A program made the position numbers and the translations under genes. From NCBI RefSeq assembly GCF_030412015.1, contig NZ_JASNRD010000001.1, positions 1 to 64,000 on the forward strand: 64,000 nucleotides of DNA. Direction: 5' to 3'. The DNA is from Massilia sp. YIM B02763. GTDB taxonomy: Bacteria > Pseudomonadota > Gammaproteobacteria > Burkholderiales > Burkholderiaceae_D. Below are positions 1 to 64,000 of the stretch, piece by piece; the stretch's first letter is position 1; the number at the start of each line of letters is the position of its first letter. The notes beneath the pieces are model-generated. The model did no database searches, had not been told where the DNA came from, and worked only from the letters and a program-made list of their open reading frames with translations.

Positions 1-91
1 GATGACCAACACAACATTATTATCCCGGACAGCAGTGCGCCCAGGCGGGGACGACGTCGTTATGGTTCGCCGACAGATCCGGCGTCCCTCT

Positions 92-1249
92 TCACTCCAC
101 CCCGAACCAGCTGTACTCCCACGTCCACGGCATGTCCGTCTGCCCCAGGGCCAGCTGCACCAGCTCCGGATACAGCTTCTCCGCGCGCACGTCGTTCGAC
201 AGCAGGATCACGCAGCGCTGCCCCGTCTCCTGGCAGAACACCAGGTTCGCCGTCCACTCGTCGTGGCCGCCCTTGAAGTAGGCGGTGCCGTTGCGGTCCT
301 CGAAGGTGACCACGCCCAGGCCGGCCGCCAGTTTCTGCGGCCAGTCCGTCTCTGCGGCGCCCAGCGTGGGGAACTGGCGGGTCGACGTGATCGGCAGCCA
401 GGCCGTCGTCATGGCCGCGCGCGTGTCGGGGCGCAGGCCGTCCCCGCGCATGATGGCGGCCCACAGGCGCGCCTGGTCGGCGATCGTCGTGTCCATCGAA
501 CCGGCGGCGCGCGGGCGGAAGCGGCGGTCGTGCGCCTGCACCGTGCCGTCGAAGGCATAGCCGTCCGCCACGTTCTCGGCGAATTCCGGGCGCCACGTCA
601 TGCTGGTGCGCTTCATGCCGAAGCGGTCGAACACGCGCCGCTGCATCTCCTCCGTGATGTCCAGCCCCAGGCCCTGCTCGACGATGAGCTGCAGGATGTA
701 GAAACCCTCGCCGGAATAGGCGTAGCGCGTGCCCGGGTCGAAGTGGATGCGCAGGCGCTCGTCCGGCTCCAGCCAGCGGAAGTTGGCGAAGCCGCCCGCA
801 TGCAGCATCAGCATGCGCGGCGTGATCGTCTTCCAGCGGGGGTCGTCGGCCAGGTCGGAAAAGTCGAACGGTTTCACGCGGTAGCTGGTCAAGGGTTGCG
901 GCAACAGCTTCGTCACCGGCGCATCGAGGTCCAGCAGGCCTTCGTCCGCCATCTGCAGCAGCATGTAGACGAAGGCGGTCTTGGTCAGCGAGGCGCCGTA
1001 CATCACGGTATCCGGCGTCAGCGGCGCGCCGATGGCCGCGTTGCGCATGCCGAAGGCGCGCACCTTGCCCACCTTGCCGTTCTCGACGGTGGCGATGGCC
1101 AGGCCCTGCACCTGCTCGCGCTTCATCACGCGCAGGACTTCGCCGTCGTCCAGCGTGCGCGCGGGCCGCAATGGCGGCGTACATCCCGCCAGCTGCGAAG
1201 CCGCCACCACCGCCGCCACGGCCGTTCCCATCGCCGCCCGAATCCTCAT
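92..1249 (-). CDS. Beta-lactamase-family serine hydrolase, probable lipoprotein
   Basis: Serine hydrolase of the class C beta-lactamase/penicillin-binding fold (385 aa). The active-site tetrad S87-L-T-K90 is visible, followed by a YSG motif in the middle of the protein that matches the YxN element of this fold. A type II signal peptide ends in L-A-G-C23, so the mature protein is probably an outer- or inner-membrane lipoprotein. The start is set at 1249 because GGAGG lies 5 nt upstream; longer in-frame starts at 1261 and 1309 lack one. Family members include esterases, D-aminopeptidases and carboxypeptidases, and the substrate cannot be read from sequence. It lies downstream of the polysaccharide deacetylase on the same strand with an 88-nt gap, so it may be co-transcribed from the LacI-regulated promoter. 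Confidence 0.85.
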   Translation of the reverse strand: MRIRAAMGTAVAAVVAASQLAGCTPPLRPARTLDDGEVLRVMKREQVQGLAIATVENGKVGKVRAFGMRNAAIGAPLTPDTVMYGASLTKTAFVYMLLQMADEGLLDLDAPVTKLLPQPLTSYRVKPFDFSDLADDPRWKTITPRMLMLHAGGFANFRWLEPDERLRIHFDPGTRYAYSGEGFYILQLIVEQGLGLDITEEMQRRVFDRFGMKRTSMTWRPEFAENVADGYAFDGTVQAHDRRFRPRAAGSMDTTIADQARLWAAIMRGDGLRPDTRAAMTTAWLPITSTRQFPTLGAAETDWPQKLAAGLGVVTFEDRNGTAYFKGGHDEWTANLVFCQETGQRCVILLSNDVRAEKLYPELVQLALGQTDMPWTWEYSWFGVE

Positions 1250-1337
1250 TGCCGCCTCCATGTACCCGGCGCCGCCACCATGGGGCGCCACAGCCCGCCA
1301 TGATGCCACGGACGGCGTATGGACGCCTGCACGCAGC

Positions 1338-2165
1338 TCAACGGGAGCGCTGGTGAGCGCGTACCCAGCGCATCAGCTCCACGAAGGTGCCCGTCCAGTA
1401 TTCCTTGCGGTGGGCGGCGAGGTAGTCCAGCAGCTCGCGGTGGGCCGCTTCCGACGTCTGCAGGTAGTCGCCGCCCACGCCATGGAAGGTGAAGTTGACC
1501 ATGGTGCCGCGCGCGCCGGCCCGCTCGACGATGGCGATCAGTTCCTTCCCGCTCAGGCCCTCGGGTGCCAGCACCGGCACGGCCAGCGGATCGAGCGTGG
1601 CCATCGACGGGATCACGCCGTCGCCGCCGCCGACCTTGATGCCGACGAACTCGCCGGCGATGCCCGGCAGGTAGTCCCGGCCCGCGGCCAGGCGGTCGCC
1701 GCACGGCACCGTATAGGTTCGCTCTTTCGCGCCGTCGATCGCCGCGAGCATGGTGTTGGCCACCACGACCTGGTCGCGCATCTGGGCCGCGCTGGTCGTG
1801 TCGAGGTCCCGCTCCGGCTGCACCCAGGCATGGCCCGGGCTGCTGCCCGAACACTGGTGGAACAGCGAATGGTTGCCCAGTTCATGGCCGCGCGCGGCCG
1901 CGGCGCGCCATTCGGCCATGCGCGCGCGCACCGAGGGATTGGACAACTGCAGGTAGAAACTGCCTCTCAGGCCTGCGCGGTCGAGCGCCGGAATCGCATG
2001 GTCGAGCTGGGAGTCGAGTGCGTCGTCGTAGGAAAGGCTGACGGCGGCGCGCACGCCCTCGGGCCAGCGGAATGCGTCGGCGGCGGGTACCTGCCGCGCC
2101 GCCGAGAACAGCAGCACGAACGACATCGCGGCCAGCCGCCAGGCTCTGGGCATCAGGCTATGCAT
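1338..2165 (-). CDS. Polysaccharide deacetylase (NodB homology, CE4-like), secreted
   Basis: Polysaccharide deacetylase-family protein (275 aa) with an N-terminal signal peptide. It carries the first NodB motif (SYDD, D47-D48, base and metal ligand) and the metal-binding H99-S-L-F-H103. Such enzymes remove N- or O-acetyl groups from glycans with a divalent metal. Start chosen at 2165 because GGAGGAG lies 5 nt upstream; the longer reading frame to 2222 would run through the operator. The gene is divergent from the TonB receptor and has its own promoter and LacI-type operator, which places it in the same predicted regulon as the glucan genes. This suggests it trims acetyl groups from an imported or surface glycan; the actual substrate is not known. 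Confidence 0.85.
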   Translation of the reverse strand: MHSLMPRAWRLAAMSFVLLFSAARQVPAADAFRWPEGVRAAVSLSYDDALDSQLDHAIPALDRAGLRGSFYLQLSNPSVRARMAEWRAAAARGHELGNHSLFHQCSGSSPGHAWVQPERDLDTTSAAQMRDQVVVANTMLAAIDGAKERTYTVPCGDRLAAGRDYLPGIAGEFVGIKVGGGDGVIPSMATLDPLAVPVLAPEGLSGKELIAIVERAGARGTMVNFTFHGVGGDYLQTSEAAHRELLDYLAAHRKEYWTGTFVELMRWVRAHQRSR

Positions 2166-2196
2166 CGGGTCTCCTCCGTCGATTGGACGCCTTGTT

Positions 2197-2210
2197 TGGA
2201 AACGCTTCCA
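2197..2210. promoter_or_regulatory. LacI-family operator (deacetylase promoter)
   Basis: TGGAAACGCTTCCA, a 13/14 match to the perfect palindrome at 2405. It begins 13 nt downstream of the predicted -10 of the leftward promoter, at about +8 to +21, so bound repressor would block promoter escape. It is one of five related sites in the window. Confidence 0.8.
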
Positions 2211-2223
2211 GGGAATTTCCAAA

Positions 2224-2253
2224 AATATAGCACCGCCATTTTTGGGTCGTCAA
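2224..2253 (-). promoter_or_regulatory. Sigma-70 promoter for polysaccharide deacetylase
   Basis: Read on the minus strand: -35 TTGACG (2248-2253), 18-nt spacer, -10 TATATT (2224-2229). The predicted start is near 2217, immediately before the operator at 2197-2210. Confidence 0.75.
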
Positions 2254-2360
2254 ATGCACGGGAAACGTGCCACGCCCGGCGCGCCGGCCCTTCACGCCCG
2301 GAGAGTGTTGCGTCCACCCCGCGCTTTGCGCACCAAAACCAGGCAAGCATGAGTATTCGG

Positions 2361-2389
2361 TTGACAACTGATTTTCTTGAACATAAGAT
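2361..2389 (+). promoter_or_regulatory. Sigma-70 promoter for the TonB receptor/halogenase block
   Basis: -35 TTGACA (2361-2366), 17-nt spacer, -10 TAAGAT (2384-2389), close to consensus. The predicted start is near 2396. A 150-nt leader with AGGAGA before the ATG at 2568 follows, and the operator at 2405 sits 15 nt after the -10. The 402 bp between the two divergent genes hold only these two promoters and two operators. Confidence 0.8.
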
Positions 2390-2404
2390 TCCCTCGACAT
2401 CGTA

Positions 2405-2418
2405 TGGAAACGTTTCCA
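2405..2418. promoter_or_regulatory. LacI-family operator (TonB receptor promoter), perfect palindrome
   Basis: TGGAAACGTTTCCA, a perfect 14-bp palindrome with the central CpG typical of LacI-family operators. It lies at about +10 to +23 of the predicted TonB-receptor transcript. Confidence 0.82.
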
Positions 2419-2567
2419 GCCCCAGTGCCGATGGCGGGAAGGCCAGGAAAACACACCGGCAGCACCCCTCGCGCCGCGGCCGGTACATCGAGGAGCACCA
2501 CGGGGCGGGCATGCCCCGAGCAGTACCGACGCGATGAACAACAAGTAAAGAAAAACAGGAGACCCGA

Positions 2568-5528
2568 ATGCATCATCCCAAGTCGAACCCGAAACGCATC
2601 AGCCTGGCCGTGGCAAGCGCCTGCGCCGCCTTCGTCATTCCCGCCTACGCCCAGGACACCGGCAACAACAGTCCGTCCGACACGGTGGTGCCGACCGGCG
2701 CCGTGCAGCAGGTCGTCGTCAGCGGCATCCGCCAGTCGATGGCGTCGTCGCTGAACCTGAAGCGCAATTCCGACGGCATCGTCGACGGCATCGTGGCCGA
2801 GGACATCGGCAAGTTCCCGGACACCAACCTGGCCGAATCGCTGCAGCGCATCTCCGGCGTGTCGATCGACCGCCAGAACGGCGAAGGCCAGAAGATCACC
2901 GTGCGCGGCGTCGGCCCCGACTTCAACATGGTGCTGCTGAACGGCCGCCAGATGCCGACGTCGAACCTGGGCGACCTGAACGGCCGCGCCTTCGACTTCT
3001 CGAACCTGGCCTCGGAAGCCATCTCCCAGCTCCAGGTGTACAAGACCAGCCGCGCCGAGACCCCGACCGGCGGCATCGGCGCCACCGTCAACGTGATGAC
3101 GGCGCGCCCGCTCGACAAGCTGGGCACCTTCTCCAGCATCGGCGTCAAGGCGGTGCACGACACCTCCGCCAGCAACGTGCCGGGCGACGACCGTACCGGC
3201 AAGTCGACCACGCCGGAATTCTCCGGTATCTACAGCACCACTTCGAAGGACGGCCGCTTCGGCTTCGGCGTCTCCGCCAGCTACCAGGAGCGCAACCTCG
3301 GCTACGCCCAGGCTTCCGTGTCGAGCGGCTGGAAAGGCCCGTATCGCGCCGACGAAAGCGGCTACGGCACGATCCCGCAGACGGGCGCCGTCAACCGGCC
3401 GGACGGCAGCGACGTCTACCAGGTGCCGCAGAACCTGAACTACAGCTTCACGGGCGTCAAGCGCCAGCGCACCAACAGCCAGCTCGTGTTCCAGTTCGCG
3501 CCGACCAAGGAACTGACCACCACGCTGGACTACACCTATTCCGAGAACAAGCTGCACACCAAGCGCAACGACGTCTCGGCCTGGTTCAACTTCGGCCCCT
3601 CGACCTCGACCTGGACCAACGGCCCCGTCGCCGCGCCGCTCGTCTATACGGAGCAGCTCCCGGCCGGCACCGGCGACATCGCAATGGGCGCCGGCGACTT
3701 CGCCACCAAGACCGAGAACAAGTCGCTGGGCTTCAATGCCCAGTGGCGCGCCACGGCGGACCTGAAGCTCGAGTTCGACGCCCACCACTCGACCGCCGAG
3801 TCCATGGCCGACAGCCCGTTCGGCTCGTTCAACACGCTGGGCACCGCGAGCTTCTCGCGCGGCGACACCTCGGTCGACTTCTCGCAGGACTTCCCCGTGC
3901 TGAGCATCCAGGGCGCCGACTACAACCGCGCGCCGCAGCAGGTGACGGGCTCGAACTTCCAGAACGGCTACATGAAGGGCAAGATCGAGCAGGAGCAGAT
4001 CAAGGGCCGCCTGCGCATGCTGGAATCGTCGAACCTGAACTTCGGCCTCGGCGCCATCAAGGTCGACAACCGCTCGGCACTGTCGAACAACCAGCGCGAC
4101 AGCTGGGGCGGCGCGACCAAGCCGTCCGACTATCCGGCCTCCCTGTTCCACCCGGCCACCGTGCGCCAGTACTTCGACCAGATCGACGGCAGCGGCAATC
4201 CGGCCCTGTTCAACAATTTCTACACCTTCAACTTCGACCAGGTGCGCCAGACCGTGGCCGCCGCGTCCGGCCTGCCGGGCCTGTACGTGCCGAAGACCAC
4301 CTTCGACACCGACCAGCGCACCGAGGAAAAGTCCAAGCACCTGTACCTGCAGCTGAACACGGACTGGGACACGGCGCTGCCGATGCATACGTCGATCGGC
4401 GTGCGCTACGAGAAGACCGACGTCGTCTCGACGGCACTGGTGCCGGCATCGACCGCGATCAGCTGGGGCTCGCAGAACGAGTTCACGGTGATCCAGGGCG
4501 CGCCGACCTTCACCACCCTGACCGGCAAATACCATAACCTGCTGCCGAGCGTGGACTGGGACATGGACATCCGCTCGGACATGAAGGTGCGCGCGAGCTA
4601 TGGCGAAACCATCGGCCGCCCGCGCTACGACCAGATCGCCGGCGGCCAGATCCTGAACCAGCTGGCGCGCGTCGAAGGCGGCACCGGCTCGCAGGGCAAC
4701 CCGGCGCTGAAGCCCGTCAAGTCGAAGAACCTCGACCTGTCGTGGGAATGGTATTACGCGAAGCAGAGCTTCTTCTCGGTCAATATGTTCCACAAGGACC
4801 TGGAGAACTACGCGGGCCAGTCGCAGGTCGTCGAGACCCCGTTCAACCTGCACACCCCCGTCGGCGGCGCGCTGTGGAACGAGGCGCTCGCCAACGGCTG
4901 CGCGAACGCCGACACCACCTGCATCCGCAACTACATCTTCCGCAACCACGCCGGCAGCCAGGGCGTGACCCGCGGCCCTGACGACGCCAGCGGCAACGCC
5001 ACCGGCTCCATCGTGGGCCAGCCGGGCGACCCGGTCGCCAACTTCCGGATCACTTCCTTCTCGAACCAGAAGAAGGCGAGCCTGAAGGGCGCGGAACTGA
5101 ACCTGCAACACATGTTCGGCAATTCCGGCTTCGGCGTCTCGGCCAACTACACCTGGGTGCACTCGGGCCTGAAGTACGACAACGCGTCGGTCGGCGAGCA
5201 GTTCGCGCTGGTCGGCCTGTCGAACTCCGCCAACCTGGTCGGCATCTACGAGGACGCCAAGTGGAGCGTGCGCGCCGCCTACAACTGGCGCGACGAGTTC
5301 CTGTCCTCGACCTTCGACTCGGCCGGCCCGAACCCGCAGTACGTGGAGCCGTACGGCCAGCTGGACCTGAGCGTGGGCTACAACATCACGGACAAGCTGA
5401 GCGTGCAGTTCGAGGCGATCAACCTGACCGACGAGACGGCCCGCGTGCATGGCCGCCGCAAGGAACAGGCGCTGTACGTGACCCAGTCTGGTCCGCGCTA
5501 CTCGCTGGGCGCCCGCTACAAGTTCTGA
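2568..5528 (+). CDS. TonB-dependent outer-membrane receptor (Xanthomonas/Caulobacter type)
   Basis: Outer-membrane active transporter (986 aa) driven by TonB-ExbBD. A signal peptide is cleaved near AYA-QD (residue 28). The plug domain starts around residue 48 and includes a SLQRISGVSIDRQ segment and a VRGVGPDFNMVLLNGR segment, followed by a beta-barrel ending in the C-terminal phenylalanine required for BAM recognition (YKF). Length and plug sequence fit the large TonB receptor subfamily of Xanthomonas and Caulobacter used for oligosaccharide uptake. The gene heads a block of co-oriented genes and is preceded by a strong promoter with a LacI operator shared with the glucan genes. Cello- or beta-gluco-oligosaccharide uptake is an inference from that regulation, not visible in the protein. 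Confidence 0.93.
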   Translation: MHHPKSNPKRISLAVASACAAFVIPAYAQDTGNNSPSDTVVPTGAVQQVVVSGIRQSMASSLNLKRNSDGIVDGIVAEDIGKFPDTNLAESLQRISGVSIDRQNGEGQKITVRGVGPDFNMVLLNGRQMPTSNLGDLNGRAFDFSNLASEAISQLQVYKTSRAETPTGGIGATVNVMTARPLDKLGTFSSIGVKAVHDTSASNVPGDDRTGKSTTPEFSGIYSTTSKDGRFGFGVSASYQERNLGYAQASVSSGWKGPYRADESGYGTIPQTGAVNRPDGSDVYQVPQNLNYSFTGVKRQRTNSQLVFQFAPTKELTTTLDYTYSENKLHTKRNDVSAWFNFGPSTSTWTNGPVAAPLVYTEQLPAGTGDIAMGAGDFATKTENKSLGFNAQWRATADLKLEFDAHHSTAESMADSPFGSFNTLGTASFSRGDTSVDFSQDFPVLSIQGADYNRAPQQVTGSNFQNGYMKGKIEQEQIKGRLRMLESSNLNFGLGAIKVDNRSALSNNQRDSWGGATKPSDYPASLFHPATVRQYFDQIDGSGNPALFNNFYTFNFDQVRQTVAAASGLPGLYVPKTTFDTDQRTEEKSKHLYLQLNTDWDTALPMHTSIGVRYEKTDVVSTALVPASTAISWGSQNEFTVIQGAPTFTTLTGKYHNLLPSVDWDMDIRSDMKVRASYGETIGRPRYDQIAGGQILNQLARVEGGTGSQGNPALKPVKSKNLDLSWEWYYAKQSFFSVNMFHKDLENYAGQSQVVETPFNLHTPVGGALWNEALANGCANADTTCIRNYIFRNHAGSQGVTRGPDDASGNATGSIVGQPGDPVANFRITSFSNQKKASLKGAELNLQHMFGNSGFGVSANYTWVHSGLKYDNASVGEQFALVGLSNSANLVGIYEDAKWSVRAAYNWRDEFLSSTFDSAGPNPQYVEPYGQLDLSVGYNITDKLSVQFEAINLTDETARVHGRRKEQALYVTQSGPRYSLGARYKF

Positions 5529-5547
5529 CGGCGTAGCGTCGGCACCA

Positions 5548-5581
5548 CGACGGCGGGCGCGCTTTCCGGGCGCGCCCGTCG
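5548..5581 (+). terminator. GC-rich hairpin after the TonB receptor gene
   Basis: The inverted repeat GGGCGCGC/GCGCGCCC (5555-5562 and 5570-5577) is extended by CGAC/GTCG after a 3-nt bulge. No U-tract follows, so it may stabilise the receptor mRNA 3' end or partly attenuate read-through rather than terminate fully. A weaker A/T-rich inverted repeat (AAAAAG...CTTTTT) follows at about 5600-5626. Confidence 0.45.
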
Positions 5582-5672
5582 TTCGCACATCGGAGCCCCC
5601 AAAAAGTTGTTCCAAAAACAGCTTTTTCGGGTAGACTCGACCGGTCCGGGTTTTGCGTGACAGGAAGCAGCA

Positions 5673-7211
5673 ATGAGTAAGCCCATCGAACACATCGTGG
5701 TGGTCGGCGGCGGTTCCGCCGGTTGGCTGGTCGCCGGCGTGCTCGCCGCCGAGCACCGCCTGCGCATCACCCTCGTCGAATCGCCCGGCATCGCGCCCAT
5801 CGGCGTCGGCGAAGGCACCTGGCCGTCGATGCGCGACACGCTGCGCCGCATGGGCGTGGCCGAATCCGACTTCCTGCGCGAATGCGACGCCGCCTTCAAG
5901 CAGGGCTCGCGCTTCGACCGCTGGGTCGACGGCGGCGATGCCGACCGCTATTTCCACCCATTCAGCCTGCCGCAGGGCCACGGCGACGCCAACCTGGCCG
6001 CCGCTTGGACGGATAAGCATCGCGACGTGCCGTTCGCGGAACTGGTCAGCGCCCAGCCGCTGCTGTGCCTGGAGGGCCGCGCGCCGAAGCAGCCGCAGAC
6101 GCCGGAATTCGCCGCCGTCGCCAACTACGGCTACCACCTGGACGCCGGCAAGTTCGGCCTGTTCCTGCAGCGCCACTGCACCGAACGGCTGGGCGTTCGC
6201 CACCTGCTGGCCCACGTCGAGGAGGTGGTGACCGTGAAGGATGGCGAGCGGGCCGGCGACATCGCCGCCCTGCGCACGCGCGAACACGGCCTCGTCGAGG
6301 GCGACCTGTTCGTCGACTGCACGGGCATGGCGTCGCTGCTGCTGGGCGGGCACTACGGCGTGCCGCTCGTGCCGCAGCGGGACGTGCTGTTCAACGACCG
6401 CGCGCTGGCCGTGCAGGTGCCCTACGCTGCCGCGGACAGCCCCATCGCCTCGCAGACCACGTCCACCGCGCAGCAAGCGGGCTGGATCTGGGACATCGGG
6501 CTGCCCACCCGGCGCGGCATCGGCCACGTGTATTCCAGCGCCCACATGGCGGACGAGGACGCGGAGCGGCTGCTGCGCGCCTACGTCGCGGCGAGCGGCG
6601 GACCGGCCGATCCTCCGGCGGCGCGGAAACTGGCGTTCGAACCGGGCTACCGCGCCCGCTTCTGGGAACGCAACTGCGTGGCGATCGGCCTGTCGTCCGG
6701 CTTCATCGAACCGCTGGAAGCGTCGGCGCTGGCCCTCGTCGAGCTGTCGGTCGCCTGGCTCGCCGACGACATGCCGGCCACCCGCGCCCACATGGACATC
6801 GTCGCGCGCCGCTTCAACGAAGCGTTCACCTATCGCTGGGAACGGGTCATCGACTTCCTCAAGCTGCACTACGTGCTGTCGCGGCGCACGGGCGGCTACT
6901 GGGACGACCACCGGCGCCAGGAAACGATTCCCGAACGCCTGCGCGAGCTGCTGGCGCTATGGCGCACCCGGCCGCCGATGCACCGCGACTTCTACCGCAT
7001 CGAGGAAGTCTTCCCCTCGGCGAGCTACCAGTACATCCTGTACGGCATGGGCTTCCGGCCCGAGATGCCCGCACGCGGCTCCGACCTGCCGGCGCTGGCC
7101 GAGGCGCAGTTCCGCGAGGCCGCGCGCCTGGGCGCCCGCATGGCCGCGCTGCTGCCGTCCAACCGCGAGCTGCTCGACCATATCCGCACCCACGGCCTGC
7201 CGCCGGGCTAG
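5673..7211 (+). CDS. Flavin-dependent (tryptophan) halogenase-like protein, divergent
   Basis: Tryptophan-halogenase family flavoprotein (512 aa). The FAD-binding GGGSAG (residues 12-17) and the GVGEG segment (44-48) are clear, and K76 in AFKQGSRF aligns with the lysine that carries the chloramine or hypohalous intermediate in PrnA/RebH. The family WxWxIP signature is altered to WIWDIG (271-276), and the conserved EPxES(T) near the active site reads EPLEAS. The gene follows the TonB receptor by 144 nt and precedes sapC by 49 nt. Genomic pairs of halogenase with TonB receptors are known in Xanthomonas and Caulobacter relatives, with native substrates unknown. Halogenation is likely as a fold-level assignment; the altered motifs leave room for another flavin-dependent reaction. 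Confidence 0.85.
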   Translation: MSKPIEHIVVVGGGSAGWLVAGVLAAEHRLRITLVESPGIAPIGVGEGTWPSMRDTLRRMGVAESDFLRECDAAFKQGSRFDRWVDGGDADRYFHPFSLPQGHGDANLAAAWTDKHRDVPFAELVSAQPLLCLEGRAPKQPQTPEFAAVANYGYHLDAGKFGLFLQRHCTERLGVRHLLAHVEEVVTVKDGERAGDIAALRTREHGLVEGDLFVDCTGMASLLLGGHYGVPLVPQRDVLFNDRALAVQVPYAAADSPIASQTTSTAQQAGWIWDIGLPTRRGIGHVYSSAHMADEDAERLLRAYVAASGGPADPPAARKLAFEPGYRARFWERNCVAIGLSSGFIEPLEASALALVELSVAWLADDMPATRAHMDIVARRFNEAFTYRWERVIDFLKLHYVLSRRTGGYWDDHRRQETIPERLRELLALWRTRPPMHRDFYRIEEVFPSASYQYILYGMGFRPEMPARGSDLPALAEAQFREAARLGARMAALLPSNRELLDHIRTHGLPPG

Positions 7212-7260
7212 CCCGTTCCACCCACATAACGACAACGACAACGACAGAGACACAGACACC

Positions 7261-8016
7261 ATGGCCAATCACGCAATCCTCAACAACGTCGACCACAAGC
7301 ACCTGCGCATCGTCACGGCGCGCGGCGCGGAGTACGGCGACGCCGTCATGTCCGCCCTGACCTTCCCGGCCGAATTCCGCGACCTGCAGGCCTGCTACCC
7401 GATCGTGTTCGCGCGCGACGACGACGGCAGTTTCACGCCGCTCGCGCTGCTCGGCTTCGAGCAAGGGGAAAACCTGTTCCTCGGCCCGGACGGCTGGGAC
7501 GCGCCCGTCATTCCGCTGACCGTCGAGCGCCAGCCCTTCCTGATCGGGCGCGGCGGCGAGGAGCTGCAGGTGCACGTGGACATGGACCACCCGCGCGTGC
7601 GCACCGGCGGGCCGGAAGGCGAACCCGTGTTCCTGACCTATGGCGGCACCAGCGAATACCTGGAACGCATTTCCTCCGTGCTGCGCACCATCCACGAAGG
7701 GCTGGAAGCGTCGCGCGGCTTCACCGCGGCGCTGCGCGAACTGGACCTGCTGGAATCCTTCGTGCTCGACGTGGAGCTGGACGACGGCGCGCGCCACCAG
7801 CTGGCAGGCTTCTGGACGGTGGCGGAGGAGCGCCTGCAGGCGCTGGCGCCGGACCAGCTGGCCGCGCTGCACCGCGCCGGTTACCTGCAGGCGATCTACA
7901 TGCAGGTGGCGTCGCTGTCGCAGTTCCGCAACCTGATCGCGCGCCGCAACCGTGCCGACGCCGCGCGGAATGCGCAAAGCGTCCAAGCCGCCCTGCATCA
8001 TGCTGCCGGTCGATAA
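7261..8016 (+). CDS. SapC family protein
   Basis: SapC-family protein (251 aa). It has the usual start MANHAILNNVDHKHLRI, the central FPAEFRDLQACYPIVF block, and a C-terminal helical region. SapC was named from an S-layer operon of Campylobacter, but these cytosolic proteins are most often found beside TonB receptors and tryptophan halogenases, and their biochemical role is unknown. There is no signal peptide or membrane segment. The leader lacks a Shine-Dalgarno and is instead an A/C-rich, CAACGA-repeated stretch at 7228-7260. The 3' end overlaps the next gene by 17 nt, which suggests translational coupling. Confidence 0.85.
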   Translation: MANHAILNNVDHKHLRIVTARGAEYGDAVMSALTFPAEFRDLQACYPIVFARDDDGSFTPLALLGFEQGENLFLGPDGWDAPVIPLTVERQPFLIGRGGEELQVHVDMDHPRVRTGGPEGEPVFLTYGGTSEYLERISSVLRTIHEGLEASRGFTAALRELDLLESFVLDVELDDGARHQLAGFWTVAEERLQALAPDQLAALHRAGYLQAIYMQVASLSQFRNLIARRNRADAARNAQSVQAALHHAAGR

Positions 8017-9010
8017 GCGCGTGCGCGAGGTTGCCGTCCACGACGGCGCCATCCCGGACGAGATGCTGCGCGCGACCGCGCCCTACATCGTGCGCGGCCT
8101 CGCCGCCGACTGGCCGCTGGTACGGGCCGCGCGCAGCTCGCACGACGCGGCGGACGCCTACCTGCGCCGCTTCTACGGCGACGCCACCGTCCACGCGCTG
8201 CTGGGCCACCCGGCCATCGCGGGCCGCTTCTTCTACAACGAGGCGCTGGACGGCTTCAACTACCAGTCCGTGCGGGCGCGCCTGGACGGCATCCTCGACG
8301 AGCTGAAGGTCCAGGCGACGCAGGAACGCCCGGGCGCCATCTACGTGGGCTCGACCACCATCGATACGGCCCTGCCCGGCCTGCGCGCCGAGAACGACGT
8401 CGACCTGGGCGGGCGGGATGCGCTGGCCAGCATCTGGATCGGCAACCGCACCCGCATCGCCGCCCACTACGACCTGCCGGACAATATCGCCGTGGTCGCG
8501 GCCGGGCACCGGCGCTTCACGCTGTTCCCGCCCGAGCAGCTGGCCAACCTGTACGTGGGGCCCATCGACTTCACCCCGGCCGGCCAGCCGATCAGCATGG
8601 TCGACTTCCACGCGCCCGACTGGGAACGCTTCCCCCGCTTCCGCACGGCGCTGGAGCACGCGCAGGTGGCGGGACTTGGGCCCGGCGACGCGCTGTTCAT
8701 CCCGTCGATGTGGTGGCACCACGTGGAGGCGCTGGACCGCTTCAACATCCTCGTCAACTACTGGTGGCGCCAGTCGCCGGACTGGATGGACACGCCCACC
8801 AATTCGCTGATGCTCGCCCTGCTGACGATGCGCGAGCTGCCGCCGGCGCAGCGGCGCGCCTGGCAGGAGATCTTCCGCCACTACATCTTCGAACCGGACG
8901 AGGCGAACCTTGCCCACATGCCGGCGCAGCGCCGCTACGCGCTGGCGCCGCTGGACGAGGACGGCGCCCGCATCCTGCGCGGCCAGGTCCTGAAACGCAT
9001 CAACCGATAA
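8000..9010 (+). CDS. JmjC/cupin-like Fe(II)/2-oxoglutarate-type oxygenase
   Basis: Cupin_8/JmjC-like protein (336 aa from the ATG at 8000). The metal-binding H156-Y-D158 motif and a distal WWHH (H240/H241) give the HxD...H facial triad of Fe(II)/2-oxoglutarate hydroxylases. It also has the VVAAGHRRFTLFPPEQ strand pair typical of the factor-inhibiting-HIF-like group. It sits between sapC and the second halogenase, an arrangement recurring in TonB-linked halogenase loci. In-frame starts at 7952 and 7970 are possible and none has a good ribosome-binding site; 8000 was chosen for protein length. Substrate unknown; hydroxylation of a protein or small molecule is inferred from the fold. Confidence 0.82.
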   Translation: MLPVDKRVREVAVHDGAIPDEMLRATAPYIVRGLAADWPLVRAARSSHDAADAYLRRFYGDATVHALLGHPAIAGRFFYNEALDGFNYQSVRARLDGILDELKVQATQERPGAIYVGSTTIDTALPGLRAENDVDLGGRDALASIWIGNRTRIAAHYDLPDNIAVVAAGHRRFTLFPPEQLANLYVGPIDFTPAGQPISMVDFHAPDWERFPRFRTALEHAQVAGLGPGDALFIPSMWWHHVEALDRFNILVNYWWRQSPDWMDTPTNSLMLALLTMRELPPAQRRAWQEIFRHYIFEPDEANLAHMPAQRRYALAPLDEDGARILRGQVLKRINR

Positions 9011-9029
9011 GAACACCTCCGAGGAGACC

Positions 9030-10541
9030 ATGGAGACGAACAAGGAACGACAAGGCGGCAACCGTCCGGTGCGCCGCATCGTGATCGCCGGCGGCGGCAC
9101 GGCCGGCTGGATGGCCGCCGCCGCGCTCTCGCGCACGCTGGGCAAGGTGCTGGACATCAAGCTGGTGGAGTCCGACGAGATCGGCACCGTGGGCGTGGGC
9201 GAGGCGACCATCCCCAGCCTCGTGCACTTCCACCGCCTGCTCGACATCGACGAGCAGGAATTCATGGCCGCGACCCAGGCCACGTTCAAGCTGGGCATCG
9301 CCTTCGAGGGCTGGCGCCAGCGCGGCGAGGATTACATCCACTCGTTCGGCATGACCGGGACCGACCACTGGACGGCCGGCTTCCAGCACTTCTGGCACAA
9401 GGGCCGCGAGCGCGGCCTGGCCGGCGACTATGGCGACTACTGCCTGGAACTGGCGGCGGCGCGCGACAACCGCTTCGGCCACCTGCCGAACGAGGGCCTG
9501 AACTACGCCTACCACCTGGACGCGACCCGCTACGCGCGCTACCTGCGCCGTTTCTCCGAGCACTTCGGCGTCGAGCGCATCGAGGCCAAGATCGCCTCCG
9601 TCGACAAGGACGCCGGCGGCGACATCGCCGCGCTGGTGCTCGATTCCGGCACCCGCATCGAGGGCGACCTGTTCCTCGACTGCACGGGATTCCGCTCGCT
9701 GCTGCTGGGCCAGGCCCTGGGCGTCGGGTACGAGGACTGGTCGCAGTGGCTGTTCAACGACAGCGCCATCGCCGTGCAGACCGAGTCCGTCGGGCCGGCC
9801 GTGCCCTACACCCGCTCGATCGCGCACGACTGGGGCTGGCAGTGGCGCATCCCGCTGCAGCACCGCACGGGCAACGGCATCGTGTTCTCCAGCCGCTACG
9901 TCGACGACGCCACGGCACGCGCCGCGCTGCTGGCCAACGTCGAGGGCCGCGTGCTGACGGAGCCCCGCGTGATCCGCTTCACGCCTGGCCAGCGCAAGCA
10001 GGTCTGGGCCAGGAACTGCGTGGCGCTGGGCCTGGCCAGCGGCTTCCTGGAACCGATCGAATCGACCAGCATCCACCTGATCCAGCGCGCGCTGGTGCGC
10101 CTGCTGCAGACCTTCCCGACCGACGGCATCAGCCAGGCCGACGTCGACGAATTCAACGGCCAGGCCGATGCCGACATCCGCCAGATCCGCGACTTCATCA
10201 TCGCCCACTACAAGGTTACCAACCGCCGCGATACGCCGTACTGGCGCGACGCGTCCGCGATGGACGTGCCGGAGGCGCTGCGCCACCGCATCGCCCTGTT
10301 CCGCGAGACGGGCCAGGTCTTCCGCATCGCCAACGAGCTGTTCGCCGAGAACTCCTGGGTGCAGGTGATGCTGGGCCAGGGCATCCACCCCGAACAGCAC
10401 CACCGCAGCGCGGACCTGATGGGCGACGAGGAGTTGCGCGGCTTCCTCGAGAACATCCGCCGCGGCGTCGCGCAGACGGTGGCCCGGCTGCCGCAGCACG
10501 AGACCTACGTGCGCAAGTACTGCCCGGCGGGCAAGCCGTGA
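9030..10541 (+). CDS. Flavin-dependent (tryptophan) halogenase, canonical motifs
   Basis: Second tryptophan-halogenase family protein (503 aa), with all classical motifs intact: FAD-binding GGGTAG (21-26), GVGEAT (55-60), the candidate catalytic lysine K87 in TFKLGIAF, WQWRIP (270-275) that prevents monooxygenation in this family, and EPIEST with the active-site glutamate. Start at 9030 follows GAGGAG with 6-nt spacing. It ends in a GTGA overlap with the acyltransferase gene, so the two are translationally coupled. Compared with the upstream homologue it is the better candidate for a working halogenase. In related loci the natural substrate is unknown; indole-type brominases have been described for relatives. 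Confidence 0.9.
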   Translation: METNKERQGGNRPVRRIVIAGGGTAGWMAAAALSRTLGKVLDIKLVESDEIGTVGVGEATIPSLVHFHRLLDIDEQEFMAATQATFKLGIAFEGWRQRGEDYIHSFGMTGTDHWTAGFQHFWHKGRERGLAGDYGDYCLELAAARDNRFGHLPNEGLNYAYHLDATRYARYLRRFSEHFGVERIEAKIASVDKDAGGDIAALVLDSGTRIEGDLFLDCTGFRSLLLGQALGVGYEDWSQWLFNDSAIAVQTESVGPAVPYTRSIAHDWGWQWRIPLQHRTGNGIVFSSRYVDDATARAALLANVEGRVLTEPRVIRFTPGQRKQVWARNCVALGLASGFLEPIESTSIHLIQRALVRLLQTFPTDGISQADVDEFNGQADADIRQIRDFIIAHYKVTNRRDTPYWRDASAMDVPEALRHRIALFRETGQVFRIANELFAENSWVQVMLGQGIHPEQHHRSADLMGDEELRGFLENIRRGVAQTVARLPQHETYVRKYCPAGKP

Positions 10542-11689
10542 CGGCGGGCGCGTTCGCCGACAGCAAGCGCCACTACCCGATCCTGGACGGCCTGCGCGGC
10601 GTGGCCGCCGTGCTGGTCGTGGCCTTCCACCTGTTCGAGGCGCATGCGGCCAGCCGCTTCGAACAGCTGATCAACCACGGCTACCTGGCCGTGGACTTCT
10701 TCTTCGTGCTGTCCGGCTTCGTGATCGGCTATGCCTACGACGACCGCTGGGACCGCATGTCGACGGGCGACTTCTTCCGCCGCCGCCTCGTGCGCCTGCA
10801 TCCGATGATCGTCGTCGCCATGATCGTCGGCGCGCTGATGTTCGACTTCCAGGCCGGCCCCATCTTCCCGAAGATCGCCGACACGCCGCTGTGGCAGCTG
10901 CTGCTGGTGATGGCCGTCGGGATGACGCTGCTGCCGCTGCCGCCGTCGATGGACCTGCGCGGCTGGGGCGAGATGCATGCGCTGAACGGTCCCGCCTGGT
11001 CGCTGTTCTTCGAATATGTCGCCAACATCCTGTACGCGCTGGTCGTGCGCCGCTTCTCGAACGGCCTGCTGGCATTGCTGGTCTTCCTGGCCGGCTGCGC
11101 GCTCGCGCACCACACGGTGTTCGGCCCGAACGGCGACGTGATCGGCGGCTGGTCGCTGGATCCCGCGCAGCTGCAACTGGGCTTCACGCGCCTGATGTAC
11201 CCCTTCTTCGCCGGGCTGCTGCTGTCGCGCGTCGCGCGGCCGGGCCGCGTGCGCCACGCGTTTCCCTTGTGCGCCGTCCTGCTGGCGGCGGCGCTCGCGG
11301 TGCCGCGCTTCGGCGGGCCGGACACACTGTGGATGAACGGCCTGTACGAAACCGCGGCGATCGTGCTGCTGTTCCCGCTGCTCGTCTGGCTCGGCGCCAG
11401 CGGCGACGCCGGATCCGGTGCGATGGCACGCGCCTGCGGCTTCCTCGGCGCGATATCGTATCCGCTGTATATCGTCCACTACCCGTTCGTCTACACCTAT
11501 ACCGCCTGGGTGGCGAACAACAAGATCACCCTGGCCCAGGGAGCGCCGGTGGCGGCGGCGACGCTGCTGGGGTCGATCCTGCTGGCCTGGGCGCTGCTCG
11601 TCTGGTACGACATCCCCGTGCGGAGATGGCTGGGGCGGCGGATTACCTCGGATCCGGCGAAAACAGTTCTCGCTTTCGCGCGAAAATAA
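10538..11689 (+). CDS. Acyltransferase 3 (OafA/YrhL-type) membrane protein
   Basis: Integral membrane acyltransferase (383 aa) that transfers acyl groups, usually acetyl, onto carbohydrates at the inner membrane. Visible family features are the N-terminal ILDGLRGVAAVLVVAFH (catalytic His at its end), the VDFFFVLSGFVIG motif, the RRxxRLxP loop (FRRRLVRLHP) and about ten hydrophobic segments. The GTG start at 10538 overlaps the halogenase stop as GTGA, giving tight coupling. An acyltransferase tied to a halogenase is unusual. It may decorate the same glycan handled by the TonB receptor and the divergently encoded deacetylase, but this is inference. Confidence 0.88.
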   Translation: MTAGAFADSKRHYPILDGLRGVAAVLVVAFHLFEAHAASRFEQLINHGYLAVDFFFVLSGFVIGYAYDDRWDRMSTGDFFRRRLVRLHPMIVVAMIVGALMFDFQAGPIFPKIADTPLWQLLLVMAVGMTLLPLPPSMDLRGWGEMHALNGPAWSLFFEYVANILYALVVRRFSNGLLALLVFLAGCALAHHTVFGPNGDVIGGWSLDPAQLQLGFTRLMYPFFAGLLLSRVARPGRVRHAFPLCAVLLAAALAVPRFGGPDTLWMNGLYETAAIVLLFPLLVWLGASGDAGSGAMARACGFLGAISYPLYIVHYPFVYTYTAWVANNKITLAQGAPVAAATLLGSILLAWALLVWYDIPVRRWLGRRITSDPAKTVLAFARK

Positions 11690-11742
11690 GCGGCGCCGGG
11701 CGGCGTATGATCCCAGTCCTGTTCACACTGCTGGGAGTCACC

Positions 11743-12537
11743 ATGCCGACAAGCGCCCTCGCCCGCGCCACCGCAACCCCGTATTCCGGCTACGTCGTCG
11801 AGACGCAGCCGGGTTCCCTGCCCATGGGCGGTACCGTCCAGGACACGCCCGTCTACGCGCTCGACGCCTGGCCCGATGGCCTGCATGCGTCGCTGCCCGC
11901 CTCGGCCCCGTCGGCCCGTACCGACATCGACCTCGGCCCGCAACTGGCCTTCGTGGTCGACAACGTCGTCAGCCGGGAAGGCGCGCAGGCGCTGATCGAG
12001 ATCGCCGAGCACTTCGGCTTTCGGCCGGAAGCCCCGGGCATCGCCACGCCGCCGGGCATGCGCATGAACCTGGCGCTGCACTGGATGGCCGACCGCACCC
12101 TGATGGACACGATCTTCCGCGCGCTGGCGCCGCACCTTCCCGCCACCTTGAACGGCAAGGCGCTGTGGCCGCGCCTGTCCGAGCGCATCGACATGTACAA
12201 GTACCGCGAGGGCGACGAATTCCGCCGCCACATCGACGGCACCTGGCCCGGCTATGGCGTGAACGCGAGCGGCGACGCCATCGACACCTGGCCGGGCAGC
12301 CAGTCGCGCCTGTCGATGCTGTTGTACCTGAACGATGCCGACGATGGCGTGGAAGGCGGCGCCACGCGGCTGTGGGGCCGCAACGGCGCCACGGTGGACG
12401 TGCAGCCGCGCGCCGGATCGGCGCTGTTCTTCCAGCATGGCTTCGAGATCGGCTCCGTCATGCATGCGGGCCTGCCGGTCAAGGGCCGCGCGCCGAAGTA
12501 CGTCGCCCGCATCAACGTGCTGTACGACGCGGACTGA
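11743..12537 (+). CDS. 2OG-Fe(II) oxygenase (prolyl 4-hydroxylase-like)
   Basis: Prolyl-4-hydroxylase-like Fe(II)/2-oxoglutarate oxygenase (264 aa). The iron ligands H163-I-D165 occur in RRHIDG and the distal histidine is near H241 (MHAG), with basic residues after it suited to 2-oxoglutarate. The MYKYREGDEF segment before the HxD is typical of the P4Hc domain. Start at 11743 is supported by GGGAG 5 nt upstream; an in-frame ATG at 11707 is less likely. It is the last gene of the rightward block, 53 nt after the acyltransferase and convergent with mntP. Substrate unknown; it could hydroxylate a peptide, protein or small molecule linked to the halogenase pathway. Confidence 0.83.
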   Translation: MPTSALARATATPYSGYVVETQPGSLPMGGTVQDTPVYALDAWPDGLHASLPASAPSARTDIDLGPQLAFVVDNVVSREGAQALIEIAEHFGFRPEAPGIATPPGMRMNLALHWMADRTLMDTIFRALAPHLPATLNGKALWPRLSERIDMYKYREGDEFRRHIDGTWPGYGVNASGDAIDTWPGSQSRLSMLLYLNDADDGVEGGATRLWGRNGATVDVQPRAGSALFFQHGFEIGSVMHAGLPVKGRAPKYVARINVLYDAD

Positions 12538-12573
12538 CGCCGGCAGCGAACGAACGGTCCCGGCCGGTGCCGC

Positions 12574-13143
12574 TCAGCCGGCCGACAGGTGCTGGTGCAG
12601 GATCGTCGATCCGATCGCGATCAGCACCACGCCGCCGGCCAGTTCCGCGCGTTTTCCCGCCACCTTCCCCAGGCCGCGGCCCAGCATCACGCCCAGCGTG
12701 ACCATCATGAAGGTGCAGAAGCCGATCGCGCCGGCCGTGCCGAGGATGTCCGCATCCATGAACGCGAGTCCCACGCCGACGGCCATCGCGTCGATGCTGG
12801 TGGCGAAACCCGTCAGCGCGAGCAGCCAGAAGGAGTGGCTCTGCGGCTTGTCGTCCTCGCCGTCGTCGTCGCCCAGCCAGCCCTCGCGCAGCATGCGCAG
12901 GCCGAGAAAGCCGAGCAGCATGAAGGCGATCCAGTGGTCCCAGGCCTCGACATAGGGCGCGGCCGCCTGGCCCAGCGCCCAGCCGACCAGCGGCGTGCAG
13001 CCTTCGATGACGCCGAAGATCGCACCGGTACGCAGCGCCTCGCGCCATTGCGGCCGCTGCAGGGCAGCCCCCTTCCCGATGGCGACGGCGAAGGCGTCGG
13101 TGGACATGGCGAGGGCCAGCGCGGCGGTGGCGATGAAATTCAT
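12574..13143 (-). CDS. mntP: Manganese efflux pump MntP
   Basis: MntP (YebN) inner-membrane Mn2+ exporter (189 aa, usual length). It has six hydrophobic helices in two DUF204 repeats, each with a conserved acidic motif: [16 protein letters not shown] near the start and [14 protein letters not shown] in the second half. A charged Asp/Glu-rich loop (GDDDGEDDK) separates the halves. Start at 13143 gives the family N-terminus [10 protein letters not shown]; the Shine-Dalgarno is weak, consistent with control of the start site by the upstream riboswitch. The gene protects against manganese excess and is functionally unrelated to its sugar-gene neighbours. Confidence 0.93.
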
Positions 13144-13194
13144 GGAGATTCTTTTTCCGGCCGGGCATGGACGAAGGCATGCCCGCGCGGCCCG

Positions 13195-13320
13195 ACACTG
13201 CGCGCAGGCATACCAACGGTCTTGCCAACCTTGACGGCGCCCGCACCACGGCCGCCGCTGGCTGCCGAGCATGTTGATGCGGGAACTTCCGGGGAACGGA
13301 AGCAGGCTACTCCCCGATGG
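13195..13320 (-). ncRNA. yybP-ykoY manganese riboswitch upstream of mntP
   Basis: The minus-strand leader of mntP carries the conserved blocks of the yybP-ykoY aptamer in order: GGGGAGTAGC (13306-13315), ATCAACATGCTCG (13266-13278) and GGCAAGACC (13218-13226). Helix-forming sequences lie between them. This aptamer binds Mn2+ and turns on efflux genes such as mntP and alx. The edges given are approximate. The aptamer ends about 50 nt before the start codon, so a translational switch sequestering the start region is likely. Confidence 0.88.
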
Positions 13321-13351
13321 GATGCGGCATGGTACACCATCCGCCACAAAG

Positions 13352-13388
13352 AAAAAAGCCGGCGCGGGCAAGGCTGCCCCGCGCCGGC
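13352..13388 (-). terminator. Intrinsic terminator of the GH3-glk-permease operon
   Basis: On the minus strand an 11-bp GC stem (13378-13388 paired with 13358-13368, loop 9 nt) is followed by six T residues (13352-13357). It lies 21 nt after the permease stop codon. Confidence 0.9.
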
Positions 13389-13408
13389 AAAGGAGACTTG
13401 CCCGGTCG

Positions 13409-14683
13409 TCAGGCCGCGCCGGTCTCCAGCCGATAAAGGTTGGCGTACTTCAGGCCGAAATACAGGATGAAGCCGTAGCACAGCGCCGGCACGAGGAATG
13501 ACGCCTGCAGGCCGACCGTGTCGGCCAGGTAGCCCTGCGCGAACGGCACCACGGCGCCGCCCACGATGGCCATGCACAGGATGCCGGAGCCCTGGCCCGT
13601 GTGCCGTCCCAGGCCGTGCAGCGCCATGCTGAAGATCGTGGGGAACATGATGGAATTGAACAGGCCGACGACCAGGATCGCCCACATGGCCACGCCGCCG
13701 CTGGCAAGCATCGCGCACAGCACGAGGGCGATGGCCAGCACCGCGTTGAAGGCGAGCGCCTTGCCCGGGCTGACCGTGCGCATCACGGCAAAGCCGATGA
13801 AGCGGCCGACCAGCGCGCCGCCCCAGTACAGGCTGACGTAGTGCGCGGCCGTGGCGGGCGCCAGGCCAGCGATGCCGGGCTCGCCCAGGAAGTTCACGAG
13901 GAAGCTGCCGATGCTGACCTCGCCGCCCACGTACAGGAAGATGGCGACGGCGCCCAGCACGAGGTGGCGGTGTTCCAGCGCGGAGCCCTTCGCGCCGGCA
14001 GCCGCGACGGCCGGGTCGTCCCCGTGCACGATCTTCGGCAGCCGCGCCAGTGCGAACAGCACGGCCAGGATCGCCAGCGCGGCCGCCAGCGCAAGGTACG
14101 GGCCCTGCACGGCGGCCGCTTCCTGCGCACGGGAGGCGATCCGGTCGGCGCCGACGGCCGCGCCGGACAGGATCAGCATGCCGCCCAGGGCCGGGCCGAC
14201 GGTGGTGCCGAGCGAATTGAACGCCTGGGTCAGCGTGAGGCGGCTCGACGCCGTGGCGGCCGGCCCCAGCACGGTCACGTAAGGGTTGGCCGCCACCTGC
14301 AGGATCGTGATGCCGCTCGCCAGCACGAAGAAGGCGAACAGGAACAGGCCGTAGCCGCTGGTGGCGGCCGGGGAGAACAGCGCGCAGCCGCAGGCGGCAA
14401 TCGCCAGGCCGATGACGGCGCCGGCCTGGTAGCCGACCCGCCGGATCAGCGCGCCCGCCGGCAGCGACACGATGAAGTAGGCGCCGAAGAAGCAGAACTG
14501 CACCAGCATCGCCTGCACGTAGCTGAGGGTGTAGATGGCCTTCAGGTGCGGGATCAAGACGTCGTTCAGCGACGTCAGCAGCCCCCACATGAAGAACAGG
14601 ATCGTCACGATCACGAGCGGCGCCGTCGTGCTGCCCGTACTGGATGTCGCGGCCAGCGGCCGGTTCGACGCGGTATGTTCCAT
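13409..14683 (-). CDS. MFS sugar permease (FucP / glucose-galactose GluP type)
   Basis: Major facilitator of the fucose/glucose-galactose:H+ symporter family (424 aa, 12 helices). Family signatures include [19 protein letters not shown] at the end of helix 1 and [13 protein letters not shown] in helix 2, plus QVAANPYV and the [13 protein letters not shown] segment. It should bring hexoses across the inner membrane. The gene follows glk by 11 nt, so periplasmic glucose freed by the GH3 enzyme can be imported here and phosphorylated by Glk. Start at 14683 has GAGGAGAG upstream. The unit ends at the strong terminator at 13352-13388. Confidence 0.9.
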
Positions 14684-14694
14684 GGTCTCTCTCC

Positions 14695-15684
14695 TCAGGC
14701 GGCGGCGGCCGCGTGTTCGTCCAGCAGCGCGGCCACGCCGCGCAGGGCCGGATACGGTTCCGTGACGACCCAGGTCGGGATCTTCTGCAGGTAGCCGCGC
14801 AGGCGCCCCTTGTCCTCGAAGCGGCGGCGGAAACCGGAGGCGTTGAACTGGGGCCCCAGGCGCGGGACGATGCCGCCGCCGATATACATGCCGCCCGTGG
14901 CGCCCAGCGTCAGCGCCACGTTGCCGGCCACGCTTCCGAGGATCGCGCAGAACGCGTCCACCGTGGCGCGGCAGGCGGGGCAGCTGCCGTCCAGCGCCCG
15001 CGCCGTGATGTCGGCCGCGGCCAGGCGCTCGCCGCCAAGCGGACCGTTGAGCGCGCGGTGGATCGCCTCCAGGCCCATGCCGGACAGCAGCCGCTCGGCC
15101 GACACATGCCCTTCCTGCTGCCCGAGCTCGTCCCACAGCGCTTCCAGGATGCGGATCTCCTGGCGCGTGACGGGTGCGAAGCTGGCATGGCCGCCTTCTC
15201 CCGGCAGCGCCATCCAGCGACCGTTGCAGCGGACGATGCCGGACACGCCCAGGCCCGTACCGGGACCGACCAGGCCGATGGGCCGGCCCGGGACGGGGGC
15301 GAACTCGCCGTCGCCGACGCGCATGCGCCCTTCGTCGCCCAGGTGCGGCAACGCCATCGCCAACGCCGCGAAGTCGTTCACGACCAGCAACGTGTCCAGG
15401 CCGCGCTCGCGCCGCAGCGCCTCGATCGAGAAGCGCCAGTGGTGGTTCGTCATCGCGACCGCATCGCCCTCCACGGGATTGGCGATCGCCAGCGCCGCCG
15501 CGCGCACGCCGGCCGTGTCGACCCCACGCGCGGCTGCGCGGGCCAGGTAGTCGTCCATCGCCGCGCCGATCGTCGCGTGTTCGCAGCAAGGGAGCACCTC
15601 GAGGTCGGCGAAACCGCCGCCCGGCGCCTGCAGCGCGAAACGCGCGTTCGTTCCGCCGATGTCGGCAAGCAGGCGCAGCGTCAT
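14695..15684 (-). CDS. glk: Glucokinase
   Basis: ATP-dependent glucokinase (329 aa), cytosolic, making glucose 6-phosphate. The phosphate-1 motif [10 protein letters not shown] begins at residue 7. Further motifs are VVNDFAAL with the catalytic Asp, the [14 protein letters not shown] loop, the glucose-binding [12 protein letters not shown], and the GGMYIGGGI adenosine segment. The length fits the bacterial Glk group (about 320-340 aa). Its ATG overlaps the GH3 stop codon as ATGA, so it is translationally coupled to the beta-glucosidase that supplies its substrate. Confidence 0.95.
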
Positions 15685-18236
15685 TGCAGCTCTCCGCAGG
15701 CGACGTCCACGGCCGGTGCTGCCTGCGGCGACGGCGCCTGCGCGTCCCTGGCGCTGCCCAGCACGTCGATATTGCCGAAGGCGGCCGCGAACGGGCCACT
15801 GCTCGTCACTCTGAACGGCGTCGTCACCGCGTCGAGACGGACGCCCTTGGCAGTGAAGCAGGCCAGCGGGATGCGCACGGACTGGCGGCCCTTGCCGGCC
15901 AGGCGCGCGAACAGCTTCGTCGCGTCCAGCGGCGCGCCGCAAGCGCTGCCGCCGTCGCAGGCCATGGCGACCGTGACCTTGCCGGTGGGCGCAGACTGGA
16001 CCATCGTATCGAAGCGCAAGGCTCCGCCGTTCGCCAGCGCCGCCGGCAGCGCCAGCGGGCGGGTGCCGTGCGCTTCGTAGGTGGCCGGGCCCGTCCAGGT
16101 GACGAGGCGCGCATCCTGCTGCGTATTGATCTGGGCGACGGCCGCCGAAATGCCCGGCAGCGTCGTCGTGGCGTTCAGGTCCTGGCCCAGCGCCTGGACC
16201 CTGGCGCCGCTCTTGACCCGCAGCGGGAAGCTGGCGCGGTCGGCCGGTCCGAACAGGGGCCAGCTGTTGGAGGGGATGCAGCCGCCGGCCGGATAGCGCT
16301 CATCGAGCCGGCCCAGCGTCGAGCGCTCGCCGCGGCGCAGGCCGTAGCCGAAGGCGAACAGCGGCGCGTAGTCCTTGTCGCCCACGTTGAGCGGCGTCTG
16401 GCATACGCCCTTCGGCCAGGAGAACGACAACTTGCCCTGGAATTCGTAGGGTTTGCCGCCCGCCGGCGCGACCAGCAGGTCGGACACGCCCTTGCCCTCG
16501 GTGCCCGGCAGCCAAGCGGCGACGAAGGTGTCCGACAGGTTCATCAGGTCGTTGACCCACAGCGGACGGCCGGACAGGAACACGGTGACGACGGGCTTGC
16601 CCTTGCCGCGCACGGCCTGCAGCACGGCAAGGTCTTCCGGATAGCGGCTCGAATGGCGCAGCGTCCCGGACGGCACGATGTCGCCGTCGCCTTCCGCATA
16701 CGGCGCTTCGCCGATGACGGCGACCACGGCGTCGAAGCGGGACGGGTCCACGCCCTTGGCATCCGCGCTGTACGTGACCTGCGCTCCGGCCGCCTTCAGG
16801 CCGGCCAGGATCGTGTCGGCCGCTGGAAAATCGGCATTCGTGTTGGCCGTGCCCTGCCAGGTCAGCGCCCAGCCGCCCGTCTGGTTGGCCATGCTGTCGG
16901 CGGCCTTGCCGACGACGAGGATCCGCTTGCCCGGGGCCAGCGGCAGCGCCGGTCCCTCGTTCTTCAGCAGCACCAGCGATTCGCGCACGGCGCGGCGCGC
17001 CAGTTCGCGTGCCTGCAGCGCATCGTCCTTGCCGGCATAGGCGTTCTGCGAGGGCTTGCGGTCGAACACGCCGGCGCGCAGCTTGACGCGGACGATGCGG
17101 CTGACGGCATCGTCCAGGCGCGCCATCGGGATGCGGCCTTCCTCGACGTCCTTCATCGTATTCGCGATGAAGGCCTTCCAGTCGTTCGGCACCATGGCCA
17201 TGTCGATGCCGGCGTTGATCGCCTGGGCGCAATGGTCGTTGGTGCAGCCGGCCACTTCGCCGATGCCGTTCCAGTCGCTGACGACGAAGCCGTCGAAGCC
17301 CATCTCGTCCTTCAGGATGCCCGTCAACGCGCGCCGGCTGCCGTGCAGCTTGCCGTGCTTCGCGCCGGTGGCGACGTCGTCCCAGCTGTTGAACGAGGCC
17401 ATGACGGTCTGCGCGCCCGCCTGCAGGCCTGTCACGTAGCCCGGTGCGTGGATGGCGAGCATGTCGCGCTCGCTCGCCTTCGTCACGCCCGTATTGATGC
17501 CGTGCTCCGTGCCGCCGTCGCCCATGTAGTGCTTGATGCTGGCGATGACGTTGGCGTCGTCCTTGAACGCGCCCTGCATGCCCTTCACGTACACGCCCGA
17601 CATGTCGCCGACCAGCTTCGGATCTTCCGAGAAGCTCTCGTAGGTGCGTCCCCAGCGGTCGTCGCGCACCACGGCCACCGTGGGGCCGAAGGCCCACAGG
17701 ATGCCCGTCGCGCGCACCGCCTTGCCCGTGGCGGCCCCGATCTCCCCGACCAGCGCCGCATCGCGTGAGGCGCCCAGGCCGATATTGTGGGGGAACATGG
17801 TCGCGCCGTAGACGTTGTTGTGGCCGTGGACGGCGTCCGTGCCCCAGATCATGGGCACCTTGACGGCCATGTCGGTACGCATCGACGCCTCGTAGTAGGC
17901 ATCGGCCATCCTGAGCCAGTCGGCGGCGCGCGCATGCTTGTCGTTGCCCGGCCAGCTGCCGCCGCCGTTCAGCACCGAGCCGAGGTAGTACTTGCGCACG
18001 TCGTCGGGCGTGACGGTCTTGATCTCGGCCTGCGTGATCTGGCCGACCTTCTGCGCCAGCGTCATCTTCGCCACGATGGCGGCAACGCGTGCCTCGATGG
18101 CCGGGTCCTTCGCGATCGCGCTCTTCGCCTGGGGCCAGGCGGCCTGCTGCGCGCCGGCCACCACCGGCAGGGTCAGCGCCACGGCCAGCGCCAGGGCGTG
18201 CGGAACCAGATGCGCCACGGCGCGGTGCTTGTTCAT
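15681..18236 (-). CDS. GH3 exo-beta-glucosidase / glucan glucohydrolase, exported
   Basis: Glycoside hydrolase family 3 enzyme (851 aa) with a signal peptide cleaved near AGAQ (residue 30), so periplasmic or secreted. The catalytic nucleophile is D321 in [21 protein letters not shown] (about 235-246) binds substrate. The GH3 C-terminal domain (about 420-610) is followed by an extra C-terminal module of about 200 aa resembling the ExoP/Exop_C carbohydrate-binding-like domain of marine exo-1,3/1,4-beta-glucanases. It releases glucose from cellodextrins or mixed beta-glucans. First gene of GH3-glk-permease, with its own promoter and LacI operator. Confidence 0.93.
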
Positions 18237-18266
18237 GCCTTGTCTCCCATTCTTGGTATTGTCAGG

Positions 18267-18288
18267 CGATTGGAAACGATTCCAATCG
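18267..18288. promoter_or_regulatory. LacI-family operator (GH3 operon), extended dyad
   Basis: The core TGGAAACGATTCCA (18271-18284) is embedded in a longer dyad with perfect 9-bp arms CGATTGGAA/TTCCAATCG. The core begins 13 nt downstream of the predicted -10. A further half-site TGGAAACG lies at 18306-18313, inside the promoter spacer. Confidence 0.82.
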
Positions 18289-18297
18289 ACCTTGCCA

Positions 18298-18326
18298 ATA
18301 TTGAATGGAAACGGCAGCCCTGTCAA
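18298..18326 (-). promoter_or_regulatory. Sigma-70 promoter of the GH3-glk-permease operon
   Basis: Minus strand: -35 TTGACA (18321-18326), 17-nt spacer, -10 CAATAT (18298-18303). The -35 overlaps the stop codon of the upstream GH1 gene (18323-18325). Confidence 0.78.
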
Positions 18327-19696
18327 TCGCCGCCATGCAGGAAATCGCGGTACCACTTGCCGCTGTCCTTCAGGCGCCGCTGCTGCGTCGCATAGTCGAC
18401 GTGCACGAGGCCGAAGCGCCGCAGATAGCCTTCCGCCCATTCGAAGTTGTCGAGCAGGCTCCAGGCGAAATAGCCGCGCACGTCGACGCCGTCGCGCCGG
18501 GCGGCGCGCAAGGCGGCCAGGTGGCGCTGCAGGTAGCGCGTGCGCGCCCCGTCGCGGATGGCGCCGTCGGCATCGACCGTGTCGTCGTAGCAGGAGCCGT
18601 TCTCCGTCACGTAGATGGGGCCGGGCGCATAGTCGCGCTGCACGCGCGCCAGCAGCTCCGCCAGGCCGGCCGGCTCCACGGGCCATCCCATCGCCGTGAT
18701 CTCGCGTCCCTCGCCCGCCTGCGGTTCCAGCACGCGGGCGCCAAGGGGGCCGTGCGCCGGATCGTCGACGATGGTCTCCGGGAAGTAGTAGTTCACGCCG
18801 AGGAAGTCCGTGGACACGGCGATCGCTTCCATGTCGCCCGCCTCCACGCGCGGAGCGCTGGCGCCGACCAGGTCCAGCGTTTGCGCCGGATAGCCGCGGC
18901 CATGCAGCGGGTCGAGGAACCAGCGGTAGCGCAGGCCGTCGTGCCGCTCCATGGCGGCGACGTCGCGCGGATCCGTGCTGGCGGCGCGCAGCGGGTGCAG
19001 GCTCAGCGCGATGCCGACGCGGGCGTCGGGCACGTTGGCGCGGATCAGCGGCACCGCCAGGCCATGCGACAGCAGCACGTGGTGGCATACCTGCAGCGCC
19101 GTTCCCAGGTCCGTGTTACCCGGCGCATGCCAGCCCTCGTAATTGCCGATGATGGCCGTGCACCAGGGCTCGTTGTGCGTGATCCAGTGCTTGACGCGGT
19201 CGCCCAGGCGGCGCGTCATGGCCTCGGCCAGCTCGAGGAAGGCGTGCACGGTCGCGCGCGCGGCCCAGCCGCCTCCCTCCTGCAGGTATTGCGGCAGGTC
19301 CCAGTGGTACAGCGTGGCCCAGGGCTGCAGTCCCCGCTCCAGCATGCCGTCGACCAGGCGCTCGTAGAAGTCCAGGCCCCTGGCGTTCGGCTCGCCGCCG
19401 GCCTGCCCGAAGATGCGCGGCCAGGCGATCGAGAAGCGGTAGGCGTTCAGCCCGAGGTCGCGCGCGATGTCGAGGTCCTGCGGCCAGCGGTGGTAGTGGT
19501 CGCAGGCGACGGCGCCGCTGGAGCCGTCGCGGATGCGGCCCGGCGTGGCGGCGAAGCGGTCCCAGATCGATTCGACCCGGCCGCCGGCGTCGGCCGCGCC
19601 TTCGATCTGGTAGGAGGACGTCGCGCAACCCCACAGGAAGTCCTGCGGGAAGTCGCCGCGCCGTGGCAGGCCGGGTTCGCTGGATGGTGTGCTCAT
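18323..19696 (-). CDS. GH1 beta-glucosidase
   Basis: Family 1 glycoside hydrolase (457 aa, usual length about 450). The acid/base glutamate is E176 in THNEPW and the nucleophile is E365 in YVTENG; FLWGCATSSYQIEGA near the N-terminus and FAWSLLDNFEWAEGY near the C-terminus form the glucose-binding subsite. No signal peptide, so cytosolic. It probably hydrolyses cellobiose or short gluco-oligosaccharides that enter through the ABC transporter. Start at 19696 has GGAG close upstream; the longer start at 19717 would have no ribosome-binding site. A LacI operator lies 27 nt upstream of the start. Confidence 0.94.
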   Translation of the reverse strand: MSTPSSEPGLPRRGDFPQDFLWGCATSSYQIEGAADAGGRVESIWDRFAATPGRIRDGSSGAVACDHYHRWPQDLDIARDLGLNAYRFSIAWPRIFGQAGGEPNARGLDFYERLVDGMLERGLQPWATLYHWDLPQYLQEGGGWAARATVHAFLELAEAMTRRLGDRVKHWITHNEPWCTAIIGNYEGWHAPGNTDLGTALQVCHHVLLSHGLAVPLIRANVPDARVGIALSLHPLRAASTDPRDVAAMERHDGLRYRWFLDPLHGRGYPAQTLDLVGASAPRVEAGDMEAIAVSTDFLGVNYYFPETIVDDPAHGPLGARVLEPQAGEGREITAMGWPVEPAGLAELLARVQRDYAPGPIYVTENGSCYDDTVDADGAIRDGARTRYLQRHLAALRAARRDGVDVRGYFAWSLLDNFEWAEGYLRRFGLVHVDYATQQRRLKDSGKWYRDFLHGGD

Positions 19697-19722
19697 GGTC
19701 TCCGTTCTTGTCGTCATGTGAT

Positions 19723-19736
19723 TGGAAAGCTTTCCA
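19723..19736. promoter_or_regulatory. LacI-family operator (GH1 gene), perfect palindrome
   Basis: TGGAAAGCTTTCCA, a perfect 14-bp palindrome differing from the 2405 site only at the two central positions. No good -10/-35 pair is visible at the 13-15 nt spacing found at the other sites. It may control a weak promoter or act as a roadblock to transcription from the upstream regulator gene. A minus-strand run of eight T at 19747-19754 follows that gene. Confidence 0.75.
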
Positions 19737-19791
19737 GCCTTCGTTCAAAAAAAAGCTCGCGGTCGGCACGCCGGGTCGCCGGACGGCCCGC

Positions 19792-20820
19792 TCACGCGGC
19801 CTTGCGCTTGCCTCCGGCGGCCGTCGCGAGTGAGGCGCGCAGCGTCACGCTCACGGGGAAGTCGCGCGTGACGGTGCGGCGCACGTCGTAGCACAGGTTC
19901 AGCAGGGCATTCACGCCGTTCTGCGTCATCTCGCGCCACGGCATGTGCACGGAGGTCAGGCGCGGCGCCGAGAAGGCGGCGCTGGGCGTGTCGTCGTAGC
20001 CGATCACGGACAGGTCGTGCGGCACGCGGATGCCCGCCTCCTGGAAGTAGGACAGCGCGCCCACGGCCATCTCGTCGTTGGCACAGAACAGCGCCGTGCA
20101 GCCGTAATCCGAATCGAGCAGCTGCTTGGCCGCCGCCCAGCCCCCGGCCGGCGAGAAGTCGCTCTCCATGCGCCACACCTTGGCCGGATCGATGCCCTGC
20201 TCGGCCAGCTCGCTCATGAAACCCTCGACGCGCGCCACGTTGTCGGCGAGGCGGCGCGGGCCCTCGATGACGGCGATCTTGCGGTGCTTGTGGTCCAGCA
20301 GCGCGCGCGCCGCCAGGCGGCCGCCCAGCACGTGGTCGACCGTGAAGCATTGATCGGGAATCGCGGCGAAGCTGTGGTTCAGCGCGACCAGCTGGCCCGC
20401 CTTCAGGCCCAGCGCCGCGATGTCTTCCTCCAGCAACGCGCTGGTCATGACGACCAGGCCGTCGCAGCCGCGCTCGATCAGGAATTCGACGCCCTCGATG
20501 GCCTGGCGGCGCTCGTCGCCGAGTCCGACGCCGAACGCGAGCACCATGTGCACGCCGGCGGCGCGCAGCTCCGTATCGATGATCTGCAGGATCGGCGTAT
20601 AGAAGGTGCCCGACAGGACGGGAATGTAGACGCCCACCATGCGGCTGGACCCGGACAGCAGCGCGCGCGCCGCGTGCGAGGGCCGGAAGCCCAGCTCGTC
20701 GATCGCCTTCTTCACGCGCGCCAGCGTGGCGGGCGACACCGAGCCCTTGCCGCTGACCACGCGCGACGCCGTTCCGAGGCCGACGCCGGCCAGTTTCGCT
20801 ACGTCCTTGATAGTTGCCAC
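19792..20820 (-). CDS. LacI-family transcriptional regulator (candidate glucan regulator)
   Basis: LacI/GalR repressor (342 aa from a GTG start). The helix-turn-helix spans residues 4-23 (IKDVAKLAGVGLGTASRVVS), then a hinge helix, then a periplasmic-binding-like effector domain with VGVYIPVLSGTFYTPIL and VIGYDD segments. The GTG at 20820 is chosen because AGGA lies 7 nt upstream and the HTH then starts at residue 4, as usual; a longer ATG frame to 20877 would add an unlikely leader. It sits between the ABC transporter genes and GH1, all on the same strand. It is the natural candidate to bind the five TGGAAACGNTTCCA-like sites, with glucose or a gluco-oligosaccharide as likely inducer. Confidence 0.92.
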   Translation of the reverse strand: MATIKDVAKLAGVGLGTASRVVSGKGSVSPATLARVKKAIDELGFRPSHAARALLSGSSRMVGVYIPVLSGTFYTPILQIIDTELRAAGVHMVLAFGVGLGDERRQAIEGVEFLIERGCDGLVVMTSALLEEDIAALGLKAGQLVALNHSFAAIPDQCFTVDHVLGGRLAARALLDHKHRKIAVIEGPRRLADNVARVEGFMSELAEQGIDPAKVWRMESDFSPAGGWAAAKQLLDSDYGCTALFCANDEMAVGALSYFQEAGIRVPHDLSVIGYDDTPSAAFSAPRLTSVHMPWREMTQNGVNALLNLCYDVRRTVTRDFPVSVTLRASLATAAGGKRKAA

Positions 20821-20919
20821 AAACTGATCCTCATGTAGACAGGCGTTGCCGCCAACCCGAAGGATACCGCAGGACACCCCTCTCCCGCACCTTCCTTTGC
20901 ACGAACTTGCATGCCTGCC

Positions 20920-21990
20920 TTACAGGCGCGCACCCGTTTCGGGGTCGAACAGGGACACCCGGGCCGGGTCGATGACCACGCCGACCGCGTCTCCCGGCAC
21001 GACGGCGCGCGGCGCGTGCACGAGGGCGGGCAGCGTGGCCCGTCCCGCCTTCACCCAGACCACCTGGTGGCTCCCCATCGGCTCGACCAGCGCCACCTCG
21101 GCGCGCAGGCTGCCGGGGGCCCCGGGGTCGGCGAGGCGCACGTGTTCGGCGCGCACGCCCAGCACCGCCGGCCGCGCGCCCGGGTTGCCGGCCACGCAGC
21201 CAGGGCCGGGACGCAAGGCGATGCCGTCCGCGGCGAATCCGCCGTCGTCTTCCAGCCGCCCATCGACGAAGGTCATCGCGGGCGCACCCAGGAAACCGGC
21301 CACGAAGCGGTTCGCCGGCCGCTCGTACACGTCGACCGGCGAGCCGACCTGCTGGATCTCGCCGCCGCGCATGACGACGATGCGGCTGGCCAGCGTCATG
21401 GCTTCCACCTGGTCGTGGGTCACGTAGATCATCGTCGAGCCCAGGTTACGGTGCAGCAGCTTCAGCTCGCGGCGCAGCTCCGCGCGCAGCTTGGCGTCCA
21501 GGTTCGAGAGCGGCTCGTCGAACAGCAGCACGCGCGCCTGGCGCACGAGGGCGCGCCCGATCGCCACGCGCTGGCGCTGGCCGCCGGATAGCTGCGACGG
21601 CTTCCTCGACAGCAGCGCGTCCAGCTGCAGCATCTCGGCGGCCTGGCGCACGCGCTTCCTGATCTCGGGCCTGGGCGTGCCCGCGATCCGCAGGCCGAAC
21701 GACATATTGTCCTCGACGGTCATGGTGGGATACAACGCATACGACTGGAACACCATGCCGATGCCCCGCTCGCTGGGATCGGCGTCCGTCATGTCGCGCC
21801 CGCCGATCTCCACCAGGCCGCCGCTCGTGTCCACGAGGCCCGCGATGCTGTGCAACAGCGTCGACTTGCCGCAGCCGGAAGGTCCCAGCAGCACGAGGAA
21901 TTCGCCCGGCTCCACGTGCAGGTCGAGGTCGCGGATGATGTCCTTGCCGCCCAGCGTGATCGAGAGCTTGCGCAGTGTGACGTTCGACAT
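20920..21990 (-). CDS. ABC transporter ATPase, MalK/UgpC family
   Basis: Sugar-import ATPase (356 aa) of the MalK/UgpC/MsmX class. Walker A GPSGCGKST (36-44), Q-loop FQSYALYP, signature LSGGQRQR, Walker B VLLFDEP and the H-loop VTHDQ are all intact. A C-terminal regulatory TOBE/OB domain follows from about residue 235. Last gene of a four-gene transporter operon, 5 nt after the second permease. It energises import of sugar captured by the binding protein at 23862-25106. Confidence 0.94.
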   Translation of the reverse strand: MSNVTLRKLSITLGGKDIIRDLDLHVEPGEFLVLLGPSGCGKSTLLHSIAGLVDTSGGLVEIGGRDMTDADPSERGIGMVFQSYALYPTMTVEDNMSFGLRIAGTPRPEIRKRVRQAAEMLQLDALLSRKPSQLSGGQRQRVAIGRALVRQARVLLFDEPLSNLDAKLRAELRRELKLLHRNLGSTMIYVTHDQVEAMTLASRIVVMRGGEIQQVGSPVDVYERPANRFVAGFLGAPAMTFVDGRLEDDGGFAADGIALRPGPGCVAGNPGARPAVLGVRAEHVRLADPGAPGSLRAEVALVEPMGSHQVVWVKAGRATLPALVHAPRAVVPGDAVGVVIDPARVSLFDPETGARL

Positions 21991-21995
21991 GGTGC

Positions 21996-22934
21996 CTATC
22001 CTTTCACGGCGCCGGCCGCGATGCCGCGCACGAACCAGCGCCCGGACACGAAGTACAGCGCCAGCGGCACCAGCGCCGTCAGGATCGTCGCCGCCATATT
22101 GACGTTGTACAGGCGCGTGCCGGTGGTGGTATTGATCACGTTGTTCAGCTGCACCGTCATGGGCAGGTTCTCCCTCCCCGCGAACACGAGGCCCAGGATA
22201 TAGTCGTTCCACACGCCCGTCACCTGCATGATGGCGGCGACCACGACGATCGGCAGCGACATCGGCAGCATCACCTGGAAGAAGATGCGCCAGAATCCGC
22301 CGCCGTCGATGCGCGCGGCCTGGAACAGCTCGTGCGGCACGTTGCAGTAGTAATTCCGGAACAGCAGCGTCATCACGGGCAGGCCGAACACGGTGTGCAC
22401 CAGCACGATCGCGGGCAGCGAGCCGAAGATGCCGGCCAGCGCCAGCACCCGCACCAGCGGATAGATCATCACCTGCACCGGCACGAAGGCCCCGGCCAGC
22501 AGGATGCCGAACAGCAGGTTGGCGCCGCGCGGGCGCCAGAAGGACAGCGCGTAGCCGTTGATGGCGCCCAGCAGGATCGGCAGGATCGTGCTGGGGATCG
22601 CGATGGCGACGGAATTGCGGAAACCCGTGCGGATGCCGTCGCAGGCCGCGCCCGTGCAGACGCCGCTCCAGGCCTGGCGCCAAGGTTCCAACGTAAACGC
22701 GTGCGGCAGCGCGAAGATGCCGCCCTGGCGGATCTCGTCCATCGGCTTCACGGAGGTGACCAGCATGACGTACAGCGGCAGCAGGAAGAATGCCGCCGCG
22801 CACAGCAGGAAGGCGTAGACGCCGACGCGTGCCGGGGTCAGGCGGCGCCGGCGCGCACGCGCCTTCGGCCTGGCGGCGCCCTGCGTGGAAGCCCCCTGCA
22901 GCGGCAGCGGGCGGGCGATCGATTGGCGGCTCAT
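21996..22934 (-). CDS. Carbohydrate ABC transporter permease, MalG type
   Basis: Inner-membrane permease (312 aa) with six predicted helices after a basic, Pro/Arg-rich N-terminal tail. The cytoplasmic EAA loop contacting the ATPase is seen as LFQAARIDGGGFWRIFFQV. It pairs with the upstream MalF-type permease to form the channel. Ends 5 nt before the ATPase gene. The closest recognisable family context is the Pseudomonas-type glucose/mannose transporter (GtsC position). Confidence 0.9.
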   Translation of the reverse strand: MSRQSIARPLPLQGASTQGAARPKARARRRRLTPARVGVYAFLLCAAAFFLLPLYVMLVTSVKPMDEIRQGGIFALPHAFTLEPWRQAWSGVCTGAACDGIRTGFRNSVAIAIPSTILPILLGAINGYALSFWRPRGANLLFGILLAGAFVPVQVMIYPLVRVLALAGIFGSLPAIVLVHTVFGLPVMTLLFRNYYCNVPHELFQAARIDGGGFWRIFFQVMLPMSLPIVVVAAIMQVTGVWNDYILGLVFAGRENLPMTVQLNNVINTTTGTRLYNVNMAATILTALVPLALYFVSGRWFVRGIAAGAVKG

Positions 22935-22972
22935 CGGGTATCCTTCACGGGATGGTCTTCCTCAGGTGACAT

Positions 22973-23860
22973 TCAGGCGGCCGCCTTGCGGCTGCGGGCG
23001 TACGCGTACGGCGCGAGCAGCGCCAGCACCGGCACCAGCAGCACGACGGCGCCGGCCGACGCCAGGCCCACGTTCGAGCGCAGGAACAGGTGATCCATGA
23101 TGAACTTGGCCGGCACTTCGCTGGCGATGCCGGGGCCGCCCTGCGTCATCGCGACGACGGCGTCGTACAGCTTCGCCACCGACGTGGCCAGCAACAGCAG
23201 CACGGTGGCGAAGCTGGGCCAGAGCATCGGCACGACGATCTGCAGGTACACGCGCCAGGCCGGGATGCCGTCCAGGCGCGCCGCCTTCCAGATTTCCGGG
23301 TCGATGCCGCGCAGGCCCGCCAGCACCAGCGCCATGACGAGGCCGGACGCCTGCCACACCGTCGCCAGCACGACGGCGACGATCGCCATGTCCTGCGACA
23401 CGATCCAGTCGAGCCTGAAGCCCGGGAAGCCGAGCGCGCGGATGGCGCCGTCGATGCCGTCGCCCGGGGTCAAGAGCCATTGCCAGACGAGGCCGGTGGC
23501 GACGAAGGACATCGCGTACGGATACAAAAAGATCGTGCGCAAGGCGCCTTCGCCGCGCACGTCCTGGTCGATGAACACGGCCAGCAGGAAGCCGATCACG
23601 ACGCAGGCGGCGACGAAGAGGACGCCGTACACGGCCAGGTTGTGCAGCGACAGCATCCAGCGCTCGTTGTCGAACAGGCGCTGGTACTGGGCCAGGCCGA
23701 TGAAGCTGCCGCTCGGGAAGGTGCGCGAGCCCGTCATCGAGATCCACAGCGTCCAGCAGGCGGCGCCGACGTAGCCGACCAGCGCCACGAGGGCCATGGG
23801 CAGCAGCGCCGCGCGCGGCGCCAGCCAGGGCAGGAACTTGGAGGAAGCGGTTGGCCGCAT
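22973..23860 (-). CDS. Carbohydrate ABC transporter permease, MalF type
   Basis: Inner-membrane permease (295 aa) with six to seven helices. The EAA loop reads IWKAARLDGIPAWRVYLQI, and a TLWISMTGSRTFP stretch follows helix 1. Its start lies 1 nt after the stop codon of the binding protein gene, so the two are almost certainly co-translated. It corresponds to the GtsB position in glucose-type CUT1 transporters. Confidence 0.9.
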   Translation of the reverse strand: MRPTASSKFLPWLAPRAALLPMALVALVGYVGAACWTLWISMTGSRTFPSGSFIGLAQYQRLFDNERWMLSLHNLAVYGVLFVAACVVIGFLLAVFIDQDVRGEGALRTIFLYPYAMSFVATGLVWQWLLTPGDGIDGAIRALGFPGFRLDWIVSQDMAIVAVVLATVWQASGLVMALVLAGLRGIDPEIWKAARLDGIPAWRVYLQIVVPMLWPSFATVLLLLATSVAKLYDAVVAMTQGGPGIASEVPAKFIMDHLFLRSNVGLASAGAVVLLVPVLALLAPYAYARSRKAAA

Positions 23861-23861
23861 G

Positions 23862-25106
23862 TCAGTAGCGTAGCGCCGAGGCGATGCTGTTCTGGGCCCG
23901 CTCGACGGGCATCGGGGTATTCCAGTAGGCGGTCAGCACGTCCTGCAGCGCGCCGTTCTGGTCCGGGGTCAGGTACACCTCCGCCACGCCGACGGGACGG
24001 GCGCGGTCGCGCAGGATCGCCATGCCCTTGCGCGCGCACTCGTCGAAGGCAGACGGGTCGGCGTCCGTGCGCACGGGAATGGAGCCCTTCAGGCGGTTGA
24101 ACGCCACCTGCACGTCGGGCCGCTCGACGACGTCGGCGATCAGCTTCTGGGCGCGCAGCGCGTCCGGCTTGCCCGTCCTGGGGAACACGAACACGTCGCC
24201 CTGGATCAGGTAGGGGCTGTCCGGGCCGAGCCCGGGCAGGCAGCCGAACTCGCGGCCCGGGCGCTGGCCGGCCGCCGTGAACTCTCCCTTGGCCCAGTCG
24301 CCCATGATCTGCATGCCGGCCCGCCCCGCGATCACGAGGGCCGTCGCGTCGTTCCAGTTGCGTCCCGGCGAAGCGGGATCGACATAGGCCTGCAGGCGCT
24401 TGTAGGCGACCAGCACGCGGCGGAATGCCGCCGAGCGGATCGCCGCCTGGTCGCGGTCGCGCATCACGCGCAGATAGAGCTCGCGCCCGCCCAGGTTGGA
24501 CAGCATCAGCGAGAACAGGATCGTCTCCTGCCAGGCCTGGCCGCCGTGCGCCAGCGGCACGAGGCCGGCGGCCTTGAGCTTGTCCAGCGCCGCGAACAGT
24601 TCGTCGACGTCCCGCGGTTCGCGCGCGATGCCGGCGCGGGCGAAGGCCGCCTTCGAGTACCAGATCCACGTCTGCATGTGGATGTTCATCGGGACGGCAT
24701 AGTAATGGCCGCGGTGCTTGATGGCGTCCACGATGGGCTGCGGCAGCACCCGGTCCCAGTCGTCGCGGCGCGCCACGTCGTCGACGGGATTGAGCATGTC
24801 TTCCTCGATGATGTCGAGGAACTGCTTGGACGTGTTGAACTGGGCCGCCGTGGGCGGATTGCCGCCGATGATGCGGTTGATGGTGACGGCGCGCGACTGG
24901 TCGCCGCCGGCGATCGCGGAATCGATCCAGGCGCCGCCCGCGCCGCGGTAGGCCGCGGCCACCTCCTTGACGGCCGCCGATTCGCCACCCGACGTCCACC
25001 AGTGGATGACTTCGGCCTGCGCCGGCAGCGGCGCCGCGGCGTGCGCACCCGGCGCGGCGGCGCACAGCCACGCGCCGGCCAGCAAGGCCTTGCGGATTCG
25101 GACCAT
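23862..25106 (-). CDS. Sugar ABC transporter substrate-binding protein (glucose/mannose GtsA-like)
   Basis: Periplasmic binding protein of CUT1 family 1 (414 aa), signal peptide cleaved near AHA-AA (residue 24). The mature N-terminus VIHWWTSGGES, followed by INRIIGGNPPTAAQF, closely matches the Pseudomonas glucose-binding protein group (GtsA). Glucose or a short gluco-oligosaccharide is therefore the expected ligand. The start at 25106 has GGAGA 5 nt upstream; the ATG at 25118 lacks one. It heads the transporter operon behind a consensus promoter with a LacI operator. The ligand assignment rests on remembered family similarity and needs an alignment to settle. Confidence 0.88.
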   Translation of the reverse strand: MVRIRKALLAGAWLCAAAPGAHAAAPLPAQAEVIHWWTSGGESAAVKEVAAAYRGAGGAWIDSAIAGGDQSRAVTINRIIGGNPPTAAQFNTSKQFLDIIEEDMLNPVDDVARRDDWDRVLPQPIVDAIKHRGHYYAVPMNIHMQTWIWYSKAAFARAGIAREPRDVDELFAALDKLKAAGLVPLAHGGQAWQETILFSLMLSNLGGRELYLRVMRDRDQAAIRSAAFRRVLVAYKRLQAYVDPASPGRNWNDATALVIAGRAGMQIMGDWAKGEFTAAGQRPGREFGCLPGLGPDSPYLIQGDVFVFPRTGKPDALRAQKLIADVVERPDVQVAFNRLKGSIPVRTDADPSAFDECARKGMAILRDRARPVGVAEVYLTPDQNGALQDVLTAYWNTPMPVERAQNSIASALRY

Positions 25107-25167
25107 CGTTGTCTCCATGCGGCCGCCATCGATGGCGGTCCTTCGGCTGTCATTTGGGGGGCGGGGT

Positions 25168-25181
25168 TGGAAACGCTCCCA
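25168..25181. promoter_or_regulatory. LacI-family operator (ABC transporter operon)
   Basis: TGGAAACGCTCCCA, two mismatches from the palindrome at 2405. It begins 13 nt after the predicted -10, the same distance as at the deacetylase and GH3 promoters. Confidence 0.78.
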
Positions 25182-25194
25182 TGACTTTTGCCGG

Positions 25195-25224
25195 ACTATA
25201 GCACCGGGCCGAAATTAGTGTCAA
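25195..25224 (-). promoter_or_regulatory. Sigma-70 promoter of the ABC transporter operon
   Basis: Minus strand: -35 TTGACA (25219-25224), 18-nt spacer, -10 TATAGT (25195-25200). The predicted start is near 25188, immediately before the operator. Confidence 0.8.
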
Positions 25225-25315
25225 ATAGAAAATATCCGGTGGATTTTCCTACAAAAACAGCCGAGCAGGTGGGATTCCGGCAATCGTGCGGCGCCGGCAT
25301 CGCCATATGACAACA

Positions 25316-26011
25316 CTAGGGTCGCAGGCGGTAGCCGACGGCCGTCTCGGTCAGCAGGTGGCGCGGCTGGGCCGGATCGTCTTCCAGCTTCTGGCGCAGG
25401 TGGCCCATGTAGATGCGCACGTAGTGGCCATTCTCGCGGTTGGCCGGCCCCCAGACCTCGCGCAGCAGCTGCGGGGCCGTGACGACCTTCCCCAGGTGGG
25501 CGACGAGCACGGACAGCAGCCGGTATTCCGTGGGGGTCAGGCGCACCGGCTCGCCGGCGCGGGTGACCTGGCGTTTCTGCAGGTCGACGGCGACGTTGCC
25601 GAAGGCGACGGTCGACGACGGCTCGCCCGCCGCCTTGTGCTGGCGCCGCAGCGCCGCGCGCACGCGCGCCAGCAATTCGCCCGTGCCAAAGGGTTTGGTG
25701 AGGTAGTCGTCCGCACCGGCGTCGAGCGCCGTGATCTTGTCGGCTTCGTCCACGCGCGCCGACAGCACGATGATCGGCACGGGACTCCACGCGCGCACGG
25801 TGCGGATCAAGTCGACGCCGTCGCCGTCCGGCAGGCCCAGGTCCAGGATAATGAGATCGGGAGTGCGCGTGCCGGCGTCGATGACGCCGCGTTTCAGGTT
25901 CTCGGACTGGTGCACGGTCCAGCCCTCGCCTTCCAGCGCCATGCGCACGAAGCGGCGGATCTGCGGTTCGTCCTCGACGAGGAGCGCAACGGGAGCGACA
26001 TCACGGTTCAT
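25316..26011 (-). CDS. kdpE: KdpE-type OmpR-family response regulator, no adjacent KdpD
   Basis: Two-component response regulator (231 aa). The receiver domain has acidic residues in VEDEP, the phospho-acceptor Asp in LILDLGLPDGDG, and the conserved Thr/Lys region ending YLTKPF. A C-terminal winged helix of the OmpR class has LTPTEYRLLSVLVAHLGKV and the recognition-helix region YVRIYMGHLRQKLE. These sequences are characteristic of KdpE, which activates the high-affinity K+ ATPase kdpFABC. Neither kdpD nor kdpFABC is nearby; the flanking genes are wrbA and the sugar-binding protein. It is therefore either separated from its partner or a KdpE-like regulator with another role. Confidence 0.85.
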   Translation of the reverse strand: MNRDVAPVALLVEDEPQIRRFVRMALEGEGWTVHQSENLKRGVIDAGTRTPDLIILDLGLPDGDGVDLIRTVRAWSPVPIIVLSARVDEADKITALDAGADDYLTKPFGTGELLARVRAALRRQHKAAGEPSSTVAFGNVAVDLQKRQVTRAGEPVRLTPTEYRLLSVLVAHLGKVVTAPQLLREVWGPANRENGHYVRIYMGHLRQKLEDDPAQPRHLLTETAVGYRLRP

Positions 26012-26047
26012 GCCGGGATGGTAAGCGATCGGGCGTAAAAGCGGCGT

Positions 26048-26077
26048 AAAAAAAGCCCGCCGGCGTCCGCGGCGGGC
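26048..26077 (-). terminator. Intrinsic terminator of wrbA
   Basis: On the minus strand the stem GCCCGCC/GGCGGGC is followed by seven T residues (26048-26054). It lies 18 nt after the wrbA stop codon and isolates kdpE from wrbA. Confidence 0.9.
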
Positions 26078-26094
26078 GTTTGGCCTGCGCCGGA

Positions 26095-26694
26095 TCAGCC
26101 GAACAGCTTGGCGGCCGTCTTCGCGACGATTTCGCCCTGGTGGCGCGCGCCGTCCAGGTCGAGGGCGCTCGGCTGGCGCTGGCCCTGGCCGCCGGCGATG
26201 GTGGTGGCGCCGTAGGGTGCGCCGCCGGCCACTTCGTCCAGCGTCATCTGGCCGGCGAAGCTGTACGGCAGGCCGACGACGACCATCCCGAAGTGCAGCA
26301 GGTTGGTGATGATCGAGAACAGCGTCGCTTCCTGGCCGCCATGCTGCGTGGCCGTCGACGTGAAGGCGGCGCCGACCTTGCCGTTCAGGGCGCCGCGCGC
26401 CCACAGGCCACCGGTCTGGTCGAGGAAGGCCGCCATCTGCGACGGCATGCGGCCGTAGCGGGTCGGCGCGCCGATCACGATGGCGTCGTAGTCCGCCAGC
26501 TCGTCGACGGTGGCGATGGGCGCCTGCTGGTCCAGCTTGAAGTGGCCGTTCTTCGCGATCTCCTCCGGCACCGTCTCCGGCACGCGCTTGACCGCGACGG
26601 TGGCGCCGGCGCCGCGCGCGCCCTCGGCGACGGCATTCGCCATCTGCTCGACGTGGCCATAGGTGGAGTAATACAGAACCAGTACCTTCGCCAT
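26095..26694 (-). CDS. wrbA: NAD(P)H:quinone oxidoreductase WrbA
   Basis: Flavodoxin-fold FMN protein (199 aa, usual size) that reduces quinones by two electrons. The FMN phosphate loop [13 protein letters not shown] lies near residue 10, and the conserved [13 protein letters not shown] and [12 protein letters not shown] segments are present. Monocistronic, ending at the terminator at 26048-26077. Start at 26694 is preceded by AAGGGGA. Cytosolic oxidative-stress function; no evident link to the neighbouring sugar genes. Confidence 0.95.
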
Positions 26695-26867
26695 GCTGTT
26701 CCCCTTTCAGTGAGTCGTTCGACAAGAAAAGGCCATGCTAAACCAATCCGCAGTGCGCCGGCATCCGCCTTCCGGCGGGTTCGTCTGCTACCCTGTCAGG
26801 ATGAACAGCTGGGCGGCCCGTATCCGATCGGCCAGAATCCCCGCACCAACCACGACAGGAGACACGC

Positions 26868-27851
26868 ATGAACGACACCGTCCGCTGGGGCATCCTCGGC
26901 ACCGGCCGCATTGCCCGCGACTTCGCCAACGGCTTGCGCGACACTCCGTGCGCCGTCCTCGCCGCCGTGGCCTCGCGCAGCCAGGACGGCGCCGATGCCT
27001 TCGGCGAGGAGTTCGGCATCCCCCTGCGCCTCCCCAGCTACGAGGCGCTGGCCGCCTGCGCCGACGTCGACCTGGTGTATATCGCGACCCCGCATTCGCT
27101 GCACGCGGAAAACGCCCTTGCCATGCTGGCCGGCGGCAAGGGCGTGCTGTGCGAGAAGCCGTTCGCCCTGAACCGCGCGCAGGCCGAGCGGGTCGTGGCC
27201 AGCGCGCGCGCGCGCAAGCTGTTCCTGATGGAGGCGATGTGGTCGCGCTTCATGCCGGGCTTGCTGGAGGCGCGCCGCATCGTCGCATCGGGCGAACTGG
27301 GTACCGTGTCCCAGGCCCACGCCGACTTCGGCTTCGCCGCGGCCTACGACCCCGAGGCGCGCCTGTTCAATCCGCGGCTGGGCGGCGGCGCGCTGCTCGA
27401 CGTCGGCATCTATCCGCTGTCCCTGGCCGCCTTCCTGCTCGGCCCCGTGGCGGCCGTGCAGGCGCAGTCCGAGATCGGCCCGACAGGGGTCGACCTGCAG
27501 ACCGTCTTCACGCTGCGCCACGCGGACGGCGCCCTGTCCACCGGCGCCTGTTCCCTCAAGGCGCGCACGCCCGGCCTGATGACGCTGTCCGGCGAGCGGG
27601 GCCGCCTGCGCCTGGACGCCCCGTTCCACCGCCCGCCCACCCTGACGCTGACGGACGCCGATGGCAACCCCCGCACGCTCGACACGCCCTACCTCGGCAA
27701 CGGCTACGTGCACGAGGCGATCGAGGCCCAGCGCTGCTGGCTCGCGGGGGAGATCGAGAGCCCGCTGATGCCGCATGCGCAGACGCTGGCGCTGATGGGC
27801 GTGCTGGACGAGATCCGGCGCCAGGTGGGCGTGCACTATCCGGGAGACTGA
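26868..27851 (+). CDS. Gfo/Idh/MocA-family oxidoreductase
   Basis: NAD(P)-dependent sugar or sugar-alcohol dehydrogenase (327 aa). The Rossmann motif GILGTGRIA is at residues 8-16, YIATPHSLHAENA follows, and the catalytic lysine lies in CEKPF. The C-terminal substrate domain has GGGALLDVGIYPLS. The start at 26868 has AGGAGA 7 nt upstream. It is divergent from wrbA and directly precedes the promoter of the GPH symporter/GH94 unit. It resembles the trans-1,2-dihydrobenzenediol/D-xylose dehydrogenase-like branch; the exact substrate is not determinable. Confidence 0.88.
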   Translation: MNDTVRWGILGTGRIARDFANGLRDTPCAVLAAVASRSQDGADAFGEEFGIPLRLPSYEALAACADVDLVYIATPHSLHAENALAMLAGGKGVLCEKPFALNRAQAERVVASARARKLFLMEAMWSRFMPGLLEARRIVASGELGTVSQAHADFGFAAAYDPEARLFNPRLGGGALLDVGIYPLSLAAFLLGPVAAVQAQSEIGPTGVDLQTVFTLRHADGALSTGACSLKARTPGLMTLSGERGRLRLDAPFHRPPTLTLTDADGNPRTLDTPYLGNGYVHEAIEAQRCWLAGEIESPLMPHAQTLALMGVLDEIRRQVGVHYPGD

Positions 27852-27869
27852 GCGTGCGCGGCCAGCGCG

Positions 27870-27898
27870 TTGACATGGCCCTCGTCCCGGGGCATACT
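27870..27898 (+). promoter_or_regulatory. Sigma-70 promoter of the GPH symporter-GH94 operon
   Basis: -35 TTGACA (27870-27875), exact 17-nt spacer, -10 CATACT (27893-27898), starting 19 nt after the oxidoreductase stop codon. The predicted start near 27905 precedes the operator at 27908. Confidence 0.78.
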
Positions 27899-27907
27899 CG
27901 CCCGAAG

Positions 27908-27921
27908 TGTTAGCGCTATCA
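27908..27921. promoter_or_regulatory. Second-type LacI-family operator (TGTTAGCGCTATCA)
   Basis: Near-perfect palindrome with a central TAGCGCTA, distinct from the five TGGAAACG-type sites. It starts 9 nt after the -10, at about +4. TAGCGCT cores are known for GntR (LacI-family) gluconate repressors, and a GntR-like gene lies at 38132-39160. Confidence 0.7.
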
Positions 27922-27968
27922 ACCACGCTCGCAGAAGCCGTGCGCAACATACATATCAGGAGACTCGC

Positions 27969-29396
27969 ATGCTCGAACACCGGATCCGCGGCGCCGCCGC
28001 ACCCATCCGCGGGCCCGCCTCCGCCGCCGACACGGCGGCCGGACGGGACGCGGCCGCACCGCTGCGCTGGCGCGAAAAGCTCGCCTACGGCGTGGCCGAC
28101 ATGGGCTTCAATTTTTACTGGACCAATGTCGCGACCTTCCTGCTGATCTTCTATACGGATACCTTCGGCATCTCGGCCGCCGCCGCCGCGGCGATGATGT
28201 CGACGGTGAAGATCGTCAACGCCTTCACCGACCCGATGATCGGCGCCGCGGCCGACCGCACGGCGACGCGCTTCGGCAAGTTCCGCCCCTGGCTCGTGTG
28301 GATGAGCATTCCGCTGGCCGGCGCCGCCGTCCTCACCTACACGACGCCCAACCTGGAGGGCGACGCCAAGCTGGCCTGGGCCTACGGCACCTATCTGCTG
28401 ATGATGGTGTGCTACACCTGCGTCAACATCCCCTACAACGCGCTGTCCGGCGTGATGTCGGCCGACCCGCAGGAGCGCTCGACGATCAACGGCCTGCGCT
28501 TCATCTTCGCCTTCGCCGGCAGCACCCTCGTGACGGCCGCGACGCCCTCCCTGGTGCGCCTGCTGGGCGGCGGCGACGATGCGCGCGGCTGGCAGCTGGC
28601 GATGCTGGCCTGGGGCCTGGCCGCCACCGTGCTGTTCCTGCTGACCTTCGGCGGCACCCGCGAACGCGTGGCGCCGCCGCCGGGCCAGCGCTCGAACGTG
28701 CTGCGCGACGTGCGCGACCTGGCCGTCAACCGCCCGTGGATCGTGCTGTTCGTGCTGTCCCTGGTGATCATGGTGACGATCACGCTGCGCACGGCCAGCG
28801 CCGCCTACTATTTCAAGTACGTCGTCGGCCGCCCCGAGCTGATGGCGGCCTTCGTGCCGACCTACATGATCGCCGCCGCGATCGGCGCCGCCTGCACGCC
28901 GCTGCTCACGCGCTTCGCCGACAAGAAGACGCTGATGATCGCGCTGATGTCGCTGACGGCGCTGCTGTCGGCGGCGTTCTACGTCGTCCCCGCCGACCAG
29001 GTGCAGCTGATGTTCGCGCTGCAGGCGCTGCTGGGCCTCGTGCTGGGGCCGAAGTCGCCGCTGGCCTTCGCCATGCTGGCCGACACCGCCGACTACAACG
29101 AATGGCGCACGGGCCGCCGCGCCACCGCCATGACCTTCGCCGCCGCCACCTTCGCCCAGAAGCTGGGCACGGCGATGGCGGTGGCCACCATCGGCTCCGT
29201 CTTCACGGCCCTCGGCTACGTGCCGAACGCCGTCCAGAGCGGCGGCTCGCAGGCCGGCATCGTCTGGCTGATGTCCCTGATCCCGGCCGGCTTCGCCCTC
29301 GTCGCCGTGCTCGTGATGTGCCTGTACAACCTCGACGCCCCCGGCATCGCGCGCATGCAGGCCGAGCTGGCCGCGCGCAAGGATCCATCCGCATGA
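27969..29396 (+). CDS. GPH-family glycoside:cation symporter
   Basis: Glycoside-pentoside-hexuronide symporter (475 aa, 12 helices), the MelB/XynB-like branch of the MFS superfamily. Family features include [16 protein letters not shown] at the start of helix 1, the cation-site segment ending [22 protein letters not shown] in loop 2-3 and the [14 protein letters not shown] motif in loop 8-9. Start at 27969 has CAGGAGA upstream. It overlaps a possible start of the next gene by ATGA. Paired with a GH94 phosphorylase, it likely imports a disaccharide or aldonic disaccharide such as cellobionate. Confidence 0.9.
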
Positions 29397-29437
29397 CCGC
29401 CATCATCACCAACACCGATACGAACGAAGGAAACCCG

Positions 29438-31789
29438 ATGCTCCGACCGACCGACGACGGCACCCGCTACGAACTCGCCAGCCCGACCGCGATGCCCCAG
29501 GCCGGCGGCTTCCTGTGGAACCGCCGCATGATGATCCAGCTGACCTGCCGCGGCTACGCGACCGCCCAGTTCATGCAGCCCGAGCCGGCCAAGTATGCGC
29601 ACGCGCCGAACCTCGAGGCGAAGAGCTTCATGCAGCCGGAGCAGGCATACTACGCCCACCACCCGGGCCGCTTCTTCTACGTGAAGGACGAGGACACGGG
29701 CGAGATCTTCTCGGCGCCGCACGAGCCGGTGCGCGCCCAGCCGGACCGCTTCGCGTTCTCCGTGGGCCAGGCCGACATCGCGTGGACCGTCGAGAAGCTG
29801 GGCATCCGCATCGCGCTGCGCCTGGCGCTGCCCACCGACGACGTGGCCGAGCTGTGGACGCTCGCCGTCGACAACCTGTCCGACCGCCCGCGCCGCATCA
29901 GCGTCTATCCCTACTTCACGGTCGGCTACATGTCGTGGATGAACCAGTCGGCCGAGTACCGCGCCGACCTGGGCGGCATCGTCGCGTCCAGCGTCACCCC
30001 CTACCAGAAGCTGCAGGACTACTTCAAGAACAAGGACCTGAAGGACAAGACCTATTTGCTGTGCGAGACGGCGCCGGACGCCTGGGAAGCCTGCCAGGCG
30101 CACTTCGAGGGCGAAGGCGGCCTGCACGCGCCGGACGGCGTACGCGCCCCGCTGCTGGCCGGCGGCGACGCGCGCTACGAGACGCCGGTGGCCGCAGTGC
30201 AGTACCGCCTGGAGCTGGCCCCGGCGCAGTCCGCGACGCGCCGCTTCCTGTTCGGCCCCGCGAAGGACGATGCCGAGATCGCGGCCATGCGCACCCGCTA
30301 CCTGAGCGAGGAAGGCTTTGCGAGCGCCGCGCGCGACTACGCGGCCTACGTGGCGCAGGGGGCCGGCTGCATCCGCGTCGAGACCCCCGATGCGGAATTC
30401 GACAACTTCGTCAACCACTGGCTGGCGCGCCAGGTGTTCTACCACGGCGACGTCAACCGCCTCAGCACCGACCCGCAGACCCGCAACTACCTGCAGGACA
30501 ATATGGGCATGGCCTTCGTCAAGCCCGCGGTGGCGCGCGCGGCCTTCCTGCACGCGCTGTCCCAGCAGGAAGCCAGCGGCGCCATGCCGGACGGGATCCT
30601 GCTGTTCGAAGGCGCGGAACTCAAGTACATCAACCAGATCCCGCACACCGACCACTGCGTCTGGCTGCCCGTCTGCCTGCGCGCCTACCTCGACGAGACG
30701 GGCGACATGGCGATCCTGGACGCGCCCGTCGCCACCCACGACGGCACGACCCTGAGCGCGTTCGAGCGCATCTCGCGGGCGATGGACTGGCTGCTGCACA
30801 AGCGCGACGAGCGCGGCCTGTCCTATATCGAGCAAGGCGACTGGTGCGACCCGATGAACATGGTCGGCTGGAAGGGGCGCGGCGTGTCCGGCTGGCTGAC
30901 GGTGGCCGCCGCCTACGCGCTGAACCTGTGGGCCGACGTCTGCGCGGCGCGCGGCGACACCGTGCGCGCGGACCACTTCCGCGCCGGCGCCGCCGACATG
31001 AACGCCTCCGCCAACCGCCACCTGTGGGACGGCGACTGGTACGCGCGCGGCATCACCGACGACGACGTCAAGTTCGGCGTGGCCGCCGACAAGGAAGGCC
31101 GCATCTACCTGAACCCGCAGAGCTGGGCCTTCCTGGCCGGCACCGCGGACGAGACACAGCGCGCGCGCATGCTGGCCCAGGTCGACGCCCAGCTCGATAC
31201 CCCCTACGGCGTGCAGATGTTCGCCCCGCCCTACAGCGCCATGCGCGAGGACGTCGGCCGCGTCACGCAGAAGCACCCGGGATCGGCCGAGAACGGCGCC
31301 GTCTACAACCACGCGTCCGTCTTCTACATCTACAGCCTGTACACGATCGGCGAAACCGACCGCGCCTGGAACGCGCTGCACAAGATGATCCCCGGCCCCG
31401 CCGAAGCCGACTACCTGCAGCGCGGCCAGCTGCCCGTCTTCATCCCCAACTACTACCGCGGCGCCTGGAAGGAATACCCGCGCACGGCAGGCCGCTCGAG
31501 CCAGCTGTTCAACACGGGCACCGTGTCGTGGGTGTACCGCTCGATCATCGAGGGCCTGTGCGGGCTGAAGGGGGATGCCGACGGGCTGACCGTGCATCCG
31601 CAATTGCCGGCGGGCTGGCCGGGGATGCGGATCGTGCGCGAGTTTCGTGGGGCGCGGTTCGATGTGACCGTCAAACGCGGGCCGGTCGACAGCGTCACGG
31701 TGCATGCCGACGGTGTACGGTGCGACACGGCGCGCATCGATGGCATCGAGCCTGGTCGCACTTACCTGCTGGAGGTCGTGGTTCCCTGA
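29438..31789 (+). CDS. GH94 phosphorylase, cellobionic acid phosphorylase-like
   Basis: Glycoside hydrolase/phosphorylase family 94 protein (783 aa): N-terminal beta-sandwich, linker, and an (alpha/alpha)6 barrel containing the catalytic Asp in the QGDWCDPMN motif. Size (about 785 aa) and the [13 protein letters not shown] form match the cellobionic acid phosphorylase branch rather than the cellobiose phosphorylase branch, which has DWND. Expected reaction: 4-O-beta-glucosyl-gluconate plus phosphate gives glucose 1-phosphate plus gluconate, in the cytosol. Start 29438 is chosen for AAGGAA 6 nt upstream; an ATG at 29393 overlapping the symporter stop is the alternative. The subfamily call is from memory of the family and could also be another GH94 specificity. 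Confidence 0.85.
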
Positions 31790-31812
31790 TTTCAGTCGCC
31801 AAGATCAGGGAA
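31782..31812. terminator. Inverted repeat between convergent GH94 and PAAR genes
   Basis: Perfect 9-bp arms TTCCCTGAT/ATCAGGGAA (31782-31790 and 31804-31812), overlapping the GH94 stop and abutting the PAAR stop. No U-tract on either strand, so at best a weak bidirectional terminator. Confidence 0.4.
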
Positions 31813-32079
31813 TCACTGCCCGCTGAAGTTTCCGACCGTCGCGATCAAGGCCGCACCGCACGAGGTCTTGTGACCATCATAGGCGACGGCGATATCGTCG
31901 ATGGTGTGGTGGGGGTCGCCTTCGGCGATGGTGCAGCCCTCATGTCCCTTGATGGGACAGGTGCACATATCGCCGACGCGGGCAACCGCGATGCCATCGA
32001 CCTTGAAGTGGCTTGCGCTGACGCTGGCGACCTTGCCGCCGTGCGAAGTGGGATCGCCGAGACGAATCACATTGGGCAT
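31813..32079 (-). CDS. PAAR-domain type VI secretion tip protein
   Basis: PAAR-repeat protein (88 aa). The fold-defining elements are visible: an N-terminal RLGDPTSHGGKV, PHHTIDDIAVAYDGHKTSCG, and zinc-ligand His/Cys residues. It caps the VgrG spike and sharpens it for membrane puncture. A strong AGAGGTGAG ribosome-binding site lies inside the end of the immunity gene, 3 nt upstream. It is the last gene of the VgrG-lipase-immunity-PAAR cassette and carries no toxin extension, so the effector is the separate lipase. Confidence 0.92.
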   Translation of the reverse strand: MPNVIRLGDPTSHGGKVASVSASHFKVDGIAVARVGDMCTCPIKGHEGCTIAEGDPHHTIDDIAVAYDGHKTSCGAALIATVGNFSGQ

Positions 32080-32082
32080 CGC

Positions 32083-33504
32083 TCACCTCTCGTATGGCTG
32101 CGGCCCTGGTTCACCCATCGCGAGGACAGGCGACAGTGCGTCGTCATAGTCAACAAGCTGCCACATCGTAGCGGCACGATATACGCCTCGCTCCCCCTTG
32201 AACCTTTGCCATAACGATAGATTCGAGACGATCATTACGTGCGGCATTCGTTCCCCGGCGTTAAGATGGCGGCGACCAGTTCCATCGAGAAGATTTGTTT
32301 CGCTGGATTTCCACCAGCCCGTTTGAGGACAGACGCGCCCGGTCGCGGCTAGCTCTCCCAACGGCGACCGCAGCTTATCCGCAGGACTCTTGTTCACAGC
32401 CACGCCGATTGGTCGCACCCGGATCGTGCTGGTTATACTGTTCCACACCGCGACGGCTTCTTCGTCAGTGAGACTAGCCTCGCCTGCACCAGCCGCGTCA
32501 CCGACAACACCAGTTTGGAACTGGATATCTGCATAGGGCTTATACGGATCGTGCGGTACGCCCGTGAACTTCATCTGGAAATCGTGATGAGACAGCGAGC
32601 CTTCCTCAACGGGTGTACGCATCAGTACTTCGTACCCGGCCTGCCAATCGTGGATGCTGCGCGGACCCTCGCGAAAATATTTAATTCTGGCTAGCACTCG
32701 TGTCTCTTCAGGCGTTGAAGGATTTTCCTTGAACCGCTTGAACTGTCTTTCAAGCGAATCGCTCTCTGGATCATGGGGATTCGAAGGAGCGACGTAGATA
32801 GAGAAATGGGCATCTGGAAATTCTTTTAAGCGAAACCCAATACGAATATGCTCCATTAAATCTTCTGGGGCAGGATTATCCATATCTTCTATAAATGCGT
32901 ATTCAATGCAGTTACCCGGCTGGGAAGGAGCCTCACCGACCTCACGGCGGCGTAAACGCGCTGCCATGCTTTTGATGAGCGCGACGGTTCCCGCTGCATC
33001 ACTGCGTAGCGGCCGCGCCCTGATGATGACACCGTCGTCGCCCAATTCGAAATAGCCTTGAATTCGCAAGTCATTGATTGATTCGAAATCTTCATACCCT
33101 GTAATTATTCGCCCGCCGACACTCTCTACTTCGCTCACAGACAACAATAGTGGCACATCGCCATGATAGATAGCCTTTCCCGATTGAAGCTCTTTGATAA
33201 AGTCATCTGCAAGCGCATTCACCTGACGATTACCATGCTCGTAGATGCTTATCGTCAACGGCACTATCGAATCTCCCCATACGACTGTTGTAGACTCAGG
33301 CACGTCGACCATGAAACGTCCGAAGCAAACGGTCTTCGTCTTGTTGAACATTGGGGCTACACGCGAGGATAACGGCATCATATTTGGCTCACTTTTCTGG
33401 GTCAGATTCCGATCACATGAGAGGAGCATCAAAGCTGCAAGGAAGCAGAATGCGTAGCGCAAATACACGATCTGTACGATCAAGGCAGACGGCACATTCA
33501 ACAT
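32083..33504 (-). CDS. Tli4-type T6SS lipase immunity lipoprotein
   Basis: Predicted immunity protein (473 aa), resembling the Tli4 family (N- and C-terminal Tli4 domains) that neutralises Tle4 phospholipases. A lipoprotein signal peptide ends in LLSC, placing it in the periplasm, where the incoming lipase acts. CFGRFMVDVPESTTVVWG soon after the lipobox is characteristic of the family. Start at 33504 is set by GGGAG 6 nt upstream and a proper signal peptide; longer frames to 33825 run through the lipase gene. It overlaps the lipase stop by 7 nt, the coupling typical of effector-immunity pairs. Base composition is markedly less GC-rich than the neighbouring operons. Confidence 0.85.
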   Translation of the reverse strand: MLNVPSALIVQIVYLRYAFCFLAALMLLSCDRNLTQKSEPNMMPLSSRVAPMFNKTKTVCFGRFMVDVPESTTVVWGDSIVPLTISIYEHGNRQVNALADDFIKELQSGKAIYHGDVPLLLSVSEVESVGGRIITGYEDFESINDLRIQGYFELGDDGVIIRARPLRSDAAGTVALIKSMAARLRRREVGEAPSQPGNCIEYAFIEDMDNPAPEDLMEHIRIGFRLKEFPDAHFSIYVAPSNPHDPESDSLERQFKRFKENPSTPEETRVLARIKYFREGPRSIHDWQAGYEVLMRTPVEEGSLSHHDFQMKFTGVPHDPYKPYADIQFQTGVVGDAAGAGEASLTDEEAVAVWNSITSTIRVRPIGVAVNKSPADKLRSPLGELAATGRVCPQTGWWKSSETNLLDGTGRRHLNAGERMPHVMIVSNLSLWQRFKGERGVYRAATMWQLVDYDDALSPVLAMGEPGPQPYER

Positions 33505-35246
33505 TTCCATCTCCCATGCTGAGCAATTCGCACGATGGAGTAAAGGGTTGCTGCGATAGCATTCGAGTGCTGATAGCTGGACTGATGCTCGTAGCCAGTC
33601 TGCCGAAAAATTCCTCGGAATTTTCCGCTTTTTAATTGGTGATCGGCGGACTTGGCTGGCACCGTCTGATCGCCTAGACCAGCTGGTGGCAGAATGGTGG
33701 CGCATATTGGAGATGGCATCTCGTCGGCATATGGCTGAAAAGCCCGAGCAGTCTTCAATGCGTCCCAACGAACGAGTTCGACCGTGCCTCGCCGGGTGTC
33801 GGAAAGTATTGGCCATTCCATCCATCCAGTTGGATCCGCACAGCTATTGTTGATTTCCCAGGTCACTTCAGTGTAGCTTTGACGCCTTGAGTCGGCACCA
33901 TAATGACCATAACTGTTTGAATGATAGGTATCCACGATCATCCGATGGAAATGTTTTACCCTTTCGAGATAATTGAGCGTTCGTGCAAGCGTCCCACCCC
34001 CATTGCGGGCTGGCTCGCCAGAAGGGTTGATCCATTCTTCTCGAAACAATGAATACCATTTTCCAACTACTGCATAGATCTCGCTGTACGGATCCCCATG
34101 CTTCGGCCAAGCCTCCAATACACGCCCACTATGCATAACCCGCAACCAACCATTGCCATAGGCCTCCGTCGGCAGTAACTGCAGGCCTCCCTGGGCGTTA
34201 GCCAACACCGCCGTTACCTCATCTCCGAAGTTTCCTGCTACCTTCGCTCCAAGGCTTGCTTCACCGTCGAGCAAAATGCCGCGGTCTTCGAAGCCTGCCC
34301 GCATGCGTTTATAGGCTGCCGGAGCACCGATCGCAGGCATGACCCCGTGTACGATACCGAGCACCCTGTCTTGGAGGTTGCCATAAGCTGGGTGAATTAA
34401 CGCACGGCCAACCAAACCTCCCATGGAGTGCGTGACCACGATGACCTGGTTGCACTCATAGCCGGATTGACTGAATTCTTCGATAACCTTGTTGATGCGT
34501 TCGGCGATGATCTTTGCACTATCGCCATTCGACTGAAGCCAGTTATAGCCGAAGGCGAAGACGGGAAACCAGCATCCGTCAACAACGCTCTTGAGCTCAT
34601 CTTCCAATAACGGCTTCTGCGGCAAACTTTGTTCCGACTGCCACAGCTTCGGATCGACGCCGACGACATCGCGCCACTCTTGCCGAAGCATCCCCTGAGA
34701 AAACGTATTATTTAGGCGCGACTCCATATGTTGCAGCAGCCGGCCATAGCTTTTGAAATATACCTCGCCCCAACCTCTCGCCCTCGCTTTCTGAACAGCG
34801 CTTCGAGCACACTTTGCAGTCGGCGGGTCATCGGCCAACGTTGGAGAGCGGAAGCTCTCGGCAAGTTTCACATTGTTGTGTCGGATGTCACCGCTAATCT
34901 GCGGAAACCCGGACGGGTCGTACATATCCACAACCGTCTGTAGAGGATCCAATTGTAGCTGGCGCTCACGCGGCGAACTCCCTGCGCTGCGCTTGATATT
35001 TGAAGCGCTCAAACTGTCAGGACGCCACGCAATGTTGTCCTCTTTATTCAGTTCCTTGCGGCGCTGCTCGCTCATCCGCAAGTTCGATCCCATAATCCCC
35101 GGCAGGAAAATGACTGGCAATACCCGCTTCGGAAGCATTCTGGCGCACTGCGGCTTTTGATCTTCCTTCGGTGTCACAAAGCCTGTCGCCTTACGCGCTG
35201 CGTCCGGATTCTGCTGCGCGGGGAGCGGGTATTCTGCACGAGCCAT
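33498..35246 (-). CDS. T6SS phospholipase effector, Tle4-like (alpha/beta hydrolase)
   Basis: Predicted type VI lipase effector (582 aa). It opens with a lipase-type oxyanion region VIFLPGIMGSNLR (about 44-56). The nucleophile elbow is T-H-S274-M-G-G, with a likely Asp in LGDQTVP and His in the C-terminal YEHQSSYQH. No signal peptide, as expected for a VgrG-delivered toxin. It lies 18 nt after vgrG and overlaps its immunity gene. Such enzymes degrade membrane phospholipids of rival cells. The THSMGG elbow is nearer to general esterases than the GHSQG common in other Tle families, so the exact Tle class is less certain than the effector role. Start has AGGAGAAG upstream. Confidence 0.85.
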   Translation of the reverse strand: MARAEYPLPAQQNPDAARKATGFVTPKEDQKPQCARMLPKRVLPVIFLPGIMGSNLRMSEQRRKELNKEDNIAWRPDSLSASNIKRSAGSSPRERQLQLDPLQTVVDMYDPSGFPQISGDIRHNNVKLAESFRSPTLADDPPTAKCARSAVQKARARGWGEVYFKSYGRLLQHMESRLNNTFSQGMLRQEWRDVVGVDPKLWQSEQSLPQKPLLEDELKSVVDGCWFPVFAFGYNWLQSNGDSAKIIAERINKVIEEFSQSGYECNQVIVVTHSMGGLVGRALIHPAYGNLQDRVLGIVHGVMPAIGAPAAYKRMRAGFEDRGILLDGEASLGAKVAGNFGDEVTAVLANAQGGLQLLPTEAYGNGWLRVMHSGRVLEAWPKHGDPYSEIYAVVGKWYSLFREEWINPSGEPARNGGGTLARTLNYLERVKHFHRMIVDTYHSNSYGHYGADSRRQSYTEVTWEINNSCADPTGWMEWPILSDTRRGTVELVRWDALKTARAFQPYADEMPSPICATILPPAGLGDQTVPAKSADHQLKSGKFRGIFRQTGYEHQSSYQHSNAIAATLYSIVRIAQHGRWKC

Positions 35247-35264
35247 CGTCTTCTCCTAGTGAAG

Positions 35265-38012
35265 TTAATCGTCGAGTGCTTCGATTACATAGCTTCCGAA
35301 CGGGACGGCACTGGCAAAACGCTCGGTCATTCCTAAAGCATCAGTGCGCCCCTCGAACGTTCGGCCATCCTCCGTCCTGATCCGGTAGCGCTGGTCCTTC
35401 ATCGGCTCATCCGTTCCTATCCAGCGCAGGACAGCTTGCTGGTCGTGCGCGACCGCGCTAGTGGCAAGCTTTGCGGCTAAAGGGGCACCGTTGCCCGGCC
35501 CGAGGTGGGCAAACTCGGAAGATTTGATCGTATGTGCCCCGCTGCTTTGCTGCGTGATGGCCCCGCCGCCGATGTCGACCTGCGCCCCCTGCGTGATGAA
35601 GCGCACCTTGGGTGCCTGCAGTACGATTTCGTCCGCTGCGGTCAGCACGATACGCTTGGCCGACGTGAGCTCGATGTCATCGGCGTGGGTCTGCACATCG
35701 ATCTTGCCGCTGGCGGCAATCAGTTTGATGCCGAGCCGGTGCGCGAACAGGCCGATGCTTTCGGTAGCGCGTGCAAACAGCTTCCGTCCCGCCGATAGCT
35801 GCGTGTTACCGATGCTGACCATATCGACGTGGGTTTGGGCGCCGATGGCGAGATTGTCCTGGCTGGCCACCGCGACGCCGGCCGGTGCGGACAGCGCCAC
35901 CACGGGTTTCCCGCCGCCGTTGCTGCTCTTCTGCGTATTACTGCCCGCCTCCCACTGCCTCAAGAAGCCGATCAATTGCGCGAGCTCCTTGTCCGAAGCG
36001 CCCTCGGCGTGGTGCGTCGTCGCCAACTCCGAAAGCTGTTGCTGCACGCCATGCAGCGCTTCCGCCAGGCCGATCAGCTCCGCGCGGTCAAGCAATCCGC
36101 CACTCGCTTTGTTGCTGCCGGATGCACTGATCAGTACCCCTTGCGCGCCGCGTACCGCCACTGCATGGTCGCTGCGCAGTTCCGCACCTTCCCCGCGCGC
36201 ATCGGATTTCCCGTCGACGCGCGGGTGCGTAAGCCAGCCAAGGTTCAGCTCGCTATGGCCGTGCTGCGAGGACAGCTGGGCGTTGATCTGGCCGGGCGTA
36301 TCGTCCAACCGCAATTGGTTGTAGCGCAGGCCCTGCACCTCCTTGCTCTTGATGCCCGCAAGGTTCCTGTTCCCCGGCAGCGTACCTGTAGCGCTGAACG
36401 ATGGCGGCGTTGCTGTGCCGCTGTAGACCTGCCCGACGATAATGGGCTTGTCCGGATCCCCGCCAAGGAAGTCGACGATGACTTCGTCGCCGACGCGTGG
36501 CAAGGTGATTGCACCCCATCGGCTGCTGGCCCAGGTGCTCGCGACACGGACCCAGGCCGAGTCGCGATCGCTGTCGCTGGCGCCAGCGCCTTGCGCGTGC
36601 ATGTGGTCCTCGGTGCGCGTCCCCGGAAACCGCAACTTGACTCGACCGAGTTCGTCGCAATGCACCTCTTCGCCATCTGGACCGACCACGAATGCGCTCT
36701 GCAGGCGTGGATGCGGCAAATCGACCCGGGGGTCGAACGCGGGAACGATCGGGATGCCGCGCCGTACGCAGGAAAATCGGTTCGTATATCGCACGCCGCG
36801 CTCATCGCTGGCTTGCCGCAGCTCCGCTTCGGGCATCGACGTGTTCCAGCGATTCAACCGGAACAGCCGCCGGACACGGTCGTCCACGGTCTTCGGCAAG
36901 TTGTTCTCCGCATAGACCTCCAAGCCCGTGATGACAAATTCCATTTCGTCAGCGGGATGGGTGTCGATGTCGTAATGCCCGGCCAGCCGAATCCACTGGC
37001 CTACACACAGGTCTCGGACACTCCCCTCGCCGTGAAAGACCTTGGACTCGTATTCATGACGCTTCATGCGCAACTCGCCGAGCTGGCGGTAGTCGTCGCC
37101 GTCCTCCGCGGCGTGCGGAACGTCGACCAGGTAGTCCTCGAGACTGGCCGCGAACTGCCCGCCCGTCGCGCCCTGATCCACGTGCGCCGACACGGACGTG
37201 GACAGCGCTCGCCCCTGCAGGTAGTCGCCGCTGTGCCGGCTGACCCGCCCCGGCACGAGCGTGCGGACCGGGTTCCAGGCCACGATAGTATCCGCGTGCT
37301 CGGTACCATCGTCACGGTGATAGCGTACGGTGCCAGCCGCGTTTTGCGCGAGGGAGAACGCGTCGTCGAACAGCACCAGCCGATGCGACGGGAGATCAGC
37401 GCTGCGGGAATCGCTTGCTGGCCCCGGTTCGATGAACCATGCGATGCCCCGGCGCTTCCATAACCGGCGCAGGAATGCCGCGTCGGATTCGTTGTGCTGC
37501 ATCGTGAATTCGCGGCTCGGATAGGCGCCCGATATGCGCGACCAATCCACGTCGAACGCCTTGGCCAGGACGGGATTATTCTTGCGCCATTCCCTGACGA
37601 TCACTTCAGTGACGTCCAATTCGCTTCGATTGCGGAACACACGGGTATTGGTCCGATGCTCCATCAACGCCAGCGCGTCGCGCACGACCAGCTCGTAAGT
37701 GGCCAATCCCCCATCGCTTTGCCCCGCAGCGGCTTGCGCCACGATGCCGCACACCGAGCGTAGGCTGCCACGGTCCGTGACGAACTGGAGTTCGACGGCA
37801 AGGGCAATGAAGCCCTTCAAGGGCAGATCGGCGCGCGTCGACACGCACAAGAGTCGGTACTCGAGCCCCCCGCACAGGGATTCGCTGCCGCTGACGTGCT
37901 TGACGAGTAGCGCGTCGTCGAATATCGCGCCGCCTTGCGACAGTCTCAGGCGGATTGGACGGTTCAGTTCGGAGAGACCCGCAAATGCAGTTGCCAGCGC
38001 TTGGAAATCCAT
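35265..38012 (-). CDS. vgrG: VgrG spike protein with DUF2345 and C-terminal extension
   Basis: Type VI secretion spike (915 aa). It has a gp27-like N-terminal half (LYR-type GLEYRLLCVS, FTMQHNESDAAFLRRLWKRRGI, WNPVRTLVPG), a gp5 OB-fold (GRVKLRFPG, GDEVIVDFLGGDPDKPIIVGQVY), and a DUF2345 beta-prism (about 650-830). A C-terminal extension of about 75 residues includes RYRIRTEDGRTFEGRTDALGM and probably forms the loading surface for the lipase. Start at 38012 has AGGAAG upstream. No other structural T6SS genes lie here, so this is an orphan vgrG island. A dedicated adaptor gene is absent, suggesting direct binding of the effector. Confidence 0.95.
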   Translation of the reverse strand: MDFQALATAFAGLSELNRPIRLRLSQGGAIFDDALLVKHVSGSESLCGGLEYRLLCVSTRADLPLKGFIALAVELQFVTDRGSLRSVCGIVAQAAAGQSDGGLATYELVVRDALALMEHRTNTRVFRNRSELDVTEVIVREWRKNNPVLAKAFDVDWSRISGAYPSREFTMQHNESDAAFLRRLWKRRGIAWFIEPGPASDSRSADLPSHRLVLFDDAFSLAQNAAGTVRYHRDDGTEHADTIVAWNPVRTLVPGRVSRHSGDYLQGRALSTSVSAHVDQGATGGQFAASLEDYLVDVPHAAEDGDDYRQLGELRMKRHEYESKVFHGEGSVRDLCVGQWIRLAGHYDIDTHPADEMEFVITGLEVYAENNLPKTVDDRVRRLFRLNRWNTSMPEAELRQASDERGVRYTNRFSCVRRGIPIVPAFDPRVDLPHPRLQSAFVVGPDGEEVHCDELGRVKLRFPGTRTEDHMHAQGAGASDSDRDSAWVRVASTWASSRWGAITLPRVGDEVIVDFLGGDPDKPIIVGQVYSGTATPPSFSATGTLPGNRNLAGIKSKEVQGLRYNQLRLDDTPGQINAQLSSQHGHSELNLGWLTHPRVDGKSDARGEGAELRSDHAVAVRGAQGVLISASGSNKASGGLLDRAELIGLAEALHGVQQQLSELATTHHAEGASDKELAQLIGFLRQWEAGSNTQKSSNGGGKPVVALSAPAGVAVASQDNLAIGAQTHVDMVSIGNTQLSAGRKLFARATESIGLFAHRLGIKLIAASGKIDVQTHADDIELTSAKRIVLTAADEIVLQAPKVRFITQGAQVDIGGGAITQQSSGAHTIKSSEFAHLGPGNGAPLAAKLATSAVAHDQQAVLRWIGTDEPMKDQRYRIRTEDGRTFEGRTDALGMTERFASAVPFGSYVIEALDD

Positions 38013-38131
38013 TGTTTCTTCCTGTTTGGAAAACGAGCAAACACTCGCGTCGGAAAGAATCAATGGTATGGCCGCTAAGACCTAGGTTATTTGATCCAAG
38101 TAAATTTCCTGTTGGTCAGCAGCGCCGCGCC

Positions 38132-39160
38132 TCAGGTACTCTCCCTCTCCCGCAAGGTAAACCCGAGATCCACCCGCGTCGCCCTTGGCTCCCGCCCCGC
38201 CAGCAGGTCTACCAGCAGGGTCGCGGCCTCGTAGCCGATGCGGTAGCGCGGCGTGTCGATCGTCGTCAGCGACGGCACCATCCAGGCGGACGCCGGCAGG
38301 TCGTTGAAGCCGGCGATGGCGACGTCGCCGGGGACCTTGACGTCGTGGCGCTGGCAGTAATAGATGGCGCCATGGGCCAGGTCGTCGTTGCAGCAGAAGA
38401 CGGCGTCGACGCCGGGCAGCGTGTCCAGGGCGCGCTGCATCAGTTCGGCGCCGAGGGCGATCGTCGACGGGTCCGGCACCATGATTTCCAGGGCCGGATC
38501 GTACAGGCCGGCGGCGCGCATGGCCTGGCGGTAGCCGTCGGCGCGGCGCAGCGTGCGTTCGTCCAGCTGCGCGCCGATGAAGGCGATGCGGCGGTAGCCG
38601 CGCGCGAGCAGGTGGCGCGTCATCGCGCTGCCGGCGTCGAGCTGGGAAAAGCCCACCGTCAGGCGCGCGGTGTCGTCCGCCAGGTCCATCATCGATACCG
38701 TGGGAATCCGCGAGCCGTCCAGCATGCGCGTCACTTCCGGGCTGTGGGCAAGGCTGGACAGCAGGATGCCGTCCGGATTCGACTGCAGGTAGGTGCGCAG
38801 CAGTTTTTCCTCTTCCGCGTCCGAGTAATGCGTGTTGCCGATCAGGAGCTGGTACTGGCCTTCGGCGATCGCATCCTGGATGCCGTCCAGCACCGCCGTG
38901 AACACCACGTTGGACAGCGACGGCACCAGCGCCACGATCACGCGCGACTGGCTCGATGCCAGCGCGCGCGCGGCGCGGTTCGGCACATAGCCCAGTTCGG
39001 CCACGGCCTGCTCGACCTTTGCCCGGGTCGCGTCCGATACCAGCCGCGGCTGGCTCAGCGCGCGCGACGCCGTCATGATCGATACGCCCGCCAGGCCCGC
39101 CACCTCTTCCAGCGTGGCGCGTCCCGATCCCCTCGCCTTTCCTGCTCCGTTTCTGCTCAT
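38132..39160 (-). CDS. LacI-family regulator, GntR (gluconate repressor)-like
   Basis: LacI/GalR-family regulator (342 aa). The HTH lies at about residues 15-34 (LEEVAGLAGVSIMTASRALS). The effector domain has ALVPSLSNVVFTAVLDGIQ and YQLLIGNTHYSDAEEE, which resemble the gluconate repressor GntR/GnuR group; IAGFNDLPASAW follows near the C-terminus. Start set at 39160; the 38 residues encoded upstream look non-coding. It lies downstream of no sugar operon, between the vgrG cassette and a small hypothetical gene. Because GH94 cellobionate phosphorylase yields gluconate, this regulator is the best candidate for the TAGCGCTA-type operator at 27908. That link is inference. Confidence 0.9.
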   Translation of the reverse strand: MSRNGAGKARGSGRATLEEVAGLAGVSIMTASRALSQPRLVSDATRAKVEQAVAELGYVPNRAARALASSQSRVIVALVPSLSNVVFTAVLDGIQDAIAEGQYQLLIGNTHYSDAEEEKLLRTYLQSNPDGILLSSLAHSPEVTRMLDGSRIPTVSMMDLADDTARLTVGFSQLDAGSAMTRHLLARGYRRIAFIGAQLDERTLRRADGYRQAMRAAGLYDPALEIMVPDPSTIALGAELMQRALDTLPGVDAVFCCNDDLAHGAIYYCQRHDVKVPGDVAIAGFNDLPASAWMVPSLTTIDTPRYRIGYEAATLLVDLLAGREPRATRVDLGFTLREREST

Positions 39161-39363
39161 TCTTGTTGTCGTCTCATGCTGGCCGTCTCCCGGCAGGTTC
39201 CCGATTCCGCCATGGTTTGGAAATTTTGTCAATATTTGGCACCGGACGCGCATCCGGACGGGCGTGTGCGACACTTCCTACGGCACCCTGTCTCCTTCTC
39301 CGATTGTCCGTCTCCGCCGTCGGCATAGCATGGAGTCTTTACCTCGTTTCCAAGGAGATGAAT

Positions 39364-39669
39364 ATGCCGAGCAACCAGGAATACAAGGGAAAGGGCATCA
39401 AAGGGCGTAATTACGACGAGTCGAGCGGCGTCGGCACCAGCAGCGCAGGCACGACCGGCACCGTCGGCAATCTCAACGACGGCGGTCGCGACGGTGGCGT
39501 GGGCGCGCCGGACCTGGCCGACAGCGGCAACCAGCAGTCGGTGCAGCACGGCCAGCCCGGCGGCACGCCGGCGCAGGGCGATTCCTGGCGCGGCCAGGGC
39601 AACCGGCAGAGCGACGCCCCTGCCAGCGGGCCGGGCGACAATACGCAGCGCGGCAACGAGCAGCGCTGA
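39364..39669 (+). CDS. Small hydrophilic Gly/Asn/Gln-rich hypothetical protein
   Basis: Unrecognised 101-aa protein made almost entirely of Gly, Ser, Asn, Gln, Asp and Thr, with no hydrophobic core, signal peptide or known motif; probably disordered. The gene looks real. An AAGGAG ribosome-binding site stands 6 nt before the ATG at 39364 (an in-frame ATG at 39358 is possible), and a textbook terminator follows 19 nt after the stop. The lack of hydrophobic residues is like that of stress-related hydrophilins, but no family can be assigned. Confidence 0.7.
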   Translation: MPSNQEYKGKGIKGRNYDESSGVGTSSAGTTGTVGNLNDGGRDGGVGAPDLADSGNQQSVQHGQPGGTPAQGDSWRGQGNRQSDAPASGPGDNTQRGNEQR

Positions 39670-39688
39670 GCCCTCGCTGCGCCACACC

Positions 39689-39716
39689 GCGCCGCCTTCG
39701 GGCGGCGCTTTCGTTT
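39689..39716 (+). terminator. Intrinsic terminator with TTCG tetraloop
   Basis: Stem GCGCCGCC/GGCGGCGC (39689-39696, 39701-39708) closed by a TTCG loop and followed by TTTCGTTT. It ends the small hypothetical gene at 39364-39669. Confidence 0.9.
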
Positions 39717-39840
39717 GTGTGGGGTTTTCGCATCGCCCTGCGGACACCCTCTTTTGTTGCCGTACGGAATTGTTATAAACTCCCACCATGCAGCCTGCAT
39801 GCCGCCCCCGCGCCGTACCGCCCCAGAAAGAACCGATACC

Positions 39841-42600
39841 GTGAACGCGCCGGACTTCCCCGTTTCCATCGACGACCACCTCGCCCACATCGACCATGCG
39901 TTCGACCTGATGGCCCTGCTCGACGCAGGCGGCCAGGTACTGCGCGTGAACGCGGCCGCCTTCGACATCCTCGGCTATGCGCCTTGCGAGATGCGTGGCC
40001 GCCACGTGCGCGAGTTCGTGCATCCGGACGACCGCGCGGCGCTGGAGGCGATCGGCCTTGCGCTGCGCGACGTCGCGGCCTGCCGCGAGCAGGAACTGCG
40101 CTACCTGCACCGCGACGGCCACGTGGTCTACCTGGCCATGTCCGGGCGCTGGTCGCCGGACGGCCAGGTGCTGTATGCGACGGCGCGCGACGTGACCGCG
40201 CACCGCCTCGCGCGCGAGGAACTCGCACAATCGCGCGCGCGCATGAATGCCATGCTGGAGAGCATCGGCGACGCGTTCTTCGCCGTCGACCGCGACTGGC
40301 GCGTCATCTACGCCAACCGCAAGGCCGCGCACTTCGTCGGCGTCGAGCTGGGCGCCGGCCTGGGTCGCCCCCTTCTCGACGTCGTCCCCGCGCTGGAAGG
40401 CACGCCCCTGCTGGAGCGCTATCGCCACGCGATGGCCACCGGCCTGTCCTTCGTCGTGGAGGCGTGGTGGGCGCCGCTCGCCACCTGGATCGAGGTGCGC
40501 GCGTATCCGACCGTGGACGGGCTGTCCGTCTATTTCCATGACATCAGCGAGCAGCGCCAGGCCGCGGAAGCGATGCGCCGCAGCGAACAGCGCTTCCGCA
40601 TCCTGTTCCAGCAAGCCGGCGACAGCATCCTGATCGTCGACGGTACGCTGCGCGTGGTCGCCGTCAACGGCCGCGCCTGTGCCAACTTCGGCTATGCGGA
40701 ACACGAGTTCATCGGGTTGCCGGTCAGCGCCATCGACAGCGGCTTCGCCTACCGTCCCGGCTTGCTGGACAGCCTGCGCCGCGGCGAGACCCGGCTGCTG
40801 CGCGTCGTCAAGCGCCGCAAGGACGGCAGCACCTTCCCGGCCGAGGTGCACGTCTCGCTGTTCGAGGACGGCGGCCAGGAGTACTTCCAGGCCATCGTCC
40901 GCGACCTGACCGAGCGCGAGGCAGCGGAGCGCCAACTGCGCGAGAGCGAGCGGCGCTTCCGCGAATTGATCGAGATGACGCCCTCGGGCTACGTGCGCGC
41001 CGGCGCGGGCGGCGTCCTGCTCGATGCGAATCCCTCGCTGTGCCGCCTGTCGGGGCGCACGCGCGAGGCCCTGATCGGCCTGCCGCTGGTCGAATTGTTC
41101 GAGCGCCTGCCCTGGGACGGCCTGGAGGCCGACGGCGACGGCAACACGACGGTGCGCGGCGTCGAGGCCGTGCTGCGGCGCGCGGACGGCGAACCCCTGC
41201 ACGTGCTCTTCAACGGCAACGTGCGGCGCGACGATGCCGGCGAACCGCTCCTCGTGACGGGCCTCATGATCGACATCAGCGCGCGCAAGCGGGCCGAGGA
41301 CCGCCTGCAGCAGCTCGCAACGCACGACACCCTGACGGGCCTGCCCAACCGCGCCCTGCTGCAGGACAGCGTGCAGCGCATCATGGACGCGGGCGCGCCC
41401 GCCGGCGGGGAAGGCACCGAGCTGGCCGTGATGTTCCTCGACCTGGACCGCTTCAAGGAAGTCAACGACTCCTTCGGCCACGAGCTGGGCGACGTGCTGC
41501 TGTGCGAAGTGGCGGCGCGCCTGCGTGCCGTGTTGGGCGCGGACGACGTCATCGCGCGCCTGGGCGGGGACGAGTTCGTGGTGGCGGCGCGTTGCGGACG
41601 CGAACGCGCCGGTGCCCTCGCCGCACGCCTGCTGGAAACGCTCACGGCGCCGGTGCGCGTGGGCAGCCAGGACGTGATCATCGGCGCCTCGATCGGCATC
41701 GCGATGTATCCGCACGATGCCGGCACGCGCGAGCTGCTGTTCCAGGCCGCGGATACGGCGATGTACCGCGCCAAGAGCGCGGGCCGCAACCGCCTGTGCT
41801 TCTTCGAGCGCGGCATGACGGTGGCGACGCAGGCGCGCATGGCGCTGGAACTGGCGCTGCGGCCGGCGCTGGCGCGCGGCGAGTTCGAGCTGCACTACCA
41901 GCCCCGCGTCGACCTGCGCACGATGGCGGTGGTCGGCCTGGAAGCGCTACTGCGCTGGAACCATCCACGGATGGGGCGCGTGGCGCCCGGGGAATTCATC
42001 GGCATCGCCGAGGAGACGGGCCTGATCGTGCCGATCGGACGCTGGGTGCTGGGCGAAGCCTGCCGCCAGACCCGGCGCCTGGTGCAGGAGCACGGCCGCG
42101 AGGTGCGCGTCTCGGTCAACGTCTCCGCGCGCCAGCTCGCCCAACCGGGCTTCGTCGAGGACGTGCGCGCGGAACTCGCGGCCAGCGGCCTGGCGCCCCA
42201 CTGCCTGGAGCTGGAACTGACGGAAAGCGCCCTGATCGAGGACATGGACCGCACCGCCGCCATGCTGGGCGAGCTGCAAGGGCTGGGCGTGAAGGTGGCG
42301 GTGGACGACTTCGGCACCGGCTACTCGGGCCTGGCCTACCTGCGTCGCTTCCCGATCGACGTGCTCAAGCTGGACCGCTCCTTCGTGCTCCAGGACGACG
42401 GCCGCATCAGCGCCTTCGACTTCGTGAAAGCCTTCGTCGACATGGCGCATGCGCTGCGGATGTCGGTGGTCGCCGAGGGCGTGGAGACGGCCGAGGTGCT
42501 GGACTTCCTGCGCGCCGCCGACTGCGACGAGGCCCAGGGCTACCTGCTGGCGCAGCCGATGCCGCTCGCCGACGTGCACGCGTTGCTTGCACGCCGCTGA
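39841..42600 (+). CDS. Multi-PAS GGDEF-EAL cyclic-di-GMP signalling protein
   Basis: Soluble cyclic-di-GMP protein (919 aa from a GTG start). Four PAS-like sensor domains fill roughly residues 10-490, without transmembrane segments. Then come a GGDEF domain with an intact RLGGDEF motif (about residue 575) and an EAL domain beginning near LEALLRWNHP and carrying DDFGTGYSGLAYL with the metal-binding aspartates. Both catalytic motifs look competent, so cyclase and phosphodiesterase are both possible. The inhibitory RxxD site just before GGDEF is absent (it reads GADD), implying no product inhibition. An in-frame ATG at 39799 is an alternative start; neither has a clear Shine-Dalgarno. Confidence 0.92.
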   Translation: MNAPDFPVSIDDHLAHIDHAFDLMALLDAGGQVLRVNAAAFDILGYAPCEMRGRHVREFVHPDDRAALEAIGLALRDVAACREQELRYLHRDGHVVYLAMSGRWSPDGQVLYATARDVTAHRLAREELAQSRARMNAMLESIGDAFFAVDRDWRVIYANRKAAHFVGVELGAGLGRPLLDVVPALEGTPLLERYRHAMATGLSFVVEAWWAPLATWIEVRAYPTVDGLSVYFHDISEQRQAAEAMRRSEQRFRILFQQAGDSILIVDGTLRVVAVNGRACANFGYAEHEFIGLPVSAIDSGFAYRPGLLDSLRRGETRLLRVVKRRKDGSTFPAEVHVSLFEDGGQEYFQAIVRDLTEREAAERQLRESERRFRELIEMTPSGYVRAGAGGVLLDANPSLCRLSGRTREALIGLPLVELFERLPWDGLEADGDGNTTVRGVEAVLRRADGEPLHVLFNGNVRRDDAGEPLLVTGLMIDISARKRAEDRLQQLATHDTLTGLPNRALLQDSVQRIMDAGAPAGGEGTELAVMFLDLDRFKEVNDSFGHELGDVLLCEVAARLRAVLGADDVIARLGGDEFVVAARCGRERAGALAARLLETLTAPVRVGSQDVIIGASIGIAMYPHDAGTRELLFQAADTAMYRAKSAGRNRLCFFERGMTVATQARMALELALRPALARGEFELHYQPRVDLRTMAVVGLEALLRWNHPRMGRVAPGEFIGIAEETGLIVPIGRWVLGEACRQTRRLVQEHGREVRVSVNVSARQLAQPGFVEDVRAELAASGLAPHCLELELTESALIEDMDRTAAMLGELQGLGVKVAVDDFGTGYSGLAYLRRFPIDVLKLDRSFVLQDDGRISAFDFVKAFVDMAHALRMSVVAEGVETAEVLDFLRAADCDEAQGYLLAQPMPLADVHALLARR

Positions 42601-42607
42601 AGGCGCC

Positions 42608-43606
42608 TCAGGCCGGGCTGGCGGCGCTGCCCTCCGACGCTGCGGCGGACTGGCCGGGCTGCGGCGCCGCATCCGGCACCAGTAGCGCCAGGCGGTCTTC
42701 GATGACCTGGAAACGCAGCGGCAGCGCCAGCTTGTCGACCTCGCCGTCGGTGGCGACCTTCATGCGCCGGCGCCGCGACAGCAGCGGCGCGCGCACGGTC
42801 ATCGACTTGAAGGCGAAGGCGACGACGTCGTCGGCGTCGCCCAGCCTGCCCAGCGCGCCACGCAGCAGCAGGCCCAGCATGCGCAGCTTGCCCACGGGCT
42901 TGGGCGCGATGGCCGCCAGGCGGCCGCCGTCCAGCGCTTCCTCCAGCGGCCCCATGCCCACCTGCTCCATCTGCAGGCGGTTGTTGCCGACGAAAAGCGT
43001 CGGGGTGCGCAGGTGCCGCACCTGGCCATCCAGTTCGAGCGTGATGCGCAGGTTGCGGTGGCGCCCCAGCGCCGTCTTCAGCGCCGACAGGATCGCGACC
43101 ACGCGCGAGCGGCCGTACTGGCGCTTGTCGTGCTCGCGTTCCTCGAGCAGGCGCGGATACAGGCCGACGCTGGCGTTGACGAGGAAGATGCGCTCGTTGA
43201 CCATGCCGATCTGCACCGGGCGCACGCGCGCGCGCAGCAGTGCCCGCACGGCCTCCGCAAGGTCTTCGGGAATGCCGTGGGTGCGGCCGAAATAATTGAA
43301 CGTTCCCTGGGGCAGCACGCCGAACACGCAGCCCTGCCGCACCGCCTCCTGGGCGACCGAGTTCAAGGTGCCGTCGCCGCCGGCGGCGACCAGGATGCCG
43401 CCCTCCGCCGCGGCCCTGGCCGCCATGCGCCGGGCCACGTCGCCGAGCTGGGCGGCGTCGCGCACGACCTCGAGTTCGCAGCGGCGGCCGGCGTCGCGGA
43501 GCACGTCGCGGATCGTCGAACAGCGCAATTCCGTCTCCGCATGGCCGGAGCCGGCATTGAGTACCACGTGGAACGGCGCATCCGGGCGCGGGTCGGTCGT
43601 CGGCAT
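42608..43606 (-). CDS. YegS/DagK-like lipid kinase
   Basis: Diacylglycerol-kinase catalytic domain protein (332 aa), ATP-dependent lipid or sphingolipid-type kinase. The nucleotide-binding GGDGTLNSV motif lies near residue 76, preceded by an N-terminal VVLNAGSGHA and followed by GVLPQGTFNYFGR and the metal-site region NASVGLYPRLL. Convergent with the GGDEF-EAL gene, 7 nt apart. Family members phosphorylate diacylglycerol, phosphatidylglycerol or related lipids; the substrate here is not clear. The C-terminal 20 residues are Ala/Ser-rich and probably disordered. Confidence 0.9.
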   Translation of the reverse strand: MPTTDPRPDAPFHVVLNAGSGHAETELRCSTIRDVLRDAGRRCELEVVRDAAQLGDVARRMAARAAAEGGILVAAGGDGTLNSVAQEAVRQGCVFGVLPQGTFNYFGRTHGIPEDLAEAVRALLRARVRPVQIGMVNERIFLVNASVGLYPRLLEEREHDKRQYGRSRVVAILSALKTALGRHRNLRITLELDGQVRHLRTPTLFVGNNRLQMEQVGMGPLEEALDGGRLAAIAPKPVGKLRMLGLLLRGALGRLGDADDVVAFAFKSMTVRAPLLSRRRRMKVATDGEVDKLALPLRFQVIEDRLALLVPDAAPQPGQSAAASEGSAASPA

Positions 43607-43964
43607 TGCTGTCGCTTTCCTGCTTCAGGTTGATCGGAGCCGCGATGCCGACGGCATCGCGCCCCGAGCATAGCAGTTTTCGGCGCGGACGGCGGTACGT
43701 ATGGACGGCGCGCCCGGTAACCAAAGGTCGCTCCCGGTCAGCCGTAAATTATACGTATAATGTAAAACGCTTGACCTGGCGCTGTGCCTTGGCGCAGCAG
43801 TCAACGACGAGGCAGCGTCTGTCAATATTTTCGCTACCCGCGGGTAAACGGCGAACAGATATACTAACGCTCACAATCATAACGATCCGCTCGCGGCGCG
43901 CCCCTGCCCACGGTGCAGCCGACTCGCACATGCGGACGCCGAATCCACCACAATAGGCAAAGCC
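43607..43964. other. 358-bp intergenic region between lipid kinase and TetR genes
   Basis: Divergent control region. It contains an A/T-rich palindrome at 43748-43761 (separate entry) and a possible -10 TATACT at 43860-43865 about 100 nt before the TetR start. No open reading frame or RNA structure that I can support was found in it. Confidence 0.5.
43748..43761. promoter_or_regulatory. Perfect palindrome ATTATACGTATAAT, possible operator / divergent -10
   Basis: A 14-bp perfect palindrome in an otherwise GC-rich region. It reads TATAAT, the -10 consensus, on both strands (43756-43761 plus, 43748-43753 minus). It could be a divergent -10 pair or an operator for the TetR protein. No convincing -35 accompanies either reading. 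Confidence 0.45.
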
Positions 43965-44606
43965 ATGAGAATCAGCAAAGAAAAGGCGGCCGAAAATCGT
44001 GCCGCCCTGATCCGTGCAGCGAGCAAGCTCTTTCGCGAGCGCGGCATCGATGGCGTCGGGGTAGCGGAGATCAGCAAGGAAGCCGGACTCACTCACGGCG
44101 CCTTGTATGCGCACTTTCGCTCGAAGGAAGAGCTGGCGCTGGAGGCGCTGTCGTACGGCCTCGACCAGACCGCGTCGCGCATGTATTCGAGCACGATCAA
44201 CGGCATGCCGGACCTCGGCAGCTATCTCGACGACTACCTCGCGTCCGATGCCTTGTACGACTATGCCAGCCGCTGCCCGATGTCCGCCTCCGCCAGCGAG
44301 ATCGGCCGCCAGGACAAGGCGACCAGTGCGCGTTTTGCCGAAGGCTACATGGTGATGGTGCGCGCGTTCGAGCGCCGGATCGCCGACAACGAACCGGGCT
44401 CGGACGCGCTCGCCCGCGCCATGGTCGTCGTCTCCACGATGATCGGCAGCATCGCCGTCGCGCGCGGCGCCGCCAAAGGCAATCCCCAGATCTCGGAACA
44501 GGTCCTCAAGGCAGCCCGTGCAATGATCGACGAGCTGATGCTGGCCCCGCCGCATCCGGCGGCCGCGCCCGGCCACGAGGCCGGACGGGCGCCGCGGCCT
44601 TCCTGA
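43965..44606 (+). CDS. TetR/AcrR-family transcriptional regulator
   Basis: TetR-family one-component regulator (213 aa). The HTH at about residues 12-58 includes AALIRAASKLFRERGIDGVGVAEISKEAGLTHGALYAHFRSKEEL in three parts. The ligand-binding C-terminal half has conserved ASRCPMSA, seen in the subgroup that often regulates efflux or reductase genes. The long upstream region with a perfect palindrome could hold its operator. It converges on the LivK-like gene, so no target operon is evident from position. Confidence 0.9.
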   Translation: MRISKEKAAENRAALIRAASKLFRERGIDGVGVAEISKEAGLTHGALYAHFRSKEELALEALSYGLDQTASRMYSSTINGMPDLGSYLDDYLASDALYDYASRCPMSASASEIGRQDKATSARFAEGYMVMVRAFERRIADNEPGSDALARAMVVVSTMIGSIAVARGAAKGNPQISEQVLKAARAMIDELMLAPPHPAAAPGHEAGRAPRPS

Positions 44607-44633
44607 GCGGCGTCCCTGCTTGCCGGTCGGCGA

Positions 44634-45761
44634 CTACTTGGTGACGGCGATCGGCGTGCGGTGGCCGCCCTTGAAGGTGTACAGCGTCAGGACGCCGTCG
44701 CGGATGTCGCCGTTCTTGTCGAAGGCGATGGTGCCGGTGACGCCCTTGTAGTTGCTCTTGGCCAGCTCCGGCAGGTACTTCGCCGGCGCCGAGGAGCCGG
44801 CGCGGTCCATCGCCGCGGCGATCGCCAGCACGGCGTCGTACGAATACGGCGCGATGATCTGCACGTCGATGCCGTAGCGCTTGCGGTAGTCGGCACGGAA
44901 GCGTTCCATGCCGGCCTTGCCCGATTCCTCGACCCCGCCCGCCTCGGCGCAGACGACCTGGCCGTCGCTCATCGTGTTGCCCGACAGCGGCTGCATCGCA
45001 TCCGAGCAGATCCCGTCGCCGCCCATCATCTTCGCCTGGATGCCGAGCTGCTTCATCTGGCGCAGCATCGGTCCGGCCACCGCATTCATGCCGCCGAAGA
45101 ACACCAGGTCCGGGTTGCTGGCGCGGATCTTGGTCAGGATCGCCGCGAAATCGGTCGCCTTGTCGTTGGTGAACTCGCGCGCCACCACGTTCACGCCCTG
45201 CTGGCGCAGGCCGTTCGAGAATTCCGCGACCAGGCCCTGGCCGTAGGCGGTTCGGTCGTCGACGACCGCGATGCGCTTGGCGCCCATGTTCTTGACGGCG
45301 TAGCGCGCCAGGCCGCGGCCCAGCTGGGTATCGTTCGCGACGACGCGGAACGTGGTATTAAAACCCTGCAACGTGTACTTCGGATTGGTCGCGGAGGCCG
45401 AGATCTGCGGGATGCCCGCGTCGTAGTAGATCTTCGAGGCCGGGATCGTCGTGCCCGAGGTCTCGTGGCCGATCACGCCGTTCACGCGGGCATCGGCCAG
45501 CTTCTGTGCGGCTGCCGTCGCCTGTTTCGGGTCGCCGGAGTCGTCTTCCGGCACCAGCGCCCATTTCACCTTCCTGCCGCCGATCGTGGCGCCGCGCGCA
45601 TTGAGCGCATCGATCGCCATGCGCGCACCGTTTTCGCTGTCCTTGCCGAAGTGGGCCACCGGACCGGTCATCGCGGCCACGTGGCCGATGCGCACCGTTT
45701 CCTGTGCCGATGCCAACCCGGCAGCCGACAGCGCCACCATCAACAACGCCTGCTTCTTCAT
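44634..45761 (-). CDS. LivJ/LivK-type ABC transporter substrate-binding protein
   Basis: Periplasmic branched-chain amino acid (or related) binding protein (375 aa). Signal peptide cleaved near ASAQ (residue 19). The mature start is VRIGHVAAMTGPVAHFGKD, followed by the type I periplasmic-binding fold segments AVIGH-like GVIGHETSGTTIPAS and IAVVDDRTAYGQGL. No permease or ATPase genes are adjacent, so it is an orphan that would use a transporter encoded elsewhere. Start at 45761 has GAGGATGGA upstream. Ligand class is by family; amino acids, amides or aromatic compounds are all possible. Confidence 0.92.
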   Translation of the reverse strand: MKKQALLMVALSAAGLASAQETVRIGHVAAMTGPVAHFGKDSENGARMAIDALNARGATIGGRKVKWALVPEDDSGDPKQATAAAQKLADARVNGVIGHETSGTTIPASKIYYDAGIPQISASATNPKYTLQGFNTTFRVVANDTQLGRGLARYAVKNMGAKRIAVVDDRTAYGQGLVAEFSNGLRQQGVNVVAREFTNDKATDFAAILTKIRASNPDLVFFGGMNAVAGPMLRQMKQLGIQAKMMGGDGICSDAMQPLSGNTMSDGQVVCAEAGGVEESGKAGMERFRADYRKRYGIDVQIIAPYSYDAVLAIAAAMDRAGSSAPAKYLPELAKSNYKGVTGTIAFDKNGDIRDGVLTLYTFKGGHRTPIAVTK

Positions 45762-45863
45762 TCCATCCTCATCTAAAAAAGTCATTCTTTATGCAAAAAT
45801 ACCAGGGTGTAGAGTATAGTCCCAAGAACAGGTATCGCAAAGCAACATCTTCTTTCAGGCACA

Positions 45864-46736
45864 ATGCAGTTTTCGCAGTCCCATGTTTTTTCGACCATGA
45901 CCGCTGACAGTCCCCATCCCTTGCCTCCGCTGAACGGCGCCACCATGCTGCGCGCCCTGTTCCGGCACCCGCGCCGCCTTGCCGGCGTACGTACGCCGCG
46001 CACCAGCTACACCCTCGACCAGATCGACGGCAACCAGTTGCGGCGCTACCGCCAGGCGCTCGGTTTCCGCGACGAGGGCATCCCCCTGACCTACTGGTAC
46101 CTGCTGGCGCAGCGGGCCCAGGTGGCGACCATGCTGGACGACGCGTTCCCGTTCCGCCTGCCGGGCACCGTGCACACGGCCAACAGCCTGCAGGTGCATG
46201 GCGACGCCAGGCGCGACGCGCCCTTGCTGCTCGCCACCAGCGTGCACATCAGGCCGCCGGCGGACAACGGCGCCGTCTATGCCGAACTCGACACCGTCGC
46301 GCGCCAGCGGGACGCGGACGTGTTCACCTGCCGCAGCACCTACCTGGTGGTGCGCGGCCAGCGCGGTCCTCGCAAGCAGCCGCGCGGCGGCGATGCGCCG
46401 CTGCCCCAGGTGGCGAGCTGGCAGCTGGGCAGGAAGAGCGGCCGCGAGTACGCGTCCGTCTCGGGCGACTGGAACCCCATCCACCTGTGGGGCTGGTCGG
46501 CGCGGCTGATGGGCATGAAGCGCCCCATCATCCACGGCATGCACACGCTGGCGCGCGCCTGCGCCGAGCTGGAGCAGGCCAGCGGCGGCGGGCGCATCGT
46601 CAGCCTCGATGGCCGATTCAAGGCGCCGGCGCCGCTGGGCAGCGAGCTGGTGCTGGCCGCCGACCTCGGCGCGCGCCACTTCAGCGTGGGCGCCGGCGGC
46701 CGGCCGGTGGCGGAAGGCAGCTTCCGCTTCGCCTGA
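45864..46736 (+). CDS. MaoC-like hot-dog dehydratase
   Basis: MaoC/hydratase-2-like protein (290 aa). The C-terminal hot-dog domain has the hydratase-2 signature SGDWNPIHL, with catalytic Asp and His, and GMHTLARA after it. The N-terminal half (FRDEGIPLTYWYLLAQRAQVATML) resembles a degenerate second hot-dog repeat, as in fungal-type and mycobacterial double-hot-dog enoyl-CoA hydratases. Expected to hydrate or dehydrate enoyl/3-hydroxyacyl thioesters. Divergent from the LivK-like gene. An in-frame ATG at 45897 is an alternative start. Substrate chain length is unknown. Confidence 0.85.
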   Translation: MQFSQSHVFSTMTADSPHPLPPLNGATMLRALFRHPRRLAGVRTPRTSYTLDQIDGNQLRRYRQALGFRDEGIPLTYWYLLAQRAQVATMLDDAFPFRLPGTVHTANSLQVHGDARRDAPLLLATSVHIRPPADNGAVYAELDTVARQRDADVFTCRSTYLVVRGQRGPRKQPRGGDAPLPQVASWQLGRKSGREYASVSGDWNPIHLWGWSARLMGMKRPIIHGMHTLARACAELEQASGGGRIVSLDGRFKAPAPLGSELVLAADLGARHFSVGAGGRPVAEGSFRFA

Positions 46737-46778
46737 CCATCCCGCGGGGCGGGCGCGGCGCGTCCACCCTGGGCGTTT

Positions 46779-46792
46779 TTGATTCACATCAA
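46779..46792. promoter_or_regulatory. FNR/ANR-type site upstream of the usp cluster
   Basis: TTGATTCACATCAA is an exact match to the FNR consensus TTGAT-N4-ATCAA. Its centre lies 41.5 nt before a start near 46827, which puts a -10-like GATCCT at 46815-46820, the geometry of a class II FNR-activated promoter. The first usp start codon is at 46856, with GGAGAG before it. Confidence 0.85.
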
Positions 46793-46855
46793 GGAATGCG
46801 CAGTGCATTTTCGCGATCCTAGGGGCCGTTACCACACGGCCGCCGGAGAGCAACC

Positions 46856-47293
46856 ATGTACAAACGCATCCTGTTACCGACCGATGGATCGGAGGCCTCC
46901 AGCCGCGCGGCCGAGGCCGGCGTGGCCTTTGCCCGCGAACTGGGCGCCGACGTCGTCGCCCTGAACGCCACCCCGCCGTTCCGTATCTTCAGCACCGATG
47001 CCGAGATGCTCGAGGATACGTCCGAGCAATATGCCGCGGCCAGCCGCGAACGCGCGCGCAAGCTGCTGGGGGCAATCGGCGCCGCCGCGCATGCCGCCGG
47101 CGTGGCGTGCAGGCTGGAACACATCGAATCCGACGAGCCGTGGTCGGCGATCATCGACACGGCCGGGCGCCTCGGCTGCGACCTGATCGTCATGGCCTCG
47201 CACGGCCGGCGCGGCATCGCCGGGCTGCTGCTCGGCAGCCAAACCCAGAAAGTGCTCGTGCACAGCACCATCCCGGTGCTGGTGCATCGTTGA
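46856..47293 (+). CDS. Universal stress protein (UspA family), first of three
   Basis: Single-domain Usp protein (145 aa). It starts MYKRILLPTDGSEAS and carries the ATP-binding glycine motif HGRRGIAGLLLGSQTQKVL near the C-terminus, then STIPVLV. ATP binding is therefore expected. It lies directly downstream of the FNR site and its class II promoter, implying induction by low oxygen. Followed by two more usp genes with gaps of 25 and 15 nt, likely one transcript. Confidence 0.93.
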   Translation: MYKRILLPTDGSEASSRAAEAGVAFARELGADVVALNATPPFRIFSTDAEMLEDTSEQYAAASRERARKLLGAIGAAAHAAGVACRLEHIESDEPWSAIIDTAGRLGCDLIVMASHGRRGIAGLLLGSQTQKVLVHSTIPVLVHR

Positions 47294-47318
47294 GCACACC
47301 ATGCAGGAGAAGCCCCTC

Positions 47319-47780
47319 ATGTACCGACGCATCCTGGTGCCGACCGACGGCTCCGAACTTTCCATCGCGGCCGAACGGGCCGCCATCGACTTTGCCCGCG
47401 CCAACGGCAGCGCCATCGTCGCGCTGGCGGTCGGCCAGCCCTACCTGCCGACCGCGGCGGTGGATGGCGCCGTCGCCATCGACCCCGCCATCGAGGCCGA
47501 GACGCTGCTGCTGGAAGCCAACCGCCACGTCGAGCGCGTCGCGGCGGCGGCGCGCGCCGCCGGCGTCGCCTGCACGGCCGTCACCACGATCGCCCACTCC
47601 GCCAGCCAGGCGATCCTGGAGCACGCCGCCAAGCACGGCTGCGACCTGATCTTCATGGCCACGCACGGGCGACGCGGCCTGACCCGCCTGCTGCTGGGCA
47701 GCGTCACCCAGGACGTGCTGGCGGCGTCCACGGTACCGGTGCTGGTGCTCCGCCCGCAAGACGCCGCCGCGCCGGCCTAG
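47319..47780 (+). CDS. Universal stress protein (UspA family), second of three
   Basis: Usp-fold protein (153 aa from the ATG at 47319, which has GGAGA 8 nt upstream; an ATG at 47301 would add six residues and remove that spacing). It has the MYRRILVPTDGSELS start and HGRRGLTRLLLGSVTQDVL for ATP binding. A Pro- and Ala-containing C-terminal tail is longer than in its neighbours. Sequence divergence from the flanking copies suggests old duplication with separate roles. Confidence 0.92.
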   Translation: MYRRILVPTDGSELSIAAERAAIDFARANGSAIVALAVGQPYLPTAAVDGAVAIDPAIEAETLLLEANRHVERVAAAARAAGVACTAVTTIAHSASQAILEHAAKHGCDLIFMATHGRRGLTRLLLGSVTQDVLAASTVPVLVLRPQDAAAPA

Positions 47781-47795
47781 CACAGGGAGCCTGCC

Positions 47796-48233
47796 ATGTA
47801 CAAGCGCATCCTGGTGCCCACCGACGGCACTGAACGGTCGGCGCTGGCGCTCGAGACGGCGCTGCGCCTGGCCGGGCTGGGCGGCGGTAGCATCGTCGGC
47901 GTGCATGCGTGCGCGCCGATGATCCTCGCGCCCGACCCGGCCGTCGTGGAAGATCCGTCGCGCGGCGCCTGGCGGCGCGAGCGCGCCCAACTGGCGCACG
48001 ATGCGCTGGCCTACGTCATGCGCCGCGCGCAGGAAGAGTCGGTGCCCGCATCGACCGAACTGAGCCGCCTGGACCGCCCCTGGGAGGCCGTCATCCAGGC
48101 CGCGCGCGACCATGGCTGCGACCTGATCGTGATGGCGGCCCATGGCCAGAAGGGACTCGTGGCCCGCCTGCTCGGCAGCGAGACCCAGAAGGTGCTCACC
48201 CACAGCGCGATCCCCGTGCTGGTGGTGCGCTGA
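47796..48233 (+). CDS. Universal stress protein (UspA family), third of three
   Basis: Usp-fold protein (145 aa). N-terminal MYKRILVPTDGTERS and the nucleotide loop HGQKGLVARLLGSETQKVL are intact. It is the last gene of the three-gene usp run under the FNR-type promoter and ends 8 nt before the convergent monooxygenase gene. AGGGAG precedes its start. Confidence 0.92.
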   Translation: MYKRILVPTDGTERSALALETALRLAGLGGGSIVGVHACAPMILAPDPAVVEDPSRGAWRRERAQLAHDALAYVMRRAQEESVPASTELSRLDRPWEAVIQAARDHGCDLIVMAAHGQKGLVARLLGSETQKVLTHSAIPVLVVR

Positions 48234-48241
48234 GTGGCCGC

Positions 48242-48547
48242 TCAGCGCTTGGGCGTGCTGACCATGTCCAGCAGTTGCAACTCCGGCGGGCTGACGAGCA
48301 TGTCCTGCGCCGCGCGCATGAAGTCGACCATGTAGGGCATCGCGAGGTGCTTGTCGAGTTCGCTCTGGTCGGTCCAGTTCTCGTACATCACGAAGACGGA
48401 CGGATCGGCCTGCAGCTGGTGCAGGTCGTAGTCGAGGCAACCCATCTCGGCGCGGGTGTAGCCCACCAGCGTCGTCATGTAGTCCTTCAGTTCGTTTTCC
48501 TTGCCCGGCTTCGCGCGCAGCGTGGCGATGACGGTGACCTTGGCCAT
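48242..48547 (-). CDS. ABM-domain quinol monooxygenase-like protein
   Basis: Antibiotic biosynthesis monooxygenase domain protein (101 aa), a dimeric ferredoxin-like fold similar to YgiN quinol monooxygenase. It shows the family start KVTVIATLRAKPGKENEL, then GCLDYDLHQ and FVMYENWTDQSELDKHL, with the conserved His at the end of that strand-helix. Start at 48547 has AGGAAA upstream; a longer frame to 48718 is not supported. No partner gene adjacent. Confidence 0.9.
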   Translation of the reverse strand: MAKVTVIATLRAKPGKENELKDYMTTLVGYTRAEMGCLDYDLHQLQADPSVFVMYENWTDQSELDKHLAMPYMVDFMRAAQDMLVSPPELQLLDMVSTPKR

Positions 48548-48880
48548 ATGTTTCCTTTCTCGAAGCGGCATTGCCGCATTGGTTCCTGCCTGCGGGATCG
48601 TCAGGCGGGTCCGACAGTGTAGACGAATCGCGGCGGCGGCGTGGTGCCTCCCTCTCTTTTGCGCCGCAGCAGGAAAAAGCGCGCCGCGCCAGAACTGTCG
48701 CAGGACGCGGGCGTCCAACGCTCATTCGCCGCGCCCCGGGCACCCGACGACGCCTCAGGTGCCACCGGCGCACCTGGCCGCAAATCGATGGTCGATCTTG
48801 GTGCATCTTGACTTCGATCAAATACTCGGACGCAGCACCCAGAGAAACTGCAAGGTATCGAATCAGGAGGAGAGTGCACC
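48548..48880. other. 333-bp intergenic region before the hemerythrin-like gene
   Basis: Divergent region between the monooxygenase and hemerythrin-like genes. Apart from the FNR-like site at 48808-48821 and a GAAACT -10-like hexamer at 48844-48849, I see no gene or RNA in it. Confidence 0.5.
48808..48821. promoter_or_regulatory. FNR-like site upstream of the hemerythrin-like gene
   Basis: TTGACTTCGATCAA, one mismatch from TTGAT-N4-ATCAA. Its centre is 41.5 nt before a start near 48856, and GAAACT (48844-48849) fits the -10 position. This is the same class II layout as at the usp cluster. Confidence 0.65.
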
Positions 48881-49336
48881 ATGATGCCGCACCAGCTACA
48901 CCCGACGAACCCGCTTGCGATGTGCGCGGCCATTCGCCACTCCCGCAAGACATTGTGCCGGCGCCTGGACGACACCTGCGCCCAGCCGGACGATCGATTC
49001 ACCTATGCCTTCGGCGCCACCGTGGCCGCCGTGGAATCGGTGTTCCGCCACGAGGAACTGATCATGGAGACCCTGGGCTACGAGCGCCTGCACGAACACC
49101 GCGAGGAAAATGCCGTGATCCTCGCGGCCCTGCACCGGGTCATGCCCCAGGTCGAGGGCGGCGATTGCGCGCTTGGGCGCCAGGTCGCCACGGCCCTGCG
49201 CGACGTGATCGCCCTGCACCGGCTGAGCACCGACCTCGCGCTGGCGGTCGCGCCCCATACGCGCAGGCAGCGCGCGCACGGGCACGCCGCGCTTACGACC
49301 CTGCACGTGCCGAACCAGCGCCGCCAGGTGCATTGA
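48881..49336 (+). CDS. Hemerythrin-like (HHE) protein
   Basis: Small helical protein (151 aa) resembling bacteriohemerythrins, which bind O2, NO or iron at a di-iron centre. The helix RHEELIMETLGY followed by HEHREEN supplies the H-x3-E and H-x3-H-like ligands of the family. The first iron-ligand histidine is less clear than in canonical members, so metal binding is probable but not certain. GGAGGAG lies upstream of the ATG at 48881. The FNR-like promoter suggests low-oxygen or nitrosative-stress expression, as for the neighbouring usp genes. The C-terminal 30 residues are basic and look disordered. Confidence 0.7.
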   Translation: MMPHQLHPTNPLAMCAAIRHSRKTLCRRLDDTCAQPDDRFTYAFGATVAAVESVFRHEELIMETLGYERLHEHREENAVILAALHRVMPQVEGGDCALGRQVATALRDVIALHRLSTDLALAVAPHTRRQRAHGHAALTTLHVPNQRRQVH

Positions 49337-49372
49337 GGGCGCACGGGCCTGCTCGATTCCGGGGGTGCCTCC

Positions 49373-49924
49373 TCATTTGAGCCCTTCCCGGCGGCGGTGG
49401 ATGACCTTGCCCGACACCATGAACGTGCCGTCGCCCTTGTAGTGCAACGTCTCCGGATGCCTGGGCGTGGCCGCCGCGCGCGCGGCCACCACTTCCCAGA
49501 TGAAGAAGTTGTACTTGTCGGCCAGGCTGTCGTCGTGCAGCCGGCATTCGAACTGCGCGTGGCATTCGCGGATCGACGGCGCCGCGACCCGTTCCGACGG
49601 ATCCGGCGTCAGGCCGAAGGTGGCGAACTTGTCGATGTCGGCGCCCGTCGTGGAGCCGACGCCCAGCACCTGTTCCGTCAGCGCCGTCGTCGGCAGGTTG
49701 ATCACGCACTCGCCGCTCGCACGGATCAGTTCGAAGCTGTGGTTGGCCGACGAGATCACGCAGCCGACCAGCGAGGGCGCGAATTCGATCACCGTGTGCC
49801 AGCCCATCACCATGACGTCGCGTTCGCCCCGCCAGGCCGAGGAGACGAGGACGACGGGGCCGGGTTCGAGAAAGCGCCGCACCTGGTGCAGCGGCACGGG
49901 CTGCTTGCGCGCGTGGCGGGTCAT
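49373..49924 (-). CDS. Flavin reductase-like FMN-binding protein
   Basis: Flavin-reductase-like domain protein (183 aa), a split beta-barrel FMN-binding fold that uses NAD(P)H to supply reduced flavin, or acts on its own substrate. Conserved regions include PGPVVLVSSAWRGERDVMVMGW, the FMN-contact GCVISSANHSFELIRASGECVINLP and the C-terminal FMVSGKVI. Monocistronic and facing the hemerythrin-like gene. A flavin reductase could in principle feed the halogenases far upstream, but nothing in its position supports that. Confidence 0.88.
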   Translation of the reverse strand: MTRHARKQPVPLHQVRRFLEPGPVVLVSSAWRGERDVMVMGWHTVIEFAPSLVGCVISSANHSFELIRASGECVINLPTTALTEQVLGVGSTTGADIDKFATFGLTPDPSERVAAPSIRECHAQFECRLHDDSLADKYNFFIWEVVAARAAATPRHPETLHYKGDGTFMVSGKVIHRRREGLK

Positions 49925-50029
49925 GCGGGTCTCCTGGTCGATGCCTTGGCCCCATTATGGCCGGGCTGCCGCCAGGGCGGCGTCCGCCTGCGCTTCCCCG
50001 CGCCGGGGCCGGGACGCTACACTAGCGCC

Positions 50030-51052
50030 ATGAAGATTGCCGTTCCCGTCCGGCACCGCCGCCTGCTGGCGCTGTGTGCCGGATCCGCCTTGCTGCACCT
50101 TGCGCTGCTCGAACTCGTCGCGCGCCACGGTACGGGCGCGCCCGCGCGCCTGGCGACGCCGGGCGGCGACCTCGTGCTGCGGTTGGCGCCGCTGCCGCTG
50201 CCCGCGCCGGTCCCGCCAGCCCCTGCGCGGCCAGCGTCCACGGCACCACCGCCTGCCGCCACGGCCGGGGCACCGGCTCCCGCCCGTGCGGCGATCCGGG
50301 GCCAGGTAGCGACACTGCCGGACGCGCCGCCTCCGGTAGCCAGCGCCGCTGCCGGCACGGCGGCAGGGTCACCCGCAGCGGACATGCCGGCCCCGCCTCC
50401 GGTCCAGATGCCCGGTCGCTATCGCGTGCGCATCCCGGACGCCGCCGTCCTCGCCTATGCACGGTCGGTCGAGCGGCCGGGCATGGTCCCGGCCGCGGCC
50501 GGCACCGCACGCCTCGACTGGCGCACGGACGGCCGGCAGTACCGGATCGACATGGACGGCGTCCTCGGGCGCCTGCACAGCGAGGGAACCGTGGGCGATG
50601 CCGGCATCGTGCCGCGCCGCGCCGTGGAAACGCGGGGGCGCGCGGTGCTCGTCACGGAGTTCGATGACGACGGCAACCGGGTGCTGTTCCGCGCGAGCGG
50701 TCGCGAAGCGCCCGGCAGCGTGGGCATCCAGGATCCGGCGTCGCTGCTGCTGCAACTGGCAGGCATCGGACTCGGCGAGCCGGACCAGGTCCAGGACCGC
50801 ATCGACGTGGTGGTGGCGGACAGCGCGCAGGCCCGGGTCGCGCGTTTCCAGGTGATGGAAACGGAGGACATCGACACGGGCCTCGGCACCATTGCGGCCG
50901 TGCGGCTGGCCCAGGTGGCGGCGCCGGGCCAGCCGCGCCTGGATGTGTGGCTGTCACCCGGACACGGCTGGCTGCCCGTGCGGATCCGCCTCAGCAGCCC
51001 GGATGGCAGCACGGCGACCGAGACGCTGACGGCGCTCGATCCTCCGCGCTAG
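50030..51052 (+). CDS. DUF3108 domain-containing protein
   Basis: Protein of 340 aa with an N-terminal membrane anchor or signal segment (LLALCAGSALLHLALLELV), a Pro/Ala-rich linker (about 50-125) and a C-terminal DUF3108 domain (about 127-335), a periplasmic beta-rich domain of unknown function. The layout (anchor, Pro-rich spacer, periplasmic domain) resembles TonB-like architecture but lacks a TonB C-terminal fold. It converges on pilY1 with only 5 nt between stops. Function unknown. Confidence 0.8.
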   Translation: MKIAVPVRHRRLLALCAGSALLHLALLELVARHGTGAPARLATPGGDLVLRLAPLPLPAPVPPAPARPASTAPPPAATAGAPAPARAAIRGQVATLPDAPPPVASAAAGTAAGSPAADMPAPPPVQMPGRYRVRIPDAAVLAYARSVERPGMVPAAAGTARLDWRTDGRQYRIDMDGVLGRLHSEGTVGDAGIVPRRAVETRGRAVLVTEFDDDGNRVLFRASGREAPGSVGIQDPASLLLQLAGIGLGEPDQVQDRIDVVVADSAQARVARFQVMETEDIDTGLGTIAAVRLAQVAAPGQPRLDVWLSPGHGWLPVRIRLSSPDGSTATETLTALDPPR

Positions 51053-51057
51053 GCCGC

Positions 51058-54000
51058 TTACTCGCGCACGCGGCGCCAGCCGGACTTGCGCGCCGCGCTC
51101 GACTGGGCCGGCGGGAACTTGGTCGGCTTCAGGGCGCCGTCGGCCAGCGTCGAGATCTGCACGAAGGTACCGCCCGGCAGCTGCACGACGAGCGAACCGA
51201 CGGCCGCCGAAGCGCTCGACAGCGTGGTACCCGCCACGCCGTCGGCCTGCAGCGGCGTGCCCGTGCAGGCATCCAGCAGGTACAGATTGCTGCGCCCGCC
51301 TACCGTACAGGCGTCGGATGCCGACGGCAGGTTCGTGACCACGTCGAGCGTGCCGGCGACCACCTTCGGATCGAGGTTGACGCGCTCGCCGGTGTTGCGG
51401 TCGAGGTCGAAATACCAGCCCGCGTGCGTGGACAGGTCGACGCGCGCGGCGTCCATCGTGTAGGTGTCGCCGGCGTCGCTGGCGACCTTGGTCAGCGCCC
51501 GCTTCGTCATCGTCGAGTCGTTGCGCCAGTTGGCCGGCGAGATGCCCGTCCCGCTGTCCTTGAGCACGTACACGCTCTGCATGGCCGGGTCGGACACGTC
51601 GGGCACGTCCAGCAGGCGCCCGGTCCCGAACGCGACGATCCGGCTCACGCCCGCCGTGACGTTGCCCTGCGCGTCGCGGGTATCCACGCGGCACAGCGTC
51701 ACTTCGGGACGCGCGGTGATCGGCTGGGCCGTGCCGGCGTCGCCCATCTGCAGCACGGCGGGATCGCCGCCGGCCGTGAAGTCGAAGCGCCACATCTTGC
51801 CCTGGTTGTCGCCGCCGTACACATAGGTCACGAGCGGATCCGTCTGCGGATTGGCCGTGATCGCCGTGATGCGGGCCAGGCCGGACGGCGTCGCCGTCGT
51901 GCCGTTCGTGGTGCCGGTCTTGCTGAGCACGCGTCCGGTGGCGACGTCGACCACGTACAGGTAACCCTTGCCGTCGCCGCCGTTGCCGTTTTCGATGCCC
52001 GGGACGTTGTTGTAGCCCGAAGTCAGGAACACGACCCAGTACGTCGTGCCGGCCGCGCTGCGCCAGGTACCGAACTGCGGGTTGCCGAAGCTCAGGCCGA
52101 TGTCGGCATCGTAGTTCGCGCCGCTGCAGACGCTGGCATCGGCGCACAGCTCCCACAAGGCCTTCGGATTGGCGGGATCGGTGACGTCCAGCGCATAGTA
52201 GCCGCGTCCGCCCGCATTCAGGCCGCCCACCACGACGGAGCGCCACTGTCCGCCGATCTGGACGTCCCCGAGCTCGGGCGCGCCGTCGACCGTGTACTGG
52301 TGGTTGGTGCCGTACGTGGTCCCGGCCTGGCGATACAGCTTCTTCATGGTGATGCGCGGCGCGTATGCCCACAGCTCGGAGCCGTCGGCCGCGTCGAAGG
52401 CGTGCATCATGCCGTCGTTGGCGCCGACGAGGATCGTCGCCCGGCGCGAAGCATTGTTCGACTTGTACGTCGCGTAGCCGTCCAGCGTGTAGCTCTTGCG
52501 CGGGTCGCGCAGGTAGGCCGGCTTCGACGTGGCGATGTCGCCCAGCACGACGAGGTAGCTTTCGGTCGGCTTGGCCGGGTCGGGCACCACGCGGGCGTAG
52601 GCGCGCATGACGTTGTCGTCCGCATGCTGCTGCTGGCCGCGCAGCCAGTTGACGATGTTGGCGCCGCCATTGACGATGGCGCGGTTCTCGGGCGACAAGG
52701 TCGGGCACTGCGCCAGGTCGCTGCACTTGTTGTCGAACCAGGCCTTCTCGGTCGCCGTCATGGCCCCGTAGGAGAAGGACTTGAGCGCATTGGTCGCGGT
52801 GTCCAGCATCCAGATCGTGCGCGTATCGCTGCTGGGGCCCACGCTGCCGACCATCGTTTTCATCGTCGTCCAGCGAGCCTCCGCCGCCACGCTGCCGTCC
52901 GACGTCGAGATCTTGCGGTCGGCCAGCTCGCCGTACCACTTGACGGTGGTGAAGGTGGACGAGAACACGTCGTTGTCCTGCATGGTGATGTTCGGCGTCG
53001 AGGTCGCCGCGGCGGACGCGGCCCCGGTGCGCGTCTCGATCGCCGACAGCGCCTCCGACAGGCCGGCCACCACCTGCTTCGGGTCGGAGGCGCTGAAGTA
53101 CTTGCCGTGGCCGTTGATCGCGGTATGCCACAGGTCGTCCACGCGCGACTGGTAGGCGACCGAACCGCTCGCATCGCCCGTCTTCGGATCCGGCCACACA
53201 TAGGGACCGTTGTTGTTCCAGGGGCAGCCGCTCTGCATGCCCGTCGTGAGGTTGTAGAAGTCGCCCTTCGGATCGGTATCGTAGTCCGGCGTGTACGTCA
53301 TGATGCCGTCCACGCCCAGGCCCAGCGTATAGGTGCTCATGTGCAGGCGCTGGTTGTCGCCAGCCCTGCCGCGCACGAGGCCCGGCTTGTTCCAGTTCTC
53401 GAGCGAAGGACGCAGCGACGAGGTGCCGGTATTGGAGCCGCCGTTGTACCAGTACAGCGCGACGTCGGCCAGCGAATTGGCGCTCTGCACGGAAGGATCG
53501 ACGCAGCCCTTGGCCCGGGTGCAGAAGCGCGAGACGTTCTCGGCCTGGTCATTGCTGACGACGTCGTCGGCCGGATCGCCGTTCCAGTAGCCGTCGGTCG
53601 TCACGAAGGTGAAGTTCTGCTGGCACGCGTACTCCACCACTTCCTGGCCCGCCTTGGCGACGTAGGGGCTCTGGTTCGCATACATCTTGCCGATCGCATG
53701 CAGCGCCCTGCGGATCGGCGTCGACTGGCTGCCGTTCATCGCGTACAGCGACGTGTACCACGCGCTGCGGTTGGTGCCGGAGAATTCGGCCGGCGCCGTC
53801 ATCGTGCCCTGCACGGCGGCGGTCGACAAGGATACGATGCCCACCTTGTAGTTCGAGTTCAGCGCCTGGAAAGCCTGGCCGACGGCCGTCTTCATCATCT
53901 GGTTGCGCGTCTTGTAGTAGGCATACCAGTTGGCGAAGTTGGTCATTTCCTCGTCGTAGGTGCAGGTGGCGCCGGCGCAATCGGTGCGGCCCGTCGCCTT

Positions 54001-55704
54001 GGGATAGCTGTTTACCGCGGGGACGATGTCGGTGCGTACGAACACGGCGGCGCCGCTGCCCAGCGGCGTAGTCGCGGTCGGGATGGCGTCGAACGCGGCG
54101 GCGACCGGTGCCCTGGTGGCGGTCGTCGAGAACGACACCGTGTTGGCGTTGATCAGCGCTCCCATGGCGATACTGGCGCCGCCCGCGCTGGCCGCCGTGT
54201 CGACGACGCACACGACGTTGGCGCTGGCCGCCTTGCAGGTGTCGGAGATGGCATTGCCGCCGGTGTAGGCCACCACGCTTGCGCGCGCATTGATGGCGTC
54301 GCGGATCGCCGCCGCGATCGTCGTGTTGCTGGCGCCACGCACGAACGTCAGGTCGGTACCGATGATCGTCGTGGCGTTCAGCTTGGTGCTGGCCTTCAGC
54401 GTCGTCTGGGTCGTCGAGAACCAGCCTCCCCCCGCGCCCGTGCCGCTCACGGCGATCAGCCCCGTTGCCGGTTGCGCGGCCTGCGACTGCGAAGCGCTGG
54501 CGTTGACCGTCAGCGCCCAGCCGCTGCGGCTGTTGTCGGCCACCAGCGAACAAACGCCGATGGTCTTGGCCGTCGTCCCCGGCGCGCAATCGATCGGGAT
54601 CACGGCGACCACGTTCTCGGTCGCCAGCGCGATGCCGTACGTCGAGCAGGCGGGCACGGCCCCCTGCGCCGTCTTCATGCAGGCCAGGTACTGGTTCGCC
54701 AGGCCCGTCCTGTTGATGATCGAGGCGGCCAGGGCGCCAGCGAGCGCCACCTGGCGCGAGCTCGTGTTGGTGCCGCTGGGCGCATTCACCGCGCCGCTCG
54801 TGATGGTGACGGCACCGGCGGGCTCCGTCACCGTGACGCTGGCGATGTTCATCGATGCCGCCGTCGCAGACGCGTTGATCGTGATGGTGCCGTAGGCGCC
54901 CACCACGCTGCCGTTCGGGTTGCCGAAGCGCGGGTACTTGAAGTTGCCGACGAACTTGGCCTGGCAGTTGGTCAGCTTCGACGAATCGCACCAGCGCACC
55001 TTGGCCGCCACCGGGTAATTGGCCGGCGCGGGGGCCCCGACGGCGGCCTGCACGCAGGTGGTCAGCGTACTGTCCGTGCAATATTCGGCGACGTTGATCG
55101 TGTAGTAGTACGGATTGGCCGTGATGACGTCGGACGTGTAGCGGGTATCGTTCGGATACGAATAGGTCGCCGTGTTGTAGACGCAGTTCCTGCCCTCGGT
55201 ATCGCACCAGCGCAGGTCGGGAAAGCCTGCCGCCAGGTTGGTCCGGGTACCGCTCTGGCCCAGCAGGTCCGTCTTGTTGATGTTGAAGCCGTCCGTCGTC
55301 ACGGTGGTCCAGTTGGTCGTGGCCTCGCGCGTCATCGACGGATACGGCGTGCCGTCGTACTGCACCGGCGGCGCGTAGCGCACCTTGGGATCGTAGTACT
55401 GGCGGTTGAAATCGGCGCTGTTGAACGGCGGATGGCCGACCTTGCAGCCGGTCGTCGTGGTCTTCCTGGTCGATTCGTTGTACATCGTCGCGCGCGAGCG
55501 GCAGGTACTGCTGTCGTCGATGTAGTCGGGCGTGAACGTGGACGCCATCGACCCCGAGTTATCGTACAGGAGCATCAGGTTGGGCTTGACGTTGCCGGTG
55601 CCGTTCAGGTTCAGCAGCGGCAGCTGGGCGATGCCGGTCAATTGCGCCAGCGCCGCGCCGGCGGCGCCGGCCAGCAGCAGGAATGCGAGGATTTTCTTCA
55701 TCAT
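51058..55704 (-). CDS. pilY1: Type IV pilus tip adhesin/assembly protein PilY1
   Basis: PilY1-like protein (1548 aa), exported (signal peptide cleaved near ALAQ, residue 21), acting at the pilus tip in assembly, adhesion and surface sensing. A von Willebrand-like domain near the N-terminus has the MIDAS motif D48-N-S50-G-S52. The C-terminal third is the PilY1 beta-propeller with ILVGANDGMMHAFDAADG and repeated PQFGTW-like blades. Cys-rich loops in the N-terminal half suggest disulfides. Last gene of the minor pilin operon, 8 nt after pilX. It is longer than Pseudomonas PilY1 (about 1160 aa) because of an enlarged middle region. Confidence 0.95.
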   Translation of the reverse strand: MMKKILAFLLLAGAAGAALAQLTGIAQLPLLNLNGTGNVKPNLMLLYDNSGSMASTFTPDYIDDSSTCRSRATMYNESTRKTTTTGCKVGHPPFNSADFNRQYYDPKVRYAPPVQYDGTPYPSMTREATTNWTTVTTDGFNINKTDLLGQSGTRTNLAAGFPDLRWCDTEGRNCVYNTATYSYPNDTRYTSDVITANPYYYTINVAEYCTDSTLTTCVQAAVGAPAPANYPVAAKVRWCDSSKLTNCQAKFVGNFKYPRFGNPNGSVVGAYGTITINASATAASMNIASVTVTEPAGAVTITSGAVNAPSGTNTSSRQVALAGALAASIINRTGLANQYLACMKTAQGAVPACSTYGIALATENVVAVIPIDCAPGTTAKTIGVCSLVADNSRSGWALTVNASASQSQAAQPATGLIAVSGTGAGGGWFSTTQTTLKASTKLNATTIIGTDLTFVRGASNTTIAAAIRDAINARASVVAYTGGNAISDTCKAASANVVCVVDTAASAGGASIAMGALINANTVSFSTTATRAPVAAAFDAIPTATTPLGSGAAVFVRTDIVPAVNSYPKATGRTDCAGATCTYDEEMTNFANWYAYYKTRNQMMKTAVGQAFQALNSNYKVGIVSLSTAAVQGTMTAPAEFSGTNRSAWYTSLYAMNGSQSTPIRRALHAIGKMYANQSPYVAKAGQEVVEYACQQNFTFVTTDGYWNGDPADDVVSNDQAENVSRFCTRAKGCVDPSVQSANSLADVALYWYNGGSNTGTSSLRPSLENWNKPGLVRGRAGDNQRLHMSTYTLGLGVDGIMTYTPDYDTDPKGDFYNLTTGMQSGCPWNNNGPYVWPDPKTGDASGSVAYQSRVDDLWHTAINGHGKYFSASDPKQVVAGLSEALSAIETRTGAASAAATSTPNITMQDNDVFSSTFTTVKWYGELADRKISTSDGSVAAEARWTTMKTMVGSVGPSSDTRTIWMLDTATNALKSFSYGAMTATEKAWFDNKCSDLAQCPTLSPENRAIVNGGANIVNWLRGQQQHADDNVMRAYARVVPDPAKPTESYLVVLGDIATSKPAYLRDPRKSYTLDGYATYKSNNASRRATILVGANDGMMHAFDAADGSELWAYAPRITMKKLYRQAGTTYGTNHQYTVDGAPELGDVQIGGQWRSVVVGGLNAGGRGYYALDVTDPANPKALWELCADASVCSGANYDADIGLSFGNPQFGTWRSAAGTTYWVVFLTSGYNNVPGIENGNGGDGKGYLYVVDVATGRVLSKTGTTNGTTATPSGLARITAITANPQTDPLVTYVYGGDNQGKMWRFDFTAGGDPAVLQMGDAGTAQPITARPEVTLCRVDTRDAQGNVTAGVSRIVAFGTGRLLDVPDVSDPAMQSVYVLKDSGTGISPANWRNDSTMTKRALTKVASDAGDTYTMDAARVDLSTHAGWYFDLDRNTGERVNLDPKVVAGTLDVVTNLPSASDACTVGGRSNLYLLDACTGTPLQADGVAGTTLSSASAAVGSLVVQLPGGTFVQISTLADGALKPTKFPPAQSSAARKSGWRRVRE

Positions 55705-55711
55705 GTCGTTC

Positions 55712-56317
55712 TCATGCCCCGATCAGCACGACCATCTGGTTCGTCACGCTGGCGCCGCGGCCGCCCGTGATGCGCGACGTGATCACGTAATGGATGCGCG
55801 GCGCGCCCGCGTACTGGGCGGTGTCGGTGGCCAGGCTGGTGCCCAGGGGCGTCGTGTTGCCGAGCGTTGCGGTGTTGGCGGCGGTCTGCGTACAGAAGGT
55901 GCCCTGCGCGTCGTAGGCGCCTTCCTTGCTGCACAGGCGATGGATCACGTACTCGATCGTCGCGCCGGTGTCGGTGTCCGTGACGACCTTCTTGTCGGCC
56001 CAGAAGTTGGTGTCGCGCGGCGTCAGGCCGATGGCCAGCCCGGCATGGTAGCCCTGGGTCGGGATGTCCTTCTCGAGCGCCGTGCGGTTGCTGGCCGCGG
56101 TGGCGCTGAGCCACTGGAAGCCGTCAAGCAGGCCACGGTCGGCCGCGCGGCCGAGCGTCGCGTCGTAGGCCAGGTTGCCGGTGGTAAGGCCCGTCGAGTG
56201 CACGGACTTCAGCAGGTAGATCCCGCCGATCAGCATCAGGGCCAGGATCACCAGCACGACGGGCAGCGCGATGCCGGCATGGCGCCGGAGGCGCGCGGGC
56301 AGGAGGGTGGACATCAT
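55712..56317 (-). CDS. pilX: Minor pilin PilX
   Basis: Type IV minor pilin (201 aa). The prepilin-like leader ends at G15, followed by I16-A-L-P-V20 and a hydrophobic helix. The usual Glu at position 5 of the mature pilin is replaced by Val, as in the PilX/GspK-like tip pilins. This supports placement at the tip complex with PilV, PilW and PilY1. Its ATG overlaps the pilW stop as ATGA. Confidence 0.88.
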   Translation of the reverse strand: MMSTLLPARLRRHAGIALPVVLVILALMLIGGIYLLKSVHSTGLTTGNLAYDATLGRAADRGLLDGFQWLSATAASNRTALEKDIPTQGYHAGLAIGLTPRDTNFWADKKVVTDTDTGATIEYVIHRLCSKEGAYDAQGTFCTQTAANTATLGNTTPLGTSLATDTAQYAGAPRIHYVITSRITGGRGASVTNQMVVLIGA

Positions 56318-57489
56318 TGCGGCGGCCTCCAGCCGGCGTTGCGCAGGGTGACAACGGTTTCGAACACGCGGTAGCGGTAGCAGCGCCAGTCGACGGGGTC
56401 GCCGGCCACGGCCACGTCCAGCGTGACCGGCACGGCCGCCACGCCCTGCGGGACCTGGCCAGCGAACACGGTGGGCTGCACCGTCGTCGCCGTGCAGGCG
56501 CTGCCCTGGCCGGGATGCTCGGCCGCCTTGCTGCGCGCGACCACGGCCAGGCGCACCGCCGCGATGCGCTGCCAGTCGCCGGCGTCGCCGTTCACGCCGG
56601 AACCGTCGGCGTCGACCATCGTGGCGGACCACTGGCCGACCTGCAGCCCGCCGTCCGGCTGGAACGCGCCGCCGGCGCGCATGTCGAATCCGTACTGGGC
56701 CTTCAGGGACACGATGTTGTCGGCGACCGCCGCGGCGCTCGCGGACGAACCGCCGTCGCCGGTGGCGCGCAGCTGCAGGTAGCCGTCGGCCACGGACCAC
56801 GTGTGGAAGGACAGCGAGGCCGCCGGCCCCAGGTCGAACACGCGCGAGGCGGCGCCCGTGAAATTCGCGCCGAGCTGCCCGCTGTTGTAGCGCAGGCCTT
56901 CGCTTTGGGCAATCCTCAGCGACGGCTCCGCATCGTTCATCGCGCTCGCCCCGCTGACCTGGGCCAGCGCGCAGCGGCCGCCCGGCTGTTCGGGAGCGAC
57001 GACGATGACGTCGCCCACGGCGAAGCCCCAGGGAAAGCGATCTACCCGGATGGACGTGCCACCGGCGTAGTCGGCGGTCAGGCGCAGCGTGCCGGTACCC
57101 GCCAGCGCGCTGCCCGAATAGAAGCTCACGCGGTCGGGAGCCGTCCCGTTCGCCGCGATGACAACCGGCGCCAGCGGCGTGATCGCGGCGCCGGCGCGCG
57201 TCGCGCCCGCGAGCGCGAATGCCTCGGTATCGCTGAATTCCGTGTTGCAGCCGGCGATGATCGGATCGTTCAGGCCGAATCCGGCCTGCTCGGCATCGCT
57301 GCTCAGCGAGAACAGCGCGACCATTCCGTTCTGCATCGAGTCGGAACCGCCCAGCGCGGACTGGCGCACGGCCTCGTTGCTCGTGAACAGGCGCAGCGCG
57401 AACAGCAGCGCCAGCAGGCCGACGACCACGCTGACCATCAGTTCGACGAGGGAGAAGCCGCCGGCCGGGCGCGCGCCAAGTCGTTTCAT
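56314..57489 (-). CDS. pilW: Minor pilin PilW
   Basis: Type IV minor pilin (391 aa, large as usual for PilW). The prepilin peptidase site is G11|F12-S-L-V-E16, with the Glu5 of the mature pilin present, then the helix ELMVSVVVGLLALLFALRLF. The C-terminal domain has several Cys that may form disulfides (GCNTEF, GRCALAQ, SACTATT, WRCYRYRV). Overlaps pilV and pilX by ATGA at both ends, so the pilins are co-translated in fixed order. Confidence 0.93.
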   Translation of the reverse strand: MKRLGARPAGGFSLVELMVSVVVGLLALLFALRLFTSNEAVRQSALGGSDSMQNGMVALFSLSSDAEQAGFGLNDPIIAGCNTEFSDTEAFALAGATRAGAAITPLAPVVIAANGTAPDRVSFYSGSALAGTGTLRLTADYAGGTSIRVDRFPWGFAVGDVIVVAPEQPGGRCALAQVSGASAMNDAEPSLRIAQSEGLRYNSGQLGANFTGAASRVFDLGPAASLSFHTWSVADGYLQLRATGDGGSSASAAAVADNIVSLKAQYGFDMRAGGAFQPDGGLQVGQWSATMVDADGSGVNGDAGDWQRIAAVRLAVVARSKAAEHPGQGSACTATTVQPTVFAGQVPQGVAAVPVTLDVAVAGDPVDWRCYRYRVFETVVTLRNAGWRPPQ

Positions 57490-57926
57490 GTCGACGGCGC
57501 CAGCCAGGCGGAGACGGTATGCGAGTTCGCGGCCATGCCGCTCTTGCGCGTCCACGAGATCGTAACGGAGACTTCGGTACGGCCGGCGGCGGCGTCGGGG
57601 GCGACCGCCACGGTCACCTGCGCCCCGGGGATGTGCGCGCGGCTGCGGGTCTCGTTGTACCACGGAGCGAGCCGCTCGCCGGGCGCGCCGCCTGCAGCGA
57701 TCTCGTACGCGGCCAGGTTGGCCTGGTCGAGCGCCATGATACCCAGCAGCTTGTTGGCGGCGACGACGGCCTCGGCGCGCATGCCCGCGTCCGCGAGCGC
57801 ACCCTGCGAACGGGCCTGCAGGCCGAGCGCACCCAACACGCCGATCGCGAGCAGGACGGCGGCGACCAGGACCTCGACGAGGGCGATGCCACGCTGGCCG
57901 CGGACCGCTGGTGCGCGCGCCCTCAT
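57486..57926 (-). CDS. pilV: Minor pilin PilV
   Basis: Type IV minor pilin (146 aa). Cleavage site G13|I14-A-L-V-E18, with conserved Glu5, followed by VLVAAVLLAIGVLGALGLQ. C-terminal globular domain of about 100 aa ending SWTRKSGMAANSHTVSAW. Overlaps fimT and pilW by ATGA. Part of the pilus priming complex. Confidence 0.93.
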   Translation of the reverse strand: MRARAPAVRGQRGIALVEVLVAAVLLAIGVLGALGLQARSQGALADAGMRAEAVVAANKLLGIMALDQANLAAYEIAAGGAPGERLAPWYNETRSRAHIPGAQVTVAVAPDAAAGRTEVSVTISWTRKSGMAANSHTVSAWLAPST

Positions 57927-58549
57927 GGCGGGCACCCGCGTGCCACGTGGGCGGCGGCATCGGCGTCGCACACGGTGGCCACGCCGGACAGGGTCACGGC
58001 GACCGTCAGCGTCTTGAAGGCGCCGCGCCGGCCCGGACCCGGCGAGATCGTCAGCCGCTGCAAGCGCGCGGGGATGCGCGCGTCGACCCAGCCGAGCGGC
58101 GTGAAGTAGATGCTGGTGGCGCCGGATGGCGCGAGGCCCTGGGTGATCTCGTCGGAACCCGGCATCGCCACGGCGCTGCGCTGCACGGACGTGAAGGTCG
58201 GATCCGCGGCCGCGGCGGGCGGCGTCTCCGTGCCCGACCATGCGCCATTGTCGGCATCGCACGGGTCGCCGTCGACCGGCTTGCACAGGTCCACCCGCCA
58301 GTCCATCTGGCCGTTCGCCGCATTCTCGGTGAGCACCAGCCGGGTGTTGATATTGCGCGCGATGGCCTGGTTGCGCGCCAGCGTCAGGCCTTCCTGGTAG
58401 AATGCGGCCGCCGCCGCGGCCTTGCGGCCCAGGATCAGGTTCGACATCGAGGGCATCCCGACGGCCAGCAGGATGCCCATGACGGCGACCACGACCGCCG
58501 CCTCCACCAGCGTGAAGCCCGCGCCGCGCGCGCGCCTCACTGGACGCAC
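57923..58549 (-). CDS. fimT: Minor pilin FimT/GspH family
   Basis: GspH/FimT-type pseudopilin (208 aa). Leader cleavage G11|F12-T-L-V-E16, then AAVVVAVMGILLAVGMPSM; C-terminal GspH domain with a Cys pair (LCKPVDGDPCDADN). It overlaps the pilE end by 13 nt and pilV by ATGA. In pilus operons of this order the FimT or FimU protein initiates the minor pilin complex; I cannot tell FimT from FimU by sequence alone. Confidence 0.88.
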   Translation of the reverse strand: MRPVRRARGAGFTLVEAAVVVAVMGILLAVGMPSMSNLILGRKAAAAAAFYQEGLTLARNQAIARNINTRLVLTENAANGQMDWRVDLCKPVDGDPCDADNGAWSGTETPPAAAADPTFTSVQRSAVAMPGSDEITQGLAPSGATSIYFTPLGWVDARIPARLQRLTISPGPGRRGAFKTLTVAVTLSGVATVCDADAAAHVARGCPP

Positions 58550-58995
58550 GTGCTCCCCTTGCGGTCGATCCAGCAGCTATCGCTGGTGCCCCAGGCGTTG
58601 GCGTTGAAGGTGCCCAGGGTCTTGCGGTTGCCGTTCTGGTCGATGGTGTAGCTGAAGCCCACCATCTGGTTCTTGCCGGTGGCCTTGACGACGAAGGCCG
58701 AATCGCTGGCGCTGACCAGCGTGAAGTCGAAGTTCTCGGCGCTGGGCATGCGGCTCGGCGTGCCCTGGTCGAGGTGCTCGTAGGTGTGATTGTTGTTCCA
58801 GAACTCTTCCGCCGCCGTCTGCACGCTGCCCAGCCCCGTGAAGGCTTCCGTCAGGCGCGCCCGGATCACGTAGTCGCGGTACTGCGGCACGGCGATGGCC
58901 GACAGGATGCCGACGATCGCGACGACGATGAGCAGCTCGATCAGCGTGAAGCCGCGCGCGCGCCGCGGGCTGGGCGTGGTGAAGTTCATGAACAT
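58537..58995 (-). CDS. pilE: Type IV pilin PilE
   Basis: Type IVa pilin-like protein (152 aa). Cleavage G15|F16-T-L-I-E20, followed by the canonical LLIVVAIVGILSAIAVPQYRDYVIRARL helix in two parts. The C-terminal DSCWIDRKGSTC disulfide loop matches PilE minor pilins, the class that follows PilY1 in Pseudomonas. Here it leads the operon instead. An in-frame ATG at 58989 is an alternative start; neither has a strong Shine-Dalgarno. Confidence 0.92.
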   Translation of the reverse strand: MFMNFTTPSPRRARGFTLIELLIVVAIVGILSAIAVPQYRDYVIRARLTEAFTGLGSVQTAAEEFWNNNHTYEHLDQGTPSRMPSAENFDFTLVSASDSAFVVKATGKNQMVGFSYTIDQNGNRKTLGTFNANAWGTSDSCWIDRKGSTCVQ

Positions 58996-59186
58996 GGAAT
59001 GAATAGTTTCCGCACGTCAATATTACCGCAACGGATGGATTTTTGGTCGTAAAAAAACCACGAAACCTCACGTTTTGCGGGCGGGCCCAAGTCGAAATCG
59101 GACCGGCTTGCCCTTCAGACTACGAGATACATGCTCAAGAAGATAACAACCATTAGTTGCAAAGCAATGTCGAGATCAACTTGCCA

Positions 59187-59702
59187 TCAGCGTGCCTCGC
59201 CCGCGCTGCGCAACATGTAGAGCGCGCCGGGCGGATAGCTCGCCAGCGCCGCGGCGTCCCCCTGCGCCGCAACATAGCCGAACCCTTCCCAGAAGCAGCG
59301 GGAGTCCTGCACCGATACCAGCGCCGCATGGGCCAGGCCCAGCTGCGCGCCGGCGTCGTGCATGCGCTGCACCAGGCGCCTCGCCAGTCCCTTCCCCAGC
59401 GCACGCGGCGCCACCGCCAGGTCGTGCAGGTACAGCGTGTCCGCCACCTCGGGCACCCTGAACGCGCCACCGAGCGGCGTCACCTTGCCGCGCAGCGAAG
59501 GATAGGCGAACAGGTAGCCGCACACGCCGCTGCCGTCGCAGGCGACGAGGGCCGTGGCGGGCGCCGCGCGCCGCCGCGCCAGCACGACGTCCGCTCCTTC
59601 CTGCATCGCCGCCGGATAGCATGCGGCCTGCACGGCCAGCACGGCGTCGAGGTCGTCGTCGCGCATGGCGCGCAGCAGGAAGGATGGAGCTCGGTCGGTC
59701 AT
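59187..59702 (-). CDS. GNAT-family N-acetyltransferase
   Basis: GNAT acetyltransferase (171 aa). The acetyl-CoA-binding segment LYLHDLAVAPRALGKGLARRLV contains the R/Q-x-x-G-x-G/A motif as ALGKGLA. The C-terminal half has VSVQDSRCFWEGFGY, typical of the family. Substrate unknown. It stands alone, divergent from the GH92 genes; a weak hairpin-free gap of about 190 bp separates it from pilE. Confidence 0.9.
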   Translation of the reverse strand: MTDRAPSFLLRAMRDDDLDAVLAVQAACYPAAMQEGADVVLARRRAAPATALVACDGSGVCGYLFAYPSLRGKVTPLGGAFRVPEVADTLYLHDLAVAPRALGKGLARRLVQRMHDAGAQLGLAHAALVSVQDSRCFWEGFGYVAAQGDAAALASYPPGALYMLRSAGEAR

Positions 59703-59739
59703 CGGATGGCGGGATGGAGGAATTCGGCCCGCATTATCC

Positions 59740-59776
59740 GCTAAACGGCGGCGCCTGTTTAGCTGTCTTACTAAAC
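59740..59776. repeat. Three alternating CTAAAC motifs upstream of the GH92 genes
   Basis: GCTAAAC (59740-59746), GTTTAGC (59757-59763) and ACTAAAC (59770-59776) form alternating orientations with centres about 14-17 nt apart. Two overlapping dyads result. This could be a regulator site for the mannosidase genes or for the divergent acetyltransferase; none of the TGGAAACG-type operators is present here. Confidence 0.5.
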
Positions 59777-59868
59777 ATGGGGTGGCCGGAGCATTTATAT
59801 TGCCGAGCCAGAAAATTTCGCGCTATGTTTCATGTTCGTTACCAACAGCATCATCAGCAGGAGACAGA

Positions 59869-62229
59869 ATGCGTTTTCGTACCCCCCTCACCGCCGCGGC
59901 GCTCGCCGCGGGTATCCTGTGCAACGGCGCCTCATTGGCCCAGACCGTGGCCCAGACCGTGGCCCAGGCCACGGCGCCCGCCGGCGCCAAGACCGCCGAA
60001 GTGAACGTCTTCATCGGCACGGGCGGCGACGGCCACACCTTCCCCGGCGCCACGCGGCCGTTCGGCATGGTGCAGGTGAGCCCGGACACCCAGGTGCGCC
60101 ACTTCAAGCAGAGCTACCCGTGGGCGGCCGGCTACCGTTACGACGACAATTCGATCCTTGGCTTCTCGCACACGCACTTCTCCGGCGCCGGCCACTCCGA
60201 CCTCGGCGACATTCTCCTGATGCCCACCAGCGACGAACTGAAGCTGGACCCCGGCTATCCCGAGCGCCCGTTCAGCGGCTACCGCTCGCGCTTCTCGCAC
60301 CAGCAGGAAAAGGCCGAGCCGGGCTACTACGCCGTCAAGCTGCTCGACAACGACGTCGACGTGGAGCTCACCGCCAGCGAGCGCGTGGGCCTGCACCGCT
60401 ACCGCTTCAAGCCGGGTTCCGACGCGAAGGTCATCCTCGACCTGCGCCAGAGCATCTACGACTACGCCAGCAAGAACCTGTGGTCGCGCCTGCGCCTCAG
60501 GGGCAAGGACACCATTACCGGCATGCGCGAGACGCGCGGCTGGGCGCCGGGCCGCCAGCTGTATTTCGCCGTGCAGTTCTCGCGCCCGTTCGCCGAGCAC
60601 CAGCTGATCAACCGCGAGGAAGGCGTCGAGTACCGCGGCTTCGCCTCGCCCGGCAAGAACCCGCGCGAGAAGGTGCTGGTCGAAGGCAAGGCGCTGGAAG
60701 CCACCTTCGATTTCGGCAAGCCGGCCGATAATACGATCCTCGTGAAGGTCGCCATTTCTCCGGTCAGCGAGGACAATGCCCTGGCCAACCTGGCCGAGAT
60801 GCCGGGCTGGGACTTCGACGCCGAACGCAGGAACGCGCACGACGCCTGGGAAAAGGCGCTGTCCGCCGTGGAAATCGAGGCACCCCAGCCGATGAAGCGC
60901 ATGGTGTACACGAGCCTGTATCACGCGCTGCTGGCGCCGACGCTGTTCATGGACCGCGACGGCCAGTACCGCGGCCCGGACAACCAGGTGCACCGCGCCG
61001 ACGGCTTCCGCTTCCACTCCACGTTCTCGCTGTGGGACACCTACCGCGCCCTGCACCCGCTGCTGACGCTGATCCAGCCGGAGCAGCAGAATGTCGACTT
61101 CGTGCGCTCGCTGATCGAATCGCAGAAGGAAAGCCCGTACGGCATCCTGCCCGTGTGGCAGTTCGCCGGCCTGGAGACCTGGTGCATGATCGGCTACCAC
61201 GCCGTCCCCGTCATCGCCGACGCCTACATGAAGGGCCTGAAGTTCAATGCCGACGAGGCGCTGCGCGCGATGACGGCCAGCGCCGAGTACGGCCCCTACG
61301 GCGGCCTGCAGCACTACATGAAGCTGGGCTACGTGCCGATCGACCTGGAACCGGAAGCGGCCTCCAAGACCGTCGAGTATGCGTTCGACGACTGGACCAT
61401 CGCCCGCATGGCCGAGAAGATGGGCCGCAAGGACGTGGCGGACCGATACTTCAAGCGCGCCCAGAACTGGCGCAACGTGTTCGACCCGAAGACGGGCTTC
61501 GTGCGCGCCAAGAAGTCGAACGGCGAATTCCGCACCCCGTTCAACCCCGTGCAATCGAACTTCGGCAGCGACTACACGGAAGGCAGCGCCTGGCAGTATT
61601 CCTGGTACATGCCGCACGATAACGCGGGCCTCGTGAAGATGCTGGGCGGCGATGCTGGCCTGATCAACAAGATCGACCAGGTGTTCGACGCCAAGGTCGA
61701 CGAGAACGTCTACGCCCACATGGAAGACATCTCGGGCCTGATCGGCCACTACGCCCACGGCAACGAGCCGTCCCACCACGTCGGCTACCTGTACAACTTC
61801 GCCGGCGCGCCGTGGAAGACGCAACAGCGCCTGAAGCAGATCGTCGACAGCCAATATAAAGACGCGCCGGACGGCCTGGCCGGCAACGACGACCTGGGCC
61901 AGACCTCGGCCTGGCTCGCGTTCACGTCGATGGGCTTCTACCCGGTTGCGCCGGGCAGCAACGAGTATGTGCTCGGCCGCCCCTTCGTCGAGCGCGCGAC
62001 GCTGAACCTCCCGAACGGCAAGCGCTTCACCGTGCGCGCCGAGAACCTGTCGGACGCCAACGGCTACGTCGGCGCCGTCACGCTCAACGGCAAGCCGCTG
62101 GCGAAGAGCTTCATCCGCCACGAGGAAATCATGGCCGGCGGCGAACTGGTGTTCCGCATGCAGGCGACGCCGAACAAGGACTGGGGCAAGGAGCGCGGCG
62201 CGCGCCCGTACACCCAGACGGCCTACTGA
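59869..62229 (+). CDS. GH92 alpha-mannosidase, exported
   Basis: Calcium-dependent exo-alpha-mannosidase of family GH92 (786 aa). Signal peptide cleaved near SLAQ (about residue 25), then a short tandem AQTV repeat. The N-terminal domain starts VNVFIGTGGDGHTFPGATRPFGM. The catalytic (alpha/alpha)6 domain has GNEPSHHVGYLYNFAG, GNDDLGQTSAWLAF and GFYPVAPG, family-defining segments with catalytic acids. It removes terminal alpha-mannose in the periplasm or outside. Start at 59869 follows AGGAGA. Its stop overlaps the start of a second GH92 gene by one nucleotide, indicating an operon for mannoprotein or mannan glycans. Confidence 0.95.
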   Translation: MRFRTPLTAAALAAGILCNGASLAQTVAQTVAQATAPAGAKTAEVNVFIGTGGDGHTFPGATRPFGMVQVSPDTQVRHFKQSYPWAAGYRYDDNSILGFSHTHFSGAGHSDLGDILLMPTSDELKLDPGYPERPFSGYRSRFSHQQEKAEPGYYAVKLLDNDVDVELTASERVGLHRYRFKPGSDAKVILDLRQSIYDYASKNLWSRLRLRGKDTITGMRETRGWAPGRQLYFAVQFSRPFAEHQLINREEGVEYRGFASPGKNPREKVLVEGKALEATFDFGKPADNTILVKVAISPVSEDNALANLAEMPGWDFDAERRNAHDAWEKALSAVEIEAPQPMKRMVYTSLYHALLAPTLFMDRDGQYRGPDNQVHRADGFRFHSTFSLWDTYRALHPLLTLIQPEQQNVDFVRSLIESQKESPYGILPVWQFAGLETWCMIGYHAVPVIADAYMKGLKFNADEALRAMTASAEYGPYGGLQHYMKLGYVPIDLEPEAASKTVEYAFDDWTIARMAEKMGRKDVADRYFKRAQNWRNVFDPKTGFVRAKKSNGEFRTPFNPVQSNFGSDYTEGSAWQYSWYMPHDNAGLVKMLGGDAGLINKIDQVFDAKVDENVYAHMEDISGLIGHYAHGNEPSHHVGYLYNFAGAPWKTQQRLKQIVDSQYKDAPDGLAGNDDLGQTSAWLAFTSMGFYPVAPGSNEYVLGRPFVERATLNLPNGKRFTVRAENLSDANGYVGAVTLNGKPLAKSFIRHEEIMAGGELVFRMQATPNKDWGKERGARPYTQTAY

Positions 62230-64000
62230 TGCGCGCCCTCGCCTTCTTCATGATGCTGGCCGCCAGCGCGGCCAGCGCCGCCGACAAACCGGCGCCGCTC
62301 GACCACGTGAACACGCTGATGGGCACGCAGAGCAAGGTCGAGCTGTCGAACGGGAACACCTACCCGACCATCGGCGTCCCCTGGGGCATGAACTACTGGA
62401 CGCCGCAGACGGGCAAGATGGGCAACGGCTGGGCCTACACCTACGACGCCGACAAGATCCGCGGCTTCAAGCAGACCCACCAGCCCTCGCCGTGGATGAA
62501 CGACTACGGCCAGTTCGCCGTCATGCCCGTCACGGGCGAGAAGCGCTTCACCCAGGACGCCCGCGCCAGCTGGTTCTCGCACAAGGCGGAAGTCGCGCGT
62601 CCCGACTACTACAAGGTCTACCTGGCCGACAGCGACGTCACCACCGAGATCGCGCCCACCGAACGGGCGGCCCAGTTCCGCTTCACCTTCCCGAAGACGG
62701 ACCAGGCCTGGGTCGTGATCGACGCGTTCGACCGCGGCTCCTACGTCAAGGTGCTGCCGGACCAGAACAAGATCGTCGGCTACTCGACCCGTTATGCGCG
62801 CGGCCCCCTGCCGAAGAACTTCCGCAACTGGTTCGTGATCGCGTTCGACAAGCCGTTCAAGTCGGCCGAGCTGTGGGACGGCGACAAGCTGCAGGCCGCC
62901 GCCGTGCGGGAGCTGCAGGCCGGCCACGCCGGCGCCATCGTGGGCTTCGCCACGGCCAAAGGGGAACAGGTGCGCATGCGCGTGGCCTCGTCCTTCATCA
63001 GCCTGGAGCAGGCGGAGCTGAACCTGCAGCGCGAGATCGGCACGGACGATTTCGACGCCACCCGGACCAAGGCCGCGAAGCGCTGGAACGAGGTGCTGGG
63101 CCGCGTGGAAGTCGCGGGCGGCAGCATCGACCAGCAGCGCACCTTCTATTCGAGCCTGTACCGCATGGTGCTGTTCCCGAACAAGCTGTACGAGGTCGAT
63201 GCCGGCGGCAGGAACGTCCACTGGAGCCCGTACAACGGCCGGGCGCTGCCCGGCACCATGTTCGCCGGCACCGGCTTCTGGGATACCTTCCGCGCGCTGT
63301 ACCCGTTCCTGAACCTGGTGTACCCGGCGATCAACCGCGAGATGCAGGAAGGCCTGGCCAACGACTTCAAGGAAGGCGGCTGGCTGCCCGAGTGGTCGAG
63401 CCCCGGCTATGCGAACGTCATGGTCGGCAACAACTCGGCCTCGGTCGTGTCGGAGTCCTGGCTGAAAGGCTTGCGCGGCTACGACATCGAGACACTGTGG
63501 CAGGCGCTCGTCCACGGCGCCAACAACGCGGGGCCGATGGAAGCCGTGGGCCGCGCCGGCGTCGAGCACTACAACAAACTTGGCTACGTGCCCTACGACG
63601 TGGGCATCAACGAGAGCGCCGCGCGCACGCTGGAATACGCGTACGACGATTTCGCCATCTGGCAGCTCGGCGTGGCACTGGGCAAGCCGAAGTCGGAAAC
63701 CGACGTCTTCGCGCGCCGCGCCCGCAACTACCGCACGCTGTTCGACCCGGAAACGGGCCTGATGCGCGGGAAGAACAAGGACGGCAGCTTCCAGTCGCCG
63801 TTCAATCCGTTCAAGTGGGGCGACGCGTTCACGGAGGGGAACAGCTGGCACTACACCTGGTCCGTGTTCCACGACGTCGAAGGCCTGATCCGCCTGATGG
63901 GCGGGCGCGACCAGTTCGTCGCCAAGCTCGATAGCGTCTTCACGATGCCGCCCATCTTCGACGAGAGCTACTACAAGGAAGTCATCCACGAGATCCGCGA
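62229..64000 (+). CDS. Second GH92 alpha-mannosidase (partial, runs off window)
   Basis: The first 590 residues of a second exported GH92 protein, open at the window end. Signal peptide cleaved near ASAA (residue 18). HVNTLMGTQSKVELSNGNTYPTIGVPWGMN and TEGNSWHYTWSVFHDVEGL, seen in parts, match family segments. It differs strongly from the preceding GH92 (GTQSKVE in place of GTGGDGH), so a different mannosidic linkage is likely. Starts directly in TGATG overlap with the upstream gene. Confidence 0.93.
   Translation, partial: MRALAFFMMLAASAASAADKPAPLDHVNTLMGTQSKVELSNGNTYPTIGVPWGMNYWTPQTGKMGNGWAYTYDADKIRGFKQTHQPSPWMNDYGQFAVMPVTGEKRFTQDARASWFSHKAEVARPDYYKVYLADSDVTTEIAPTERAAQFRFTFPKTDQAWVVIDAFDRGSYVKVLPDQNKIVGYSTRYARGPLPKNFRNWFVIAFDKPFKSAELWDGDKLQAAAVRELQAGHAGAIVGFATAKGEQVRMRVASSFISLEQAELNLQREIGTDDFDATRTKAAKRWNEVLGRVEVAGGSIDQQRTFYSSLYRMVLFPNKLYEVDAGGRNVHWSPYNGRALPGTMFAGTGFWDTFRALYPFLNLVYPAINREMQEGLANDFKEGGWLPEWSSPGYANVMVGNNSASVVSESWLKGLRGYDIETLWQALVHGANNAGPMEAVGRAGVEHYNKLGYVPYDVGINESAARTLEYAYDDFAIWQLGVALGKPKSETDVFARRARNYRTLFDPETGLMRGKNKDGSFQSPFNPFKWGDAFTEGNSWHYTWSVFHDVEGLIRLMGGRDQFVAKLDSVFTMPPIFDESYYKEVIHEIR

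What the first reader, a model, noticed from the sequence alone, without database searches (positions are those of the whole stretch)
2361..12537. Sugar-regulated locus with two halogenases, SapC, JmjC-cupin, acyltransferase and prolyl-hydroxylase-like enzyme
Seven consecutive genes pair a TonB receptor with two tryptophan-halogenase-like flavoproteins, SapC, two Fe(II)/2-oxoglutarate oxygenases and an acyltransferase. TonB-halogenase-SapC neighbourhoods are known, but their natural substrate is not. Here the receptor promoter carries the glucan LacI operator, so the tailoring enzymes may be made when beta-glucans are released, for example during growth on plant or fungal walls. The product could be a halogenated, hydroxylated and acylated metabolite, or a modified receptor or peptide. 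This is the strongest candidate for an undescribed system in the window.
Basis: partly seen in the sequence, partly recalled or inferred. Interest (0 to 1): 0.8.

Follow-up and report, generated by a model that had tools for sequence, protein, structure and literature searches.

The report
Glucan receptor operon with protein-tailoring enzymes
A Massilia-type bacterium probably switches on an outer-membrane sugar receptor when beta-glucan is around, and the genes behind it form a set found in many bacteria (SapC, a hydroxylase-like enzyme and up to two halogenases) that may modify the receptor or another exported protein rather than make a secreted chemical, which gives a concrete lead on what these puzzling halogenases are for.

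Summary
The seven genes are real and at the stated places, but are not one unit. The conserved unit is TonB receptor-HalA-SapC-JmjC-HalB. The acyltransferase is in 7 of 57 other genus loci and the prolyl-hydroxylase-like gene in 0 of 57. The receptor's LacI palindrome is exact in 47 of those 57; 41 of the 47 lie beside glucan-use genes, and none of the 10 without it do. Its only other exact copy in the genome precedes a gene for a CBM56/KRE6-domain protein. The halogenase part has its own conserved promoter-like element (45 of 58), so glucan control of the enzymes is unproven. HalB is of the Xcc4156/BrvH type, native substrate unknown; 67 of 69 such loci with enough upstream sequence carry receptor, SapC and JmjC. 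HalA is repeatedly lost while SapC and JmjC stay. JmjC resembles FIH, a protein hydroxylase. Elsewhere SapC can sit beside two-partner and RTX exoproteins, though 20 of 46 other SapC loci show no recognised partner. Best reading: a cytosolic cassette acting on an exported protein, perhaps the receptor; not shown.

The parts
2361..2389 (+). sigma70-like promoter of the receptor gene (TTGACA-17-TAAGAT)
   Evidence: consensus scan, 10 of 12
2405..2418 (+). exact LacI-type operator TGGAAACGTTTCCA
   Evidence: exact copy upstream of the receptor in 47 of 57 other genus loci
2197..2210 (-). second operator, 1 mismatch, 13 bases downstream of the -10-like hexamer of the divergent deacetylase gene
1338..2222 (-). 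polysaccharide deacetylase gene, divergent from the receptor (start uncertain)
   Evidence: ORF; Polysacc_deac_1 42.7 bits
2568..5528 (+). TonB-dependent receptor, TIGR01782 (TonB-Xanth-Caul)
   Evidence: Pfam; NCBIfam 660 bits
5548..5585 (+). hairpin after the receptor gene, without a T run here
   Evidence: fold, z -1.37, weak
5632..5637 (+). conserved -10-like TAGACT in front of the halogenase part
   Evidence: 45 of 58 genus stretches after the receptor gene, 2.4 expected from mononucleotide shuffles
5673..7211 (+). HalA, flavin-dependent halogenase-like; nearest solved relative 2pyx
   Evidence: Lys76 and Glu349 kept in 51 of 51
7261..8016 (+). SapC family protein
   Evidence: PF07277 228 bits; AlphaFold pLDDT 97.4, no significant fold match
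8000..9010 (+). FIH-like JmjC/Cupin_8 oxygenase; start uncertain (7952, 7970 or 8000), overlaps SapC
   Evidence: HxD...H in 73 of 73
9030..10541 (+). HalB, flavin-dependent halogenase of the Xcc4156/BrvH type
   Evidence: 6y1w 777 bits, 6frl 465 bits; Lys87 and Glu344 kept in 59 of 59
10538..11689 (+). acyltransferase-3 membrane protein, optional add-on, overlaps HalB by 4 bases
   Evidence: PF01757; 7 of 57 other genus loci
11743..12537 (+). 2OG-Fe(II) oxygenase (PF13640), not part of the conserved set; start 11707 or 11743
   Evidence: 0 of 57 loci; strong matches only in the own genome among 61 genus genomes, plus one of 26 bits
13409..14683 (-). MFS transporter gene of the glucan locus
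   Evidence: MFS_1; conserved neighbour
14695..15684 (-). glucokinase gene
   Evidence: Glucokinase 349.5 bits; conserved neighbour
15681..18236 (-). GH3 glycosidase gene, operator at 18271-18284
   Evidence: Glyco_hydro_3
18323..19696 (-). GH1 glycosidase gene, operator at 19723-19736
   Evidence: Glyco_hydro_1 514 bits
19792..20820 (-). LacI-family regulator gene, presumed reader of the palindromes
   Evidence: LacI and Peripla_BP_3; conserved neighbour; binding inferred
20920..25106 (-). ABC sugar transporter genes (ATPase, two further genes presumed permeases, binding protein), operator at 25168-25181
   Evidence: ABC_tran/OB_MalK and SBP_bac_1 for the first and last

Best explanation
A beta-glucan (probably beta-1,3) uptake receptor under a LacI-type repressor is followed by a conserved cytosolic tailoring cassette. 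In loci with a SapC of the window's type the constant part is SapC plus an FIH-like JmjC oxygenase; the variable part is one or two flavin-dependent halogenases (HalA, HalB). The cassette most likely acts on an exported protein, first of all the co-encoded receptor, before it leaves the cytosol: SapC escorts or presents the chain, JmjC hydroxylates a residue, and the halogenases halogenate aromatic side chains. Shown by sequence: gene content, order, co-inheritance, conserved operator, separate promoter-like element, kept catalytic residues, repeated absence of HalA with remnants. Inferred: repressor binding, cytosolic location, a protein as substrate, the receptor as target, SapC as escort, halogenation as the chemistry.
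For: Co-inheritance: of 74 receptor loci with a SapC of the window's type (over 130 bits), 73 have JmjC; of 69 Xcc4156-type HalB loci with at least 7 kb upstream, 67 have receptor, SapC and JmjC there. The 7 same-genus genomes without SapC also lack the close receptor (best match 134 bits, against 1526 bits in the one SapC genome run beside them). Four closely related genomes keep receptor-SapC-JmjC with no Trp_halogenase family gene at all. HalA is absent in several branches of the receptor tree, with remnants in L063 and L080 and a short one in L042, while SapC and JmjC stay. JmjC's best solved relatives are FIH (83 bits) and JMJD5 (53 bits), protein hydroxylases. BrvH does not halogenate tryptophan, acts slowly on indole and may admit larger substrates; native substrates of BrvH and the Xanthomonas enzymes are unknown (passages of PMC5945002 and PMC7336383). 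SapC elsewhere can adjoin exported giants: TpsB (ShlB/FhaC type) in 6 of 46 loci (one weak), an ESPR/TPS-domain exoprotein in L065, an RTX protein in L150, and a same-strand ORF of 1400 aa or more in 13 of 46 against 5 of 73 module loci (Fisher p 0.003, chosen after seeing the loci). Catalytic residues are kept. Regulation.
Against: No aromatic receptor column changes with HalA in more than 1 of 8 comparisons, any residue in at most 2 (three comparisons share one sister group), although a site could stay after its enzyme is lost. The own genome keeps a 61%-identical receptor at C10 without the cassette, differing at only 1 of 154 columns conserved in at least 97% of cassette-linked receptors. 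JmjC is not needed everywhere: 9 loci with other SapC types have receptor and halogenase but no JmjC match, as have L104 and two Paucibacter loci. 20 of the 46 other SapC loci have no recognised partner. The activity known from relatives is on free indole. In Xanthomonas the set is not beside relatives of the window's GH1, LacI, MFS or glucokinase. The FIH 2-oxoglutarate lysine (position recalled) aligns with a variable residue.
Confidence: 0.4

Rival explanations
1. Metabolite tailoring: the halogenases and oxygenases modify a free aromatic compound (for example an indole) into a signal or antifungal made during growth on glucans.
For: BrvH brominates free indole (passages of PMC5945002); the operator's other exact site precedes a CBM56/KRE6-domain protein gene, which fits feeding on fungal walls.
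Against: None of the seven genes is a synthase and no further gene stands inside the set in the genus maps; ORFs under 70 aa and distant genes were not examined. Halogenases are lost where SapC and JmjC remain; JmjC resembles protein hydroxylases.
Confidence: 0.19
2. The cassette modifies a different protein or peptide encoded elsewhere, with the receptor as importer or merely co-regulated.
For: The C10 receptor persists without the cassette; no receptor column follows HalA; SapC also partners TPS and RTX proteins.
Against: Among the genes mapped, the receptor is the exported protein co-inherited with the set.
Confidence: 0.21
3. The enzymes process aromatic groups or aglycones that enter with plant or fungal glycosides through the receptor (detoxification or salvage).
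For: GH1 and GH3 genes beside the set in most genus maps and relatives of them beside 10 of 16 non-genus module loci.
Against: Halogenation does not open an aromatic ring for catabolism (general knowledge); in 20 Xanthomonas loci no relative of the window's GH1 and only one weak GH3 match (L211, 86 bits) lies in the fetched stretch, though L214 has a GH39 gene about 6 kb downstream.
Confidence: 0.12
4. HalA and HalB are not halogenases in the cell but flavin monooxygenases.
For: HalA has WxWDIG where HalB has WxWRIP; sub-threshold NCBIfam matches to QhpG and LodB, 20-31 bits.
Against: Lys and Glu of the active site (roles recalled) kept in both; HalB is close to enzymes with shown bromination.
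Confidence: 0.08

Closest known systems
Xcc4156 (PDB 6y1w) and BrvH (6frl), indole-brominating flavin-dependent halogenases of unknown native substrate
   Same: HalB is their close relative (777 and 465 bits) with the same motifs; 20 Xanthomonas genes at 84-90% identity to Xcc4156 lie in a receptor-SapC-JmjC-HalB set; BrvH too has a second halogenase gene beside it (PMC5945002 passage)
   Different: those 20 Xanthomonas loci lack HalA (Xanthomonas sp. AmX2, 71%, has it); in the five examined no palindrome like the window's was seen; activity of HalB untested
Carbohydrate utilisation loci with TonB-dependent receptors (Xanthomonas sux locus, PMC1790865, passages seen)
   Same: TBDR, glycosidase, inner-membrane transporter and a LacI-type regulator in one locus
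   Different: the tailoring cassette is not mentioned there: no 'halogenase', 'SapC', 'Pass1' or 'cupin' in the main text
FIH, asparaginyl hydroxylase (JmjC/Cupin_8)
   Same: HxD...H and the surrounding 109 residues align
   Different: the 2OG-binding lysine position is variable here; substrate unknown
SapC family in two-partner secretion and RTX loci
   Same: same family, encoded beside a large exported protein
   Different: no JmjC match there and, except a distant one in L146, no halogenase match
QhpG and LodB-type flavoproteins that modify proteins (function recalled)
   Same: weak sequence match in the FAD region and, for HalB with QhpG, residues 157-324
   Different: far below the curated cut-offs; not members

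Membership tests
Carbohydrate utilisation locus with TBDR | TBDR gene beside glycosidases and a sugar transporter | tested here: met
Carbohydrate utilisation locus with TBDR | shared sugar-regulator operator | tested here: met
   binding itself not tested
Carbohydrate utilisation locus with TBDR | receptor imports the sugar | not testable with these tools
   needs uptake assay
Flavin-dependent halogenase (HalB) | GxGxxG, Lys, WxWxIP, Glu (motif roles recalled; GxGxxG, Lys also named in PMC5945002) | tested here: met
   Gly, Lys and Glu 59 of 59; WxWxIP in 58 of 59
Flavin-dependent halogenase (HalA) | WxWxIP motif (definition recalled) | tested here: not met
   WxWDI followed by G, A or S in 51 of 51; Lys, Glu and both Trp kept
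Flavin-dependent halogenase (HalA, HalB) | halide-dependent halogenation | not testable with these tools
   needs enzyme assay
FIH-type JmjC hydroxylase | HxD...H iron triad | tested here: met
   73 of 73
FIH-type JmjC hydroxylase | 2OG-binding Lys (K214 of FIH, recalled) | tested here: inconclusive
   aligned residue varies: R44 E11 H9 K5 Q3 A1; the next Arg is invariant
Halogenated natural-product gene cluster | core synthase or precursor peptide | tested here: inconclusive
   none among the seven genes and no further gene of 70 aa or more inside the set in the genus maps; shorter ORFs and distant genes not examined
SapC family | PF07277 match over the full profile | tested here: met
   228 bits, positions 1-220 of 220
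SapC with a known fold | structural match to a solved protein | tested here: inconclusive
   Foldseek 0 matches at E<=0.001; VIA best Z 2.3

The most novel reading that the evidence does not exclude
A dedicated post-translational modification system for outer-membrane receptors: SapC is an escort for large exported surface proteins (TonB receptors, two-partner and RTX exoproteins), and in receptor operons it presents the chain to an FIH-like hydroxylase and to flavin-dependent halogenases, so that the BrvH/Xcc4156-type 'indole brominases' are really protein halogenases.
Probability: 0.24. Interest if true: 0.88.

Novelty: new variant of a known kind. Interest (0 to 1): 0.56.

Why it matters
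The native substrate of the BrvH/Xcc4156-type halogenases is an open question (PMC5945002, PMC7336383). Tying them to receptor-SapC-JmjC operons in Xanthomonas, Lysobacter, Massilia, Steroidobacter and other genera turns it into a test on one protein and one operon. If the receptor is modified, this would be a new kind of protein modification in bacteria and a source of halogenases for whole proteins. If not, the same experiments would reveal a sugar-linked halometabolite. SapC, for which no fold match was found here, gains a testable role with exported proteins.

Tried and rejected
Receptor columns following HalA loss: none above 2 of 8, no aromatic above 1. Receptor differences from the cassette-less paralogue: one column, D228N, too little to claim. 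Terminator after the receptor: hairpin present but z only -1.37 and no T run; in relatives many gaps show a hairpin-like stretch before TAGACT, but in the HalA-less L041 group TAGACT comes before it, and no control was run. The window's palindrome outside the genus: none within 2 mismatches on the scanned strand in 16 class/phylum module loci; present in Pseudoduganella buxea L247, one of ten named loci looked at. Rfam: nothing credible in the operon; sub-threshold microRNA and flavivirus matches are chance. SapC match to PCNA (22 bits): chance. SapC fold search: no significant match. Prolyl-hydroxylase-like gene as part of the set: rejected.

Literature on the receptor-halogenase-SapC association: searches in the open-licence library listed no paper that describes it. 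One search listed four papers holding both 'tryptophan halogenase' and 'TonB' and a few more pairs; I saw these only as listings, with titles on iron limitation, phenazines, oil and other subjects. Passages only were seen of PMC1790865, PMC2996990, PMC5945002, PMC7336383, PMC8269204, PMC4285296, PMC4911050 and PMC5343134. Subscription papers are not held; I recall, unverified, that such neighbourhoods appear in Xanthomonas and Caulobacter annotations.

Limits of the counts: the module set (73 loci plus the window) was defined by a SapC over 130 bits and a receptor ORF over 700 aa, so loci with other SapC types are counted apart (46). L049, L065 and L085 are genus loci of the other type. One second SapC copy of G251 was not fetched. 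The 59 class and phylum loci were picked by me from the listed matches, not at random. The stretch scanned for TAGACT is 420 bases after the receptor, which can run into the next gene. Contig ends cut some neighbours. Genes were recognised by phmmer against stop-to-stop ORFs, so frameshifted genes can be missed. The 1400-aa ORF comparison was made after seeing the loci, and long opposite-strand ORFs also occur in GC-rich loci.

Full report
1. What is there. The receptor is a TIGR01782 TonB-dependent receptor. The genes after it are tightly packed: gaps of 144 and 49 bases, an overlap, 19 bases, a 4-base overlap, and 17 or 53 bases. The window belongs to a 5.9-Mb genome. Contigs of its genus have the same lengths as named Massilia and Telluria records (727414, 491011 and 423005 bases), so it is of the Massilia/Telluria group; this is an inference.

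2. Regulation of the receptor. A promoter-like site (2361-2389) is followed by the exact palindrome TGGAAACGTTTCCA (2405-2418). Variants precede the divergent deacetylase, GH3, GH1 and ABC binding-protein genes. Genome-wide 8 places match within one mismatch; the reversed-pattern control gave 1. The only other exact copy lies about 95 bases in front of a gene for a protein with CBM56 and SKN1/KRE6 domains, which points to beta-1,3-glucan (inference). In the 57 other genus loci with receptor and SapC, 47 have the exact palindrome upstream; 41 of these lie beside relatives of the window's GH3, GH1, MFS, glucokinase or deacetylase genes, 6 have none of them in the fetched stretch, and the 10 without the palindrome have none either (Fisher p 2e-7). 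In L044 and L063, two of the 10, a ROK regulator lies upstream.

3. Regulation of the enzymes. Behind the receptor gene, 45 of 58 genus loci hold TAGACT within 420 bases, against 2.4 expected from shuffles: 45 of the 48 operator-type loci and 0 of the 10 others. It is -10-like. In 38 gaps searched for the operator only L050 had a weak match; L086 has an operator-like spacer; the window has none. A second promoter for the halogenase part is therefore likely, and dependence of the enzymes on glucan is not shown.

4. The conserved set. SapC occurs in 146 of 392 genomes of the family sample and 138 of 398 of the phylum sample. I fetched 60 of 61 genus SapC loci outside this genome and 59 further loci chosen from the lists. 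Of these 119, 73 have a receptor and a SapC of the window's type. With the window, the 74 show HalA+SapC+JmjC+HalB 48, SapC+JmjC 12, SapC+JmjC+HalB 11, HalA+SapC+JmjC 2, HalA+SapC 1. SapC was the search key, so its presence is by construction; JmjC in 73 of 74 is not. On the midpoint-rooted receptor tree HalA is missing in several separate branches. N- and C-terminal remnants remain in L063, a 5' part in L080, a short start in L042 and little in L043; the other HalA-less loci tested gave nothing convincing. Of 12 SapC genomes searched for halogenases because HalA or HalB was missing at a locus, four (G126, G214, G245, G361, one clade) have no Trp_halogenase family gene; the other eight have one elsewhere or at the other locus. 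Of 7 genomes without SapC, five have none. The acyltransferase is in 7 of 57 and the 2OG oxygenase in 0 of 57 other genus loci; the latter has two copies in the own genome and, in 60 further genus genomes, one weak match of 26 bits.

5. Link to studied halogenases. HalB matches Xcc4156 (777 bits), 9luq (560) and BrvH (465); HalA matches 2pyx (576), 9ltb (524) and 9lu2 (399). The passages I saw of PMC5945002 and PMC7336383 say that native substrates are unknown, that BrvH does not halogenate tryptophan, and that its site could admit larger substrates; neither paper's main text contains 'TonB' or 'SapC'. A scan of species genomes with Xcc4156 gave 492 relatives, of which the best 80 were kept. 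Of 69 with at least 7 kb upstream, 43 have receptor+HalA+SapC+JmjC, 24 the same without HalA, and 2 (Paucibacter) lack JmjC; 11 loci are cut too short. The 20 Xanthomonas loci at 84-90% identity all lack HalA (19 among the 24, one among the short ones); Xanthomonas sp. AmX2 (71%) has it. In L214 (X. hortorum) the neighbours are a TonB-domain gene, a GST, a peptidase and, about 6 kb off, a GH39 gene.

6. Enzymes and SapC. Active-site Lys and Glu (roles recalled) are kept in HalA (51 of 51) and HalB (59 of 59), and JmjC's HxD...H in 73 of 73. HalA carries WxWDIG in place of WxWxIP. JmjC aligns best with FIH. A crude look finds no signal-peptide-like start in HalA, SapC, JmjC or HalB, so they should be cytosolic. 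SapC was modelled from 84 sequences (pLDDT 97.4). No solved structure matches: 0 at E<=0.001 by Foldseek, best Z 2.3 by VIA-align 2; this does not prove a new fold.

7. SapC in other company. Of the 46 further SapC loci, 9 have a receptor plus HalA-type halogenase without a JmjC match, 6 have TpsB (one weak), 3 an OEP (TolC-type) gene, 13 a same-strand ORF of 1400 aa or more (5 of 73 module loci have one), and 20 nothing recognised. Pfam confirms ShlB/FhaC in L065 and L113, RTX repeats in L150, OEP in L137, and TPS and ESPR domains in the 3050-aa neighbour of SapC in L065, where SapC lies between TpsB and this exoprotein. Where a partner of SapC can be recognised it is thus often a large exported or outer-membrane protein, which favours a protein as the object of the cassette.

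8. Tests against the receptor as target. No receptor column follows HalA loss. The cassette-less paralogue in this genome differs at one of 154 conserved columns. On the other side, the 7 same-genus genomes without SapC lack the close receptor. The evidence therefore supports a receptor-linked cassette strongly, a protein substrate moderately and the receptor as substrate weakly.

9. Verdict. The seven-gene unit is not, and the metabolite reading is the weaker one. I class it as a new variant of a known kind: a carbohydrate receptor locus with a conserved tailoring cassette of unknown target.

Noticed in passing
13189-13327, - strand: Sub-threshold manganese (yybP-ykoY) riboswitch match, 37.1 bits against a gathering score of 45, E 3e-7, in front of an Mntp-family (putative manganese efflux) gene at 12574-13143.
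   Followed up: partly
L187:7452-11844 (own genome, contig C4): A second receptor-halogenase pair, without SapC, lies in a starch/maltodextrin locus with alpha-amylase and cyclomaltodextrinase-type genes.
   Followed up: partly
L189:3437-12666 (own genome, contig C7): A HalA-like halogenase lies beside a TonB receptor and relatives of the window's GH1, glucokinase and LacI: another sugar locus with a halogenase.
   Followed up: partly
L188:9890-11404 (own genome, contig C12): The fifth halogenase gene of the genome lies beside an alpha/beta hydrolase and a GMC oxidoreductase, not in a sugar locus.
   Followed up: no
L193:9235-14018 (own genome, contig C10): A 61%-identical receptor with a ROK regulator but without SapC, JmjC or halogenase; relatives such as L044 and L063 have SapC and JmjC behind such a receptor.
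   Followed up: partly
L191:7012-14181 (own genome, contig C37): A GH30/LacI/receptor locus uses the variant palindrome TGGCAACGTTTCCA three times; its LacI is close to that of the window (479 bits), so two related repressors may read sister operators.
   Followed up: partly
L065:8087-19901; also L098, L113, L116, L118: SapC family genes sit directly beside two-partner secretion TpsB genes, in L065 between TpsB and a 3050-aa exoprotein with TPS and ESPR domains.
   Followed up: partly
L043:13919-14545, L063:5982-6605, L067:5967-6590: A 2OG-FeII_Oxy_5 gene lies on the opposite strand downstream of these non-glucan copies of the cassette.
   Followed up: no
L214:11863-12693 and L072:13980-14945: A TonB C-terminal-domain protein gene lies downstream of the cassette in these two loci, perhaps a dedicated energiser of the receptor.
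   Followed up: no
L214, L218, L222 (Xanthomonas): Receptor, HalB and JmjC respectively appear split over two ORFs in these assemblies, by decay or sequencing error.
   Followed up: no
G000:C14:60629-61399: Second copy (63% identical) of the prolyl-hydroxylase-like gene in the own genome.
   Followed up: no
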